Assembly: GCF_029960785.1 (NCBI RefSeq)
Contig: NZ_JASBQE010000003.1
Span: forward strand, 124,001-188,000
DNA length: 64,000 nt
Reading direction: 5' to 3'
Source of the DNA: Polyangium sp. 15x6
Lineage (GTDB): Bacteria; Myxococcota_A; Polyangia; Polyangiales; Polyangiaceae
Positions 1 through 64,000 of this stretch are shown piece by piece; position 1 is the stretch's first letter, and each line of letters opens with the position of its first letter. The notes under the pieces were generated by a model. It ran no database searches. It worked only from the letters and a program-made list of their open reading frames with translations, and had not been told where the DNA came from. Position numbers and translations under genes: made by a program.

Positions 1-677
1 GCATCGACGCCGCTGCGCACGAGGCCGCGCTCGAGGCTTCTGGGCGCACCGTCGTCGTCACCGGCGCCGGGCTCGACTGCCCGTATCCCCTCGAGCACGT
101 GCCCCTCTTCGATCGGGTCCTCGCCTCGGGCGGCGCGCTCCTCTCGCGCTTGCCCGATCCGAGCCCCCCGCGTCCGCAGCATTTTCTCGCGCGAAATCAC
201 GTCCTTGCCGCGCTCACGCTCGCGACCGTCGTCGTCGAGGCGGGCCTGAAGAGCGGCGCTCGTTCGGCGGCTGCGGCGGCGCGCAAGCTCGGCCGGCCGC
301 TCGGCGTCGTCCCGCATCCTCCGTGGTCCGAGGCTGGCGCGGGCTGCGCGGAGGAGCTAGCCATGGGGGCCCGCGCGGTCACCTGTGCGGCGGACGTCCT
401 CGGCGCCGTGGGTCACGGCCCCTCTCCTCGCCGAAAGCGTACGGAGACGGAGTCCAGGCTCCCTGCTCGGGACCTCCCCCTCCCCTTCGAGGGGACCTTC
501 GGCCCTCTCGAAAAAGCCGTTCTTGGTGTTTTGGGGGACACCCCGATGCACTTAGACGTGATCTGCGATACGATCAGGGCGCCTCTTCCTGCGGTCGCTG
601 GGGCGCTCTTGACGTTGACACTACAGGCCGTAGTAGTAGAGGGCCCCGCCGGCTCATACCGGCGGGGCAAGCGCTAG
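1..677 (+). CDS. dprA: DNA-processing protein DprA (Smf), 5'-truncated by window edge
   Basis: The reading frame is open from base 3, so the start lies outside the window; the visible part is 224 residues. It begins in the conserved DprA segment I-D-A-A-A-H, followed by the Rossmann-fold stretch G-x-G-L-D-x-x-Y-P. The C-terminal 60 residues form the winged-helix domain usual in this family (L-E-K-A-V-L-G-V-L-G). DprA binds single-stranded DNA entering during transformation and loads RecA. The dprA-topA-trmFO order is a common bacterial neighbourhood and supports the call. A terminator-like hairpin follows the stop codon closely, so it probably ends its own transcript. Confidence 0.9.
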   Translation, partial: IDAAAHEAALEASGRTVVVTGAGLDCPYPLEHVPLFDRVLASGGALLSRLPDPSPPRPQHFLARNHVLAALTLATVVVEAGLKSGARSAAAAARKLGRPLGVVPHPPWSEAGAGCAEELAMGARAVTCAADVLGAVGHGPSPRRKRTETESRLPARDLPLPFEGTFGPLEKAVLGVLGDTPMHLDVICDTIRAPLPAVAGALLTLTLQAVVVEGPAGSYRRGKR

Positions 678-678
678 A

Positions 679-716
679 TGGGCCCACCTGCTCGTTCATC
701 GAGCCGAGCGGGCCCA
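679..716 (+). terminator. Intrinsic terminator after dprA
   Basis: An outer 7-bp stem (TGGGCCC at 679-685 with GGGCCCA at 710-716) and an inner 4-bp stem (CTCG/CGAG) are followed by CGGGTTTTCCCC. The site starts just after the dprA stop and lies 48 bases before the topA start, so it separates the two genes. Confidence 0.55.
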
Positions 717-763
717 CGGGTTTTCCCCTCGTCCTCACGCAATTTGCTCATCAGAAGGTGGTG

Positions 764-3334
764 ATGGCCAAGACGCTCGTCATCGTGGAGTCGCCGGCCA
801 AGGCGAAGACGATCAAGAAGTACCTCGGCTCGGGGTACGACGTCGTCGCCTCCAAGGGGCATTTGAAGGATTTGCCCAAGAACCAGAACGCCGTCGACGT
901 CGCGAACGACTTCACCGAGAAGTACGAGGTCATCGTCGGGAAGGAGAAAGTCCTCCAGGAGCTGAAGGACGCGGCCAAGAAGGTGGACGCGGTGCTCCTG
1001 GCGACCGACCCTGATCGCGAGGGCGAGGCGATCGCTTGGCACATCCTCGAGGAGATCCAGGACGACAAGCTCCGGGTCGAGCGGGTGGAGTTCCACGAGA
1101 TCACGAAGAAGGGCGTCGACCACGGCGTCCAGCACCCCCGACCGCTCGACATCAACCTCTACGACGCCCAGCGCGCTCGCCGCGTGCTCGATCGCATCGT
1201 CGGCTACGACGTATCCGCGCTCGTCTGGTCGAAGCTCGCCTTCGGCCTGTCCGCCGGCCGCGTGCAGTCCGTGGCGCTCCGGCTGATCGTCGACCGCGAG
1301 CGCGAGATCGAGGCGTTCGTCCCCGAGGAGTACTGGAACGTCTCCGCCGGCCTCTCGGCGCCGAGCGGCGCGGCCTTCGTGGCCAAGCTCGCCGCGGCCG
1401 AGGGCGAGAAGATCGAGGTGAAAAACGGCGAGACCGCGGCCCTCGTGCGCGCCGATCTCGAGAGCGCGAGCTGCAAGGTCGCGAAGGTCACGCGTCGCGA
1501 GCAGAGGCGCAACCCGCCCGCGCCGTACACCACGTCGAAGCTCCAGCAGGACGCGACGAACATCCTGCATTTCGGCACGAAGCGCACGATGCAGGTCGCG
1601 CAGGGGCTCTACGAGGGCGTCGACCTCAAGCAGGACGGCGGCCCGGTCGGCCTCATCACCTACATCCGTACTGACTCGACGCGCGTCAGCGACGACGCCA
1701 TCGCCGAGGTGCGCCAGGCGATCGAGAAGCGTTACGGCAAGTCCTTCGTCCCGGACAAACCGAACGTCTACAAGTCCAAGAAGAACGCGCAGGACGCACA
1801 CGAGGCGATCCGGCCGACGGACGTCAACATCCACCCGGACTCCGTCAAGAAGCACCTCAAGGACGAGCAGTACAAGCTGTACAAGCTCATCTGGAACCGG
1901 TTCGTCGCTTCGCAGATGACGCCCGCCGTCTACGATCGGACGACGGTCGAGATCCAGGCGGAGCCGACGCGCGGCGATGCGTCGCGCAAGTCGTACATGC
2001 TCCGCTCGACGGGGCGCGTGCTCAAGGACAAGGGCTGGCTCGAGGTCACCGAGGGGCAGCGTGATTTCGCGGGCGAGGAAGAAGCAGGGGCGGACGGCGA
2101 GGCCCCGGAGCCCACGGCCGCGGCGAAGGCCGCGCCGGTCGAGGAGGACAGCGACGCGCTCCTGCCCGAGATGAACGAGGGCGACGTGATTCGCCTCTCG
2201 ACGTCGCCCGGCGTGGTGACGGAGCAGAAGTTCACGCAGCCGCCGGCGCGCTACAACGAAGGCTCGCTCGTGCGTGAGCTCGAGAAGCGCGGCATCGGCC
2301 GGCCTTCGACGTACGCCGAGATCATCAGCAAGGTGCAGCAGCGCGCGTACGTGGAGAAGCTGCCCGGCGGCGCGTTCCAGCCGACGCAGCTCGGCAAGTT
2401 CGTGGTCGAGGGCCTCGTGCGCTCGAACCTCGACTTCATGGATCCGAACTTCACCGCGCAGATGGAGGAGGAGCTCGACGAGGTCGGCGCCGGCAAGATC
2501 AAGCGCGAGCAGCTCCTCAAGCGGTTCTACAAGCGCTTCCGCCAGCAGCTCGAGCCGGCGAAGAAGCTCGCCTCGTGGAAGCCGCCGTCGGAGAAGACGG
2601 GCATCCCCTGCGAGGAGTGCGGCGAAGGGGAGATGATCAAGAAGTGGGGCAAGAACGGCTACTTCTTGAGCTGCAGCCGTTACCCCAAGTGCAAGGCCAC
2701 GCGCGACCTCTCGAACAGCGCGCAGGCCGTGCGCGAGACGGACATCACCTGCGACAAGTGCAGCAAGCCCATGGTGATCCGCACCGGGCGCTACGGTGAC
2801 TTCCTCTCCTGCACCGGCTACCCGGCCTGCAAGAACGCGCGCCCCGTGCCCCTCGGCGTCGCCTGTCCGCAGTGCGGCGGCGACATCATCGAGGTCCGGC
2901 CGCGCAAGAAGGGCGGGCGCACGTTCTACGGCTGCTCGAACTTCAACGCCGAGCAGAAGTGCGACTTCAAGCTCTGGGCGAAGCCCATCGCCACCCCGTG
3001 CCCGACCTGCGGCGCCAAGTTCCTGACCCGCACGGCCGGCAAGAAGCCGATGCTCGTCTGCGCGACGAAGGACTGCGGCTTCAAGCAAGAGGTGCCCGAG
3101 GAGGACGAAGCTGGCCTCGCCGGCGCCGCGCCCGAGGGCGCCGCGGCTGACGACGGGGAAGGCGGGTCGGCCGAAGCCGACGCGCCGTCCGAGCCCAAGC
3201 CCGCGGCCAAGGCCAAGGCCGAGCCCGCGCCCAAGGCCGAGGCGAAGCCCAAGGCCGCGGCGAAGACCGCCGACAAGAAGGGCGCCACGAAGACGGCCTC
3301 GAAGCCGAAGAGCAACGGCCGCGCCTCGGCCTAA
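764..3334 (+). CDS. topA: DNA topoisomerase I
   Basis: Type IA topoisomerase of 856 residues that relaxes negative supercoils by cleaving one strand. The N-terminal Toprim domain starts at once (M-A-K-T-L-V-I-V-E-S-P-A-K, with the conserved Glu) and carries the acidic motif T-D-P-D-R-E-G-E near residue 85. The catalytic Tyr lies in Y-I-R-T-D-S-T-R at about residue 300. Four C-terminal zinc-ribbon modules (paired CxxC-type cysteines) span roughly residues 610-780, followed by a Lys/Ala/Glu-rich tail of about 75 residues that may add DNA contacts. The ATG at 764 is chosen because the Toprim motif follows it directly; GTG codons at 758 and 761 are possible alternatives. Although the frame is open from further upstream, that part overlaps dprA and is not family-like. 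Confidence 0.97.
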   Translation: MAKTLVIVESPAKAKTIKKYLGSGYDVVASKGHLKDLPKNQNAVDVANDFTEKYEVIVGKEKVLQELKDAAKKVDAVLLATDPDREGEAIAWHILEEIQDDKLRVERVEFHEITKKGVDHGVQHPRPLDINLYDAQRARRVLDRIVGYDVSALVWSKLAFGLSAGRVQSVALRLIVDREREIEAFVPEEYWNVSAGLSAPSGAAFVAKLAAAEGEKIEVKNGETAALVRADLESASCKVAKVTRREQRRNPPAPYTTSKLQQDATNILHFGTKRTMQVAQGLYEGVDLKQDGGPVGLITYIRTDSTRVSDDAIAEVRQAIEKRYGKSFVPDKPNVYKSKKNAQDAHEAIRPTDVNIHPDSVKKHLKDEQYKLYKLIWNRFVASQMTPAVYDRTTVEIQAEPTRGDASRKSYMLRSTGRVLKDKGWLEVTEGQRDFAGEEEAGADGEAPEPTAAAKAAPVEEDSDALLPEMNEGDVIRLSTSPGVVTEQKFTQPPARYNEGSLVRELEKRGIGRPSTYAEIISKVQQRAYVEKLPGGAFQPTQLGKFVVEGLVRSNLDFMDPNFTAQMEEELDEVGAGKIKREQLLKRFYKRFRQQLEPAKKLASWKPPSEKTGIPCEECGEGEMIKKWGKNGYFLSCSRYPKCKATRDLSNSAQAVRETDITCDKCSKPMVIRTGRYGDFLSCTGYPACKNARPVPLGVACPQCGGDIIEVRPRKKGGRTFYGCSNFNAEQKCDFKLWAKPIATPCPTCGAKFLTRTAGKKPMLVCATKDCGFKQEVPEEDEAGLAGAAPEGAAADDGEGGSAEADAPSEPKPAAKAKAEPAPKAEAKPKAAAKTADKKGATKTASKPKSNGRASA

Positions 3335-3360
3335 TCACCCCCCTCGATCCTCCCTCCCCA

Positions 3361-3390
3361 AAGGCGCGCCCGCTCGTCCGGGCGTGCCTT
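3361..3390 (+). terminator. Strong hairpin between topA and trmFO
   Basis: A 12-bp stem with one G-T pair (AAGGCGCGCCCG at 3361-3372, CGGGCGTGCCTT at 3379-3390) and a 6-base loop. There is no T-run. It ends 13 bases before the trmFO start codon, so it can act as a terminator for topA or limit read-through into trmFO. Confidence 0.5.
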
Positions 3391-3403
3391 CGCCCCCGAC
3401 ACC

Positions 3404-4792
3404 ATGACTGAAGCTCGCTCTCACGACGTCACCATCGTCGGCGCCGGCCTTGCCGGCTGCGAGGCCGCCTTCCAGCTCGCCGAGCGCGGCCACCACGTAC
3501 GCCTGCTCGAGATGAAGCCCGCGCGCCGCACGCCCGCGCAGACGAGCGACTTCTTCGCCGAGCTCGTCTGTTCGAACTCGCTGCGCGGCGCGGCGCTCGC
3601 CAACGCCGTCGGCTTGCTCAAGGAAGAGCTCCGGCGCGTCGGCTCGCTCGTCATGCGCGTCGCCGATCGAACGGCCGTACCCGCGGGCGGCGCGCTCGCC
3701 GTGGATCGCGAGCGCTTCGGCGCCGAGATGACACAGACCATGCGCGAGCACCCGCGCATCACGGTCGAGGCGCGCGAGGTCACGGAGATCCCGAACGAGC
3801 GTCCCGTCATCCTCGCGACCGGCCCGCTCACCTCGGACGCGCTCGCCTCTGCGATCGCCGAGGCCGTCGGCACGAAGCACCTCGCTTACTACGACGCGAT
3901 CGCGCCCATCCTGAGCGCTGAATCGATCAACTGGTCGAAGGTCTGGAAGCAGTCGCGCTGGGGCAAGGGCACGGCCGAGCGCGCCCAGGAGCCCGGCCGC
4001 AAGATGATGGCCGAGGACGCCGAGGAGAGCGGCGACGAGGCGTACGTCAACTGCCCGTTCGACGAGGAGACGTACCGCGCGTTCGTCGCGGCGCTCGTCG
4101 CGGCGGAGAAGGTCGCGCCGCGCGAGTTCGAGGACGTGCGTTACTTCGAGGGCTGCTTGCCTTGCGAGGTCATGGCCGAGCGCGGCGAGCGCACGCTCGC
4201 GTACGGGCCGATGAAGCCCGTCGGGCTCGTCGATCCGCGCACGGGAAGGCGGCCGTACGCCGTGATCCAGCTCCGGCCCGAGGACGCGGCCGCGACGGCG
4301 TACAACATGGTCGGGTTCCAGACGCGCATGAAGTACCCCGAGCAGCTGCGCGTCTTCCGCATGGTCCCGGGCCTCGAAGAGGTGGAGTTCTTGCGGTTCG
4401 GCTCGGTGCATCGCAACACGTTCGTCGACGCGCCGAAGGTGCTTGGTCCGGGGATGGAGATGCGGGCGATGCCGGGCGTCTTCCTCGCGGGCCAGGTCGC
4501 GGGCGTCGAGGGCTACGTGGAGAGCGCGGCGGCGGGGTTTGTCTGCGCGGTCCTGCTCGCGCAGCGGCTCGCGGGCAAACCGCTCGTGCCGCCGCCGAAG
4601 ACGACGGCGCTCGGCGGCATCGTCACGCACCTCGGCCGCGAACAACCCTCGTATCAGCCCTCGAACATCACGTGGGCGCACGTGCCGCCGCTCGAAGGCA
4701 CGAAGTCGAAGCTCACGAAGCGCGCGCGCTACGAGGCGATGGCCGAGCGCGCGCTCGCCGACCTCGATCCCTGGAAAAACGCGGCGCTCTGA
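3404..4792 (+). CDS. trmFO: Methylenetetrahydrofolate-tRNA-(uracil-5-)-methyltransferase TrmFO
   Basis: Folate- and FAD-dependent enzyme that makes 5-methyluridine-54 in the T-loop of tRNA. The 462-residue length fits the family. The FAD-binding motif [10 protein letters not shown] is at residues 11-20. Family signatures L-V-C-S-N-S-L-R-G and [14 protein letters not shown] are present; their cysteines are the ones linked to catalysis in Bacillus TrmFO. The ATG at 3404 places the flavin fold at the N-terminus as expected. It lies 69 bases downstream of topA, a widespread topA-trmFO arrangement, but the strong hairpin between them argues against simple co-transcription. Confidence 0.96.
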
Positions 4793-5199
4793 TCGCCCCG
4801 GATCACGCCTGGGCATACGCGCGTTTGGCGTGGGCGTACGCGTGTATCGTCCGGGCGTATCGCCGTATTGGCTGGGCATATTCGTGCCATTCAGCCAGGG
4901 CGAACCACCGTTCGAACCCCTAGACGAAAAACCTAGAAAAATTCGTGGAATAGCGGGTTCATCCGGGAAATGCTGTCGGGGCTATCGCATTCTACTGGTG
5001 GCGATCCGGAACCTCCTGAATCGATAACACTGGCGCGACCGACAGACAGGCGGCGACGACCCGCGTAGTGTCGTTTCTCGTCGCGGTTGCGGCGAATCGG
5101 AAATGCGCAGGTGGCGCGTTTCTGCGCACTTCGGAGCGTCTCGGCGGGCGTTTGGGCGCCCCGGACGGCCATCGCGGCTTCATCTTGGAGGGGACTTCG
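4793..5199. repeat. Intergenic region with four 21-bp degenerate tandem repeats
   Basis: This 407-base gap between trmFO and the heat-shock gene starts with four imperfect 21-bp units at 4807-4827, 4828-4848, 4849-4869 and 4870-4890, all built around TGGGCRTAY-like cores. The unit length is a multiple of three, so a frame across it reads as a heptapeptide repeat (A-W-A-Y-x-x-x), but that frame is only the out-of-register tail of the trmFO region and has no start of its own. The rest of the gap (4891-5190) is less GC-rich than the genes and shows no gene or recognisable RNA. A Shine-Dalgarno GGAGGGG stands just before the next start. Confidence 0.6.
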
Positions 5200-5730
5200 A
5201 TGTTGAACGTGGAGCAGGCGATCGCCGAGGTCGCGGGCGTATATCAATCGCTCACCGGGCGTGCCATCAAGCCGGGACGTTACGAGCTTCCGCCGGAGGT
5301 GGATCCCGCGACCCAGGCCGAGAGCAATTATCGGCAGTTCAAGGCGCTCCTCGAGCAGAAGGCGCGCGCCTCGGCGGAGCCGCGCGGCAAGGGCGAGCCT
5401 GCGTTCGCGCCTCCGGTCGACGTCGTCGAGCTCGAGCGCGAGGTGCGCGTGATGGTGGACGTGCCCGGCGTGACGCGCGAGCAGATCGTCGTATCGGTCG
5501 CCGGCGACGCGCTCACGATTCGCGGCGAGCGTGGCGCATTGCGATCGGCGGCGGGCATGATGCGCCTGGAAGAGCGGCGCAAGGGGCCGATTCTCCGGAC
5601 GATCGCGCTGCCGCCGCGGGCGCGGCGCGACGGGATCGAGGCGACGCTGCGGGAAGGCGTCCTCACGGTCGTGATTCCCACGGACGGCCATGGGAACGAC
5701 GTGACCGAGGTCCCGATCGACGTGAAATGA
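5200..5730 (+). CDS. Small heat-shock protein (Hsp20/alpha-crystallin family)
   Basis: ATP-independent chaperone of 176 residues. The alpha-crystallin domain covers about residues 70-175. It begins F-A-P-P-V-D-V-V-E-L-E, continues V-D-V-P-G-V-x-x-E-Q-I and ends with the classic edge motif A-T-L-R-E-G-V-L-T-V-V-I-P. The N-terminal 60 residues are a helical region of unknown relation. The ATG at 5200 is chosen because GGAGGGG lies 6 bases upstream; the frame is open further upstream without a ribosome site. A small unknown gene follows in the same direction after a hairpin. Confidence 0.93.
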   Translation: MLNVEQAIAEVAGVYQSLTGRAIKPGRYELPPEVDPATQAESNYRQFKALLEQKARASAEPRGKGEPAFAPPVDVVELEREVRVMVDVPGVTREQIVVSVAGDALTIRGERGALRSAAGMMRLEERRKGPILRTIALPPRARRDGIEATLREGVLTVVIPTDGHGNDVTEVPIDVK

Positions 5731-5737
5731 AGATTTT

Positions 5738-5769
5738 CGGGCGCGGCGCCTCCGAGCCTCCCGCGCCCG
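5738..5769 (+). terminator. Terminator-like hairpin after hsp20
   Basis: Nine-bp inverted repeat CGGGCGCGG / CCGCGCCCG with a 14-base loop, starting 8 bases after the hsp20 stop. There is no T-run. Confidence 0.4.
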
Positions 5770-5873
5770 GTGAGAATTTCTGGCGCAGAGCGCTGGAAAG
5801 GTAGTGCCGCGTCGGGGCATAGGGCCCCGGGGCGGAGACTGTGCACGAGCCCTGATTCAAGGGGGGTATGACC

Positions 5874-6341
5874 ATGGATCCCAAGACCTACGAGATCAAC
5901 AACCTGCGCATCCTCAACGATTACCTCGCCCAGACGTGTGAGGTGCTGGCGCGCACGCAGCGGATCAGCCTCAATCGCGACTTCAACCGCGAGATGGCCG
6001 GCCTCTCCCATACCCCGTTCGGCGCGACCCCGTTCGGGTTCGGCGTGCCGGTGCAGGGCATGGATCCGCGGACCGTGGATTACACGGGCGGCCTCGGGCA
6101 CTCGCCGTACGGCGTGTATCCGTACAACTACGCGATGCAGTCGGTCCCGACGTGGACCGGCCCGCAGCACGTGGGCGGCCTGCCGACGAGCATCGACCCG
6201 TTCTACGCGCAGCGCAGCGGCCTGAGCCACACAACGGCCACACCGTGGACGGGGTGGAATCCCTTCACGGCCGAGATCGTGCGGCAGAGGGAGATCGCTC
6301 GTCAGCAGTACGAAGCCTGGTGCCGCTCCTGCGGCTTCTGA
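5874..6341 (+). CDS. Unknown small protein rich in Gly, Tyr, Pro and Thr
   Basis: A 155-residue protein I do not recognise. The N-terminal 40 residues look helical and charged (L-R-I-L-N-D-Y-L-A-Q-T). The middle is aromatic and Gly/Pro-rich, with three related segments (G-L-S-H-T-P-F-G, G-L-G-H-S-P-Y-G, G-L-S-H-T-T). The C-terminus is charged and ends R-S-C-G-F. There is no signal peptide or membrane segment. The ATG at 5874 is preferred to the one at 5868: the AAGGGGGG ribosome site at 5859-5866 is 7 bases from 5874 but only 1 base from 5868. It follows hsp20 in the same direction, so a stress-related role is possible but unproven. Confidence 0.7.
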   Translation: MDPKTYEINNLRILNDYLAQTCEVLARTQRISLNRDFNREMAGLSHTPFGATPFGFGVPVQGMDPRTVDYTGGLGHSPYGVYPYNYAMQSVPTWTGPQHVGGLPTSIDPFYAQRSGLSHTTATPWTGWNPFTAEIVRQREIARQQYEAWCRSCGF

Positions 6342-6358
6342 TCGGATGCCATTGAAGC

Positions 6359-6388
6359 GGGAGATCGGCCCTCCTCGGCCGGTCTCCC
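6359..6388 (+). terminator. Hairpin terminator after the small unknown gene
   Basis: A 12-bp stem with one mismatch (GGGAGATCGGCC at 6359-6370, GGCCGGTCTCCC at 6377-6388) and a 6-base loop, 18 bases after the stop. It lies between convergent genes and may work in both directions. Confidence 0.5.
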
Positions 6389-6513
6389 GGCGCGTCTTCA
6401 CGCGCCCTTGGGCCCAGGTCGCCGTCGCCCTTCGCGTGACGGCGGCCGAGGCCTTTTTTGTTTTCGCCGTTGCGACCGCCCCTTGCGCGTGAAACGCCGC
6501 GGCTCGAAATGCC

Positions 6514-8628
6514 TCAAACCAGCTCGGGAAAGATCGCCTCGAGGACCTCGTCGAGCGTCCGCGCGAAGACGACCATGTGCTCGGCGATCTTGCGCGGCAC
6601 CCGCTCGGCGTGCGTCACGTCGTCCCGGTTTTGCGCGGGCAGCACGATTCGCGAGAGGCGACGCTCGTAGGCTCCCTCGATTTTCGCGTCGACGTCGCCG
6701 ATGCGGCCGATCGTCAGGACGTCGTGCGCGTCGCAGATCACGGCGCCGGAGAATGCGACGTCGGCCGGCGCGGAGAATCCGAGCATCACGCTCGCGAAGG
6801 CGACGGCGATGGGCAGACCGGCGCTGTCGCCGGACGAGGGCTCGTCGTCTTTCGTGAAACGGAGGAGAAACCGGCGATCGTCGAGCTCGGGATCGACGCG
6901 GTGAGGATAACGGGCCCGGACGAAGGCGCGCACGGCCTGGAAAATGGAGACCGCGCGGGCGCGGAGGTCCGGCGCGACCGAGCCGAGGACATCTTTCTCG
7001 TCGAGGCCGCCGCGGCCCCGCTTCGTGCGGCGGCTGTCGGCCCAGAGCTCGTGAATCACGCCGCGCACTTCGCCGCCGCGTCGCAATGCGGCGGCCGCGA
7101 GCACGTACGGGCGCGGCGTGCGCGCGGCGTCCGCGAGGGCGTGGGCGTGGGCTTCGTATCGCGCCTTCGCGTCGAGCTCACCTTTCGCCTCGGCCACGCG
7201 CGCGAGCGCGAGCACGGCCGCGTGATCCTCCGGATGTGCTTTTCGCCGCGCCCGGAGCACCGAACCCGCCTCCGCGAGCCGCTCCGGTGATCCGAGCGCC
7301 TCGCGTGCATCCTCGAGACGCGCGTCGTCGTGCGCGAGCAGCCGCGTCAGCGCCGCGGCATCCGGACGTTCGAGCCCCGCGACTCCGCGCCGCCGCGCCG
7401 AACGCGCGCGCTCGTGCTCCCCGATCGCCTCCAGCGCATCCGCGTAATACAGCAGATCGACGGCCGTGGTTCGTCCTTCTCGATCGAGCTCCGCGTACAT
7501 CGCCTCGGCGCGCGCCGGCTCGCCGGCCCAGAGGGAGAGCGCGGCGGCGCGCCTGCGGTGCTCCGGGCGCTTTCGATCCCGGATTCGATCGAAGAGCTGC
7601 TGGACGGCCCGCTGCCCAAAGGGCAAGACGGACAAACCCTCGGGGGGCACGTATGCGGTCGGCAATGCACGCGCGGCATCCCGGAGGGAGAGCACGTGCA
7701 TGCGGCGGCGAAAGACTTCCAGATAACGCGCCTCGAACAGCTCCGCGAGGCGCATGTGCCCGAGTTTGCCCACGAGCCGCGCGATGCGCCGGAGCAGCGA
7801 GGGGCGCCGCGTGACGAGGTAGGCATAGCGCACGGCCCGCAGCGCGCGGCGAATTCGCTCGGGCGTCCCTTCTCGCTCGTACAGGAGCGACAGGCAAAGC
7901 AATCGCTCCGCGTCGTTCGCGAGCCCGGGCTCGTCGGCGAGGCGCTCCAGCGTGGTGATCGCGCCCCGCACGTCCTGCGCCTGCTCCAGCAAAAAGGCGC
8001 GCTCCAGCATCGCGAGCTTGTACACGCTGCGCGCCTCGGTGCGCGCCCGCGCCGCGACCCGATCCACGATGCGCAGCGCCCCCTGCAAATTGCCCCCGAA
8101 CGCCACGCGAAAGGCGTGCTCGAGCTCGGACAAACCCGTCGTCGATCCCGCCTCGGGGGCGACGTGCGGCCCGCGCGCGGATTGCGACTCTTCCCGCAAG
8201 CTCGCCTCGAAGAGCCGCCCGAGCGTCGCCAGCGCCGAAGGCTCGCCGCCCGCGCGGGCCGCCATTTCCGTGTGCAGCGTGATCGCCGCGCCGAGCTCGC
8301 CGCGCGCGTGATGAATCGCCGCGAGCAGCCCCAGGGCCGCCTCGTCGTCGGGCGCGAGCGCGAGCGCCGCGTGCGCCTCCATTTCGGCGCGATCCGAGAG
8401 CCGCGCCTCGAACGAAAGTCGCGCGACCGCGATGTGCGCCTCGGCGCGCCGCCTGAGCGGCTCTTTGCGCGCGCGCAGCGACGGATCCACGAGCTCCATT
8501 TCGAGCAGATGGCCGAGCTGGCGCAAGAGCTCGTCGTCGAGGCCTTCGGAGGCCAGGGCGGCGTCGAGCTCTCCTGCATCGCCGGGCTCCGAAGGGGGCC
8601 CGGCTGCCTGGTGTTTGTCCCGCGACAT
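6514..8628 (-). CDS. TPR-like protein with a C-terminal Lon-type (S16) serine protease domain
   Basis: A 704-residue protein. Residues 1 to about 540 are Ala/Arg-rich helical repeats of tetratricopeptide style (e.g. A-H-A-A-L-A-L-A-P-D-D-E-A-A-L). The last 120 residues match the Lon proteolytic fold: P-S-S-G-D-S-A-G places the nucleophile at Ser602, V-A-F-S-G-A-V follows, and I-G-D-V-D-A-K-I-E-G-A places the dyad Lys at residue 649. Ser-Lys spacing is 47, against 43 in E. coli Lon. No Walker A/B ATPase motif is seen, so it is not a classical Lon; the repeats may supply substrates or a partner. The ATG start at 8628 is 39 bases downstream of the receiver-domain gene, so the two are probably one operon. 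Confidence 0.8.
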   Translation of the reverse strand: MSRDKHQAAGPPSEPGDAGELDAALASEGLDDELLRQLGHLLEMELVDPSLRARKEPLRRRAEAHIAVARLSFEARLSDRAEMEAHAALALAPDDEAALGLLAAIHHARGELGAAITLHTEMAARAGGEPSALATLGRLFEASLREESQSARGPHVAPEAGSTTGLSELEHAFRVAFGGNLQGALRIVDRVAARARTEARSVYKLAMLERAFLLEQAQDVRGAITTLERLADEPGLANDAERLLCLSLLYEREGTPERIRRALRAVRYAYLVTRRPSLLRRIARLVGKLGHMRLAELFEARYLEVFRRRMHVLSLRDAARALPTAYVPPEGLSVLPFGQRAVQQLFDRIRDRKRPEHRRRAAALSLWAGEPARAEAMYAELDREGRTTAVDLLYYADALEAIGEHERARSARRRGVAGLERPDAAALTRLLAHDDARLEDAREALGSPERLAEAGSVLRARRKAHPEDHAAVLALARVAEAKGELDAKARYEAHAHALADAARTPRPYVLAAAALRRGGEVRGVIHELWADSRRTKRGRGGLDEKDVLGSVAPDLRARAVSIFQAVRAFVRARYPHRVDPELDDRRFLLRFTKDDEPSSGDSAGLPIAVAFASVMLGFSAPADVAFSGAVICDAHDVLTIGRIGDVDAKIEGAYERRLSRIVLPAQNRDDVTHAERVPRKIAEHMVVFARTLDEVLEAIFPELV

Positions 8629-8667
8629 CCCGCTTTCAGCGCTCGTGGCTCGTCACGGACGCGCCGA

Positions 8668-9159
8668 TCACGCCGTATGCATCCTGGGCCCCGAGGGCAC
8701 CTTCCGGGGCTCGTTTCCGCGCTCCGCGACGCGCGGCTTCTCGAGGGCGCGGTCGATCGCGGCCAGCAAGGCCTGCTCCGACGAACCCTTGGGCACCCAT
8801 CCCACACAGAGCTGCGCGAGCCGCTCCTCCAGCGCGCGCGAGATCGGCCCGCTCGTGACGACCGCGGGCACGCCGAGCGACGTCGCGTCGAGGATCAGGC
8901 GAAAGCCGCCCTGGGAATGCCCAGACAATCCCAGATCGGCGATGACGAGATCGGGGTGCCGGACGAGCAGGGCTTCGAGCGCGGTGGGCACGCAGGACGC
9001 TTCGAGGGCGACCGCGGGCGCGTATTTCTCGACGAGGAGAGCGCCGATGAGGCGCCTGCGGGTCGCGTCGTCGTCGGCCACGAGGATGCGCCGCACGTCT
9101 TTCGTCGCGCCGTCGCGGTTCGTGGGAAGTCCCGGTCGGATACCAGAAGCAGAACGCAT
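8668..9159 (-). CDS. Stand-alone response-regulator receiver-domain protein
   Basis: A 163-residue protein that is almost entirely a REC domain. The acidic pair is in I-L-V-A-D-D-D (residues 25-31), the phospho-acceptor is Asp75 in V-I-A-D-L-G-L, the switch residue is in P-A-V-V-T-S-G, and the conserved Lys is in V-G-W-V-P-K-G. There is no DNA-binding or enzymatic output domain, so it would signal by protein contact (CheY/DivK-like mode). The ATG at 9159 follows a G-run; a TTG at 9234 would add 25 residues without family resemblance. The TPR-Lon gene follows 39 bases downstream and may be its effector. The 21-bp array lies upstream, where its promoter should be. Confidence 0.8.
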   Translation of the reverse strand: MRSASGIRPGLPTNRDGATKDVRRILVADDDATRRRLIGALLVEKYAPAVALEASCVPTALEALLVRHPDLVIADLGLSGHSQGGFRLILDATSLGVPAVVTSGPISRALEERLAQLCVGWVPKGSSEQALLAAIDRALEKPRVAERGNEPRKVPSGPRMHTA

Positions 9160-9302
9160 GGCCCCCCCTGCGAGCTTGCCGGATGCCGAGTACGCCACGC
9201 ACGGGGCTCCCTTGCCATCGGGGGTCACGGTCAAGGATCGTCGGGGGGAGCCCGAGGGAGAGAATGAAGGGGATTGGGCGGATCACGCCCAAGCTGCATT
9301 CA

Positions 9303-9610
9303 AGGTCGCGTCGCAGCGTCTTGGAGGCGCCTTCAGCCGACCCGGAGGACGCGCGCCCACGCCTTGGAGACGCGCGCCCACGCCTTGGAGAGGCGTGGAC
9401 GCGACTTTGAGACGCGTGGGCGCGACTTCGAGACGCGCGCAGGCGACTTCGAGACGCCTTCAACCGACCCCACGCCGCGCGCAGGCGGCTGCGAGACGCG
9501 CGCAGGCGACTTTGGAGACGCGTGGGCGCAACTTCGAGACGCGCGCAGGCGACTTCGAGACGCGCGCAGGCGACTTTGAGACGCGCGCAGGCGACTTTGA
9601 GACGCGCTCG
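9303..9610. repeat. 21-bp tandem repeat array (about 12 units)
   Basis: Between the receiver gene and the dihydrouridine synthase gene there is a head-to-tail array whose clear units begin at 9348, 9369, 9390, 9411, 9432, 9453, 9474, 9495, 9517, 9538, 9559 and 9580, with a partial unit at 9601. The most common unit is GACGCGCGCAGGCGACTTCGA, with GACGCGTGGGCGCGACTTCGA variants; 9303-9347 looks like more decayed copies. One unit (9495-9516) has 22 bases, which shifts any reading frame, so the array is unlikely to be coding although frames stay open through it. The rest of the gap (9160-9302 and 9611-9661) shows no gene. Confidence 0.85.
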
Positions 9611-9661
9611 TTCGTGATGGGGCCCACCCAAAGGCGGGCGCTCACATCCCCGAAAGGTCGA

Positions 9662-10648
9662 TCAGGCCGCCCGCCGCGAGAGCGCCTCGTCCAGGATCGC
9701 GAGGCACCCTTCCAGCGAGTCACACGCGTTCAGCGCGCGCCGCAGCGCCGCCGCGCCCGGCAGCCCGTGCAGATACCCCGCGAGGTGCCTTCGGGTCACG
9801 CGCACCCCGTGGGGCTCGCCGCGCGCCTCCGTGTTCATCACGAGGTGCTTCTTGCAGAGCGCGATCCGCTCCTCGGGCGTCGGCAATTCGATCTGCCGAC
9901 CCTCTTCGAGCAGCGCCTTCGCCTCGCGGAAGATCCACGGGTGCTCGATCGCCCGGCGGCCGACCATCACGCCCTCGCAGCCCGTCTCGGCGAGCGCGCG
10001 CTCGGCGTCCTCCGCGCTCTTGATGTCGCCGTTCACGATCACCGGAATCCCGACCACGCTCCTCGCGCGCGCCGCCCAGGTCCAGTCCGCCGCCCCCGAG
10101 TGGCCCATCTGCGCCGTGCGGCAATGAATGGTCAACGCCGACACGCCCGCGCCTTCCAGCCGCTTCGCGAGCTCCACGATCGGCATCTCCGACTCCGGGC
10201 CCCAGCCGATCCGCGTCTTCACCGTCACCGGCATGGAGACGCGGCGCACGACCATCGCGGCCATCTCGACCATCGCCGTCGGGTTCCGGAGCCAGCCCGC
10301 GCCCGCGCCGCGGCCCGCGATCTTCGGCACCCAGCAGCCGCAGTTGATGTCGACGAACGAAGGGCCCGCCGCGGCGGCGATCTCCGCGGCCTCGGCGAGG
10401 CGGTCCGGATCCGAGCCGTAGATCTGGATGGCGGTCGGCTGATCGTCCGGAGCGAGCGTGATCTTGCGGCGCGCGTTGCGGCAGCCGCGCAGGAGGCCCT
10501 CGACGTTCACGAACTCCGTCACGCAGAGCTCGGCGCCGAGCTCGCGGCAGAGCTTGCGGAAGACGGCGTCGGAGACGTCCTCCATCGGCGCGAGGATCAC
10601 GGGCCGGGACGAGAAGAGCTTCTGGAAAAGCGTTCGGTCGGGGGACAC
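9662..10648 (-). CDS. tRNA-dihydrouridine synthase (DusB-like)
   Basis: FMN-dependent reductase that converts uridine to dihydrouridine in tRNA D-loops; 328 residues, normal for the family. The TIM-barrel signature L-A-P-M-E-D-V-S-D-A-V-F-R is near residue 18. The catalytic loop D-I-N-C-G-C-W-V-P-K-I-A-G-R-G-A-G-A-G holds the active Cys. The FMN phosphate site reads G-D-I-K-S-A-E-D-A and G-V-M-V-G-R-R-A. The start is a GTG at 10648 without a clear ribosome site; no later start keeps the first barrel strand. A divergent lipoprotein gene begins 78 bases away. Confidence 0.93.
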   Translation of the reverse strand: MSPDRTLFQKLFSSRPVILAPMEDVSDAVFRKLCRELGAELCVTEFVNVEGLLRGCRNARRKITLAPDDQPTAIQIYGSDPDRLAEAAEIAAAAGPSFVDINCGCWVPKIAGRGAGAGWLRNPTAMVEMAAMVVRRVSMPVTVKTRIGWGPESEMPIVELAKRLEGAGVSALTIHCRTAQMGHSGAADWTWAARARSVVGIPVIVNGDIKSAEDAERALAETGCEGVMVGRRAIEHPWIFREAKALLEEGRQIELPTPEERIALCKKHLVMNTEARGEPHGVRVTRRHLAGYLHGLPGAAALRRALNACDSLEGCLAILDEALSRRAA

Positions 10649-10726
10649 GGGGGGGAGAGGTTAGAGCACGCGGCAGACGGACGCGCCAGCGATCCCGCGC
10701 GTGATTGCGGGTAGACTCGCCGCCCC

Positions 10727-11524
10727 ATGGAGAAACTCCAGCCCCTCCCGCTTCTGCTCGGTCTCCTCGCCACCGCCTGCGGCTCCGCCGCCGTCCCCGA
10801 GCCGAGCGCGCCCTCGCTCCTCTCGAGCGCGTCGTACGGGAGCGCTTCCTCGTTCTCCGCGCCGAGCGGCCCCTCGATCCCGAGCCACGGCGACGCGCGC
10901 GGCGCCCTCGTCGCGCGCCCGGATCTCGCGTGTGTTCCTTTCGTCCTGCGCGTCGAGCTCGCCGACCCGAAGGCCGGGCTCGATCTCCTGGAGAAGGCCA
11001 CGCTCGCGCTGAAGGAGCGCTTCGGCGCGGCCACGGGCGGCGCGGCCACGATCGCCATGCTCGGCGCGAACACCACGGCCGAGGCCGAGTATTCGAAGGT
11101 GAAGGAAGACGAGCCCCCGAAGACGCGCTTCGTCGTGACCGTGGACGGCGCCGTCGAGGTCCCGCTCGCCGCGGAGGCGGGCTACTGGGCGCGCGCGAAG
11201 ATCGTCGCGGGGCTCGTCGAGGCCTCGAAGAAGCGCGACGCGCTCGTGCCTTCGTCCGGGGAAGGCGCGCCCGAGATCGAGACCGCGTTCGGCGCGCCCG
11301 AGATCAAGCTCCGCGACCCCGAGTCGTTCCGGCCCGAGCTCGTCAAGCGCTGGGTCGAGCGCGCGCGCGCCTTCGCCCGCGTCGCCGAGTCGCAGACCGT
11401 GCCGCTCCACCTCGTCTCCTGCGAGCCGCCGAATGCCATCACGCAGACGCCCATCTCCCTCGAGCAGGTCGGCCTCGCGCTCCCCGTCTCGTGCCGCATC
11501 GACGTGGGCCCGCACGCACGCTGA
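10727..11524 (+). CDS. Putative lipoprotein of unknown function
   Basis: A 265-residue protein with a lipoprotein signal (hydrophobic stretch, then lipobox L-A-T-A-C at residues 14-18) and a Ser/Pro-rich linker to about residue 55. The remainder is an alpha/beta domain with the conserved-looking strand F-V-V-T-V-D-G-A-V-E-V and regular helices. It resembles SIMPL-type (DUF541) periplasmic proteins in layout, but the match is too weak to name. It is probably an outer-membrane or periplasmic lipoprotein. It is read in the same direction as the DUF2330 gene, 155 bases away. Confidence 0.75.
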   Translation: MEKLQPLPLLLGLLATACGSAAVPEPSAPSLLSSASYGSASSFSAPSGPSIPSHGDARGALVARPDLACVPFVLRVELADPKAGLDLLEKATLALKERFGAATGGAATIAMLGANTTAEAEYSKVKEDEPPKTRFVVTVDGAVEVPLAAEAGYWARAKIVAGLVEASKKRDALVPSSGEGAPEIETAFGAPEIKLRDPESFRPELVKRWVERARAFARVAESQTVPLHLVSCEPPNAITQTPISLEQVGLALPVSCRIDVGPHAR

Positions 11525-11679
11525 CGCCAACCCCACGGCGCCCTCGCCCTGCATGGCGCACTCTGGCGCAGCGCAATTCCCTGCAAATCGCCGCAATCGG
11601 GTCGGCATCGCTTTTGCTGTACCCGCCCGCACCTTGGCTTGCTTTTCTTAAGGCTCCTGCCCGAGAGGAGATCTTCCCC

Positions 11680-13185
11680 ATGCGCCTCGGCTTCGTCGTC
11701 CCGGTCCTTGCCGCCACCTTTCTTGCTTCTCTTACAGCGACGAACGAAGCCGCGGCGTGTGGTGGATGTTTCGCGCCGCCGAGCCAGAGCACCGTCGTCT
11801 CGGCGCACCGCATGGCGCTCTCGATCTCGCCGAAGCAGACGGTGCTCTGGGATCAGATCCAGTACGACGGCGATCCCGAGAGCTTCGCGTGGGTCTTGCC
11901 GGTCAAGCCGGGCGCGGTGATCGAGGTCTCCACCGACGCCTGGTTCGACACGCTCGACGCCGCGACGACCACGCAGGTCTTCCAGGCGCCCGTCGACTGC
12001 GGCAACGGGAGCAGCGGCAGCTTCGGCTGCGGCGACGCGCTCCTGGAGCGCTCGTTCTCGGGCGCGGACGAGGACAGCAACGGCGGCGGCGGCCCGAGCG
12101 TCACGGTTGTCCACCGCGGCACCGTGGGCCCGTATCAGACCGTCACGCTCAGCACCGACGAGCCCGGCGCGCTGAACACCTGGCTCGACAAAGCGGGCTA
12201 CGGGATCGATCCCGCGACGCAGCCGGTGATCGACGCCTACGTCGCGGAGAAGTTCGACTTCATCGCGATCAAGCTCCTTCCGGGCAAGGACGTGAAGGCG
12301 ATGACGCCCGTGCGTGTCGTGCAGCCGGGCGCGAGCGCCACGCTGCCCCTGCGCATGGTGGCGATCGGCGGCGGCGCGAACGTGGCGATCACGCTCTTCA
12401 TGATCACCGAGGGCCGCTGGGAGGCGAAGAACTTCGACAACGCCGTCGTGCCCGTCGACCTGCTCTCGTGGGACTTCAAGACGCAGTCGTCGAACTACGG
12501 CGAGCTCCGCACGAAGGTGCTCGAGCAGAACGGCGGCGCGTCATGGCTCACGGCGTTCGCGTTCGAGGGCGGCCTGCTCTCGCAGCTCCCTGGTCTCTTC
12601 AGCTTCCAGGGCTTCCGCACGTACTCGAGCACGGGCAACCTCGGCGGCGTCTCCGACACGATCGCGGGCGCCTACGTGGCGCAGGGCATCGCGAACGGCG
12701 AGACGACGACGGGCGACTGCTCGGCGGAGTTCTCGAACCTGGCCAAGAGCGGCTCGATGGTTTCGAACCCGTGCCCCGCGGGCGTGGCGTTCGACGATCC
12801 CTCGTGCGGCTCAATCGGGCTCGGCGAGATCGACGCGCGCACGCTCGCGTGTGGCCCGCTCGACGACCTCGCCGTCGCGCTGAACGGCCTGCATCCGAAG
12901 GACGTTTGGCTCACGCGGCTCGAAGCGAACCTGCCGCGCGCGGCGCTCGGGAACGATCTCGTCGTGCAGCCCGCGGCCTTGCAAGAGACCGTGGACAACA
13001 TGCATCAGGCTCGCATCGGCACGAACGTCGAGGCGTTCTGCGGCGACGGCTCGGTCGCTCCGGTGTCGGGCGGCGGCAAGAAGACCGGCGGCGACGGTCG
13101 CGGCCCGCTCGTCGTCGCGTTCGGCATGGGGCTCGCCGCGATCGCCGCGGCGGCTCGCCGGCGCCTCGGCGTGACGAGGGCCTGA
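11680..13185 (+). CDS. DUF2330-domain secreted protein with C-terminal membrane anchor
   Basis: A 501-residue protein. The signal peptide ends near A-A-A-C-G-G-C-F, the hallmark N-terminus of DUF2330 proteins, followed by S-I-S-P-K-Q-T-V-L-W-D-Q-I-Q-Y and F-A-W-V-L-P-V-K-P-G. The C-terminus has a Gly-rich linker, one hydrophobic helix (L-V-V-A-F-G-M-G-L-A-A-I-A-A-A) and an Arg-rich end, as in proteins sorted to or anchored in the envelope. The family is common in myxobacteria; its role is unknown. The ATG at 11680 has GAGAGGAG 10 bases upstream. The frame is open for a kilobase upstream only as an overlap with the lipoprotein gene. Confidence 0.85.
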   Translation: MRLGFVVPVLAATFLASLTATNEAAACGGCFAPPSQSTVVSAHRMALSISPKQTVLWDQIQYDGDPESFAWVLPVKPGAVIEVSTDAWFDTLDAATTTQVFQAPVDCGNGSSGSFGCGDALLERSFSGADEDSNGGGGPSVTVVHRGTVGPYQTVTLSTDEPGALNTWLDKAGYGIDPATQPVIDAYVAEKFDFIAIKLLPGKDVKAMTPVRVVQPGASATLPLRMVAIGGGANVAITLFMITEGRWEAKNFDNAVVPVDLLSWDFKTQSSNYGELRTKVLEQNGGASWLTAFAFEGGLLSQLPGLFSFQGFRTYSSTGNLGGVSDTIAGAYVAQGIANGETTTGDCSAEFSNLAKSGSMVSNPCPAGVAFDDPSCGSIGLGEIDARTLACGPLDDLAVALNGLHPKDVWLTRLEANLPRAALGNDLVVQPAALQETVDNMHQARIGTNVEAFCGDGSVAPVSGGGKKTGGDGRGPLVVAFGMGLAAIAAAARRRLGVTRA

Positions 13186-13221
13186 GCTTTCTGTTTTCGA
13201 TATGCTAGGCGCGAGAGCGCC

Positions 13222-14343
13222 ATGGCAACCGTCCGCCCCTTTTCGTCTCCACCACCGGCAAACTTCATCAAGCGCATCGCCGTCGCGGCCGTCGGGCTCG
13301 TGATCCTGGCGATCGCCTTCTCGTCGTGCGTCACGCGCGTCGACGCGGGGCACGTCGGCATCAAGGTCAAGCTCGCCGGCGACGAGCGCGGCGTCGACAA
13401 GAGCCCCACGGTGCAGGGCTGGGTGTTCTTCAACCCGCTGACCGAGCAGATCATCCTCTTCCCGACCAGCGTGCAGAACATCGTCTGGACGAAGGATCCT
13501 CACGAGGGCAACGCGCGCGACAGCTCGATCACGTTCTCCTCGCAGGAGGGCGTGAACATCAACGCCGACGTGGGGCTCTCGTTCCACATCGAGCCCACGC
13601 TCGCGCCCAAGCTCTACGGGCGGTTTCGCAAGTCGGACCTGATGGACCTCGCGAACGGCTACGTGCGCAACGCGATGCGCGAGAGCTTCAACATGCAGGC
13701 CTCGCAGATGCCGGTGCAGGACATCTACGGCGCGGGCAAGGGCAAGCTCGTGGAGAACGTGGCCAAGCGCATGCAGGAGCAGCTCGGTCCGGACGGGTTC
13801 GTGATCGATCAGCTCACGATCAACGGCGCGCTGCGATTGCCGGAGAACGTGGCGAACGCGATCAACCGCGCGATGGAGGCGACGCAGCAGGCGATCCAGG
13901 CGGAGAACCGGGTGCGTCAGGTGAAGGCGGAGGCGGAGCAGGCGATCACGCAAGCCGAGGGGCAGGCGAAGGCGGCGCGGGCGCGCGCGCAGGGCGAGGC
14001 AGACGCGAAGCTCATCACGGCGAAGGCGGAGGCGAGGTCGAACCTGATCCTCAAATACTCGATGACGCCGTCGGTGCTGCAGTACCGCGCGCTCGAGCGC
14101 TGGAACGGAAGGCTGCCCGTGATGAACGGCGGCGGCGCGATGCCGATGCTCACCTTCGACGCGTCGAAGCTCGGCAAGGGCGGCGACGACGACGAGAAGA
14201 AGCTGCTCGAACTGCTCGGTCAGGAAGAGGAGCTGGAGCGCAAGGACGCCGAGCGCGAGAAGGCCGAGAAGGCCGAGAAGGCCGACGCCGCGAAGGCGCC
14301 CCCGGCGTCAACGCCGCCGCCGGCTGAGCCATCGAAGCCGTAG
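13222..14343 (+). CDS. SPFH/Band 7 (prohibitin-like) membrane protein
   Basis: A 373-residue protein anchored by one N-terminal helix (about residues 17-35, ending F-S-S-C). The SPFH core (V-D-A-G-H-V-G-I-K-V-K to about residue 210) is followed by a charged coiled coil (E-N-R-V-R-Q-V-K-A-E-A-E-Q-A) and an acidic/basic, Pro-rich tail. Proteins of this type form ring oligomers at the membrane and often modulate proteases or lipid domains. The Cys after the helix could be a lipobox, but the sequence fits a membrane anchor equally well. It lies 36 bases after the DUF2330 gene, possibly in the same transcript. Confidence 0.88.
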   Translation: MATVRPFSSPPPANFIKRIAVAAVGLVILAIAFSSCVTRVDAGHVGIKVKLAGDERGVDKSPTVQGWVFFNPLTEQIILFPTSVQNIVWTKDPHEGNARDSSITFSSQEGVNINADVGLSFHIEPTLAPKLYGRFRKSDLMDLANGYVRNAMRESFNMQASQMPVQDIYGAGKGKLVENVAKRMQEQLGPDGFVIDQLTINGALRLPENVANAINRAMEATQQAIQAENRVRQVKAEAEQAITQAEGQAKAARARAQGEADAKLITAKAEARSNLILKYSMTPSVLQYRALERWNGRLPVMNGGGAMPMLTFDASKLGKGGDDDEKKLLELLGQEEELERKDAEREKAEKAEKADAAKAPPASTPPPAEPSKP

Positions 14344-14681
14344 TCTCATGTCGATGCCGCTGCGCTGGGGCGTTGCCCCAGGCCCCAGCAGGGGCTGTCC
14401 GCCCCTGCACCCGGACCAGCGCAAGCGCTGGACCCGGGGTCGATGAACTGCGCTCCGCGCAGTTCATCGAACAGGCCGAGTCAAGACCGGCGGCGATCTC
14501 GCCAACCAAGGCAGCAGCGCTGACGTCTCGACGGGCGGCGCGGTCCCACCGGCCTGCTGGGAGAACTGCGCGGAGCGCAGTTCTCCCACAAAAGGTCCAG
14601 GGCTTGCCCTGGTTCGGGTCGAGGGGCGAAGAGCCCCCGCGGGGCCCGGGGCAGCGCCCCGGCGCGGCGGCCTGCGGGGCT
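14344..14681. repeat. Pair of inverted, structured 100-nt intergenic elements
   Basis: Between two convergent genes lie two imperfect copies of one element in opposite orientation: 14363-14468 (plus) and 14571-14665 (minus). Each copy carries the same four short hairpins in the same order: GGGGCGTTGCCCC, GGGGCTGTCCGCCCC, CCAGCGCAAGCGCTGG and GAACTGCGCTCCGCGCAGTTC. In copy 2 the arms differ but stay paired, e.g. CCAGGGCAAGCCCTGG, which is a two-sided C-G to G-C exchange. This points to selection for structure or a REP-like mobile unit. No coding gene is credible here. Confidence 0.8.
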
Positions 14682-15698
14682 CTACAGACGCACGTCGAGG
14701 TGCGTGCGCTTCTTCAGCTCGTCGAGCCACTTGCGCTTCGCCTTCTCGAGGATCTCGGTCTGCAGGCGCTGCACCATCTCGCCCTTCGCCGCCTCGTACG
14801 TCGTGTACCGGGAGGGCTGACGCGAGACGAGCTTCATGATCACGAGGCCCTTCTCCACCTGGACCACGTCGCTCACCTGACCGGGTTCGAGCGGCATGAC
14901 CGCGTTCTCGAAATCGGGCGCGAGCGCCGGGCGCTGGCCCTGCTGGGCCTGCGGCGAGCCGACCGGGGCGCGGATCCCGAGGTCGCCGCCCGCCTCGCGC
15001 GTGTTCGTCTCGTCCGAGTAGGCGCGCGCGAGCGCCGCGAAGTCCTCGCCGGCGCGGGCCCGCGCCACGAGCTCGGCCGCGAGCTTCTTCCGCTCGGCGA
15101 TCGCCTCCGGGCTCGATCCCGGCACGATCTGCAGCACGATCCATGCGGGTCGGTAGTCGCGGCGCTTGCGCTCCTCGCGAAGCGTTCGCTCGTACATCGC
15201 CTTCACGTCGTCCTCGGTGATGCGCACGCGCCCCTTCACGCGGAGCTGCAGCATCTTGCCTTCGAGGATCTGCCGCCGGATCTCGTCGCGATACTCCTGC
15301 TCGGAGAGGCCCAGGCGCGCCTTCGCTTCGCGGAACATCTCGGTCGTCGTGAGACCTTGGGCGTTCGCGATGTTGCGGAAGGCGTTCTCGACCTCGTCGG
15401 GCGTGACCGTGATCCCCGCGCGCTCGGCGGCTTGCGCTTCGAGCCTCTGATCGATCATCACCTCGAGCGTGTCCTTGAAGACCTGCGACTCGGCGGCCGC
15501 TTGCTCGGCGCCGGGACGCACGCGCAGCTGAACCTGCAGGAGGGAGGGCTTGGCGCGGGCGCGGAGCTCGGAGAGCATGATGGGGTCGTCGCCTACGACC
15601 GCGACGATTCGCTCCACCACGATGGCTTCGGCCGGCTGCTGGGCGAGGGCGGCGGCGAGCACGAGACCAAGAGCGACGAGCCTTTGACGAGAGCGCAT
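14682..15698 (-). CDS. SurA/PpiC-type periplasmic peptidyl-prolyl isomerase
   Basis: A 338-residue exported chaperone/isomerase. A signal peptide (about residues 1-25, ending A-E-A) leads into a SurA-like N-terminal domain ([19 protein letters not shown]), which is the standard opening of SurA. A parvulin rotamase domain follows ([13 protein letters not shown] and G-D-L-G-I). It probably helps outer-membrane protein folding. The ATG at 15698 is used; a GTG 9 bases upstream (15707) is equally possible. It is divergent from icd with about 100 bases between them. Confidence 0.9.
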
Positions 15699-15802
15699 GC
15701 CGGGCACGACGTAGCACAGGAGCGGCCGTGGGTCCGCGGGCGAATCACCCGAGAGCGTCCGTCCCCGTTGCGGCAGCCGTCGCCCTGGTTTATTGCGCGG
15801 CC

Positions 15803-17197
15803 ATGCGCGAGTTCCCGAAGCCCACTGCGGGCGAAGCGATCACGATGTCCGCGTCCGGCCAGCTCCAGGTGCCGGACCAACCCATCATCCCGTTCATCGA
15901 AGGCGATGGCACCGGCCCCGACATCTGGCGGGCGAGCCAGCGCGTGCTCGATGCGGCCGTGGAGAAGGCCTACGGCGGCAAGAGGAAGATCGCCTGGTAC
16001 GAGGTGTACGCGGGCGAGAAGGCGTTCAACACGTTCGGCGAGTGGCTCCCCCAGGGCACGGTGGAGGCGTATCGCCAGTACCTCGTGGGCATCAAGGGTC
16101 CGCTGACGACCCCGATCGGCAAGGGCATCCGTTCCCTGAACGTGGCCCTCCGGCAGATGCTCGACCTCTACGTCTGCCTGCGCCCGGTGCGCTGGTACAA
16201 GGGCGTTCCTTCGCCGGTGAAGGATCCCGGCGCGGTCGACATGGTGATCTTCCGTGAGAACACGGAGGACATCTACGCCGGCATCGAGTGGGAGGCCGAG
16301 AGCCCCGAGGCGAAGAAGGTGATCGACTTCCTCCAGAAGGAGATGGGGGTGAAGAAGATCCGCTTCCCGGCGACGAGCGGCATCGGCGTCAAGCCGGTGA
16401 GCCGCGAGGGCACCGAGCGCCTCGTGCGTGGGGCGATCGAGTACGCGCTCCGGTACAACCGGAAGAGCGTCACGTTCGTGCACAAGGGCAACATCATGAA
16501 GTTCACGGAAGGCGCGTTCAAGGCGTGGGGGTATTCGCTCGCGCAGCACGACTTCCGGAGCAAGGTGGTGACCGAGCGCGAGACGTGGATCCTCGGGAAC
16601 AAGGAGAAGAACCCGGAGATCACGGTCGAGCAGAACGCCAAGGAGATCGAGCCCGGCTACGACATGGCGCCGCCGGACATGCAGGCGGAGTTCCGCGCCG
16701 AGGTCGAGGAGGCGCTCAAGCTCTGGGACACGCACGGCGGCGGCAAGTGGAAGAAGATGCTCCGCATCAAGGACTCGATCGCGGACATCACGCTGCAGCA
16801 GGTGCTGACGCGGCCGCGTGATTTCGACGTGATCGCGACGCTCAACCTGAACGGCGATTACCTCTCGGACGCGCTCGCCGCGCAGATCGGCGGCATCGGC
16901 ATCGCGCCGGGCGGCAACATCAACTACGTGACGGGCCACGCGGTCTTCGAGGCCACGCACGGCACGGCGCCGAAGTACGCGAACCTCGACAAGGTCAACC
17001 CCGGCTCGGTCATCCTCTCGGGCGAGATGATGCTGCGGCACATGGGCTGGGTCGAGGCCGCGGAGCTCATCAACAAGGGCATGGACGGCGCGATCGGCGC
17101 GAAGACCGTGACCTACGACTTCGCGCGCCTCATGGAGGGCGCGAAGGAAGTGAAGTGCTCCGAGTTCGGTGACGCGATCATCGCGCACATGGGCTGA
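15803..17197 (+). CDS. icd: NADP-dependent isocitrate dehydrogenase
   Basis: TCA-cycle enzyme converting isocitrate to 2-oxoglutarate, CO2 and NADPH. The 464 residues are longer than the 416 of E. coli, with an extra stretch around residues 275-320. Substrate and metal motifs are clear: [38 protein letters not shown] and G-T-A-P-K-Y-A. The ATG at 15803 is used; another ATG at 15845 would remove 14 residues that precede the conserved region. A strong hairpin follows the stop. Confidence 0.95.
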
Positions 17198-17220
17198 GCG
17201 TTTCCCCGCGTGACGTGCTG

Positions 17221-17253
17221 AAGCCCCCTCTTCCGGATCGGAGGAGGGGGCTT
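17221..17253. terminator. Intrinsic terminator between icd and the FAD monooxygenase
   Basis: A 10-bp GC-rich stem (AAGCCCCCTC at 17221-17230, with its complement ending in GGGGGCTT at 17253) extended by a few pairs, with a short loop. It sits between two convergent genes, 24 bases after the icd stop, and the AA/TT flanks suit both directions. Confidence 0.75.
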
Positions 17254-17266
17254 CATACTGTCTCGA

Positions 17267-18871
17267 TCAGTCGAGCGTTTTCCGAAGCTCCTGCTCCGCC
17301 TGGTCGACTTCCGCGTGTAGAAACCCTCCAAACACATGACGATCCGGCCGCACGATCGCGAGCGCGGCTTCATATCGGACAAACCACCGTTCGAGCGCGC
17401 CGTCCTCGTCGACGAGCGCGCCTTCGCGCGCCTCGCTCCCCGCGGGGAGGACCCGGAAAAACCGCGCGCCGAGTCCTTCCCAGAAAGGTTCGTCCCGGAC
17501 CACCTCGCGTGGATCGAGCCCGAAGCCGAGCACGGCGAATCCCATTCCGAGCGCGTCGTCGAGCCGCACGCGTGCGGCCGCGGCGTCACGCACGAATGGC
17601 TGCGGGAAATACGTCCCTTCCGGGTAACGCGGGGTCACGCCCGGCGCGCCGTCGAAGCGCCCGCGCCGACGCCGCCCGCCGCGCATCATTCCCGCGTCGC
17701 ACGTCGGCTTCGGCTTGAACTCCATGTCCCGGATGAATCTGCGGACGCGGCCCACCCGATCGAGCCCACGAAACACGGCGTCCCGCACCGCCGCCGCGCG
17801 CGCGTCGCGCACCAGAAAGACGTGCCCGAGCCGGATGCTGATCTCCGTCATCGCGAGCAGATGCGGCCGTCGCTCTTCTTCGTACGTATCGAGCAGCCGC
17901 TCGCTCGCGTGCCCGGAAGCGCAAAGCGCGAGCTTCCACGCGAGGTTCGCCGCGTCCCGGAGACCCGACACGAGCCCTTGCCCCATGAACGGCGGCATCG
18001 TGTGCGCCGCGTCTCCGAGGAGGAAGATCCGGCCTTTGCGCCATTGCGCCGCCGTCTTCGCCTCGAACGTGTACACGCTCGCTCGCTGAATACGGATCTT
18101 CGCGGGATCCACGTACGGCGCGATCAGCCGCGCGACCGACTCGGGCCTCTCGATGGTCTCCCGTGTCTCGCCCGCCTGCAGCATGAATTCCAGGCGGCAC
18201 TGGTTCTCCGTCCCGCGCGCCACGAAGCCGGGCCGCGCCGGGTCGCATACGAAACGCGTGAGCGGCATCGTGTCCGGGATCTCGTCCATCACGCCGGAGA
18301 TGGCGATCCACGGCTCCTCGTACCGGCGGCCCTCGTACGTGATGCCCGAGAGCTTGCGAATCGTGCTCTTGCGACCGTCGCAGCCGAGCACGTAACGCGC
18401 CCGCAATTCGTGGGTTCGTCCGTCTGGATCCCGCACCCGGAGGCGCGCCCGCTCCGCATCCTGGTCGATCGAGACGACCTCGTGCCCGAGCCGCAAAGAC
18501 ACGCTCTCGAATCGCTCGAGCCCTCGCCGCAGGATGGCCTCCAGCGTGGGCTGGTGAAAGAAGTTCAGCGCGGGAAAACCATTGCCGAAATCGAGCCCGC
18601 GAAAGACGAGCTTCGCGAAGGCGCGCCCGTTCGCGTCGGTGAACTCGGCCTCCGGGCAGGCGTACATCGTCCGCGCGAGCTCACGATCGAGCCCGGCCTG
18701 CTGATAGACACGCATCGCCTCGTCGTCGCAGGAGAAGGCGCGCGGGGTGCCGTGGGGCGTCGTCTCGCGTTCGAGCACGGCGACGCGGAGCCCGCGCCCG
18801 CCGAGCAGGTTGGCCATCAGCGTGCCCACGGGACCCGCCCCCACGATCGCGACGTCGACGTCTTCGAGCAT
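17267..18871 (-). CDS. FAD-dependent aromatic-type monooxygenase (PheA/MhpA-like)
   Basis: A 534-residue class A flavin hydroxylase. The FAD motif is V-A-I-V-G-A-G-P-V-G-T near the start, the second flavin/NADPH motif is V-L-G-C-D-G-R-K-S, and the third is G-R-I-F-L-L-G-D-A-A-H-T-M-P-P-F. The C-terminal domain is thioredoxin-like, as in the phenol-hydroxylase group. The likely reaction is NAD(P)H- and O2-dependent hydroxylation of an aromatic or polyketide-like substrate, which is not identifiable from sequence. ATG at 18871 is preferred to a TTG 21 bases upstream. There is no catabolic neighbour, so a stand-alone role or tailoring step is possible. Confidence 0.85.
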   Translation of the reverse strand: MLEDVDVAIVGAGPVGTLMANLLGGRGLRVAVLERETTPHGTPRAFSCDDEAMRVYQQAGLDRELARTMYACPEAEFTDANGRAFAKLVFRGLDFGNGFPALNFFHQPTLEAILRRGLERFESVSLRLGHEVVSIDQDAERARLRVRDPDGRTHELRARYVLGCDGRKSTIRKLSGITYEGRRYEEPWIAISGVMDEIPDTMPLTRFVCDPARPGFVARGTENQCRLEFMLQAGETRETIERPESVARLIAPYVDPAKIRIQRASVYTFEAKTAAQWRKGRIFLLGDAAHTMPPFMGQGLVSGLRDAANLAWKLALCASGHASERLLDTYEEERRPHLLAMTEISIRLGHVFLVRDARAAAVRDAVFRGLDRVGRVRRFIRDMEFKPKPTCDAGMMRGGRRRRGRFDGAPGVTPRYPEGTYFPQPFVRDAAAARVRLDDALGMGFAVLGFGLDPREVVRDEPFWEGLGARFFRVLPAGSEAREGALVDEDGALERWFVRYEAALAIVRPDRHVFGGFLHAEVDQAEQELRKTLD

Positions 18872-18934
18872 GCCCGAGTATCGCGGTGGCAAGACGGCGC
18901 GGCAACGGGAGAGCGCTTCGCGGCGGAGACGTGA

Positions 18935-24354
<5,420 letters not shown>

Positions 24355-24358
<4 letters not shown>

Positions 24359-25263
24359 GCGAAGCGCGATGCATCCGCGGGCTTGACGCCGAGCGATTCG
24401 AGCGCCGAGGCGAGCTTCGATCGGTGGATCGAGATGACCGTCGGCATGCCGCCGGAGATCCCGAACTTCTCCAGGAAATTGATCCCGCTGTCGAACGCCG
24501 CCGCGAACGTCACGTTGTCCCCGTCGATCACGGCCGAGACGCTCGCGCGCTCCTGACCGACGAGCAGGAGGAGCGTCTTGTCGTACGGGCCTTTCCGCGT
24601 CGTCGCGTCGACGATCACGATGCCCGGCTCGATCCGCGCGAACGACTTCGCGAGCCTTCGCGACTCGGCTTCGAGCGGCGCGAGCTCCGCGCCTGCGGCG
24701 TCGATCGGCTGCCACAACGATGCATCCGAAAGCCCCGTCGAAAGGTGCCGCACGATGAGCCCGAAGAGCGCGTGATCCCTCGGCCGCGCCCGGAGCGCCC
24801 GATCGATGCGCTGCGCGATCGGGCCCGGCGTGCCGATCCGCGTGTCGATCGCCCGCGCGTCCGCGTCGCAGCCGGGATACGGCTCCTCGCCGCCGCGCAG
24901 CCACTTGGCGCCGCTCGCCAGGCCGTCGAAATCCACGTGGCAGACGAGCGTGTCGATGCGGCCGGCGCGCGCGACGATCTCGGGCGTGATCATCTCCGGG
25001 CAGGCGCCGTGCTCGGCCTTCGTGGAGAGCACGAATCGCGCGTCCTCGACATACCGCGCGTGATGCAAGCTGTCGTGGTGATCGACCCAGGCACGGAGCC
25101 GCGATCCGAGCGCCTCGATGAAGGGCAACGTCACCGTTTCGAAGCTCTTGCCTCCCGCCTCCGAGGCGAAGGCGATGTCCAGGACCACCACATTTCCGCG
25201 GAGATCCTTGGGTTTGGGCAGCTTCCGTGGGGAAGCGAACGAAAGCTCGACGGATTGCATCAT
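24355..25263 (-). CDS. Uncharacterised protein with DHH-phosphoesterase-like motifs
   Basis: A 302-residue soluble protein. Two metal-site-like motifs are seen: W-V-D-H-H-D-S near residue 60 and C-H-V-D-F-D-G-L-A-S-G near residue 108. Both resemble DHH-family phosphoesterase motifs (NrnA/RecJ-like), but in the opposite order from usual. A second half (after about residue 190) has I-V-I-V-D-A-T-T and a Gly-rich G-I-S-G-G-M-P end that recalls the DHHA1 substrate domain. It may act on nucleotides or oligonucleotides, but I cannot assign a reaction. It converges on and overlaps the ROK gene. Confidence 0.65.
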
Positions 25264-25335
25264 CCTTCGCTCGGTTGCGTCCTTCGTGTCATTCCCTGCA
25301 TCCGACTTGGATAAACTCGCACTGGGGAGACGGAC

Positions 25336-26379
25336 ATGAAGCGCGGATTCTTAGCATGCGGTGGGGCCCTCGTCGGTCTCTGGCTCCTCGCCGGGCCCGG
25401 CGGCGCGCCCGCGGCCCACGCGGACGAGGCGCAGGCGACGGCGGAGCCCACGGTCACGGCGCCCACCTGCTCGATCAAAGGTACCTACCCTCCCTCCAAG
25501 AACACCAAGCTCTTCGACGCGGCGAGCGGCGGCAACCTCGTCGCCACGCTGACCGGCGCGTACATCCCCATGACGCTCAGCGAGATCCCGTTCGACCCCA
25601 CGGCCGGTCGAGCGCGGCTCGCGACGTCGGCGGGCAGCGGCGCGATGCGGCTCGAAGGCTACGTCGCGCCCGCGGACATCCCGCTCTTCACGACGCGCGA
25701 CATCTCGGTCTACGGCGGGCACGTCTGGATCGCGAGCGCGCAGAAGGTGAAGCTCGTCAAGGCCAGCCTGAACTCGATCACCGTGGAGATCCCGGTCGGC
25801 GGCACGCTGAACCAGACCGTGCGGGCGACGGCGCCTTGCGATGCGTTCGCGCTCGCGAAGGGCACCGTGACGCCGTTCGAGGTCCCCGGCAACGGCCGCG
25901 GCTACATGACGAAGAAGCAGAAGCTCGAGCTCTTCGACAAGCCGAACGGCGACGTGGTCCTCTCGCTCGACATGATGGAGGGCGCGGGGCAGCTCTTCTG
26001 GAGCACGGAGATGAAGCTCGGCTTCGTGCACGTGATGTCGCGCAGCGATCTCACCATCGACGCGTGGGCGCGCCTCCGTGACCTCGATCCGCTGAAGAAG
26101 GGCGAAATGATGGACCAGTACGTCCCGCCCACCACGCAGATCGCCGGCGCGCAGCTCACCTTCGACAAGCCTCCGCCCCTCGTGCGCGTCACGAAGGAGA
26201 TCCCGATCCGCTCGAAGCGCGACGACAAGGCGAAGCCGATCGGCGTGATCGAGGCGGATAGCGAGGTCTACGTGCTCGAGACCGTCGCGGGCTGGACGAA
26301 CATCCTGCCGAAGCACCTCGGGATCGTCCCGCCGGACGACGGCGGCTTCTGGATCCCGTCGAGCGAAGTGCCGAAGTAA
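25336..26379 (+). CDS. Exported protein with SH3-like segments, unknown function
   Basis: A 347-residue protein with a signal peptide (about residues 1-29, A-A-H-A-D). The body is beta-rich, with repeated stretches of the type L-F-D-x-P-N-G-D-V-V-L-S-L and a C-terminal segment I-P-I-R-S-K-R-D-D-K-A-K-P-I-G-V-I-E-A-D that looks like a bacterial SH3 (cell-wall-type) fold ending in W-T-N-I-L-P. It is probably periplasmic or surface-bound. The next secreted gene follows 45 bases downstream in the same direction. Confidence 0.75.
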   Translation: MKRGFLACGGALVGLWLLAGPGGAPAAHADEAQATAEPTVTAPTCSIKGTYPPSKNTKLFDAASGGNLVATLTGAYIPMTLSEIPFDPTAGRARLATSAGSGAMRLEGYVAPADIPLFTTRDISVYGGHVWIASAQKVKLVKASLNSITVEIPVGGTLNQTVRATAPCDAFALAKGTVTPFEVPGNGRGYMTKKQKLELFDKPNGDVVLSLDMMEGAGQLFWSTEMKLGFVHVMSRSDLTIDAWARLRDLDPLKKGEMMDQYVPPTTQIAGAQLTFDKPPPLVRVTKEIPIRSKRDDKAKPIGVIEADSEVYVLETVAGWTNILPKHLGIVPPDDGGFWIPSSEVPK

Positions 26380-26424
26380 CCTCGGCCGTTGCAGCGCTGG
26401 CCCCATCGCGGCAAGGATGCGGCC

Positions 26425-28956
26425 ATGCGGCTCCGCACAGCGCTCCCCGCCCTCGCCACCCTCGCCACAGGCACGCTCGTCCTTGCGACGTCCGAGGCCG
26501 CGCCCGATTCGAAGAGCTCGAAGGATGTGATCGTCGCCCCGGCCGTCGCCGGTCAGCAGGCGCTCGCCGTGCGCGTGTCGAAGGCGGGCATCGTCGCGCG
26601 TGTCTGCGCGAAAGAGGCCGACTGCAACGCGGAGTCGGGCACGACGATCGAGCTGCCCGCGGGGGCGCTCGATCTCGTCGCGAAAGGCGCCAAGCTCGAA
26701 ACGAAGACGCTCGTGGGCGGGCGGCAGGTCGTGCGTGTCGTGGCCGGCGGGGGCCCCGGCGGAGCGAGCTTCGTGGCGCTCCTCGGCGCGCCGCTCGCGG
26801 GCAAAGGCGACGCGCCGATCACGCTCTGGACCGGCTTCACGGGCCTCGCGAAGGGTGAGCACGGCGAGGAGCGCGCGGCCGTGCTGGTCGAGGAGCCGCT
26901 GGAGAAAGGCGTCCGGCTCGTGGTGGGCGAGCAGCGCGACGACGTCACGGTGTGCGGCAGGCCCGCGCTCGTCTCGGCGCGCGAGGTCGATCCGCAGACG
27001 ATGACGCTGAAGCGCGGCGCGAGCGTGCAGAACCTCTCCGGCGAGGAGCGCGCCGCGGCGGTGAAGCTCGCGGCGGCCCAGGTCTCCGGGGACAAACCGC
27101 GGCCGCTCGTGCCGTTGCTCGTGGCGCGGACGGCGTCGAGCGCAGTGGGCAAAGCGTTCGCGACGCTCACGGACGGGGATCCGGAGACGGCGTGGTCCGA
27201 GGCGAAGACGGGGCCGGGTCGCGGGGAGTTCGTGACATTCTCGTCGGCGAGCGAGGTGCCGATCGCGTCGCTCGACATCGTCGTGCGCCCGCCCAAGGCC
27301 GAGGTGTCCGGGGGCGCCGCGCCGAAGAGGATCTACCTCGCCACGCCGGAAAAACTCTATGAGGTGAGCTTCGCGGAGGACGCGTTCAAGAAGGCCGGCG
27401 CGCGGTACGAGGTGAAGCTGCCCGAGCCGATCACGGCCACGTGTCTGTCGGTCGTGCTCGACACGGCGTACGCGCCGGAGAGCGCGGCGGACGCGCGCGT
27501 GACGATCGCCGAGATCACGGCGCGGACCGCGTTCGACGAGAGCTCGCCCGAGGCGCTCGTGGGCGCGCTCGCGGGCGGGAGCGATCGATCGAAGGGCGCG
27601 GCGGCGCTGCTCGCGCGGGGCGGGAGCGCCGCGGTGAAGGCGACGATCCAGGGCTACGACAAACTCGACGACGCCGGCAAGAAGCTCGCCGAGGGCGTGA
27701 TCGACGCCGCGCCGTGCGCGGACCAGGCGCCGTTCTGGACACGCGTGATGCAAGCCGAGCTCGAAAAGAAGGGTACGAAGCGTGCCCCCGAGGAGCCGGT
27801 GCTCGTGCACGCGCGTGATCGTTTACGTCGCTGCGGTCGCGCGTCCGCGGCCTCGCTCGCCGAGCTCGTGGTGAAGGGCGAAGGCAAGGTCCGGATCGAG
27901 GCAGCGGCCGAGCTCTCGCTCATCGCGCCGGCCGAGGCGATCCCCGTCCTCGTCGATGCGCTCGCGACCCCGGACGACGCACTCCGGCGCGAGCTCCGCG
28001 GCTCGCTCGCGCACGCGGCCAAGAGTGAACGGGCGCTCGCGGCGCTCGGCGCGGAGTTCGAAAAGGAGCGGTTCGCGGGGCGCAGCGAGGTCGTGCGGAT
28101 CGATCTGCTCCGGGCGCTCGGGGCGCGCATCGATCTCGTGCCGGGCGCGCGCGACGCGTTCGCTTCGCTCGCGACGGAAGGCGCTCCGTTCCGGACGCGC
28201 TACCTCCTGCTCGGACCCGCGGCGGATCTCGCGCGCGCCGGCGACAAGCACGCCGAGACGTTCCTCGTCACGGCGCTGCGCAAGGATCCCGATCGGCACG
28301 TGCGGCTGCGCGCCGCCGAGGTCGCTCACCGCGCGCCGCAGGTGTTGCCTTCGCTCCTCGAAGCCTCCGAGGATCCGGAGGTGCGCGTGCGCGACGCCGC
28401 GGTCTTTTCGCTCGGCGCGCGCGGGCGAACGGACGAGGCTCCGTCCGCGGCGCTCGTGACCGCGCTCGGAAAACGCCTCGCGCAGGATCCATTCACGTTC
28501 GTACGGACGAACGCGGCGCGGAGCCTCGGCGAGATGCCGAGCACGAAGGCGGGGGACGCGGCGCTCGCGGCGGCGCTCGGCGATGCCTCGCCGGAGGTGC
28601 GCGGCCGCGCGCTCGATGGTCTCGGCATGCACCAGGCGACGGCCTACCTCGGTCCGATCCGCGAGCTCGCCGGGAACGACGAGGAGCAGGCCGAGGTGCG
28701 CGCGCGGGCCCTCCTGGCGCTCGCGGCGATGTGTGATCGTTCCCAGGTGGACACGTGGACGAAGCTCGCGCGCCGCACGCCGTTCGCCATGAGCGAAGGG
28801 GAGCGCACCCTCGGCGCGGCGGCGATCGCGGCGCTCGGGGACATAAAACCGCAGGATCTCCGCGCGAGGCTCGCCCCGCTGCTCGATCCGAAGGTCCCGC
28901 GCAACGTGCGGGAGCTCGCGCGGGCGGCCCTCGAAGCGACGTCCAAGTGCAAGTGA
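26425..28956 (+). CDS. Exported HEAT-repeat protein with a discoidin-like domain
   Basis: An 843-residue protein with a signal peptide. The region around residues 235-370 contains L-T-D-G-D-P-E-T-A-W-S-E and a beta-sandwich pattern like discoidin/NADase-type glycan-binding domains. From about residue 380 to the end there are Ala/Leu-rich helical pairs of HEAT type, each with the P-E-V-R-x-x-A-x-x-A-L-G-like turn (e.g. D-P-E-V-R-V-R-D-A-A-V-F-S-L). It is probably a periplasmic or surface scaffold. The ATG at 26425 starts the signal peptide; an upstream start at 26389 would bury it behind 12 charged residues. A kinase gene follows. Confidence 0.8.
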   Translation: MRLRTALPALATLATGTLVLATSEAAPDSKSSKDVIVAPAVAGQQALAVRVSKAGIVARVCAKEADCNAESGTTIELPAGALDLVAKGAKLETKTLVGGRQVVRVVAGGGPGGASFVALLGAPLAGKGDAPITLWTGFTGLAKGEHGEERAAVLVEEPLEKGVRLVVGEQRDDVTVCGRPALVSAREVDPQTMTLKRGASVQNLSGEERAAAVKLAAAQVSGDKPRPLVPLLVARTASSAVGKAFATLTDGDPETAWSEAKTGPGRGEFVTFSSASEVPIASLDIVVRPPKAEVSGGAAPKRIYLATPEKLYEVSFAEDAFKKAGARYEVKLPEPITATCLSVVLDTAYAPESAADARVTIAEITARTAFDESSPEALVGALAGGSDRSKGAAALLARGGSAAVKATIQGYDKLDDAGKKLAEGVIDAAPCADQAPFWTRVMQAELEKKGTKRAPEEPVLVHARDRLRRCGRASAASLAELVVKGEGKVRIEAAAELSLIAPAEAIPVLVDALATPDDALRRELRGSLAHAAKSERALAALGAEFEKERFAGRSEVVRIDLLRALGARIDLVPGARDAFASLATEGAPFRTRYLLLGPAADLARAGDKHAETFLVTALRKDPDRHVRLRAAEVAHRAPQVLPSLLEASEDPEVRVRDAAVFSLGARGRTDEAPSAALVTALGKRLAQDPFTFVRTNAARSLGEMPSTKAGDAALAAALGDASPEVRGRALDGLGMHQATAYLGPIRELAGNDEEQAEVRARALLALAAMCDRSQVDTWTKLARRTPFAMSEGERTLGAAAIAALGDIKPQDLRARLAPLLDPKVPRNVRELARAALEATSKCK

Positions 28957-29085
28957 ACGCTGCTTTTTCGGGGGTCCTCGGCCCGGGACGGAGGCCCCGC
29001 CCGTCGTCACGCACCGCGCGGTAGCGGTTGCCCTTCGATCCGTGTAATTTCAGGGGAGGCAGGGAGCGGAGGAACCAAGGCGCAA

Positions 29086-30624
<1,539 letters not shown>

Positions 30625-30718
30625 CGCCCCTGCCGTTTCTTCGGCTTCCCCGGGGAGCTGGGGTATAGGGTACGCTGAAGTGCGAACGACGCTGCTCCCC
30701 CGGGGGCGGTCTTCTCGG

Positions 30719-31792
30719 ATGGAACACTCTCGCATGCAGGGCCCTCTGCCTGGTCGGACAACGCCACGCGCGTCACGCGCGCGCGGTGCAGCTCTGCGCG
30801 GGGGCATGGGCCTCGCCCTCGGCCTCGGCCTCGTGCTCGCTGCGCCCGTCGCGCGGGCGAACGATCCGGCCGCCGCCGACGCCTTGTTCCAGGCGGCGAA
30901 GAAGCTCATGAGCGAGAAGAACTTCGCCGAGGCGTGCCCGAAGTTCGACGCGAGTTACAAGCTCGATCCGACGCTCGGCACGCTGCTCAACCTCGCCGAC
31001 TGTTACGAGAAGCTCGGTCGCACCGCGACGGCGTGGTCGACGTGGGGCGAGGCCATGGAGAAGGCGCTGCGCGACGGGGACAAACGCGCCGACTTCGCCC
31101 GGAGCCGCCGCGACGCGCTCTTCCCGAAGCTGCCGAAGGTCGTCATCAACGTCCAGAACGAGATCCCGGGCGTCGACATTCTTTGGGACCAAGTGAAGCT
31201 CGCGCCCGCGGTCTTCGGCGTGGAGCTGCCCGCGGATCCAGCCGAGCACGACCTCCTCGTCCTGCGCGACGACGGCATGAAGCTCAAGGAAGAGCGCGTC
31301 CGCATCACGAAGGAAGGCGACCGCACCGAGATCACGCTCGACATCGAGGCGCTCGACAAGGCGAAGCCGCGAAAGGTCAAGCTCGTCGAGCCGACGCCGC
31401 CTCCTCCTCCGCCAGGGTCGAGCAAGCAGCGGCTCGCGGGGTTCGTCGTCGGCGGCTTCGGCGCCGCGGGGCTCATCGCCGCGGGCGCGCTCGAGGGTGT
31501 GGCGCTCGCCAAGCGCGGCGCCGCGAGCGACAGGTCGGCCTGCGTGGAGAAGTTCTGCACGCCCGACGGTCTCGCCGCGATCTCCTCGGCGCAGGCGTTC
31601 GCCGAAGCCGGGCAGTGGATCGGCCTCGGCGGCATCGTCGCGGCGGCCGTCGGCGTGACGCTCCTCCTCACGGCGCCCCCGGCGGCACCGTCGCCGCGCC
31701 CCGCGACGGGCGTCGTCGTTCCGCGCCCTGTGTGGGTGGCCCCGTGGGCCGGGCCGAACGGCGGCGGGATCGTCGTGGGGGGCGCGCTGTGA
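30719..31792 (+). CDS. TPR-type exported membrane protein, kinase-neighbour family
   Basis: A protein of about 357 residues. After a signal/anchor (L-A-L-G-L-G-L-V-L-A-A-P-V-A-R-A) come short TPR-like helices (A-D-A-L-F-Q-A-A-K-K-L and L-G-T-L-L-N-L-A-D-C-Y-E-K-L-G), a beta domain (V-V-I-N-V-Q-N-E-I-P-G-V-D-I), a Pro-rich linker and two C-terminal hydrophobic helices. Proteins with this layout commonly accompany kinases in Polyangiales. The start is uncertain (ATG 30719, ATG 30734 or GTG 30680). The stop overlaps the next gene's GTG (GTGA), so the two are coupled. Confidence 0.8.
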   Translation: MEHSRMQGPLPGRTTPRASRARGAALRGGMGLALGLGLVLAAPVARANDPAAADALFQAAKKLMSEKNFAEACPKFDASYKLDPTLGTLLNLADCYEKLGRTATAWSTWGEAMEKALRDGDKRADFARSRRDALFPKLPKVVINVQNEIPGVDILWDQVKLAPAVFGVELPADPAEHDLLVLRDDGMKLKEERVRITKEGDRTEITLDIEALDKAKPRKVKLVEPTPPPPPPGSSKQRLAGFVVGGFGAAGLIAAGALEGVALAKRGAASDRSACVEKFCTPDGLAAISSAQAFAEAGQWIGLGGIVAAAVGVTLLLTAPPAAPSPRPATGVVVPRPVWVAPWAGPNGGGIVVGGAL

Positions 31793-32394
31793 AGCGACCC
31801 CTCGGCGTGAGGATCGCCGCGATCATCGTCGCGTTTGGCCTCGCCGGCGGGTGCGCGACGGTGCTCGGTCTCGATGGTTACCAGGACGCCGCCGCCGCGC
31901 TCTGCACGTGCCCGGGCTTCGAACAAATCACGTCGTGCGCGACGCGCGCGCAGGCGCGCATCACGGCCGCGTCGGAGGCGGAGCGCACGGCGTTCCTCGA
32001 CACGTTCGAGAAGAAGCAGTGCGGCACGATCTGCGAGCACGCGGCCGAGTGTTACGCCGCGATCCCCGGCTGCGACGGCGAGAAGCCCGGGTGCGAGTGC
32101 TGCCCGTGGAACGACTCGGTGCTCATGTGCTCGACCTCGGACACCTGTCAGACGTGTCGCACGTGTTTTCAGGTCGCCACCGAGCAGGGCAACGGGATGA
32201 CGTACGAGTGCGCGTTCGGCCGGGGGCGGCTCGAGGATCTCCGGGACTGCGCGTGCTCCGTGTGCACCGACGACTGCACGGGGTTCTGCCAGAACATCGA
32301 GCTGCTCACGGCCGATCCGCAGGACACGTGCCACACGTGCCTCGAGCAGAACTGCAAGGCCCCGCTCGACGCGTGCTTCGGCGACAAACCTTAG
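31789..32394 (+). CDS. Cys-rich lipoprotein, first of a tandem pair
   Basis: A 201-residue exported protein with a lipobox G-L-A-G-G-C near residue 22. The mature part holds about 24 cysteines, many in C-x-x-C spacing (C-Q-T-C-R-T-C and C-A-C-S-V-C-T-D-D-C). The first 80 mature residues resemble the start of the next gene product (L-G-L-D-G-Y-x-D-A-A-A-A-L-C, then F-L-D-T-F), so the two are diverged duplicates. The GTG start overlaps the TPR gene stop. A disulfide-rich surface protein is likely; no function can be given. Confidence 0.8.
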   Translation: MKRPLGVRIAAIIVAFGLAGGCATVLGLDGYQDAAAALCTCPGFEQITSCATRAQARITAASEAERTAFLDTFEKKQCGTICEHAAECYAAIPGCDGEKPGCECCPWNDSVLMCSTSDTCQTCRTCFQVATEQGNGMTYECAFGRGRLEDLRDCACSVCTDDCTGFCQNIELLTADPQDTCHTCLEQNCKAPLDACFGDKP

Positions 32395-32406
32395 GGGGAC
32401 TCGAAC

Positions 32407-33714
32407 GTGCACGCCGGAGCGCCGCGCCCCGAACCTTCGCCTTCTCGAAGCGCCATGAGCCGGCCCCGCCGCGTGCTCGGCGCCCTGCTCGCCACGCTCG
32501 TCTCGATCGGAGCTGCGAGTTGCCTCGGCGTCCTCGACCTCGACGGCTACGCTTCCGCGTCCGAGGCGCTCTGCGATCTGCTCGAGCGTTGTTATGGCGA
32601 CGCGGGCTTCGCCAAGTGTGAGGGGCACGTGAGCTCGCAGCTCGCGGTGGCGACCGCCGAGGGCAAGGCGAGCTTCCTCGATGGGCTCGCCGGCTGCCTC
32701 ACGGATTGCAAGAGCGCGCGCCGTTGCCTCGACATGCCCCCGATCTGCCGCGACCCCCGGCAGAGCTGCACGACGAACGAGCAATGCTGCGGCTTCTCGG
32801 GCGGCGCCGCCGTCTGCAGCCGGCAGAGCTGCTGCGTGACGACTGGCTCGTCCTGCAAGGACGACGTCGACTGCTGCACCGGCAAGTGTGAAGGCGATCC
32901 GCCGACCTGCGGCGGCACCCCGTGCGTCGCGGCCGGAGAGCCCTGCGCCGAGAGCTTCGAGTGCTGCAGCGGCGTCTGCCTCGCCTCGGGCGTGTGCAGC
33001 GCGGACACCTGCTTTCCCGACGGCTTCAACTGCATGGGCGACGTCGATTGTTGCTCGGGCCTCTGCGACGGAGGCATCTGCACGCAGCCCAAGTGCACGC
33101 CGGACGACGCGCCTTGCCTCGCGGACGGCGACTGCTGCAACGCCGCCGGCTGCGACGAGACGCTCGGGATCTGCGGCACCGCGGGCTGCCTGCCGCTCTC
33201 CGCCCCCTGCTCTCCGACGGGGCCCGATCCGTGCTGCGGCGACCTCTTCTGCAAGCCCGGCATCGAGCGCTGCGTCGAGCCCTCGGCGTGCACCGAGACC
33301 GGCCAGCAATGCGACTTCGACGACGAGTGCTGCACCCTGCGCTGCCAGGGCACGTGCCAGTGCGCGAACGACGGCGAGGGTTGCTACGAGAGTTACACCT
33401 GCTGCAGCGGCTCGTGCATCAACGGCCAGTGTGGGCAGTGCAGGCAGGAGGGCAGCTTTTGCTCGAAAGCCACGGACTGCTGCGCGGGCATCTGCAGGGG
33501 GGGATCCTGCTGCAAGAACGCCGGCTGCAACCACGGCATCTGCCAGCCCGGCGAAGCCCTGACCCCGACGAGCTGCGCCGAGAGCGCGGTCGAGATCCAG
33601 TGCATCCAGGCGATCTGCGACAACGACCCCTATTGCTGCTGCGATACCTGGGACGACAACTGCGTCGGGCAAGTCGCCGCCGTGTGTGGTCTTTCGTGCC
33701 CCGCGGCGCCCTGA
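32407..33714 (+). CDS. Cys-rich lipoprotein with repeated knottin-like CC modules
   Basis: A 435-residue exported protein, lipobox I-G-A-A-S-C near residue 38. After an N-terminal domain shared with the preceding gene come at least seven short modules of the pattern C-x(5-6)-C-x(3-5)-C-C-x(3)-C (D-C-C-S-G-L-C, T-C-C-S-G-S-C, D-C-C-A-G-I-C), like inhibitor-cystine-knot toxins or agouti-type folds. The end carries D-P-Y-C-C-C-D-T-W-D-D-N-C-V, a motif I associate with secreted myxobacterial proteins. The GTG at 32407 has AGGGGG upstream; the ATG at 32455 gives a more normal signal length (419 residues). Confidence 0.8.
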   Translation: MHAGAPRPEPSPSRSAMSRPRRVLGALLATLVSIGAASCLGVLDLDGYASASEALCDLLERCYGDAGFAKCEGHVSSQLAVATAEGKASFLDGLAGCLTDCKSARRCLDMPPICRDPRQSCTTNEQCCGFSGGAAVCSRQSCCVTTGSSCKDDVDCCTGKCEGDPPTCGGTPCVAAGEPCAESFECCSGVCLASGVCSADTCFPDGFNCMGDVDCCSGLCDGGICTQPKCTPDDAPCLADGDCCNAAGCDETLGICGTAGCLPLSAPCSPTGPDPCCGDLFCKPGIERCVEPSACTETGQQCDFDDECCTLRCQGTCQCANDGEGCYESYTCCSGSCINGQCGQCRQEGSFCSKATDCCAGICRGGSCCKNAGCNHGICQPGEALTPTSCAESAVEIQCIQAICDNDPYCCCDTWDDNCVGQVAAVCGLSCPAAP

Positions 33715-33817
33715 GTTTTTCCGGCCTCGGGCCGCGCCGGTTTCGTCTTTTCGGCTCCGTGGCCTGGTGCTACGCCCTCGCCGTCATGGGCCCCTTCCGC
33801 ACCCACATTCGCCTCTC

Positions 33818-35953
33818 ATGACGAAGACCGGCTGGACGATGCGCCTCGGGGAGGCGTGCGTGCTCGCGCTCGCGGTCGCGGCTTTTTCGGCCGTTCCCAC
33901 CGCGCTCCGGACGAGCGGCGCGGGCGGGACGTTCCTCGACGGCTTGCTCGTGGGTACGGCGGCGCTCCTGCCCCTCGTCACGCTCTCCATCGTGCTCCTG
34001 CGCGCCGCGGGGCGCGGCCTCCGGGGCGTGCTCGGCGCGGGCGCCGGGCCCACGGCGGCGCTCGGGATCGCGCTCTGGATCGGGCTTGCGCTCCCGGCGC
34101 TCGCCGTCCTCGCGGGCCTGCTCAAGGCCCTCACGCATCACCGCGGCCTCGGCGGCGCCACCTTCGGCGTGCTCGGCGCGTTCGTCGTGGTCGCCTGCGC
34201 GCTCGTCGCGCGCCGCATGGTCGAGATCGGCCAGGGGCTCGTCGCGCGTGGCGTTCGCCCGCTCCACGTCGCGGCGGGCGGCGCCGTCGTCTCGGTTCTG
34301 CCGCTTCTCGTCGTCGCGGCTTGGCTTTATCGCGCGTCGGGCGGCACGGGCGCCGCGTCCGTCAGCGCGGCGCTCGTCGACCTCGCGATCGCCGTCCTCG
34401 CGACCGCGCTCGTCGCCTCCATCGAGCTCAGCGACAGGCTCCTCAAGCTCGCCTCCGCGTTCGGCGTCCCCTTCGCCGCGGTGCTCATGATCGCAGCCTC
34501 GGCGCGGCTCGAATCGTCGCCGCCGCTCGGGCGCGCGGTGCAGGCGGGCGGTGGCCTCGCGGCGACGATGCTCTCGGCCCTCGAGCGCTGGACCGATCGC
34601 GACGGCGACGGCATGGGCGCGCATTTCGGTGGCGGCGATTGTGATGAAGGCGATCCTCGGCGCCACCCCGGCGCCGAGGACGTGCCCGGCGACGGCATCG
34701 ATCAGGACTGCAGCGGCGCCGACACGCCTCGCCCCGAGGCGCCGGCGAAAGCCCCCGCGGCCTCGCCCGGCTCCGCGCCGCCTCCGTCGTCGGCCACGCC
34801 TGCGCCCGCGCCTGCGCCGTCCGCGCCCGCGCCTGCGGGCAAGGCCCTCGATCCTTCGCGCCCGGACATCCTGCTCATCACGCTCGACACCGTGCGCGCC
34901 GATCATACGAGCGCGTACGGTTACGACCAGAAGACCACGCCGCACCTCGAAGAGCTCGCCGCGCGCGGCGTCCTCTTCGAGCATGCGTACGCCACGGGCA
35001 GCGACACCCAGCGCGCGCTCGCCCCGCTCGTCTCGGGCAAACCCCTCTCGCAGACCCCGCACAACCGCCGCGAGTGGCCCACGCTGGCGGACGAGATCGA
35101 CACGGTCGCCGAGCGCATGAAGCGGGCCGGGTATGCGACGGCCGCCGTCGTCTCGTTCACGTGGCTCAGCGAGGATCGTGGCTTCGCGCAGGGCTTCGAT
35201 CGGTTCGAGCCCGTCTATCGCGAGGAGCACCCCGAGCGCAGCGTCACGGGCGCGCTCGCCACGCGTGCGGCCCTCTCCGTCCTCGAAGACCTCGGCAAGA
35301 AGGACGCGCCGATCTTCCTCTGGATCCACCTCTTCGACGCGCACGAGCGTTACCTCGAGCACGCGGGCCTGCGCTTCGGCCGCGGCCAGGAAGGCCTCTA
35401 CGACGGCGAGATCGCCTTCGTCGACAAGCAGATCGGGCAGATCGCGGCGTTCGTGTCGAAGTGGAGCCGCGCCTCCCGCGTCGCGTGGATCGTCCACGGC
35501 TCCCACGGCGAGGGCTTCGACGAGCACGGCGACAAGGGGCACGGCTCTTCGCTCTACGAGGAGATGATCCGCGTGCCCCTCGTCGTCGCGCTGCCCGGGG
35601 GACGCCCGGGTCGATACGGCGACGGCGCGGTCAGCACGCTCGACGTCGCTCCCACGGTGCTCGCCTTGGGCAACGCGCCGCTCGACGGCGTCTCGGGCGT
35701 CTCGCTCCTGCCTCACGCGCGCCTCGAACCGAATGCGCCGCGCCGTCCTCCCGTGCTCGCGTATGCTTCGAAGCGGGTCGCCTTGATCGATTGGCCCCTC
35801 AAGCTCATGGTGATCGAGCGCAAGAAGCAGAACCGCAACTTCCTCTTCGATCTCGGGGCCGACCCGCGCGAGACGAAAGACCTCTCGGAAGGCCGTCCGG
35901 ACGACGTGGCCCGGCTCGTGAAGCTCGCCACCGAGATTGCACCATCACCCTAG
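33818..35953 (+). CDS. Membrane-anchored sulfatase/phosphotransferase-like protein
   Basis: A 711-residue protein. About seven N-terminal membrane helices (residues 1-245) are followed by an acidic loop (about 258-300) of the MopE-type metal-binding pattern D-R-D-G-D-G, G-D-C-D-E-G-D and D-G-I-D-Q-D-C-S-G, an Ala/Pro linker, and a sulfatase domain (about 345-711) starting D-I-L-L-I-T-L-D-T-V-R-A-D-H. The overall layout is like LtaS and related extracytoplasmic phosphotransferases. At the usual C-x-P-x-R maturation site it has S-D-T-Q-R, so no Cys for formylglycine; the nearby Thr or Ser would have to serve. An FGE-like gene follows 19 bases downstream. Confidence 0.82.
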   Translation: MTKTGWTMRLGEACVLALAVAAFSAVPTALRTSGAGGTFLDGLLVGTAALLPLVTLSIVLLRAAGRGLRGVLGAGAGPTAALGIALWIGLALPALAVLAGLLKALTHHRGLGGATFGVLGAFVVVACALVARRMVEIGQGLVARGVRPLHVAAGGAVVSVLPLLVVAAWLYRASGGTGAASVSAALVDLAIAVLATALVASIELSDRLLKLASAFGVPFAAVLMIAASARLESSPPLGRAVQAGGGLAATMLSALERWTDRDGDGMGAHFGGGDCDEGDPRRHPGAEDVPGDGIDQDCSGADTPRPEAPAKAPAASPGSAPPPSSATPAPAPAPSAPAPAGKALDPSRPDILLITLDTVRADHTSAYGYDQKTTPHLEELAARGVLFEHAYATGSDTQRALAPLVSGKPLSQTPHNRREWPTLADEIDTVAERMKRAGYATAAVVSFTWLSEDRGFAQGFDRFEPVYREEHPERSVTGALATRAALSVLEDLGKKDAPIFLWIHLFDAHERYLEHAGLRFGRGQEGLYDGEIAFVDKQIGQIAAFVSKWSRASRVAWIVHGSHGEGFDEHGDKGHGSSLYEEMIRVPLVVALPGGRPGRYGDGAVSTLDVAPTVLALGNAPLDGVSGVSLLPHARLEPNAPRRPPVLAYASKRVALIDWPLKLMVIERKKQNRNFLFDLGADPRETKDLSEGRPDDVARLVKLATEIAPSP

Positions 35954-35972
35954 CGAGGCGCGTCGAACCGTC

Positions 35973-37073
35973 ATGCCCGCAGAAACCTCGTCCCTGCCGC
36001 CTGCCCCTGACCCGGAGCCGACCCCGCGAGGATCACGCACCGTTCATGCCGTCGTCGGCGCGAGCGTGCTCGCCTGCGTCGTTGCTTCCGCCGTGGGCAT
36101 CGTCAAGTTCGCCGCCAAGCAGGATCTGCCGCTCTCGCTCGCGCTCGGCGCGATCCGCGGCGTCGTCCCGCGCAAGCCCACCCATGAGTGGCGGCTCGTC
36201 GGGGGCAAGCACTGGCAGATCGTTGCGCCTTCCGTCGAGCCGACCGAGACCACGGACATGCTCGAGGCGAACCGCCGCGCGTGTCCGGGCGGCATGGTCG
36301 AGGTGAAGGGCACGATGAAGGTCGACCCCTCGGCGACGGCCGCCTACGACGGCAAATCGGTCGAGGAGCTGCAGAAGAAGACCTGCACGAAGTGGATCAA
36401 CCGCGACTACCCCGAGCGCTGCGCCGAGTTCGACCGGGACCAGTGGCTCGCGCTCTCCAAGGAGCTGCCCACGAAGCCCATGCACTTCTGCATGGATCGC
36501 TTCGAGTATCCGAACCGGAAGGGCGATTATCCGGTCATCATGGTGAACTTCCACGAGGCGAACGAGCTCTGCGCCGAGCAGGGCAAGCGCCTCTGTGACG
36601 AGCTCGAATGGACGTTCGCCTGCGAGGGCGAGGAGGCGCAGCCCTATCCGTACGGCTACGTGCGCGACACCGAGGCGTGCGTCATCGACAACAAGTGGCG
36701 CCCCTACAACGAGCGCGCCATGCAGCCCCGCGACGGCCTCGCCGCCATGAACGAGCTCGACCGCCTCTGGCAGGGCGTCCCTTCGGGCTCGCGTCCGCGC
36801 TGCAAGAGCCCGTTCGGCATCTACGACATGACGGGCAACGTCGACGAGTGGACCAAGAACGTCCGGAGCTGGGAGGCCCACGCCTCCATCCTGAAGGGCG
36901 GCTACTGGGGCCCCGTGCGCACGCGCTGCCGGCCCTCCACGCGCTCGCACGACGAGAACCACACCTTCTACCAGCAAGGCTTTCGCTGCTGCGCCGCGGT
37001 CGGGACCACCCTCGAAGCCAAGAGCGAGAGTGCGGATCCTGCCGTCGCGCCCCTGCCGCGGGAGCTCAAGTAG
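35973..37073 (+). CDS. FGE/SUMF1-domain membrane protein
   Basis: A 366-residue protein with one N-terminal membrane helix (about residues 27-47) and an extracytoplasmic formylglycine-generating-enzyme-like fold. Seen are R-F-E-Y-P-N, W-T-F-A-C-E-G-E-E, Y-D-M-T-G-N-V-D-E-W, and the end G-G-Y-W-G-P-V-R-T-R-C-R-P, then G-F-R-C-C. The copper-binding Cys pair of true FGE is not where expected (Arg occupies the second site), so catalytic activity is doubtful. It is next to a sulfatase-like gene, which suggests a joint role. The ATG at 35973 is chosen; the open frame upstream overlaps the sulfatase stop. Confidence 0.82.
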   Translation: MPAETSSLPPAPDPEPTPRGSRTVHAVVGASVLACVVASAVGIVKFAAKQDLPLSLALGAIRGVVPRKPTHEWRLVGGKHWQIVAPSVEPTETTDMLEANRRACPGGMVEVKGTMKVDPSATAAYDGKSVEELQKKTCTKWINRDYPERCAEFDRDQWLALSKELPTKPMHFCMDRFEYPNRKGDYPVIMVNFHEANELCAEQGKRLCDELEWTFACEGEEAQPYPYGYVRDTEACVIDNKWRPYNERAMQPRDGLAAMNELDRLWQGVPSGSRPRCKSPFGIYDMTGNVDEWTKNVRSWEAHASILKGGYWGPVRTRCRPSTRSHDENHTFYQQGFRCCAAVGTTLEAKSESADPAVAPLPRELK

Positions 37074-37118
37074 CCGCGGGACCTGCCGCGCCGCCCGCTC
37101 TGGCTTATCCTCGACCTC

Positions 37119-37700
37119 GTGACGACCTCCTCCGCGCCCCCGCCTCCTTCCCCCGAAGGCCGTGCTCCCGCGCCGCGCCAGGGGCGCTGGATCGACACGC
37201 TCACCACGCTCCTCCTCGTCGCGACCGCTTGCTTCGTCGCCGTCTCCGCGACGCCTGCGCTCCTTCGCGCCACGGGCCTCGCGCCGTTCGGCCCTTCGGG
37301 CGTGCTCCGCGCGCCCCTGGGAGGACAGGCGACCGAGCCGCACCCGATCGGGGCCGGGCTCGCCGAGGATGACGAGGACGACGACGATCATGGCAGCGAG
37401 CCTCTCCTCGGCCCGCGCTTCGATCCTTTCCGCGACGGACCACGCGACTCGGCCCGCCCTTCGGATTCCGCGCAGCCCGACGAGGGCGCGCCGCGTGGCC
37501 GCATGCGGCCTGCCGTCGTGCGTCACAAGGCGACCTTGCGCCTCTCGGCCTCGGAGGACGCCGATCCGACGGGGGAGGTGAACGTCGGGGATTCGGTCTT
37601 CGTCGTCCGCGAGCAGGGCGAGTGGGTCCTTGTCTTGCAAACCGGCGCCGAGGGTGTGCTCATGGGCTGGACGCAGAGGAGTCAGCTTGCGATTCGTTGA
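37119..37700 (+). CDS. Single-pass membrane protein with SH3-like C-terminus
   Basis: A 193-residue protein. A Pro-rich N-terminus precedes one membrane helix (about residues 26-48), then a highly acidic stretch (E-D-D-E-D-D-D-D-H), then a C-terminal bacterial SH3-like domain (A-T-L-R-L-S-A-S to W-T-Q-R-S-Q). It probably faces the periplasm. The start is a GTG at 37119. It follows the FGE-like gene by 45 bases and may belong to the same transcript. Function unknown. Confidence 0.75.
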   Translation: MTTSSAPPPPSPEGRAPAPRQGRWIDTLTTLLLVATACFVAVSATPALLRATGLAPFGPSGVLRAPLGGQATEPHPIGAGLAEDDEDDDDHGSEPLLGPRFDPFRDGPRDSARPSDSAQPDEGAPRGRMRPAVVRHKATLRLSASEDADPTGEVNVGDSVFVVREQGEWVLVLQTGAEGVLMGWTQRSQLAIR

Positions 37701-37745
37701 CCATTCTCGGCTTTTCATGACGTGCGGCGCGCGAGGGGGACGAGC

Positions 37746-38990
37746 ATGAAGCGGGCATTTCGCGGCAGGGTCATGACCGCGTGTTCGGGCGGCGAGGGGC
37801 TCCGGTTCCTCGACGACGGCGTCCTCGTGATCGGCGAAGACGGCCGCATCGAGGCCGTCGAGCCCTGGACGGGCGCGCCGAACGGCGCCCTCGTGCGCGA
37901 CGCTCGTCCTTTCCTCCTCGTGCCCGGGTTCGTCGACGCGCACCTGCATTACCCGCAGACCCGCGTCATCGGCAGCGCCACGGGCCCGCTCCTGCCTTGG
38001 CTCGAGCGCACCGTCTTCCCCGAAGAAGCGCGCTTCCTCGACGAGCGCCACGCCTCCGCCGTCGCTGCCGAGCTCACGCTGCGCCTCGCGGCGGCCGGCA
38101 CCACCACGGCCGTCCTTTATTCGAGCTCGAACCCCGCGGCCACGCGTGTCCTCTTCGAGGCCCTCGCGCGGAGCGGCCATCGCGCCTTCGCGGGCCTGAC
38201 CCTCATGGATCAGCATTGCCCCGAGCCCCTCCGCGTCGACGCGGAGCGCGCGCTCGCCGCCTGCGCCGAGCTCGTCCAGGCCTACCACGGCCACGATCGG
38301 GGCCGCCTCTCCTTCGTCATCACCCCGCGCTTCGCGCCCACCTGCTCGCGCGCCTTGCTCGAGGGCGCGGGCCGGCTCGCCCGGGAGCACGGCCTGTTCG
38401 TCCAGACGCACCTCTCGGAAAACCTCGACGAATGCCGGGCGGCGCTCGCCGTGCACCCGTTCGCCACCGATTACCTCGACATCTACGACCGCACCGGCCT
38501 CCTCGGCGAGCGCACGCTCCTCGCGCACGCCATTCACCTCTCGCCGGACGAATGGGATCGTATCCGCGCGCGCGGCGCGCGCGTCGCGCATTGCCCCGAT
38601 TCGAACTTCTTCCTCGGCAGCGGCCGCATGCGCCTCGGCGAGGCGCGCGCCCGCTCGATTCCCGTCGCCCTCGGCACGGACGTCGCCGCAGGCCGCACCT
38701 TCGACGTGCGGCGCATCATGTCCTCCACGTACGACAATGCGATGTGCATCGGCGACCCGATCACCCCGGAGGAGCTCTTCCGATTGGGCACGCTCGGCGG
38801 CGCCGAGGCGCTCGGGATCGCGCCCGAGACGGGTAGCCTCGAGGCGGGCAAGGACGCGGACTTCTGCGTGATCGAGCTCCCCGCCTACGTGGAGGAGCGA
38901 GGCGACGTGCTCTCGCGCATCGTCTTCGGCAGCGACACGACGCCCGTGCGGGAGACGTACGTGCGGGGGCGTCGTGTCGTGGGTGGGTGA
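37746..38990 (+). CDS. guaD: Guanine deaminase
   Basis: Zinc amidohydrolase of 414 residues that converts guanine to xanthine in purine salvage. The metal motif is G-F-V-D-A-H-L-H-Y-P-Q (the Tyr-Pro-Gln is typical of guanine deaminases). The other conserved points are V-Q-T-H-L-S-E-N, L-A-H-A-I-H-L-S, A-H-C-P-D-S-N-F-F-L-G-S-G and L-G-T-D-V-A-A-G. The ATG at 37746 has GAGGGGGACG just upstream. It converges on obgE with 43 bases between. Confidence 0.93.
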   Translation: MKRAFRGRVMTACSGGEGLRFLDDGVLVIGEDGRIEAVEPWTGAPNGALVRDARPFLLVPGFVDAHLHYPQTRVIGSATGPLLPWLERTVFPEEARFLDERHASAVAAELTLRLAAAGTTTAVLYSSSNPAATRVLFEALARSGHRAFAGLTLMDQHCPEPLRVDAERALAACAELVQAYHGHDRGRLSFVITPRFAPTCSRALLEGAGRLAREHGLFVQTHLSENLDECRAALAVHPFATDYLDIYDRTGLLGERTLLAHAIHLSPDEWDRIRARGARVAHCPDSNFFLGSGRMRLGEARARSIPVALGTDVAAGRTFDVRRIMSSTYDNAMCIGDPITPEELFRLGTLGGAEALGIAPETGSLEAGKDADFCVIELPAYVEERGDVLSRIVFGSDTTPVRETYVRGRRVVGG

Positions 38991-39033
38991 GGGGCGCGAT
39001 TCAACGTAATGACCGGAAAAACGCGCCGCTCGT

Positions 39034-40062
39034 TCAGGCGGAGCGCCGGCCCTCGGTCACCATCTGCCACAAGGCCGCGATCAGCTCCGGCATCCCTTCC
39101 CCCGTCGCCGCGCTCACGAGGTGCAGGTCGATCTTCGCCCGCTTGAAGCGCTTCCGGATCGCCGGGTACGCCTCTTTCACCTCGGGCAGGTCCGCCTTCG
39201 AGAGCGCCACGATCTCCGGCCGCGCCGCGAGCGCCTCGCTGTATTTCGCGATCTCCTTCCGGATCGCTCGATAATCCTTGAGCGGATCCCGCCCCTCGCC
39301 CGGATCGATCGTCACGAGGTGCAAGAGCGCCCCCGTCCGCTCGAGGTGCTTCAGGAACCGCGTCCCGAGCCCCACGCCTTCGCTCGCGCCCGGCACGAGG
39401 CCCGGGATGTCCGCGATCACGAAATGCGTACCGCCCGCCCGCCTCCCGCCGCCGATCTCCACCACCCCGAGCGTCGGCGTCAGCGTCGTGAACGGGTAGT
39501 CCGCGATCTTTGGCCGCGCCTTCGACACCGACGCGACGAACGTGCTCTTGCCCGCGTTCGGGAAGCCCACGAGCCCCACGTCCGCCAGCACTTTGAGCTC
39601 CAAGCGAAGCTCTCGCTCCTCGCCCGGATCTCCCTTCTCCGCGCGCCGTGGAGCTCGCTCCTCCGCGCTCTTGAAGTGGATGTTGCCTCGACCCCCCTTG
39701 CCCCCGCGCGCCACGACCACACGCTGCTCGTGCGCCGTCACGTCCGCGGTGAGCTCGCCCGTCTCGGCATCGTAGATCTGCGTACCGAGCGGCACGCGCT
39801 CCACGCGGTCCGCGCCCCCGCGCCCATGACAGTCCGAACCTTGACCGTGCTCGCCCCGCTCCGCCTCGATCGTCCGCGCGTAGACGAAGTCGAGCAGCGT
39901 GCTCATCCCTTCGTCGCCGACGAGCACGACGTCGCCCCCGCGGCCGCCGTCGCCTCCCGACGGGCCTCCGAAGGGAATGTACTTCTCCCGGCGGAAGGCA
40001 ACGGCCCCGTTGCCGCCGCTGCCTGCTACCACCTTGACCCTACACTCGTCGACGAACCGCAT
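39034..40062 (-). CDS. obgE: GTPase ObgE/CgtA
   Basis: Essential ribosome-assembly and stress GTPase; 342 residues. The Gly-rich Obg domain (V-V-A-G-S-G-G-N-G-A-V-A-F-R-R-E-K and G-G-P-S-G-G-D-G-G-R-G-G) precedes the G domain with the P-loop G-F-P-N-A-G-K-S-T, D-I-P-G-L-V-P-G-A and the base motif S-K-A-D. The C-terminal OCT domain of longer Obg proteins is absent. The ATG at 40062 starts exactly at the family's M-R-F-V-D-E. It is divergent from the histidine kinase, 54 bases apart. Confidence 0.96.
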   Translation of the reverse strand: MRFVDECRVKVVAGSGGNGAVAFRREKYIPFGGPSGGDGGRGGDVVLVGDEGMSTLLDFVYARTIEAERGEHGQGSDCHGRGGADRVERVPLGTQIYDAETGELTADVTAHEQRVVVARGGKGGRGNIHFKSAEERAPRRAEKGDPGEERELRLELKVLADVGLVGFPNAGKSTFVASVSKARPKIADYPFTTLTPTLGVVEIGGGRRAGGTHFVIADIPGLVPGASEGVGLGTRFLKHLERTGALLHLVTIDPGEGRDPLKDYRAIRKEIAKYSEALAARPEIVALSKADLPEVKEAYPAIRKRFKRAKIDLHLVSAATGEGMPELIAALWQMVTEGRRSA

Positions 40063-40116
40063 GGCGGCGCGGCTTCTACCACAATGATAGGCATACGGGC
40101 AGCGGAGGAGAGGAAA

Positions 40117-41568
40117 TTGGCGGCACGGATCCTCATCGTCGACGACAACCAGAGCCTCGCGAAGAACCTTCGGGACGTCCTTTCGGGGGATCCGGACCTC
40201 GACGTCGAGGTCTCCCTCGCCGAGACGGGCGCCGAGGCGCTCGGGCGGGCTCAGAAGGACGGGTTCGAGGTCGCCGTCGTCGACGTCAAGCTCCCCGACG
40301 GCAGCGGCGTCGACCTCATCGGCCCCCTGCGCGAGGCCTGCCCGCATGGCGAGATCGTCCTCGTCACCGGCAACGCCACCGTCAACACGGCCATCGCCGC
40401 CCTCCGCGCCGGCGCCTTCGCGTTCATCCTGAAGAACTTCCGCCCCGCGGAGCTCATCTCCACCGTCGCGCAGGCCCTCGAAAAGATCGCGTTGAAGCGC
40501 GAGCGCGAGGAGTTCGAGCGCCGCTACCGCGCCATCGTCGACGCGGCGGACGTCCTCATCGTCGGCCTCGACGCCGCGGGCGACATCACCCTCTGGAACC
40601 CGCGCCTCGCGGCCATGACCGGCGTCTCCACCGAGGCCGCGCTCGGCGGCGGCTTGCCGGACAACATCATCGACGAGGACGCGCGAAAAAAATTCTGCCA
40701 GGCGTTCGCCGCCGTTCGTGATGGCGGCGGCGCGAGCGAGATCGAGGTCGGCGTGCGCGACGCCATGGGCGCGATCCGACGCGTCCGCTGGCACCTGAGC
40801 CCCGTGCGTGGAGCGGGCAAGCGCATCGAGCTCGTCTACGGCATCGGGATCGACGTGACCGAGCGCCGCGCCCTCGAACGACGCGCGGCCGACGCGGAGG
40901 CCTTGAACGCGATGGCGCCGCTCGCGCTCGGGCTCGCGCACGAGATCCGAAACCCGCTGAACGCCGCCGTGCTCGAGCTTCACCTGCTCGCGCGGGGCAT
41001 CGAGCGGCTCGAAGCGCCGGCCGCGCGGGATCCGATGCGGGCGCGCGTGCGCATCGTGGAGAGCGAGATCAAGCGCCTCGAACGGCTGCTCACGGACTTC
41101 CTGGAGCTCGCGCGGCCGCGTGCGCCGCAGCGCGAGCCTCTGGATCTCGGCCGTGTCGTCGACGAGGTCCTCGACCTCGAGGCCGAGGCCATCGCCGCGC
41201 ATGGGCTCGAGCTCGTGCGTGAGCTCGCGGCGGGCGTCGTCGCGCTCGGCGACGTGGAGAAGCTCAAGCAGGTCGTCTTGAACCTCGTGGTGAATGCGCT
41301 CGACGTGATGCCCCAGGGCGGCGTCCTGCGGGCGCGGGCGGGCGTGGACGAGCGCGAGGCGTGGCTCTCCATCGGCGACACCGGGCCGGGCGTCGACCCC
41401 AATATCCTCGCCGAGATCTTCGACCCGTTTTTCACGACGAAGGCTGCGGGGACCGGGCTCGGGCTCGCCATTGTGCGAAAAATCGTCGATCAGCATGGCG
41501 GCCGCGTGGTCGTCGACACGAAAAAGGGCGAAGGCACCACGGTCAAAGTGATTCTGCCGAGGGGCTGA
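40117..41568 (+). CDS. REC-PAS-histidine kinase (response regulator fused in front)
   Basis: A 483-residue soluble two-component protein. An N-terminal receiver domain (I-L-I-V-D-D-N; phospho-acceptor Asp56 in V-V-D-V-K-L-P-D-G) is followed by a PAS domain (A-I-V-D-A-A-D-V-L-I-V-G-L), a HisKA helix with His275 in L-A-H-E-I-R-N-P-L-N, and an HATPase with N-L-V-V-N-A-L-D, D-T-G-P-G-V and G-T-G-L-G-L-A-I. The order is a hybrid turned round, as in many myxobacterial kinases. The TTG at 40117 is chosen for its GGAGGAGAGG 5 bases upstream; the ATG at 40084 has no ribosome site. No separate regulator is adjacent. Confidence 0.9.
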   Translation: MAARILIVDDNQSLAKNLRDVLSGDPDLDVEVSLAETGAEALGRAQKDGFEVAVVDVKLPDGSGVDLIGPLREACPHGEIVLVTGNATVNTAIAALRAGAFAFILKNFRPAELISTVAQALEKIALKREREEFERRYRAIVDAADVLIVGLDAAGDITLWNPRLAAMTGVSTEAALGGGLPDNIIDEDARKKFCQAFAAVRDGGGASEIEVGVRDAMGAIRRVRWHLSPVRGAGKRIELVYGIGIDVTERRALERRAADAEALNAMAPLALGLAHEIRNPLNAAVLELHLLARGIERLEAPAARDPMRARVRIVESEIKRLERLLTDFLELARPRAPQREPLDLGRVVDEVLDLEAEAIAAHGLELVRELAAGVVALGDVEKLKQVVLNLVVNALDVMPQGGVLRARAGVDEREAWLSIGDTGPGVDPNILAEIFDPFFTTKAAGTGLGLAIVRKIVDQHGGRVVVDTKKGEGTTVKVILPRG

Positions 41569-41575
41569 CCGCGCG

Positions 41576-41598
41576 CGAGGCGAGGCCAGCGCGCCTCG
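41576..41598 (+). terminator. Possible terminator after the histidine kinase
   Basis: Seven-bp stem CGAGGCG (41576-41582) / CGCCTCG (41592-41598), then GGGGAAAACC; 8 bases after the stop. Weak, because there is no T-run. Confidence 0.3.
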
Positions 41599-41758
41599 GG
41601 GAAAACCTTCAGGCCTCAACGTCGGCCCTACAGTGGCGCACCGAGGGTGCGTTGTTTTTGCGGTATGCCGGCTCCTCTTCCGTTCCCACGGCGTGGAAGA
41701 ACCGCTGATACTGGATTCGTTTCATCCTCCTGTTTCGGCGGAAGGCGTTAATGCGGCA

Positions 41759-41788
41759 TTGACAAGGGTTGCCGGTTTTCGCTATCCT
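41759..41788 (+). promoter_or_regulatory. Sigma-70-like promoter of the NGL-repeat lipoprotein
   Basis: A perfect -35 hexamer TTGACA at 41759-41764, an 18-base spacer, and a -10 hexamer TATCCT at 41783-41788, 44 bases before the lipoprotein start, in a stretch clearly less GC-rich than the neighbouring genes. The rest of the 264-base gap holds no gene that I can see. Confidence 0.6.
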
Positions 41789-41832
41789 GAAACATGGTGG
41801 CGATCTTTGCTCCCTAACGCCGGAGATGCTTT

Positions 41833-42618
41833 ATGAAGCTGGGTCATATTGCATGGTATGCAGCGATCCTCGTGGCGATGACCGGGTGCGGCGGCTACGA
41901 GGGAGAAGGCTGGGACGAAGGCGACGTCGTCGCGGCGGAGCAGGAGGTCGGGAGCACGAACGGCTTCGAGGCCATCAATGGCCTGCACAGCGGCAATGGC
42001 CTGGGCAGCGACAATGGCCTGCATACCGGCAATGGCCTGCACAGCGGCAACGGCTTGCACAGCGGCAACGGCCTGATGGCGTCGGCGCAAGGTCGCAAGA
42101 CCGTCGAGTACATCGTCAAGTGCGCCCTCCCCGCGGGGCGTACGATCACGAAGTACGACGAGACGCTCACGGATCACACCTACAGCGGCCTGCTCGGCGT
42201 CGCCCCGGAGTGGGAGAACGACGCTTGTGACGAGGATTGCCAGGAGAGGATGACCGCCTGCCTCGGCGCGCACCTCAATACGACCGGCCAGCACGTCTCC
42301 ATCTTCCTGGTGGGGAACGAGGCCGAGTTCCCCAGCATCGGCCCGGACACGAGCGGGGCGTATCCGACGCGGGAGGGCGCCTTCTTCGGCAACATCTTCA
42401 AGAGCCCGCCGGAGTTCCATTACTGCAACAGCGACGGCGCCGTGACGTCGCCCGTCCCGGGGCGCATCGGTTCGTCCGGGCAGAAACAATACGACAATCC
42501 GTTCTCCGGGGCCGGCTTGTGTGCGGACAACTGCGTCGCGTTCGACGCCCCGCACGCGTCGGCGGGCTGGAAGTCCTGTGGTGGCTTCGACAACGTGATC
42601 ACCGTCTATCGGCAGTGA
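41833..42618 (+). CDS. Lipoprotein with hexapeptide NGL repeats
   Basis: A 261-residue exported lipoprotein (lipobox A-M-T-G-C near residue 19). After an acidic spacer there are six and a half hexads of the form N-G-L-H-S-G (residues 43-81; bases 41959-42075 are 18-bp repeats), then a globular domain with paired cysteines (C-D-E-D-C-Q-E-R-M-T-A-C and C-A-D-N-C) that begins R-K-T-V-E-Y-I-V-K-C-A-L-P-A-G. I recognise this layout from myxobacterial secreted proteins, but no function is known. The ATG at 41833 has GGAG 7 bases upstream and a good promoter. Confidence 0.8.
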   Translation: MKLGHIAWYAAILVAMTGCGGYEGEGWDEGDVVAAEQEVGSTNGFEAINGLHSGNGLGSDNGLHTGNGLHSGNGLHSGNGLMASAQGRKTVEYIVKCALPAGRTITKYDETLTDHTYSGLLGVAPEWENDACDEDCQERMTACLGAHLNTTGQHVSIFLVGNEAEFPSIGPDTSGAYPTREGAFFGNIFKSPPEFHYCNSDGAVTSPVPGRIGSSGQKQYDNPFSGAGLCADNCVAFDAPHASAGWKSCGGFDNVITVYRQ

Positions 42619-42633
42619 TTCCGTTCTCTCGGC

Positions 42634-42659
42634 GAACGCCCGGCGATGGCCGGGCGTTC
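42634..42659. terminator. Perfect hairpin terminator after the NGL lipoprotein
   Basis: An 11-bp perfect stem (GAACGCCCGGC at 42634-42644, GCCGGGCGTTC at 42649-42659) with a GATG loop, 15 bases after the stop. It also argues that the following kinase gene starts downstream of it. Confidence 0.7.
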
Positions 42660-42726
42660 GATCGCGCAATGCTTCCCCATGGTTCGTGGCGGCCTTGCGA
42701 GCTGCCATCGTAAACTCACGCGACGA

Positions 42727-45700
42727 ATGACCTACGCGCGCGGCGACGAAATGGCGGATACGCTCGACGCGGGTGCGGCGAAGAGCCACACGCGCCTCGG
42801 CACCGGGGAGACCGGCGAGGGCCGTGTACCGCCCGCCGCGCTGCGGGAGCGATACGAGGAAATCCACCTCATCGGCGAAGGCGCGATGGGGACGGTGTTC
42901 CGCGGCTGGGATCCGCGCCTCGGCCGCGCGGTCGCGCTGAAGCTCCTGAAGAGCGACGACCCCGACGACACGCGGCGCTTTCTGGCGGAGGCGCGGGCGC
43001 AGGCGCGCGTGCAGCACGACAACGTTTGTCGCGTATACGAGGTCGGCGAGGCCGACGGCGAGCCGTACATCGCGATGGAGCTCATCGACGGCGTGCCCCT
43101 CGATCGCGCGCACCCCAGGATGACGCTCGAGCAGAAGGTGAAGGTCATTCGCGAGGTCGCCGCGGCGCTGCACGAGGCGCATCGGCTCGGCCTCGTCCAC
43201 CGCGACATCAAGCCCGGCAACATCATGGTGATGACGGCCGAGGACGGCTCGCTCAAGCCTTACGTCGTCGATTTTGGTCTCGCCCGCGAGGTCGCGAGCA
43301 GCAGCGGGGAGACGCTCAACAATGCCATCGTGGGCACGCCGTCCTACATGTCCCCCGAGCAGGCCGAGGGGAAAACGACGCTGCTCGATCGGCGCACGGA
43401 CGTCTACAGCCTGGGCGCCACGCTTTACGAGCTCATCGCGGGCCGGACGCCGTTCGTCGGGGCAAACGCGATGTCGATCCTGACGAAGGTCATCCTCGAG
43501 GACGCGCCGGGGCTCGGGAGCATCCGGCGGGGCGTGCCCACCGAGCTCGAGACCATCGTGATGACGTGCCTGCAGCGAGATCCTTCGCGGCGGTACGAAT
43601 CGGCGCGGGCGCTCGGCGACGATTTGCAGCGCTTCCTCGATGGAGAGCCGATCCTGGCGAAGCGCGCATCGCTCGCCTATGTCGTTTGGGCGAAGGCGCG
43701 GAAAAACCGGGCCGTCGTGCTCGTCGCGAGCATCGGGCTCTCGGTCGCCCTGATCCTCGGGGGCATGTGGGTGAACGCCGCGCGACACGCCTCCGAGCAA
43801 GCGAGGCTCGCGCGTGAGCTCGGCGAGGACGTGAAATACGCCGAGCTCTTTCTTCGGAGTGCATACGGTTTTCCCGCGCACGACATCGAGCGCGAGCACC
43901 GCGTCGTGCGGGCCAGGCTCGCGGAGATCGAGCGCCGGATGGCGGCGGCCGGGCGCGCCGGCGAGGGCCCCGGTCATTACGCGCTCGGCCGCGGGCACCT
44001 GGCCCTGCACGAATACGAGACGGCGCGGAAGCAACTCGAACGAGCGTTCGGGGCGGGGTACACGAAGCCCGAGGTGCATTACGCGCTCGGCCTCGCGCTG
44101 GGCGGGCGTTATCAGGAGGAGCTCGACGGCGCGCGTCGCATCGAGGACGGGGCGGCACGCGAGGCCGCGATCCGGAAGGCCGAAATCCGCTTCCGCGACC
44201 CGGCGCTGCAACACCTCCGCGAGAGCGGCGGGACCGAGGTCGAGTCGAGGGCGTACATCGAAGGGCTCGTCGCGCTTTACGAGAAGCGCTACGACGACGC
44301 TGCGGCGAAGGCGCTCTCGGCGGCGGAAGAGTCTCCCTGGCTTTACGAGGCGAAGAAGCTCGAAGGGGACGCGCGGTTCGAGGCGGGTATCACGGCGAGC
44401 GAGAGCGGGCGCCAGGAGGAGGGGCGCCGCCTCTTCATGATGGCCATCGAGGCGTATCGGGTGGCGTCGGCCATGGCGCGCAGCGACGCGGCCGTCCACG
44501 AGGCGCTGGCCGGATCCTGGATCCAGGTCCTTTGGCTCGACATATGGGAAGGGCGCGACGGACGCGTCGCGTTCGAGTCCGCGCTCGCCGCGTGCAGGGA
44601 CGCGCTCGCGGTGAACCCGCGGAGCGCCAATGCGTACAGCAAGCAGGGCCGTGCCTATTACCACATGGGCGACCACCAGCTCCGCAGCGGGGGAGATCCT
44701 CGCCCGACGCTCGAAAAGGCGGCCGAGAGCGGGCTCGCGGCCATCGAAAAAGCGCCGGGCGACGCGATTTCGATGGACGGCGTCGGGATCGCCCACGTCT
44801 ACATCGCGAAGTACGAGCGCAGGATCGGGCTCGATCCCGTGCCCTCGCTCGAGCGAGCCATGAAGAGCTTCGACGAAGCGAACCGCGTTCAGCCGAGCTT
44901 CGCCTGGGCCTGGAGCGACGCGGGCATCGCCCTCCAGATCCGGGCGGAATACGAAGCCGACCACGGGCTCGATCCTCGCAGGACGCTCGACGAATCCGTC
45001 GAGCGGTACGCGCGGGCGGGGAAAGAAGACCCCACCTACACCGCAGCGTATTCGAACATGGCGTTCGTCCTGGCGAGCCGCGCGAGCTACGAGCTCTCGA
45101 TCGGCCAGGATCCGCGCCCGTCCGTGCAGCGCGCCGTCGAGGCTTGCGCGAGCGGCGCGGAGATCAACCCGAAATGGCTGCCCATGCTGAACAACCGCGG
45201 CTGGGCCGAGCTCGTCGCCGCGCAATACGAGGAGGCCACCGGCGCGGATCCCACAGCGACGCTCGATCGCGTCGAGGCGAGCTTCCAGGTCTCGCTCGAT
45301 CTCAACGAGGACGAGGCCGATACCCATTTCGGCATGGGCGCCGCGAAGCACGTGCGCGCGCTCTACCTCCTCCGCACGAATGCCGATCCGCAAAAGGCGC
45401 TCGACGACGCCCGCGCCGAGCTCCGTCGCGCCGCGCAGCTCGACGCGCGGGAACCTGCCATTCGGCTCGAGCTCGGCCTGCTCACGATGACCATGGCCCG
45501 GCGCGCGGCGCTCCGCGGCGAGGACACCTCGGTTTTGCTCGACGAGGCCGAGCGTGTCCTCCGCGAGGGGTTGCGCATCAATACCCGCCACGCCCCGCTC
45601 CACGCCGCGCTCGCCGAGCTCCTCGCGCTCCGCGCCGAAAGCCGGACCGCGGACGACGCCTCGCGCGAAAAACTCGTCGCGGAGGGCCTCGCCGCCGCCG

Positions 45701-45945
45701 ACGAGGCGCTCCGGCACAACCCGAAATGGGCTCTCGCCATGGCCGCCAAGGGTGTCCTCCTCGCGCAGCGCGCCCGCGCCGGGAAGGACGCCGCCCGCGC
45801 CGACGACACGCGGCTCGCCGTGGAATGGCTCGACAAGGCGATCGCGACGAACCCCCTCTTGCCGCGCCGCTTCAAGGACACGAAATTCTTCGAATCGTCC
45901 CGCGGGCCCCGCGTCTACAGCCCTCGCTTCCCCTCCGCCCAGTAA
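42727..45945 (+). CDS. Large Ser/Thr kinase with TPR-like 46-residue repeats
   Basis: A protein of about 1072 residues. The kinase domain has L-I-G-E-G-A-M-G-T-V-F, V-A-L-K-L-L-K, H-R-D-I-K-P-G-N with Asp160, D-F-G-L-A-R-E-V and M-S-P-E-Q. One membrane helix follows near residues 327-347. The C-terminal 720 residues are helical repeats, including six consecutive units of 46-47 residues that each open G-x-D-P-x-x-x-L (bases 44689-45519). The start could be 42727 or 42751; the open frame from 42646 overlaps the terminator hairpin and is rejected. The 3' end overlaps the antisense siderophore gene by 31 bases. Confidence 0.92.
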   Translation: MTYARGDEMADTLDAGAAKSHTRLGTGETGEGRVPPAALRERYEEIHLIGEGAMGTVFRGWDPRLGRAVALKLLKSDDPDDTRRFLAEARAQARVQHDNVCRVYEVGEADGEPYIAMELIDGVPLDRAHPRMTLEQKVKVIREVAAALHEAHRLGLVHRDIKPGNIMVMTAEDGSLKPYVVDFGLAREVASSSGETLNNAIVGTPSYMSPEQAEGKTTLLDRRTDVYSLGATLYELIAGRTPFVGANAMSILTKVILEDAPGLGSIRRGVPTELETIVMTCLQRDPSRRYESARALGDDLQRFLDGEPILAKRASLAYVVWAKARKNRAVVLVASIGLSVALILGGMWVNAARHASEQARLARELGEDVKYAELFLRSAYGFPAHDIEREHRVVRARLAEIERRMAAAGRAGEGPGHYALGRGHLALHEYETARKQLERAFGAGYTKPEVHYALGLALGGRYQEELDGARRIEDGAAREAAIRKAEIRFRDPALQHLRESGGTEVESRAYIEGLVALYEKRYDDAAAKALSAAEESPWLYEAKKLEGDARFEAGITASESGRQEEGRRLFMMAIEAYRVASAMARSDAAVHEALAGSWIQVLWLDIWEGRDGRVAFESALAACRDALAVNPRSANAYSKQGRAYYHMGDHQLRSGGDPRPTLEKAAESGLAAIEKAPGDAISMDGVGIAHVYIAKYERRIGLDPVPSLERAMKSFDEANRVQPSFAWAWSDAGIALQIRAEYEADHGLDPRRTLDESVERYARAGKEDPTYTAAYSNMAFVLASRASYELSIGQDPRPSVQRAVEACASGAEINPKWLPMLNNRGWAELVAAQYEEATGADPTATLDRVEASFQVSLDLNEDEADTHFGMGAAKHVRALYLLRTNADPQKALDDARAELRRAAQLDAREPAIRLELGLLTMTMARRAALRGEDTSVLLDEAERVLREGLRINTRHAPLHAALAELLALRAESRTADDASREKLVAEGLAAADEALRHNPKWALAMAAKGVLLAQRARAGKDAARADDTRLAVEWLDKAIATNPLLPRRFKDTKFFESSRGPRVYSPRFPSAQ

Positions 45946-46613
45946 GCCTTCGTTCGAATGCTCCGACGCGGAAAGCCTCGTCGCAGGAGCCGCTCGCGTA
46001 TGCGGATGAGCGAGCCCGTATGCCCCGCGAGGTAAAAGCAAACGTCCGCGCTCTGCGCCGGCTCGTTCGCTTCGAGCCATTGCAAGAGCGCGTCGCCGCG
46101 CTCCCCCGTCCTTTCTGCGGCGGAGAGATCGAGACCCACGAGCGCGGGCCAGCCACCTCCTCCACGCGCCACCTCGACCGCGCCGATGCATTGCCCCGGC
46201 GCCGCGCGCGCGAAGCACGCGAAGAGCCCGAGCGCGGTCTCGTCGCCGAGCAGCACGTGCTTGGAAGCGTCTCGCAAGACGAAATTCCCGCCCGGCCCGA
46301 GCACGTTCGTGGTTTGCCCCCGGCGTAGATTCGCGGCCCAGTGCGAGCCAGGGCCTTGCCCGTGCAGGAAAAACACCACCTCCATGGTGCCCGCGCGCGC
46401 GTCGTACGCGGAGGGCGTGTAATGCCGGAAGGCCCGATCACTCACGCGGAACTCCACCTCGTGACCGGCTTTGAAGGTGACGCCTCGCAGCGCCTCACCC
46501 TCGAAGCGCACCTTGCGGAGCTTCGACGCGAGGTCTACCACCCCCGTCACCTCGGCGCGGCGACCGAAACGAGGCTCCAGGACATTGGCGAGAAAAGCAG
46601 GCATCTCGGGCAT
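45915..46613 (-). CDS. Siderophore-interacting (FAD-binding) ferric reductase
   Basis: A 232-residue ViuB-like protein that would release iron from siderophores with NAD(P)H. The N-terminal flavin barrel has V-E-F-R-V-S-D-R-A-F-R-H-Y-T-P-S-A-Y (an R-x-Y-T-type FAD motif). The NAD half has H-V-L-L-G-D-E-T-A-L-G-L-F and ends A-Y-W-A-E-G-K-R-G, the usual SIP tail. The ATG at 46613 has AGAGGG 8 bases upstream; a longer TTG start would run through the regulatory site. A Fur-box-like palindrome lies about 47-65 bases upstream, so iron repression is likely. Confidence 0.88.
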   Translation of the reverse strand: MPEMPAFLANVLEPRFGRRAEVTGVVDLASKLRKVRFEGEALRGVTFKAGHEVEFRVSDRAFRHYTPSAYDARAGTMEVVFFLHGQGPGSHWAANLRRGQTTNVLGPGGNFVLRDASKHVLLGDETALGLFACFARAAPGQCIGAVEVARGGGGWPALVGLDLSAAERTGERGDALLQWLEANEPAQSADVCFYLAGHTGSLIRIRERLLRRGFPRRSIRTKAYWAEGKRGL

Positions 46614-46659
46614 GGTCGGCACCCTCTGAGACCGGACTTTACCCGTTGTTGATGAACAT

Positions 46660-46678
46660 GACAATGAAAATCGTTTTC
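46660..46678 (-). promoter_or_regulatory. Fur-box-like operator
   Basis: GACAATGAAAATCGTTTTC matches the classical 19-base Fur box at 15 of 19 positions and contains the perfect 6-3-6 palindrome TGAAAATCGTTTTCA. It lies upstream of the siderophore-interacting protein gene in an AT-rich island. Confidence 0.65.
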
Positions 46679-46735
46679 AACTGCGGTCGAGATCTTGCTG
46701 GGGTGGACAGCCACAGATCCCGTGCTCCATCTCCC

Positions 46736-47905
46736 CTAGATCCAGAGCTGCACCTGGAAGGTCAGCTTGTGGTTCGTACCGGCCGCGTACCCGTCGGCCG
46801 TCTTCGCATCGGTGCGTAGCCACATGTAACGCAAGCCCATCTTGAGGTGGTTGCCCACGATGTACCCGTTGAGCAGCCCCTCGACGCTCCGCTCGGTGTC
46901 CGGCTTCGACGTGTCCGGATCCATCACGCCCGCGCGCGCCGCGATCTCGAAGCGCTTCGGCACCACGAAATACCCCGCTTGCGCATACCCCCCGAATCCC
47001 TGGATTCGCTTGCCCTCGTCGGGCTGCACCTGCCTCGCGTACGCCTCGCCGAGGAACGTGAACCGATCCCAGGCGATGAACACGTCCGCGCCCGCGGTGA
47101 GGCGCGTCTCGGCAGGTAAGGCCACGGTCGTCTGCTGGCCCGTCGCGGGGTCCGTCTGCTGCTTCGTGGGGTGCGCGCGATCGGCGATGCCATTGACGCC
47201 GATGGAGATCCCGAAAGGAACGGCGCCGCGCAACGAAGGCGTCTCGTCGTACGGCATGGCCCGCACCGGGCTCACCGCGAGGCGGCCGATGCCCATCACG
47301 GACGTGTCGTCGTTGCCGCCCTTGTCGATGCCGTTTCCATTGAATGCGCCCGCGTAATATTCGAGGCGCCCCTTGCCGGTCGAGCCGAAGAGCATCATGC
47401 CGGTGTCGCGTCCCGCTCTGAATCTCTCGTTCACGCGAGAGAAATCGGGGAACTGGAGGATCGGCACCGGCGTGAAGAACGCCCGGCTGAACGGCGTCAA
47501 GAACTGGCCCACCTTGATGCCGAGCTCCGGCATCGGCTGCCAGGCGATTTCGAGGTCGAGCAGCTTCGGCGTGGCCGTGGCGAGCTCGGGTTGCACGAAG
47601 AAGCGGACCTGATCGTGGAATGCGCGGGCCCGGATGTACGGGCGTACGACGGCCACGTTGAAGCCATCACTCGAGAGCCCGTCGCTGTTCGAGATCAGAT
47701 CGAAGCGCGTCTGGCTGAGCACGCCCGCGTCGAGGACGAACTTATCCTGCGCGGTGCGAAAACCGAGCCCGTCCGCGAGCGAGGCGTGAAACTCGAATTC
47801 GTCGCTCTTCGCGGGCGCGTCGGCGCGGGCGGCGGGTAGCGCGAAGAAGGAGGCCAGGGCGAGCGACGCGAGGCCGCTCGCGAGCGCGCGAATGCGATGA
47901 GACAC
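46736..47905 (-). CDS. Phosphate-selective porin (OprO/OprP-like)
   Basis: A 389-residue outer-membrane beta-barrel. A signal peptide (V-S-H-R-I-R-A-L-A to A-A-R-A) is followed by alternating amphipathic strands. Family points are F-F-V-Q-P-E-L, L-G-I-K-V-G-Q-F-L-T-P-F-S-R, F-P-D-F-S-R-V-N-E-R-F and the C-terminal strand ending in aromatic Trp-Ile. Many relatives carry anions, but selectivity cannot be read here. The GTG at 47905 is chosen because GGAGGT sits just upstream; the open frame further up is Arg-rich and not signal-like. Confidence 0.85.
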   Translation of the reverse strand: MSHRIRALASGLASLALASFFALPAARADAPAKSDEFEFHASLADGLGFRTAQDKFVLDAGVLSQTRFDLISNSDGLSSDGFNVAVVRPYIRARAFHDQVRFFVQPELATATPKLLDLEIAWQPMPELGIKVGQFLTPFSRAFFTPVPILQFPDFSRVNERFRAGRDTGMMLFGSTGKGRLEYYAGAFNGNGIDKGGNDDTSVMGIGRLAVSPVRAMPYDETPSLRGAVPFGISIGVNGIADRAHPTKQQTDPATGQQTTVALPAETRLTAGADVFIAWDRFTFLGEAYARQVQPDEGKRIQGFGGYAQAGYFVVPKRFEIAARAGVMDPDTSKPDTERSVEGLLNGYIVGNHLKMGLRYMWLRTDAKTADGYAAGTNHKLTFQVQLWI

Positions 47906-48082
47906 GATACCTCCATCGGTCCGCAGCGCGGACGTACCAGGACGAACGATCGCGCCGCCAAACCCGGGTCGGCGCGACATGACGAGCCGAAGACGCCGCG
48001 CAAAAGGGCGCGGCACCCCGGGGCTCGGATGATTATCTTTCCATCGATGTGGCGCCGGGGTGTTCCCCGCCGCCGAAGTATT

Positions 48083-48688
48083 TCAATCGCGGCTGGCCGT
48101 CAGGACGAACTGCTCGCGGAGCGCGGCCTTCTTCGATTCGTGCCGGACGTGAATCTCGTAGCGGCCCGGGTGCGCGACGGCGATCCGCAAAGGCACGCCT
48201 CTACCATTGTGATGCGTGAACTTGTGCACGCAGCGCGCCTCGACACAATGCCGTTCGAGCTTCGTCTCGCTCTCCGACGGGAGCTCTACGCGCACGTGCG
48301 TGGGCACTTCCAGGCTCACGAGCGCCGGCTGATCGTCGTGGTGTTGCGTCTGCAGGTGGAGCTCGGTCCAGGCATGCCCCGCCTCCGGCAAGGCGACGGC
48401 GCGCTCCTCGACGCGCACGACCTCGGCGGCCTTCGAGCGCACATGCCCCCAGACGCCATAGACGAGCGCCGCCGCGAGGGCCATCGCGGGCACGAGGCGT
48501 ACGAAGGCCGAGCCGCCGCTCTGGCGGGGTTTGGCCGGGACATTCGTCGTGCGGCGTTCGGAGGCCGAGCGCTCGGGCAGACCCGAAAACGTGCGCTCGA
48601 CGAGCGATTGCGGAGGCTTGATCTGGCGGAGGGCGCGAATCTCCTCCTCGAGCTTCTCGGGGAGCGGGGGCAGGTCTTTCGAATTCAT
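48083..48688 (-). CDS. Single-pass membrane protein coupled to the ECF sigma factor
   Basis: A 201-residue protein. A cytoplasmic N-terminal segment of about 62 residues (L-P-E-K-L-E-E-E-I-R-A-L) precedes one membrane helix (about 63-83) and an extracytoplasmic beta-rich domain with Cys-His pairs (H-C-V-E-A-R-C-V-H-K-F). The position fits an anti-sigma factor, and its ATG overlaps the sigma stop (ATGA), but the zinc H-x3-C-x2-C motif of ZAS anti-sigma proteins is missing. The role as a sigma regulator is inferred from context only. Confidence 0.7.
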   Translation of the reverse strand: MNSKDLPPLPEKLEEEIRALRQIKPPQSLVERTFSGLPERSASERRTTNVPAKPRQSGGSAFVRLVPAMALAAALVYGVWGHVRSKAAEVVRVEERAVALPEAGHAWTELHLQTQHHDDQPALVSLEVPTHVRVELPSESETKLERHCVEARCVHKFTHHNGRGVPLRIAVAHPGRYEIHVRHESKKAALREQFVLTASRD

Positions 48689-49284
48689 GTCGATTCCTCC
48701 TCCTCCCTCGCCGGCGTTTCGGGCTTCGCCGCCACGAGCTTTTCATAGGCCACGCGCAGACGCGCGCGCCCGCGGGCATGTCGGCTCTTCACGGTCCCCT
48801 TGGGGACACCGAGGATCTCGGCCACGCGATCGTATCCGAGCTCCTCGATGTCGCAGAGGACCACCACCGTGCGGAACTCCTCGGGCAAGGTCTGCAGGCA
48901 CGCGAGGAGCTGGCCCGCGTGCTCGTTCTGGATCACCTGCGCCTCGGGGCTCTTTCGCTCGTCCTCCGTTCCGAATCCGAACGCCGACGCGCATGCATCG
49001 ACGAATTGCTCGAAGAGCCCGCGCCGCCGCGCCTCGGTCCGCCGCGCCTCCAGGTGCTCGTGCCGGGCAATCCCGCAAATCCAGACCACGAGGTCGCTCC
49101 GGCCCTCGAACGAGGCTGCGTTCGCGTAGGCCTTGATGAGCGTGTTCTGAAAGAGATCGTCGGCGCGGTCGCTGTCGCCCGAGAGGGCGAGGCAGAATCG
49201 ATAGAGCCGTGGCAGGACCGGGCGAACCGCCGCCTCAAACTGCGCGCGGCCTTCCGCGAGGGACGTGGATTGCGGAGCGGCCAT
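48685..49284 (-). CDS. ECF-type RNA polymerase sigma factor
   Basis: A 199-residue sigma-70-family factor of ECF size. Region 2 reads A-D-D-L-F-Q-N-T-L-I-K-A-Y and region 4 reads L-P-E-E-F-R-T-V-V-V-L, then G-Y-D-R-V-A-E-I-L-G-V-P-K-G-T-V-K-S-R. The start at 49284 is chosen as a typical distance from region 2; 49302 is also possible. It is coupled by ATGA to the membrane protein downstream. The leader contains a perfect 7-bp inverted repeat (GCGGAAG/CTTCCGC, 49357-49377). The stimulus is unknown. Confidence 0.93.
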   Translation of the reverse strand: MAAPQSTSLAEGRAQFEAAVRPVLPRLYRFCLALSGDSDRADDLFQNTLIKAYANAASFEGRSDLVVWICGIARHEHLEARRTEARRRGLFEQFVDACASAFGFGTEDERKSPEAQVIQNEHAGQLLACLQTLPEEFRTVVVLCDIEELGYDRVAEILGVPKGTVKSRHARGRARLRVAYEKLVAAKPETPAREEEEST

Positions 49285-49436
49285 GGAGAACCCGTCGAGC
49301 ATCGGCGACGACGGGGCCACTCTAGCGTAGTCGAGACGCGGGGCCACCCCCGGAAAGCGGAAGATCTGTCCTTCCGCGGAGAACGCCCGTGATTCGGAGG
49401 TGGCGCGCATGTCCGGAGTGGGACGGAACGAGCTCG

Positions 49437-49452
49437 GCCCGGGTTCCCGGGC
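49437..49452 (-). terminator. Hairpin at the end of the DAB-type operon
   Basis: A perfect inverted repeat GCCCGGG / CCCGGGC around TT, 20 bases beyond the stop of the last NuoM-like gene. There is no T-run, so it is only a candidate. Confidence 0.35.
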
Positions 49453-49472
49453 GGGCGCGGCGGAGCGCGTGA

Positions 49473-50999
49473 TCACGGGTGCGCGAGGGCGGCGGAGGTC
49501 CCGGGGCGCGCGAGGGCCTCGGCGCTCGGGCCGACGATCGCGAGCAAGGGCCGCGGGTACAGGCCGACCACGAGCACGAGAATGGCGAGGCACCCGACGA
49601 CGCCCCATTCGAGGGGACGGAGGTCTTTCATCGAGGCGACGCGCGGGCGCGTCACCGGGCCGAGGAAGACCTGCTCGAAGACCCGGAGGACGTAGGCCGC
49701 GCCGAGGATCGTGCCGAGGAGCGCGAACCCGAGCAGCGGGAGGCTCGTTTCATAGGCCGAGAGCAGGACGAGGTGCTCGCCGGGGAAGCCGCTCGTGCCG
49801 GGGACGCCGATGCCGGCGAGGCTCAAGAGCAAGAACATCACGGCCGCGCGCGGCGCTTTCTGGGCGACGCCGCCGAGCGCCGAGACCTCGGACGAACCCA
49901 CGCGGCTCTGCAAAAAGCCGGTCAGGAAGAACAGGCCGGTCGCGGACAAACCCAGGTTCAGCATCGCGAGCACCGCGCCGGAGAGGCCCTCCGCCTTGCC
50001 CGACGAGATGCCGACGAGGACGATGCCCACGTGGCTCAGGCACGCGAACGAGAGCATGCGCCGCAGGTTTGGCTGGACGAGCGCGACGAGCGCGCCGTAC
50101 ACGACGCCCGTGACGCCGACGGCGCCGAGGAGCCACGCATAACGCGCCGTGGCCTCGGGGAGCAGCGGCACGAGGAAGCGGAGCACGCCATAACTTCCGA
50201 GCTTGAGTCCGGTCAAAAGCACGCCGATTCCCACGGGGCACTCGCGCAGCATCGTGGGCATCCAGGTGTGGAGCGGGACGAAGGGGCCCTTGACGGCGAA
50301 GCCGGTGAGCATCGTGAAGAACACGATCGGGCCGATCGCCGCCGGGACCGGCCTCGCGCGGAGGACGAGCCAGTCGAAGGTGTACGGATCGGCCGGGCTC
50401 TGCCGGCCCCCGACCGCGAGCAGGATGATGCCGAGGAGGAGCGGCCCCGAGGCGGCCAGCATCGTGAGCACGAACTTCATCGCCGCATACCGGCGCTCGG
50501 GGCCCACGCCCCAGAGGCTCACGAGGAAATAAATGGGGACGAGCGACGCCTCCCAGAACACGAAAAAGAGGACGAGGTCGAGCGACGAATAGATGCCCAC
50601 GACGATCGCGGAGAGCGCGAGGAGAGACGCGCAGAAGCCGCGGGCGCGGGTCTTCACGTCGTGAAAGGAGGCGACGAGCACGAGCACCGTGAGCATCGAG
50701 GCGACGGGCAAAAAGAGGACGCTCATGCCGTCGACGCCGAGGTGATAACTCGCGCCGAGCGTGGGCATCCACGGGCGCCGCTCGGCGAATTGCACGTCGG
50801 GCGTGCCGGGCGAAAACCGCGCGAGCACGAAGACCGAGAGGAGGAGCTCGATCACGGCGCCGGTGAGCGCCGTCCACCGCGCGCGTTTTTCATCGCCGAT
50901 CGCGAGGACGAGGATCGCCCACGCGAGGGGGAGGAAGATCAGCGTGGAGAGGACGGGAAAACCGACCTGATCTGCGGCGAAGATCTCGCGAATTTGCAC
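49473..50999 (-). CDS. NuoM-like proton/ion-translocating membrane subunit (third of three)
   Basis: A 508-residue antiporter-like protein with about 14 helices. The conserved charged residues of NuoM are all there: Glu in V-F-W-E-A-S-L-V-P, Lys in F-A-V-K-G-P-F-V-P-L-H-T-W-M-P, Lys in G-L-K-L-G-S-Y-G, and a C-terminal Glu in G-F-P-G-E-H-L. The start is a GTG with GGGAGG upstream. It is the last gene of a five-gene operon with dabA and lies 23 bases after the second NuoM-like gene. As no other complex I genes are present, it probably works in the DAB-type complex. Confidence 0.9.
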   Translation of the reverse strand: MQIREIFAADQVGFPVLSTLIFLPLAWAILVLAIGDEKRARWTALTGAVIELLLSVFVLARFSPGTPDVQFAERRPWMPTLGASYHLGVDGMSVLFLPVASMLTVLVLVASFHDVKTRARGFCASLLALSAIVVGIYSSLDLVLFFVFWEASLVPIYFLVSLWGVGPERRYAAMKFVLTMLAASGPLLLGIILLAVGGRQSPADPYTFDWLVLRARPVPAAIGPIVFFTMLTGFAVKGPFVPLHTWMPTMLRECPVGIGVLLTGLKLGSYGVLRFLVPLLPEATARYAWLLGAVGVTGVVYGALVALVQPNLRRMLSFACLSHVGIVLVGISSGKAEGLSGAVLAMLNLGLSATGLFFLTGFLQSRVGSSEVSALGGVAQKAPRAAVMFLLLSLAGIGVPGTSGFPGEHLVLLSAYETSLPLLGFALLGTILGAAYVLRVFEQVFLGPVTRPRVASMKDLRPLEWGVVGCLAILVLVVGLYPRPLLAIVGPSAEALARPGTSAALAHP

Positions 51000-51022
51000 G
51001 ACGAAGCGCCTCCCGAGCGCCC

Positions 51023-52585
51023 TTACGGGGCGCCCTCCCCGTGCATCACGAGGGACGAGTGCGGTTTGGCGTGCTCGAGCCGCGTGGACATGGCGCGGAT
51101 CGAGCCGTCCACGACCTCGAGCAAGGGGTGAGAGAAGAGCCCGAGGCCCACGATGATCGCGCCGACCGCGCCGGCGATGACGAGCTCGCGCGGGCCGAGG
51201 TCACGCACGCTCTTGCCGCGCGTCGATTTCGCTTCGGCCACGGGAGAGCGAGGCGGGGACGCGGCGGGGGCGAGGAAGGCGCGCTGGAAATAACGCAAGA
51301 GGTAGGCGGCCCCGAGCAAGCTGCCGAGGCCGACCGCGATGGCCATGATGCCGTGCCGCGCGCCGAGCGCGCCCACGACGACGAGGTGCTCGGCCTCGAA
51401 GCCGCTCGTCCCAGGCATTCCGATCGTCGAGAGGCCGACGAGCAGGAACGTGAACGAGAGCAGCGGCGCGCGATGCGAGAGCCGCGCGGCGCGATCGATC
51501 TCGGTCGAGCCGAGGCGGCGGTGCAAGAAGCCCGCGACGAAATAAAGCCCGGCCGCGCTGAGGCCGACGTTCAGCGTGACGAGCAGCGCGCCCGACAAAC
51601 CTTCCACGTTGAGCGCAGAGAGCCCGACGAGCACGGCGCCCGTGTGCGCGAGGCAAGCGAACGCGACGAGGCGACGCAGGTTTGTCTGGACGAGCGCGAG
51701 GAGGGCGCCGTAGAGCATCCCGACGACGCCGAGGATCGCCAGAATGGAACCGTGGCGATGCGCGGCGACCGGGAGGAGCGGGACCACGAAGCGCAGGAGG
51801 CCGTACACGCCGAGCTTGGCGCCGACGAGGAAGACGCTCACGCCCACGACTGGGCCTTCGGCCATGACGGGCGGGAGCCAGCCGTGGAAGGGAAAGAGCG
51901 GGATCCGGACGGCGAAGCCGAGGACGAAGAGCCAGAACGCGAGGGATTGCGCCCGCGCCGGCGCGGGCATGTCGAAGAGCGCGTCGAGGGAGAATCGACC
52001 GCCGGTGACGCGGCCGAGGACGATCGCGCCGGCGAGGACGAGCAGGACGCCCATCGCATTGAGCGCCGCATAACGACGCGCCGCCGCGTGCCTCCCCGGC
52101 CCCGTGCCCCAGCTCCGCACGAGCAGCGTGCCAGGTACGAGCTCGAGCGCGGCGAACACCCAGAAGAGCAGGAGATCGAGCGCGACGAACGCGCCCATGA
52201 GCGTCGACTGGAGGCAGAAGATCGCGGCGAGGTAATGGCCGGGCCGCTCTTTGGATGCGACCTGCGCGTGAAGGATGACGAGCAGCGCGAGCAGCGCCGT
52301 CAGCGGCAGAAAGAGGACGCTGATGCCGTCGACGCCGACGTGATAGGCGAAATGGCCGAAGAGCGGGACGCGCTCGACGAGCTGGAGCGCGGAGGTGTGC
52401 CGCTCGAACCGGGCGACGACCATGATGGCGAGGACGAGCTCGAGCGCGGCGCCGCCGAGGCCGATGGCATACACGTGGCGCGCGTTTTTCAGGGAACGGA
52501 CGAATGCCGCGGTGAGGAGCGGCACGAGGACGAGCGCGCTCAGGACCGGGAAGGGCAAGGCCGAGGAATAGGGAATCTCGTTCAT
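51023..52585 (-). CDS. NuoM-like membrane subunit with altered key residues (second)
   Basis: A 520-residue protein of the same fold. It keeps Lys in G-A-K-L-G-V-Y-G and Glu in G-F-E-A-E-H-L, but the helix-5 Glu is replaced (V-F-A-A-L-E-L-V-P, with Glu moved two positions) and the helix-7 Lys is Arg (F-A-V-R-I-P-L-F-P-F-H-G-W-L-P). Ion transfer through this subunit may be changed. The ATG at 52585 lies 2 bases after the NuoL-like gene stop, so translation is coupled. Confidence 0.9.
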   Translation of the reverse strand: MNEIPYSSALPFPVLSALVLVPLLTAAFVRSLKNARHVYAIGLGGAALELVLAIMVVARFERHTSALQLVERVPLFGHFAYHVGVDGISVLFLPLTALLALLVILHAQVASKERPGHYLAAIFCLQSTLMGAFVALDLLLFWVFAALELVPGTLLVRSWGTGPGRHAAARRYAALNAMGVLLVLAGAIVLGRVTGGRFSLDALFDMPAPARAQSLAFWLFVLGFAVRIPLFPFHGWLPPVMAEGPVVGVSVFLVGAKLGVYGLLRFVVPLLPVAAHRHGSILAILGVVGMLYGALLALVQTNLRRLVAFACLAHTGAVLVGLSALNVEGLSGALLVTLNVGLSAAGLYFVAGFLHRRLGSTEIDRAARLSHRAPLLSFTFLLVGLSTIGMPGTSGFEAEHLVVVGALGARHGIMAIAVGLGSLLGAAYLLRYFQRAFLAPAASPPRSPVAEAKSTRGKSVRDLGPRELVIAGAVGAIIVGLGLFSHPLLEVVDGSIRAMSTRLEHAKPHSSLVMHGEGAP

Positions 52586-52587
52586 GG

Positions 52588-54753
52588 TCAAACGGCCCAG
52601 CGGACGACGACGAACAGGGACAGGACGACGAGCGCCCCGACGACGACGGGCCTCTCGAGCAGCGCCTCGACGTGATCGAGGGTGCGTCCGATGAGGTCGC
52701 CGGTGATCGGAATGCCGCGGCCGATCGCGCGGCGCACGATGTGCTTCTCGACGAGGTGCGCGAGCGCCGCCGCGTATTGAAGGATCCGGCCCGCGATGCC
52801 GCGGCCCCGCGCGAAATCGTCCTCGGCGCTGGGCGCCGGGGGTGGCTCTTCGCCGTGCGTGAGCGCAGCGCCGCCCGTGGTCTGGCGTTCGAGGGCCGCG
52901 CGTACGGCCGCGAAAGGATCGGCGTCGTCGATCTCGCCGGCGAGGACCTTTTCCTGGAACGTCGCGAGCGGCGCGGGCGCGTCCTCGGGCGAGAGCGGGC
53001 GGCCGAAGGCGCGATCGAGGAGCGAGGCGTCGAGGCGGTCGAGCGCGCGGCCGAGGCGGAGAATGGGCGCGACGAGGAAGCGCTCGTAAAGAGGTTCGAG
53101 CCAGAATCGCGCGAGCGCCGTGACGTAGAGGCCACGCAGGCGCGTCGGCAAAATGCCCGGCCGCTCGGGCGCGGCGCGGTGGAAATAAAGGGCCGTCGCC
53201 CAGCCCGCGACGAGCAGGCATCCGAGCAGGAGCATGAGGCCGAAGGCCCAGAACGGATGCGCGGCGCGGCCGAGGCCGCCACGCTTCAGCAAGGGGTCGA
53301 GGACGAGGTGAAAGAGGCCGTGCGGCCGTCCTCCGGGCGCGAGGCCGAGCGAGAGGCTGACGGCGCCGACGACCGCGGGGGCGATCCACGCCGGGCCGAA
53401 TTCGACGAACGAGGAGACGGTCTTCCACTCGGCGCCCTTGCCGGCATTCGCGAGGCCACGCTGCGCGAACCGGAGGAGATAATGGCCGCCGCAAAAGAGG
53501 GCCATTCCAGTGCCCGCCGCGGAGAGGAAGGCGCCGGGAGAGAGCGGCGCGTCCGGGCCGGCCCAGATCTCCGTGAGGAAGGGCAATGCGAGGACGCCGA
53601 GCAGGCCCGCGAGCAAGAGCCAGAAGGCCGGCTCGATCTCGCCCGCGACGGGGCGCTCTTCGCGAGACGGCTCGTCGCGCGTGACGAGGAGCAGGGTGCT
53701 CGGCGCCGTGAGGAACTGCGCGCCGCGGAGGAGCGCGTGCGCGAAGAGGTGAAACAGCGCAATGCCGCGGGCCCCGAGCCCGACCGCGAGGAACATGAGC
53801 CCGAGCTGGCTCACCGTGGAGAAGATGAGCCCGCTTTTCGCGTCCGTCTGCACGAGGCTCACGAGGCCGCCGTACAGCGCGGTCGCGGCGCCCATCGCAG
53901 CCATCGCGCGCAGCACGTCGGGCGCGTGCACGAGCACGGGGTTCATGCGCAGCACGAGGAAGAGGCCCGCCGTGACCATGACGGCGCCGTAGAAGAGCGC
54001 GCTCGAAGGCGTCGGTCCCTCCATGGCGCGCGAAATCCACGGCGAAAACGGGAGCTGCGCGGATTTCGCAGCCGCCGCGACGAGCAGGCAGAACCCGAGG
54101 GCCGAGAGCGCCCCGTGGTTCGTGGTCTCCGCGGCGCGGAAGAGCGACGAATAGCTGACCGTGCCGAGCTCGTGCCAGGCGATGAAGATCGCGCAGAGGA
54201 AGGCCGCGTCGCCGATGCGGTTCGTCACGAACGCATACGTCGCGGCCCGGGCCGGCGTCTTGCGTTGGTAATGGTATCCGATGAGCAGGTACGAGGCGAG
54301 GCCCGCGCCCTCCCAGCCCACGAACGTCATCACGAGGTTGCCGCCGAGCACGAGCAGGAGCATGGCGGCGAGGAAGAAGCACATCACCGCGAAGAACCGG
54401 GGGAAGCCGGCCTCGCGGTGCATGTAATTCGTCGAGAACCCGAGGACGAGCGCGCCGAACCCGGTGACGAGCAACGCGAGCGACGCCGAGAGCGGATCGA
54501 GCAGGAGCTCGAGCGGGGCGCGATACGAGCCGCTCTCGATCCAGGGCGCGACGAAGATCGTCGCGGGCGCGGCGCCGAGCGTGGAGCGCACAAGGAGCGC
54601 TCCGGCGCCGAGGAAGGAGAGCAGGGCCGCGCCGACGGCGAGCCGGCTCGTCGTGCGCTCCCGAAGCGGGCGCCCGCCGAGGGCGAAGAGGCCGATGAGG
54701 ACCGCCGCGACGAGCGGGAACAGCGGAATCAGAATGGCAAGACGCTCAAGCAT
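52588..54753 (-). CDS. NuoL-like subunit, candidate DabB
   Basis: A 721-residue protein with about 16 helices. The N-terminal Oxidored_q1_N segment (L-L-L-D-P-L-S-A-S-L-A-L-L) precedes the antiporter core with Glu in F-V-G-W-E-G-A-G-L-A-S-Y-L-L-I-G and Lys in A-A-A-K-S-A-Q-L-P-F-S-P-W. The His of the H-A-A-T-M-V motif is Tyr here (A-L-F-Y-G-A-V-M-V-T-A-G). A long C-terminal arm (from about residue 540) includes W-L-E-P-L-Y-E and an acidic loop. It overlaps dabA by 8 bases. In known DAB pumps the DabA partner DabB is of this family, so this is the best DabB candidate. Confidence 0.88.
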   Translation of the reverse strand: MLERLAILIPLFPLVAAVLIGLFALGGRPLRERTTSRLAVGAALLSFLGAGALLVRSTLGAAPATIFVAPWIESGSYRAPLELLLDPLSASLALLVTGFGALVLGFSTNYMHREAGFPRFFAVMCFFLAAMLLLVLGGNLVMTFVGWEGAGLASYLLIGYHYQRKTPARAATYAFVTNRIGDAAFLCAIFIAWHELGTVSYSSLFRAAETTNHGALSALGFCLLVAAAAKSAQLPFSPWISRAMEGPTPSSALFYGAVMVTAGLFLVLRMNPVLVHAPDVLRAMAAMGAATALYGGLVSLVQTDAKSGLIFSTVSQLGLMFLAVGLGARGIALFHLFAHALLRGAQFLTAPSTLLLVTRDEPSREERPVAGEIEPAFWLLLAGLLGVLALPFLTEIWAGPDAPLSPGAFLSAAGTGMALFCGGHYLLRFAQRGLANAGKGAEWKTVSSFVEFGPAWIAPAVVGAVSLSLGLAPGGRPHGLFHLVLDPLLKRGGLGRAAHPFWAFGLMLLLGCLLVAGWATALYFHRAAPERPGILPTRLRGLYVTALARFWLEPLYERFLVAPILRLGRALDRLDASLLDRAFGRPLSPEDAPAPLATFQEKVLAGEIDDADPFAAVRAALERQTTGGAALTHGEEPPPAPSAEDDFARGRGIAGRILQYAAALAHLVEKHIVRRAIGRGIPITGDLIGRTLDHVEALLERPVVVGALVVLSLFVVVRWAV

Positions 54754-57700
54754 GGGCCACCCGGGAACGCGCGGGGCGTTCGTCCGGACGAATGAACGCC
54801 GGGGGGAGGAAATCGAGCGTGCCCGAATACCAGGCCGCGGAGCTCTTCACCGTCTTCACCGGGAGGCCCTGCGGCTCCCACGGGATGAAGCCCTTTCCAG
54901 GCTGGAACGACATGCATTCGCCCGTGTCCGGATCCATCGCGACGAGGTGGACCCACGCGTTGCCCACGAGCTCGCGGATGCTCGGCTGCTTTTCGTAGAT
55001 CTTGCCGAGGATCTCGGTCTTCGCCACGACGAGCATCAGGAGCCGCATGGGCTCGTGGATCTCGATCATCTGCTTGGGCAAACCGGTCCTGAGATCCCCC
55101 GAGGCGCCCTCCATCACGCCGATGAGCCCCGCGACGTTGTGGGGGACCTTCGTCCCGCAGCCATACGTCGTGTTGTCGACCGTGGAGAAGTAGTATTCGA
55201 GGCTGATGCCCGCGCCGACGGGGCCGGCGGCGAGCAAGATGCCTTCGAGGATGGTGCCCTCGGGGTCGATGGACGGATCGTACGAGATCAAAAAACATCG
55301 GCGGTCGAGGAAGACGCCCTGCGAGATCGTTCGAGGTCCAACGATGGCGAACGCGTTCGTCGCGTGGCCGAGCTCGGGGCGCGCCTGCGAGAGGTCCGCG
55401 GCGCGGCCGACCACGTGCCGGAGCGCGCGCGCCGGCGTGGGGTTTTTCGGGGCCGACTCGAACTTGCGGCACCGCTCGTGCGCAGAGCGTTCCCGGGCCT
55501 TCTGGAGCACGCTGCGGAGTTCGTCCACGGCGGGGCGGAAGGCGTGCGGGACGTCGACGAGGTCGAAATAGAGGATCTCGTCGGTCGCGGTGTTGTGCTC
55601 GGTTCCGAGGAACCAGGTGTCGTCCGGGATGTCGATGCCTCGCTCCCGCAGGATCGCGCGGACCTCGGGGTTGTTCGCCATGCGCGCGAAGACGCGGGCA
55701 TTCGGGCCGCCGTGCTTGCCGCTGCAGGCACCGCAGTCGTACGCGGAGAGGTGGGGGTTGTTGCGGCTCTCGGAGCCGTGGCCGGAGAGCATGACGAGCG
55801 GCGCGAAATCGCGGACGAGGCCGATGATCCGGAGGAGCGACGTCACGCGATCCGCCTGCTCGGTGAGAGTGAAGTGGGTTTTTCCGAGAGCGCCTTGTTT
55901 TGGTTCCGAACCTTTTTCGCGTTCCCGATCGAGCGGCACCTCGGTCTCGACGGCGGGGAGCGCGGCGTCCTTCGCGCGGCGCGACATGCGATCGAACGCG
56001 CGCGGGAAGAGCAGCCGGCCGAGGACGGGGAAGAGCGAGAAGAACCCGAGGATGTCGATGACGAAATAGGAGGAGACCGGGTTCCGGGTGACCTCGCGGA
56101 TGACGTCGCGGAGCGCCGCGAGCGCGCGCATGCGGAGCGAGCGCGAGGCCCACGCGGGCATCGCCTCGGGGCGCGGGACCTCGCAGAGCTCGGCCGCGGG
56201 CGTCGCGACGATCGGGCAAAGCGGCACGGCCTCGCGCGCGCCGAGCCCCTCGTACGCGATCGCCACGCCGAAGAAGCCCGCCGCGCCGAAGGTCTCGTAC
56301 GAGGGTCGGAGCTCCTCGACGTGCCGGCGGATGGATTCCTCGCGATCGTCGAAGCAGAAGACGATCTGCGCCTCGCGCCGGCCTACGTACGGCTTCTGCG
56401 CGCGGACGTTCGTGGTGAGCGCCTCGAGGACGGCGTCGCGGTAATGGATCTCGTAGGCGTTGTGCCAGATCGGCGTGATGGTGTCGGGGTCGCACGCGTC
56501 GAGCGCGGTGAGCAGGCGCGTGACCCCGTCGAACGAGGTCGCGCGGAGCTCGCCCGGCGAGACGCCGAGGTGCTGCGCGAGCAAGAAGAGGCGGAAGCCG
56601 TGATGGCGCGCGGAATGCCCGGCATTCACGTGCTCGGCGCTCTGCTTCAGGTCGAAGACCATGTCGGCCAGGCGAAGGAGCGCCCCCGCGTCGCCGGCCG
56701 CGGCGGAGGCGGATCGCGCCTCGAACAGGGCGCGCGCGCGCTCGGCGAGGAAATCGGGCAACTCGCCGAGGAAGAGCGCATGCCGGACGAGCAGCTCCGG
56801 CAGGTGGTTCGTGAAGGAATGGCGGAAAGCGTCGATGTCGCCGTCGTGCCCGAAGGCGCGGAGCGACGCGCGCCGCACGAAGAGCACCTCGTAGAAGAGG
56901 CGTACGGCGAGGAACTGGATGAGGTCGATCGGATGCGCGCGCTGCGCCGGGTAATCGGGGTGCGTCTCGCGCCAGTGCACCATGCCCGCGAGCCCGGGCA
57001 AACCCACGCAAATGCGGCGGAGATAAGGCCCCCAGTGCGGCTCGGGCACGCCGAGGCGCTCGAGGCTCTGGAGGATCGCGTCGACGGCGAGCGGCGGTAG
57101 CTCCCGCAGCGCGTCGCGCGCGCCCGGCAAATCTTCGAGTTCGAAGAATCGGTCGTGCTCGGCCATCTTGCGAAACGCGTCGTAAAAGCCGAGCGAGCGG
57201 CCCGCGACGTGCCAGGCTGCGAGGCCCTCGTCGAGGAACGCCATGGTCACGCGCATGATCTGCGGGTGAATTTTCTCGTGGATGTCCTCGCCCGTGAGCG
57301 CGAGGAGCAAATCGCGGTGGCACGTCTCGGGGCCGACCTTGCCGATGTGCTCTTCGAGCCGGCGCGCCGCGTGCGCCATCATCTGCTGACGAGGATCCCG
57401 CGCGGTGAGCTCGGCGATCAGGCTCTCGCTCGACGGCGGCCCGCCGAACGCGGATTCGAGCGCGCGGAGCGCTTCGAACCCGCGCCTTCGCAAATGATCC
57501 GGGCCGAGGTCGTGCACGACGGTGAGGCAGAGGCGCGCGATTTCGCTGGTCGCCGCGCCGGCATGGGGACCGAGCGCGCCGTCCCGCTCTTCGAGGTGCG
57601 CGCGCACGGTGTCGCGGATTCGTGATGCGAGCTCGGCGTCGAGCGGAATGGCCGGGCCGCCCCAGGCTTCGAGGTGCTCGATGCGCTCGAACAGCGCCTC

Positions 57701-58681
57701 GATCCGCGCGCCCACGGGCTCCTCGGGCGTGAGGTGCTCGGCGTGGATCGGGGAGAACGGGTCGGACAAACCAAAGCTCGCGAGGCTCGCGCGGAGCAAG
57801 GAGAGGACGGCGAGGCCCTCGGGATCACGCCGCACGCGCTCGGCGATCGCGGCGAGCGTGCCCTCGACGCCGAAATGCGCGAGGAGCACCCGGCGCACCT
57901 TGCGCACCTCGGCTTCGAGCCAGCGCTCGGGGCGGTTTTTCGCGGGGCTCGCGGCGAGTTTGTCGCGGACGAGGTCGAGGTATCCGGCCCGCGCTTCCTC
58001 CGGGATGCAGAGCGCGTCGAGGGCGCGCGTGACGGCATCGGGATCGGCGCCTTCGTCCGTGGAGCCTTCGAGGCAAGCCTCTTCGAGCACGGCCGCGGGG
58101 ACGGGCGTTGCGAGGAGATCGGCGAGGAGGTCGGCCACCGTGAAATCGCGGCCGACGCGGGCGAGCGCGGCCTCGAATTCGCGCTTCGCTGCGGCGAGCA
58201 GGCGCTCGCGGGCCTCCTTGGAGAGCTCGGGGCGGAGCGTGGAGAAGAAATCAGGCCCGAAGCGCGACTCGGCGCTCTCGCCGGGTTCGAGCGGGTCGAG
58301 GCCGTGGAGCCATGCGAGGCGCTCGACGTCGCGCGTGGTGATCGTCCGGTCACCGATGCGGATCACGGGCTCGGGCTCGACGTTACCCTTGCGCTCGCGG
58401 CGCGCGCGTTCGAGGTCCTCGTCGGTGATCCGGCCGATCGCGTAAAGCCGCCGGTACTCGTCGAGCGGCAGATACCCGCGCCCGCCGAGCACGCGGCGCG
58501 CCTCCAGGACGGCCTCTTCGAAGTGCAGGTGCTGGAAGCCGTGCAGCGTGTTGTGGTGGATGAACGTCTCGATCGGTCCCTGTCCGGGTAGGACGTGGGC
58601 GATGTGGTGGATCTCGTGTTCGAGGTGTTTTCTCGATTCGACCGAGATGCCGCGCATGACGGCGGAGGGGAGGGCGCGCAT
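54746..58681 (-). CDS. dabA: Probable inorganic carbon transporter subunit DabA (UPF0753/DUF2309)
   Basis: A 1311-residue protein. The carbonic-anhydrase-like zinc site is complete: Cys776 and Asp778 in I-V-F-C-F-D-D-R-E-E-S, His968 in M-L-S-G-H-G-S-E-S, and Cys983 in A-Y-D-C-G-A-C-S-G-K-H-G-G. Their spacing agrees with Cys351/Asp353/His524/Cys539 of Halothiobacillus DabA. The N-terminal 400-plus residues are longer than in that protein of about 830. Known role: with DabB it hydrates CO2 to bicarbonate vectorially using the ion gradient. The ATG at 58681 is taken; ATG 58657 is also possible. It lies 7 bases after the first NuoM-like gene and overlaps the NuoL-like gene. Confidence 0.93.
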   Translation of the reverse strand: MRALPSAVMRGISVESRKHLEHEIHHIAHVLPGQGPIETFIHHNTLHGFQHLHFEEAVLEARRVLGGRGYLPLDEYRRLYAIGRITDEDLERARRERKGNVEPEPVIRIGDRTITTRDVERLAWLHGLDPLEPGESAESRFGPDFFSTLRPELSKEARERLLAAAKREFEAALARVGRDFTVADLLADLLATPVPAAVLEEACLEGSTDEGADPDAVTRALDALCIPEEARAGYLDLVRDKLAASPAKNRPERWLEAEVRKVRRVLLAHFGVEGTLAAIAERVRRDPEGLAVLSLLRASLASFGLSDPFSPIHAEHLTPEEPVGARIEALFERIEHLEAWGGPAIPLDAELASRIRDTVRAHLEERDGALGPHAGAATSEIARLCLTVVHDLGPDHLRRRGFEALRALESAFGGPPSSESLIAELTARDPRQQMMAHAARRLEEHIGKVGPETCHRDLLLALTGEDIHEKIHPQIMRVTMAFLDEGLAAWHVAGRSLGFYDAFRKMAEHDRFFELEDLPGARDALRELPPLAVDAILQSLERLGVPEPHWGPYLRRICVGLPGLAGMVHWRETHPDYPAQRAHPIDLIQFLAVRLFYEVLFVRRASLRAFGHDGDIDAFRHSFTNHLPELLVRHALFLGELPDFLAERARALFEARSASAAAGDAGALLRLADMVFDLKQSAEHVNAGHSARHHGFRLFLLAQHLGVSPGELRATSFDGVTRLLTALDACDPDTITPIWHNAYEIHYRDAVLEALTTNVRAQKPYVGRREAQIVFCFDDREESIRRHVEELRPSYETFGAAGFFGVAIAYEGLGAREAVPLCPIVATPAAELCEVPRPEAMPAWASRSLRMRALAALRDVIREVTRNPVSSYFVIDILGFFSLFPVLGRLLFPRAFDRMSRRAKDAALPAVETEVPLDREREKGSEPKQGALGKTHFTLTEQADRVTSLLRIIGLVRDFAPLVMLSGHGSESRNNPHLSAYDCGACSGKHGGPNARVFARMANNPEVRAILRERGIDIPDDTWFLGTEHNTATDEILYFDLVDVPHAFRPAVDELRSVLQKARERSAHERCRKFESAPKNPTPARALRHVVGRAADLSQARPELGHATNAFAIVGPRTISQGVFLDRRCFLISYDPSIDPEGTILEGILLAAGPVGAGISLEYYFSTVDNTTYGCGTKVPHNVAGLIGVMEGASGDLRTGLPKQMIEIHEPMRLLMLVVAKTEILGKIYEKQPSIRELVGNAWVHLVAMDPDTGECMSFQPGKGFIPWEPQGLPVKTVKSSAAWYSGTLDFLPPAFIRPDERPARSRVAHA

Positions 58682-58688
58682 ACCAGAC

Positions 58689-60149
58689 TCATCCGTGGAA
58701 GAGCGTCGCCATGTGCGAGACCGTGGCGGCGAAGAGATCGAGCGCGGCGCGCGGGGCGACGCCGAGCGCGACGATGAGCACCCCGAGCGGCGCGGCGGCG
58801 AAGAGCTCCCGCGGCTCGAGGTCCCGGAGGTGTTTCCAGCGGGGATTCAGGGGGCCGAAGAAGATGCGGCCAATGGCGCGCATCGAATATCCGGCCGTGA
58901 TGAGGACGCCGACGGTCGCGATTCCAGCGAGATATTCGTACCGCTGGAACGTGCCGACGAGCGTGGACAGCTCGCTGACGAACCCGGCGAGCCCGGGCAA
59001 ACCCATCGATCCGAGGAGCGCGAGGGACAGCGCCACGAAGAACCGCGGCGTGACGCTCGCGAGGCCGCCGTAGTGGCGCAAATCGCGGGTCTTCGTGCGG
59101 CGCTCGAGCGCGCCGACGAGGAGGAAGAGCGCGGCGCTGGAGACGCCGTGCGTGCACATCTGCATCGTGGCGCCCGTGAGCCCGGCGCCGTTCAGCGAGG
59201 AGACGCCGATCAAGACGAAGCCCATGTGGCTCATCGAGCCATAGGCCACCATGGTCTTGAGATCGGGCTGGCGAAACGCGAGGAGCGCGCCGTAGACGAT
59301 ATTGACGAGGCCGAGCAGGAAGAGGAGCGGCACGAGGGACTCCGCGCCGGCGGGCAAGAGCGCCGTGAGGCGGAGCAGGCCATACGCGCCCATCTTGGCG
59401 AGCACGGCCGAAAAGACCATGCTGACGGGCGGCTCGGATTCGACGTACGCGAGCGGGAGCCATCCATGCAGCGGGAAGACGGGGATCTTCACCGCGAGGC
59501 CCGCGAAGAGGCCGAGGAAGAGGAGGACCTGCGTCGCCCGGCCGAGCCCGGCGCTCGCATTTTGCATCTCGACCATCCCGAAGCCGTGCTTCGGCACCGA
59601 GAGGTGCAGCGCGAGGATGGCGACGAGCATGAGGACCGAGCCGGCGAGCGTGTACAGGAAGAAGCTCATGCTCGCGGCCGACCGGTTTTTCCCGCCCCAC
59701 ACGCTGACCAGGAAAAACAGGGGGACGAGGGTGAGCTCCCAGAAGACGTAAAAGAGCGACCACGAGAGCGAGGTGAAGACGCCCAGGACCGCGAATTCGA
59801 GGAGCAAGAACCAGGCGAAATATCCCTTCACCCGGTGCGCGCCGTGGAGAGAGGCGACGAGCGCGATGAGCATCACGAGCGTCGTCAGGAGCACCATCGG
59901 AAAGGAAATTCCGTCGACGCCGAGCGCGGCGGAGCCGTCCGCGTCCGGTGACCACGGGAATGGCGCGACGAATTGCAGCGCGGAGGTGGTCCGGTCGAAC
60001 GTGGGGACGAGGCTCCACGAGGCGACGAATGCGATCGCCGCGTGGAAGAGCGCGACGCCCTTGATCAGCCGGACGTTACGTGACGGGAGCAGAATGACGA
60101 AGATCGCGCCGAGCAAGGGCGGAAAGATCGTCAGGAGGAGGCTCGGCAT
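58689..60149 (-). CDS. NuoM-like proton/ion-translocating membrane subunit (first)
   Basis: A 486-residue antiporter-like protein, the first gene of the operon. The four charged positions are intact: Glu in V-F-W-E-L-T-L-V-P, Lys in L-A-V-K-I-P-V-F-P-L-H-G-W-L-P, Lys in L-A-K-M-G-A-Y-G, and Glu in G-F-V-S-E-L-S. The sequence is closest in style to true NuoM. The ATG at 60149 has AGGAGG-poor context; the open frame upstream runs into the divergent promoter region and is antisense to SulP. dabA follows after 7 bases. Confidence 0.9.
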   Translation of the reverse strand: MPSLLLTIFPPLLGAIFVILLPSRNVRLIKGVALFHAAIAFVASWSLVPTFDRTTSALQFVAPFPWSPDADGSAALGVDGISFPMVLLTTLVMLIALVASLHGAHRVKGYFAWFLLLEFAVLGVFTSLSWSLFYVFWELTLVPLFFLVSVWGGKNRSAASMSFFLYTLAGSVLMLVAILALHLSVPKHGFGMVEMQNASAGLGRATQVLLFLGLFAGLAVKIPVFPLHGWLPLAYVESEPPVSMVFSAVLAKMGAYGLLRLTALLPAGAESLVPLLFLLGLVNIVYGALLAFRQPDLKTMVAYGSMSHMGFVLIGVSSLNGAGLTGATMQMCTHGVSSAALFLLVGALERRTKTRDLRHYGGLASVTPRFFVALSLALLGSMGLPGLAGFVSELSTLVGTFQRYEYLAGIATVGVLITAGYSMRAIGRIFFGPLNPRWKHLRDLEPRELFAAAPLGVLIVALGVAPRAALDLFAATVSHMATLFHG

Positions 60150-60336
60150 AAAACAATGCCTATCGCGGGGACGGAGCGTCCCTCGCGTGTGCTGCTTGCG
60201 TCGTGGGACGGGACGAGCACGAAGTTGGTTCCCGGGAACCTGCTCGTAGCCTCGATCCGTCTTGTGGATCGGATCGCACGACCGACGTCGTGGGGAACGG
60301 AATTTCGAATTTCGTGACCGATCCGCAAAGGGTTTT
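60150..60336. promoter_or_regulatory. Divergent promoter region with a 14-bp palindrome
   Basis: The 187 bases between the DAB-type operon and the SulP gene contain the perfect palindrome GGTTCCCGGGAACC at 60227-60240, an AT-richer stretch with a direct AATTTCG repeat (60301-60314), and no gene. It is the natural place for both promoters and for a shared regulator. No consensus -35/-10 pair is clear enough to mark. Confidence 0.5.
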
Positions 60337-61977
60337 ATGGACAAGCCGGACCAGAGCGCCGGTGTGCCCACGGGCGCGCCTTCCATCCGGAACGACCTCG
60401 TCGCCGGATTTCTCGTCTTTCTGATCGCCCTACCGCTTTGCCTGGGTATCGCCATGGCGAGCGGTTTTCCGCCCGTGGCAGGTATCATCACCGCCGTCAT
60501 CGGCGGCGTGGTGGCCACGTGGATAGGCAGCGCGACGCTCACCATCAAGGGGCCCGCCGCGGGGCTCATCGTCATCGCGCTCGGCGCGGTGACGGAGCTC
60601 GGCAATGGAAACGGCTCGGTCGGTTATCGACGCGCCCTCGCCACGATCGTGGTCGCCGCCGTGCTCCAGATCGGGTTTGCCCTCGCGCGCGCCGGAGCCC
60701 TCGGCGACTTCTTCCCCTCGTCCGTGGTGCACGGGATGCTCGCGGCGATCGGCATCATCATCTGCTCGAAGCAGGTCCACGTGGCGCTCGGCGTGACGCC
60801 CGAGGCCAAGGAGCCGCTCCACCTGCTCCTCGAGATCCCGCGGAGCCTCGGGCGCCTGAACCCGGAGATCGCGATCATCGGCGGCGCGAGCCTCGCGATC
60901 CTGTTCTTGTTCCCCGTCGTCTCGAAGCGCGTCCCGGTCCTCAAGAAGATTCCCGCCCCGCTCTTCGTCCTCGCCCTCGCGGTGCCGCTCGCGCACGTGT
61001 TCGACCTCGAGCACGAGCACACGTACACGTTCTCGATCAACCACCACGACTACAAGATCGGCCCGAACTTCCTGGTGAACCTCCCGGGAAACTTGCTCGC
61101 CGCGGTGACGACGCCGGATTTCACCGCGGTGCTCTCGGGGACGTCGCTCAAGTACATCGTGATGTTCGCGCTCGTCGGCAGCATCGAGAGCTTGCTCAGC
61201 GCCAAGGCCGTCGACGCGCTGGATCCGGAAAAGCGCCGCTCGAACCTCGACAAGGACCTGCTCGCGACGGGCGTGGGCAACCTCGTGGCGGGCCTCATCG
61301 GCGGCCTGCCCATGATCTCGGAGATCGTGCGCAGCTCGGCGAACATCGGCTACGGCGCGCGGTCGAAGCTGTCGAACTTCTTCCACGGGCTGTTCTTGCT
61401 GCTCTTCGTGGCGTTCTTGCCCGGCCTCATCCACCGCATTCCGCTCGCGGCCCTCGCGGCGATGCTGATCTACACGGGCACGCGCCTCGCCTCCCCCCAC
61501 GAGTTCGTCAAGACGTTCCGCGTCGGCCGCGAGCAGCTCCTCGTGTTCGTGTCGACGACGGTCGTGACGATCGCGACCGACCTGCTCGTCGGCGTGGCGG
61601 CTGGCATCGTGATCAAGATGGTCATGCACGTCGTGAACGGGGCGCCCATCAAGAGCCTGTTCCGGCCCGACATCGAGGAGCGTTCACTCGGGGATCGCGT
61701 CGTGCTCCGGATCCGGCACGCCGCGGTGTTCAGCAACTACCTGTCGATCAAGGGGAGGCTGGTAAAGCACGAGGCGAAGCACGTGGTCGTCGACTTCGAC
61801 CATGCCCGCCTCGTGGATCACACCGTGATGGAGAAGCTCCACGAGCTCCGGGGCGAGTACGAGCGGAGCGGCCGCGTGCTCGAGGTGATCGGGCTCGACC
61901 GGCACAGGAGCCTGTCGGAGCACCCGCTCGCGGCGCGGAGGAAGATCGCGCTGGAGCGCGCCGGCTCGACACCCTGA
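60337..61977 (+). CDS. SulP-family anion transporter (bicarbonate or sulfate)
   Basis: A 546-residue inner-membrane protein with about 12-14 helices (L-V-A-G-F-L-V-F-L-I-A-L-P-L-C-L-G-I-A-M-A-S-G at the start, broken by Gly/Pro turns) and a C-terminal STAS-like domain (V-V-V-D-F-D-H-A-R-L-V-D-H-T-V-M-E-K). This SulP subgroup is often fused to or beside carbonic anhydrases. With dabA divergent from it, bicarbonate is the more likely substrate, but sulfate is not excluded. The ATG at 60337 has AAAGGG a few bases upstream. Confidence 0.9.
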   Translation: MDKPDQSAGVPTGAPSIRNDLVAGFLVFLIALPLCLGIAMASGFPPVAGIITAVIGGVVATWIGSATLTIKGPAAGLIVIALGAVTELGNGNGSVGYRRALATIVVAAVLQIGFALARAGALGDFFPSSVVHGMLAAIGIIICSKQVHVALGVTPEAKEPLHLLLEIPRSLGRLNPEIAIIGGASLAILFLFPVVSKRVPVLKKIPAPLFVLALAVPLAHVFDLEHEHTYTFSINHHDYKIGPNFLVNLPGNLLAAVTTPDFTAVLSGTSLKYIVMFALVGSIESLLSAKAVDALDPEKRRSNLDKDLLATGVGNLVAGLIGGLPMISEIVRSSANIGYGARSKLSNFFHGLFLLLFVAFLPGLIHRIPLAALAAMLIYTGTRLASPHEFVKTFRVGREQLLVFVSTTVVTIATDLLVGVAAGIVIKMVMHVVNGAPIKSLFRPDIEERSLGDRVVLRIRHAAVFSNYLSIKGRLVKHEAKHVVVDFDHARLVDHTVMEKLHELRGEYERSGRVLEVIGLDRHRSLSEHPLAARRKIALERAGSTP

Positions 61978-62002
61978 GCCCGCCTGACCGAACGTAAACG
62001 AA

Positions 62003-62041
62003 ACGTCCCCCTTCCCGGGCGCGTGCCGGGGAGGGGGACGT
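62003..62041. terminator. Strong terminator between convergent SulP and the Lys-rich gene
   Basis: ACGTCCCCCTTCCCGG (62003-62018) pairs with CCGGGGAGGGGGACGT (62026-62041), a 16-bp stem with one mismatch, followed by CGTGTTTTC. It is usable in both directions. Confidence 0.8.
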
Positions 62042-62085
62042 CGTGTTTTCGAAGCGAGGGCCGGGGAGCCCCGGCCCGCTTCGGA

Positions 62086-62748
62086 TCAGCCGCCGGCGGC
62101 GCGCATCGGGGGCTTGAGGGGCAGCGGGAGCGCGGCCATGGGGCCCGGCGTCGAGGGCGCGGCCTTCGGCGCGGCTTCGCCGTCGAGCGCGGCGAGGGCC
62201 GTCATGCAGCGGTCCATGCCGTGGTCGAGGGCAGCCTCGCGCTGGAAGACCTTCGACAGCTTCACGAGCTTCAGCGAGGTCTGCTTGCCGAAGTCGATCT
62301 CACGCTCGAGGAAGGCCTCGAACGAGCCGTAGCCCTTCGCCTGGTAGAGCTGTTGCTCCTGGATCTCGGCGAGGACCAGGCCGATGTCGAAGAACCCCTT
62401 CTCCATGCGCTTGCGCAGGGTACGGATCTTCGTGGTCTGGTTGTGGAGCTCGGCGATCTTCGCCTTGATCGCGTCGGCGCCTTCCGGCACGCGGATCGTG
62501 GCGCGCGCGCTGCCCGGCGGGGCAGGCTCGGCGGCCCGGGCCCGCGCCTCGGCTGCGTGTTTGGCCGCGTGGCGAGCGGCCCACGGCGCGGCTCCCCGCA
62601 GACCGAGCTTGCGCTTCGAGCCCTTGGCGTCGTCGTCCTTCTCCCGGGCCTTCGTCCCGGACTTCGGGGCGTCGCCGCTCGCGCGCGAGCTCGAATGTTT
62701 CTTCGCGGAGCGTTTCTCCGAGCTCTTCGTCTTTGTCGATTTCGCCAT
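62086..62748 (-). CDS. Lys/Ser/Ala-rich N-terminus plus a small helical domain, unknown
   Basis: A 220-residue protein I do not recognise. The first 50 residues are a basic, disordered tail (Lys-Ser-Ala-rich, histone-like). Residues 100-175 form a compact helical domain: I-R-T-L-R-K-R-M-E-K-G-F-F-D-I-G, then K-G-Y-G-S-F-E-A-F-L-E-R-E-I-D-F-G, a pattern like small DNA-associated or plasmid-type domains (F-x-x-I-G-x-x-L and Y-x-S-F-x-x-F). The C-terminus is Pro/Ala-rich. DNA or RNA binding is plausible, but unproven. Confidence 0.7.
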   Translation of the reverse strand: MAKSTKTKSSEKRSAKKHSSSRASGDAPKSGTKAREKDDDAKGSKRKLGLRGAAPWAARHAAKHAAEARARAAEPAPPGSARATIRVPEGADAIKAKIAELHNQTTKIRTLRKRMEKGFFDIGLVLAEIQEQQLYQAKGYGSFEAFLEREIDFGKQTSLKLVKLSKVFQREAALDHGMDRCMTALAALDGEAAPKAAPSTPGPMAALPLPLKPPMRAAGG

Positions 62749-63020
62749 GTCGCTGCGTCCCGCTTCTGCGATAATCCCCGTCCCACGCGTATCGTCACGC
62801 GAACTGGGGCGCGCCGTACGGTTCGAGCCGGACGGCTGTCAAGTGCACGTGAAGGCTATACGCCCGTCGCCTTACCAAAATTTGAGCCAGTCCGTCCAGA
62901 AACTTCGGACGTATGGTCAATTTGTGTCCGCGCGGGCGGACGGCCAGGGCTAGGCGAAGCGCCCCCGAGGACGGGGGGTCAGGCGGGGAAGAGCCCGTAT
63001 TCGTGCTAGATCCGCCGCCC

Positions 63021-64000
63021 ATGGCCTCTCGCACCGACGCGCCCCTCCCCCCCGGAACGGACATCGAGGCCGCCTCGTCGAGGCCCCCTGGGCCGGCCCG
63101 GTCCGCCGGCCCGGCGCTGCCCCGCATCGCCGTGGTCGTCAACGGCAACGCCAAGAGCGTCACGGCGGAGGTCATCGAGACGCTCGATCAGATCCTCGAC
63201 AGCGGCGATCTCTTCGTGTCGCGCAGCGTCGAGGAGAGCGAGGGCATCGCGCGGACCCTCGTCGATCGCGGCTACGAGACGATCCTCACCGGCGGCGGGG
63301 ACGGGACGTTCACGTCGGTCGTCACGGCCGTCGTGAATGAAGCGAAGCGGAGGAGCGCGCCGATCCCGCGCTTCGGTCTCTTGCGGCTCGGGACGGGCAA
63401 CTCGCTCGCGTGGGTGCTCGGCGCGAGCGGCGCGGGTGAGAAAGGCTCGGGCGGGTTCCGCGGGCTCGCCGTGGACCTCTCGCGCCTGCGCGCCGACGCG
63501 GGGAGCCGCTGGCTTCGGCTCGTCGAGGCCGAGGGCGTGCTCTCGCCGTTCTGCGGCTTCGGCATCGATGCGCAGATGCTCAAGGACTACACGCGGGTGA
63601 AGGGCCTCCTCGCGCGCGGGCCCCTGAAGCGAGTCGCGCCGGGCATCGTGTCGTACGCGATCGCGGCGACGACGAAGACCTTGCCGAGCTACTTCGTGCG
63701 CCGCACGCCGCACTGCCGCGTGATCAACACGGGGAGCGACGCCGTGCGCGTGGGGGAGAAGGGGTCGATCCTCGGCGCGCCGATCCGCAAGGGCGGCGTG
63801 ATCTACGAGGGACCGGCGAAGCTGGCGTGTGTCGCGACGATCCCGTACTACGGCTTCGGCTTCCGCATGTTCCCGTACGCGGAGGACAGGCCGGACCGCA
63901 TGCAGCTCCGCGTGACGAACCTCTCGCCCGTGACCTTCGTGTCGAACTTCCAGACGATCTGGCGCGGCGAGTACGACAACCTCGAGGACACGTTCGACTT
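63021..64000 (+). CDS. Diacylglycerol-kinase-family lipid kinase, 3'-truncated by window edge
   Basis: The frame is open from the ATG at 63021 to the last base (327 residues visible). The DAGK catalytic motifs are clear: V-V-V-N-G-N-A-K-S, the ATP loop T-G-G-G-D-G-T-F-T-S-V-V, and L-G-T-G-N-S-L-A-W. C-terminal to them is the beta-sandwich half with C-G-F-G-I-D-A-Q. It would phosphorylate diacylglycerol, sphingoid or a related lipid. The upstream 272-base gap has only a small hairpin (GTCCGCGCGGGCGGAC at 62927-62942), no gene, and no clear promoter. Confidence 0.88.
   Translation, partial: MASRTDAPLPPGTDIEAASSRPPGPARSAGPALPRIAVVVNGNAKSVTAEVIETLDQILDSGDLFVSRSVEESEGIARTLVDRGYETILTGGGDGTFTSVVTAVVNEAKRRSAPIPRFGLLRLGTGNSLAWVLGASGAGEKGSGGFRGLAVDLSRLRADAGSRWLRLVEAEGVLSPFCGFGIDAQMLKDYTRVKGLLARGPLKRVAPGIVSYAIAATTKTLPSYFVRRTPHCRVINTGSDAVRVGEKGSILGAPIRKGGVIYEGPAKLACVATIPYYGFGFRMFPYAEDRPDRMQLRVTNLSPVTFVSNFQTIWRGEYDNLEDTFD

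Follow-up and report, generated by a model that had tools for sequence, protein, structure and literature searches.

Does the dabA gene of Polyangium sp. 15x6, which lies among one NuoL-like and three NuoM-like genes, specify part of a single membrane machine, and would such a machine build an ion gradient or spend one on bicarbonate?

Gene organization of the cassette

We analysed the window, a 64-kb stretch of the Polyangium genome, in which five open reading frames, all intact, follow each other on the minus strand in the order NuoM-like (M1), dabA, NuoL-like (L), NuoM-like (M2), NuoM-like (M3) (Table 1). The spacing computed from the coordinates is 7, −8, 2 and 23 bases, which, together with the Pfam matches, confirms the arrangement described in the original prediction; the 8-base overlap of L and dabA places a NuoL-family (PF00361) partner in the dabA operon. 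Because the intergenic gaps are at most 23 bases, there is no room for a small gene among the five, and no small Mrp subunit genes occur inside the cassette. No genes for NuoA, H, J or K or for a peripheral arm were seen by eye beside the cassette in the window gene list, and no nuo-like genes were seen elsewhere in the 64 kb among the likely genes (11 searched against Pfam, the rest assessed by eye), in agreement with the predicted absence of complex I genes.

Table 1. Genes of the cassette and the adjacent SulP gene, with positions in the window
Feature	Position	Strand	Remarks
M1, NuoM-like antiporter subunit	58689..60149	-	486 aa; PF00361, NCBIfam NuoM
dabA, beta-carbonic-anhydrase-like subunit	54746..58681	-	1311 aa; PF10070
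L, NuoL-like subunit, long form	52588..54753	-	721 aa; PF00361 + PF00662
M2, NuoM-like subunit, partly degenerate	51023..52585	-	520 aa; PF00361, NCBIfam NuoM
M3, NuoM-like subunit	49473..50999	-	508 aa; GTG start; PF00361, NCBIfam NuoM
SulP-family anion transporter gene, divergent	60337..61977	+	Sulfate_transp (Pfam)

The SulP gene is indeed divergent from M1, most likely starting at the ATG at 60337, and a SulP gene adjoins M1 in 17 of the 80 best loci of the scan described below. Its assignment to the pump is to be corrected: SulP is a frequent neighbour associated with the cassette, and its membership in a complex is putative. Neither SulP adjacency nor operon structure alone proves that there is one complex. 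Identity of this SulP protein with BicA was rejected (129.7 versus 880 bits, NCBIfam).

Distribution across bacteria

In a scan of named genomes, the best 80 dabA loci were retained for counts of gene order. The order M1-dabA-L-M2-M3 was found in 54 of the 80, including four loci in which a gene is incomplete (L094, L099, L122 and L134) and two with a gap of >600 bases between reading frames (L086 and L094); of the remainder, 24 are truncated by contig ends, one contains a second dabA-L pair (L097, M1-dabA-L-dabA-L-M2) and one lacks the cassette. NuoM-like genes thus do adjoin dabA in relatives, and the conserved order across phyla supports DabA with one NuoL-like and three NuoM-like subunits as a unit. 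Since the order recurs in distant phyla, it is far above chance. The cassette occurs in many unrelated bacteria, nitrifiers and methane eaters among them, with hosts including Nitrosomonas, Nitrotoga, Methylobacter, Thiothrix and Magnetococcales. In the sampled Myxococcota stretches the five-gene form is outnumbered, and it cannot be regarded as a myxobacterial peculiarity. Within the genus, the five-gene order is based on flanks from five of the six genomes (G000, G014, G056, G077 and G086, without G093).

Residue and helix counts given below refer to a set of 60 five-gene loci that includes L097 and L099 (59 distinct, as L044 equals L066), and those for the M subunits to the 58 loci left when these two are omitted; the ends of member proteins were set according to their similarity to those of the window, and their lengths are possibly off by some residues. 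Additionally, at 14 of 55 loci the cassette has a carbonic anhydrase gene as a neighbour, the one in Nitrosomonas being CsoSCA-like, and a sixth antiporter-like gene is present at five loci (in L120 only as a 109-residue fragment), the best NCBIfam matches at some of these being MrpD/hydrogenase-4-like and below cut-offs.

The DabA subunit

The window DabA matches PF10070 with 833.6 bits over residues 24-1244 and contains a zinc site formed by C776, D778, R780, H968 and C983; the zinc ligands and the Asp-Arg dyad of DabA2 are conserved in all 60 five-gene DabA proteins. D876 occupies the place of the finger acid Glu444, which is reported to be essential in DabA2, and an acid is found at this position in 28/60 five-gene and 0/14 three-gene DabA. 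The position of DabA2 Leu658 is taken by H1106 in the window protein and by His throughout the five-gene (60/60) and three-gene (14/14) sets, whereas all 10 two-gene DabA have Leu. Because this His corresponds to the transition-state residue of canonical beta-CAs, DabA of this class may be an efficient catalyst.

The window DabA is of a long N-terminal form, residues 167-284 and 339-422 of which are missing in short relatives, and long DabA is always paired with long L. Among the matches listed in a fold comparison, those of the insert at 346-433 were generic helical bundles (Z ≤7.5), and we rejected an assignment of function on this basis. The comparison for DabA yielded a match to CsoSCA (Z 6.8 over 280 residues), DabA2 not being among the matches listed.

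The antiporter-like subunits

L is NuoL-like, although it scores below the NCBIfam NuoL cut-offs. In a tree with two complex I sequences as references and DabB from one bacterial family, the L sequences form one clade that clusters with complex I NuoL (support 0.984), apart from two-gene DabB. Thus, to describe L as a DabB to which helper subunits were added does not suffice, and the designation of the cassette as a DAB-type pump stands for DabA with its NuoL-family partner but not for the affinity of that partner. Furthermore, E148 of the window L corresponds to NuoL E144, the subunit-interface glutamate, which is conserved in 74/74 multi-subunit L versus 0/10 two-gene DabB. At its C terminus, the window L is also extended in the manner of NuoL, up to a last hydrophobic helix at ~703-721, and this helix is found in 56/60 five-gene L, 0/14 three-gene L and 0/10 DabB. 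The window protein contains TM12-15, which three-gene L and most five-gene L lack. As the structure model of L has block pLDDT values of ~43-78 in the C-terminal third, the putative C-terminal brace is a sequence-based proposal.

M1, M2 and M3 score 482.7, 368.3 and 447.1 bits, respectively, with NCBIfam NuoM (subfamily cut-off, 263.8). M1 and M3 both retain the NuoM residues E144, K234, K265, H322 and E407; in M2, E144 is replaced by Ala and K234 by Arg, with K265, H322 and E407 retained. Across the 58 loci, the pumping residues are intact in nearly all M1 and M3 members; M2 lacks key residues. In the tree, M1 (30/30) and M2 (30/30) are each monophyletic, the M1 clade clusters with complex I NuoM, and L, M1, M2 and M3 all fall in clades free of Mrp sequences.

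Host genome context

The NuoL-M-N set of the host genome is located on contig C39 and MrpA- and MrpD-like genes on contig C17. With the genomic NuoL-M-N elsewhere and the cassette conserved around dabA, we rejected a detached complex I module. RuBisCO-based CO2 fixation in the host was likewise rejected, PF00016 having no match in any of the six genomes of the genus. Each of these genomes has two beta-CA matches, and the two other beta-CAs in the genome make a need for the cassette less evident. The original prediction considered such a system unexpected in a heterotroph; this oddity disappears given that the related MpsAB is reported to support the growth of Staphylococcus aureus at atmospheric CO2 (PMC6689103).

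Comparison with known systems

Neighbourhoods of dabA, nuoL, nuoM and SulP have been known since 2017, when ybcC-nuoL operons with NuoM and SulP were described as 'clade C' and a multi-subunit complex was proposed (PMC5700660). As in clade C, dabA precedes nuoL in the cassette, and NuoM and SulP are close by; that account, in its accessible text, describes neither the order of the five genes nor subunit classes, residue patterns or a role in CO2 hydration. The cassette shares with DAB2 (DabA2-DabB2 of Halothiobacillus neapolitanus) the zinc site, the beta-CA-like core, the NuoL-family partner and a hydrophobic finger region, in which the window DabA has the acid Asp876 for Glu444, a position that is acidic in 28/60 of the five-gene set. 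Unlike DAB2, it has three more antiporter subunits, an L that groups with complex I NuoL and retains E144, and a DabA with other residues at the Ser356, His684 and Pro704 positions in addition to His for Leu658. MpsAB likewise pairs DabA with a NuoL-family protein in a heterotroph (PMC6689103), but consists of two or three genes without NuoM-like subunits.

In cyanobacterial NDH-1MS, CupA on NdhF3 similarly places a zinc CO2-hydrating protein on the terminal NuoL-like subunit of an antiporter-like row (PMC6981117), although CupA has an unrelated fold and NDH-1MS is a redox enzyme with a full peripheral arm that is not driven by a gradient alone; in the cassette, DabA would take the position of CupA. 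An extra NuoM in the membrane arm is also reported for the Nitrospira 2M complex I, in which an uphill reaction is believed to be powered by the proton-motive force (PMC7784846, PMC12342949); in contrast to the cassette, this is a complete redox complex without DabA.

Proposed mechanism and alternatives

We consider it probable, from the sequence evidence, that the five products form one complex, a redox-free complex-I-like arm that carries a vectorial carbonic anhydrase and spends the gradient on bicarbonate. This reading is favoured by the conserved order (54/80, with 24 more loci cut by contig ends), by the separate phylogenetic group of each subunit role, by E144 (74/74 versus 0/10), the last helix (56/60), the zinc site (60/60) and the M1 and M3 pumping residues, by the carbonic anhydrase gene beside 14/55 cassettes and by the report that DAB2 is driven by the proton-motive force (PMC13144422). 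The uneven finger acid (28/60 and 0/14), the absence of TM12-15 from most L and the losses in M2 count against it.

For the five-protein complex, we infer the following assembly, direction and stoichiometry. DabA would dock on L through its membrane finger, by analogy with DAB2, and M1-M3 would extend the membrane arm, with L holding them together through its C-terminal extension and final helix as in complex I. Proton re-entry via L, M3 and M1 would power the hydration of CO2 to bicarbonate in one direction, with M2 acting either as a connector or as a channel that has been altered. The more subunits translocate, the more protons would be used per CO2, and high bicarbonate could be held at low proton-motive force. 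The bicarbonate could serve biosynthetic carboxylases in Polyangium, a heterotroph without a RuBisCO match, and carbon assimilation in nitrifiers and methanotrophs.

It is unlikely that DabA and L are an ordinary two-subunit DAB pump, with M1-M3 a separate, merely co-expressed antiporter or pH-control module. One membrane subunit does suffice in DAB2 (PMC13144422) and MpsAB (PMC6689103), as reported, and M2 is degenerate, but the genes are interleaved in conserved order, M1 before dabA and M2-M3 after L, and L keeps the inter-subunit Glu lost in DabB, bears the NuoL-like extension and falls outside the DabB clade. Slightly less likely still is a sodium-dependent function, either Na/proton exchange or Na-bicarbonate carriage as for MpsAB, proposed to be a sodium-bicarbonate cotransporter (PMC6689103), with the extra subunits exporting sodium as in Mrp. 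The reported complementation of a sodium-sensitive E. coli strain by MpsABC (PMC6689103), the below-cut-off MrpD/hydrogenase-4-like matches of the sixth gene and the SulP neighbours would fit such a function, whereas the lysine/glutamate pattern of NuoM proton channels in M1 and M3 and the reported sodium independence of DAB2 (PMC13144422) count against it, so far as the ion can be judged from sequence.

The reverse direction, in which energy from the reaction at DabA pumps several ions outward, was proposed in PMC5700660, which related how many ions are moved to how many membrane subunits are present, and a DabA that is perhaps an efficient catalyst, given its His at the beta-CA transition-state position, would be compatible with it. 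We regard this as highly improbable, because hydration yields an estimated ~-7 kJ/mol at pH 7.5 versus ~15 kJ/mol per proton, so that neither hydration nor dehydration of CO2 provides enough for several ions and outward pumping through four subunits is unlikely; moreover, DAB2 is reported to be gradient-driven (PMC13144422). The earlier suggestion that CO2 hydration might be coupled to ion pumping is thus thermodynamically unlikely if outward pumping is meant, and the complex more likely spends a gradient than builds one.

Beyond the one-complex reading, we tentatively propose, as possible rather than probable, that there is a further type of DabA machine, namely a complex-I-derived, redox-free arm of NuoL and two or three working NuoM-type channels with a NuoL C-terminal brace, to whose NuoL subunit a catalytically distinct class of DabA (His for Leu) is docked. 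Such a machine would be geared, using several protons per CO2, and would stand midway between DAB2 and NDH-1MS; between its long and short versions, TM12-15 of L and the DabA N-terminal insert would be traded together.

Implications

How many ions are moved per antiporter-like subunit has long been debated for complex I. If the one-complex reading is true, the coupling arm of complex I can run a non-redox reaction on a gradient alone, in a system that is free of quinone chemistry and hence simpler to study, and a direct test of whether one ion is moved per turnover by each antiporter-like subunit could come from comparing DabA machines with one, two and four such subunits. The cassette would also be a candidate component when CO2 uptake is engineered, and a likely bicarbonate supply of nitrifiers and methanotrophs would have been identified.

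A conserved five-gene dabA cassette

Gene coordinates and matches to Pfam and NCBIfam bear out the predicted order of a NuoM-like gene (M1), dabA, a NuoL-like gene (L) and two further NuoM-like genes (M2 and M3), next to a divergent gene of the SulP family of anion transporters. The five genes form a tight cluster, with 7, -8, 2 and 23 bases between consecutive members. The cassette appears to end at 49473, because a gene for an ECF-type sigma factor, with sigma-70 regions 2 and 4, lies directly downstream on the same strand; the next gene, without a Pfam match, may encode an anti-sigma-like membrane protein, and the two genes together occupy 48083-49446. Elsewhere in the window, in a sulfatase-family protein (33686-35953), a putative metal-binding motif of the MopE type (PF11617) precedes the catalytic domain.

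Genes of the dabA cassette and the adjoining SulP gene
Gene	Coordinates	Strand	Assignment	Basis
M1	58689-60149	minus	NuoM-like	Pfam, NCBIfam
dabA	54746-58681	minus	DabA	Pfam, NCBIfam
L	52588-54753	minus	NuoL-like	Pfam, NCBIfam
M2	51023-52585	minus	NuoM-like	Pfam, NCBIfam
M3	49473-50999	minus	NuoM-like	Pfam, NCBIfam
SulP-family gene	60337-61977	divergent from cassette	SulP family	

Using an alignment of 12 Polyangiaceae DabA sequences as the query, we scanned named genomes and analyzed the best 80 of at least 577 stretches coding for a relative, a sample biased towards close relatives of the DabA class found in the window. In 54 of these 80 loci, M1, dabA and L are followed, on one strand and in the same order, by two NuoM-like genes; a gene is cut or fragmentary in 4 of the 54. 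This count supports the original prediction that DabA, a beta-carbonic-anhydrase-like protein, occurs together with one NuoL-like and three NuoM-like proteins. Within the same best 80, 24 loci end inside the cassette, and a single locus, L115 from Nannocystaceae, has complete flanks yet lacks the five genes. The Thiothrix loci are either cut (L091) or odd: in L097, from a MAG, M1-dabA-L is followed by a second, tandem dabA-L pair, which takes the place of the fifth gene, and then M2. A sixth antiporter match follows M3 in 5 of the 80 loci, once merely as a fragment; for the two sixth-gene products checked, the top NCBIfam matches are MrpD- and hydrogenase-4-like, under the cut-offs. Bacteria with the five-gene order in this best-80 sample include Nitrosomonas, Nitrosovibrio, Nitrotoga, Methylobacter, Methylomonas, Thiobacillus and Magnetococcales, as well as MAGs labelled Chloroflexi, Acidobacteria, Actinomycetota and Rubrobacter.

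In the window's family, dabA was detected in 38 of 98 genomes. The 35 stretches from this family comprise 10 two-gene L-dabA sets, 5 five-gene sets, every one in the window's genus, and 20 that are of the dabA-L or dabA-L-M types, or cut. In the phylum, dabA is present in 33 of 188 genomes, and 35 further stretches, by our own count, include 11 two-gene sets, 16 dabA-L-M sets, 6 other or cut loci, one complete five-gene set (L185) and one cut set that is probably five-gene (L182). In a genome of the window's genus (G000 C218), a 1341-aa open frame (L161:4881-8903) contains a degenerate NuoL-like region and a NuoM-like region, both of the PF00361 type, separated by a stretch with no apparent resemblance to antiporters.

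Membrane subunits resemble those of complex I

We compared 60 five-gene sets (59 distinct; L097 and L099 included), 14 three-gene sets (dabA-L-M) and 10 two-gene sets (DabA and DabB). In a tree of the membrane subunits from 30, 10 and 10 of these sets, respectively, M1 and M2 each form a single clade (30/30), M2 is nested within M3, and the M1 clade joins complex I NuoM (support 0.957, two complex I references per subunit). The L subunits of the three-gene and five-gene sets, together with those of two dabA-L sets, form one clade (0.983), which joins complex I NuoL (0.984, two references), separate from the two-gene DabB, taken from one family alone; in an earlier tree with one reference, the support for L with NuoL was only 0.685. 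The bit scores agree with this placement: the window's L scores 242.1 bits with complex I NuoL vs 108.3 bits with DabB2 of DAB2, the characterized two-subunit inorganic carbon pump of Halothiobacillus neapolitanus, and the best match of one two-gene membrane protein is DabB2 (224.5 bits).

In complex I, NuoL E144 takes part in an ion pair at an interface; DabB2 has Ile in its place (PMC13144422). Glu occupies this position in all 74 multi-subunit L proteins vs none of the 10 two-gene DabB. By a simple hydropathy threshold, a hydrophobic stretch lies within the final 30 residues of 56/60 five-gene L, 0/14 three-gene L and 0/10 DabB. In complex I, the last part of NuoL braces the neighboring subunits. 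The TM12 region is absent from 49/60 five-gene and 14/14 three-gene L, and the gap in the short five-gene L covers TM12-15 (count after TM11 possible in 34/49); the window's L is of the long form.

In M1 and M3, the NuoM residues E144, K234, K265 and E407 are present in 56-58 of 58 five-gene sets, the others being gaps. M2 keeps K265 in 57 of these 58 sets, E407 in 12, K234 in 5 and E144 in none; in the window, it has Ala at E144 and Arg at K234 and keeps E407. The lone NuoM-like subunit of the three-gene sets is degenerate too, with E407 kept in 12/14 and E144, K234 and K265 each in 0/14.

Coincident changes in DabA and L

Of the 60 five-gene sets, 11 pair a long DabA (1252-1335 aa) with a long L (689-780 aa) and the other 49 combine the short forms of both; mixed pairs were not found. 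By parsimony on the DabA tree, in which the node joining all five-gene DabA is weakly supported (0.369), both length traits switch together on two branches, one of which lies within the window's genus (G014 vs the other four genomes examined). The variable segments are residues 366-453 and 459-537 (TM12-15) of L and 167-284 and 339-422 of DabA. That the long/short changes coincide, in two events, which are few, suggests that these segments touch or share one function. In a model of DabA residues 1-1195 (mean pLDDT 78.7), the inserts are largely high-confidence helices. The L model (mean pLDDT 72.3) is good in TM1-11 and weak in the C-terminal third, and matches Escherichia coli NuoL with Z 36.4 and rmsd 2.8 over 437 aligned residues.

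Residues of DabA

The zinc ligands and Asp-Arg dyad of DabA2, the DabA of DAB2, are kept in all 60 five-gene, 14 three-gene and 10 two-gene DabA. Leu658 of DabA2, which replaces the Gln/His of canonical beta-carbonic anhydrases, is reported as strictly conserved in 150 homologs (PMC13144422). The 10 two-gene DabA have Leu here, vs His in 60/60 five-gene and 14/14 three-gene DabA, which also differ from DabA2 at the Ser356, His684 and Pro704 positions, Ser356 being common to 4/14 three-gene DabA. Substitutions of Leu658, Gln among them, retained function in cells and gained no activity in vitro (PMC13144422); therefore, His at this place does not in itself demonstrate a new mechanism. Asp876 of the window's DabA corresponds to the finger acid Glu444 of DabA2. 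An acid at this position in only 28/60 five-gene and 0/14 three-gene DabA speaks against a single shared coupling route.

Neighbors linked to inorganic carbon

Among the best 80 of at least 577 stretches, 55 loci were counted as full, 44 of them with more than 1.2 kb beyond the last antiporter gene. Near this gene, 11 of the 55 contain a CsoSCA-like carbonic anhydrase ORF (at most 80 bases away and on the same strand in 8, mostly Nitrosomonas; on the opposite strand in 3) and 3 a beta-carbonic anhydrase ORF. The CsoSCA-like match reaches 28.1 bits in Pfam (cut-off 21.5) and 34.7 in the NCBIfam equivalog, far under its cut-off of 241.05. According to PMC9164163, the non-carboxysomal CsoSCA2 group is widespread and unstudied; the CsoSCA2 section of that paper makes no mention of a five-gene dabA neighborhood. 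A CsoSCA-like (CsoSCA2) gene directly follows the cassette in L117 (16968-18044), L087, L106 and other Nitrosomonas-type loci, and this proximity could hint at the role of CsoSCA2.

No carbonic anhydrase gene was recognized adjoining the window's own cassette. SulP adjoins M1 in 17 of the best 80 scan loci, in some via weak matches. Co-expression of DAB2 and carbonic anhydrase is reported to be harmless, even helpful, in E. coli and Cupriavidus necator (PMC9894237).

Possible mechanism and significance

These comparisons document the composition, conservation and residue patterns of the five-gene set. The five products would assemble into one complex in which DabA may dock on L and the M subunits may form a row, with CO2 hydration driven by the gradient. 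The extra NuoM subunits of the 2M complex I of Nitrospira parallel the M subunits, and in NDH-1MS, CupA on NdhF3 is an analog of DabA on L, the catalytic proteins being unrelated. The reverse coupling, in which CO2 hydration would power ion pumping, had also been suggested and is unlikely on energetic grounds: by our own estimate, hydration at pH 7.5 yields about -7 kJ/mol vs about 14.5 kJ/mol for one proton at 150 mV, and is therefore unable to push several protons out. For gradient-driven hydration, we estimate that one proton per CO2 at 150 mV would allow an approximately 350-fold bicarbonate excess over equilibrium, and three protons per CO2 an approximately 1000-fold excess with as little as 60 mV. 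Such gearing for a low force would suit nitrifiers; the need for it is less clear in Polyangium because two beta-carbonic anhydrase matches and no RuBisCO match were found there.

NuoM and SulP were noted in 2017 as often close to dabA located upstream of nuoL, with the proposal that the number of ions moved may rise with the number of membrane subunits (PMC5700660). Our searches of an open-access library turned up no account, in main texts, of the five-gene order or of the subunit classes. Because this neighborhood type and DabA function are already known, the five-gene system is not categorically new; it is a real, conserved variant of the DabA system with a complex-I-type membrane arm, better defined than at first.
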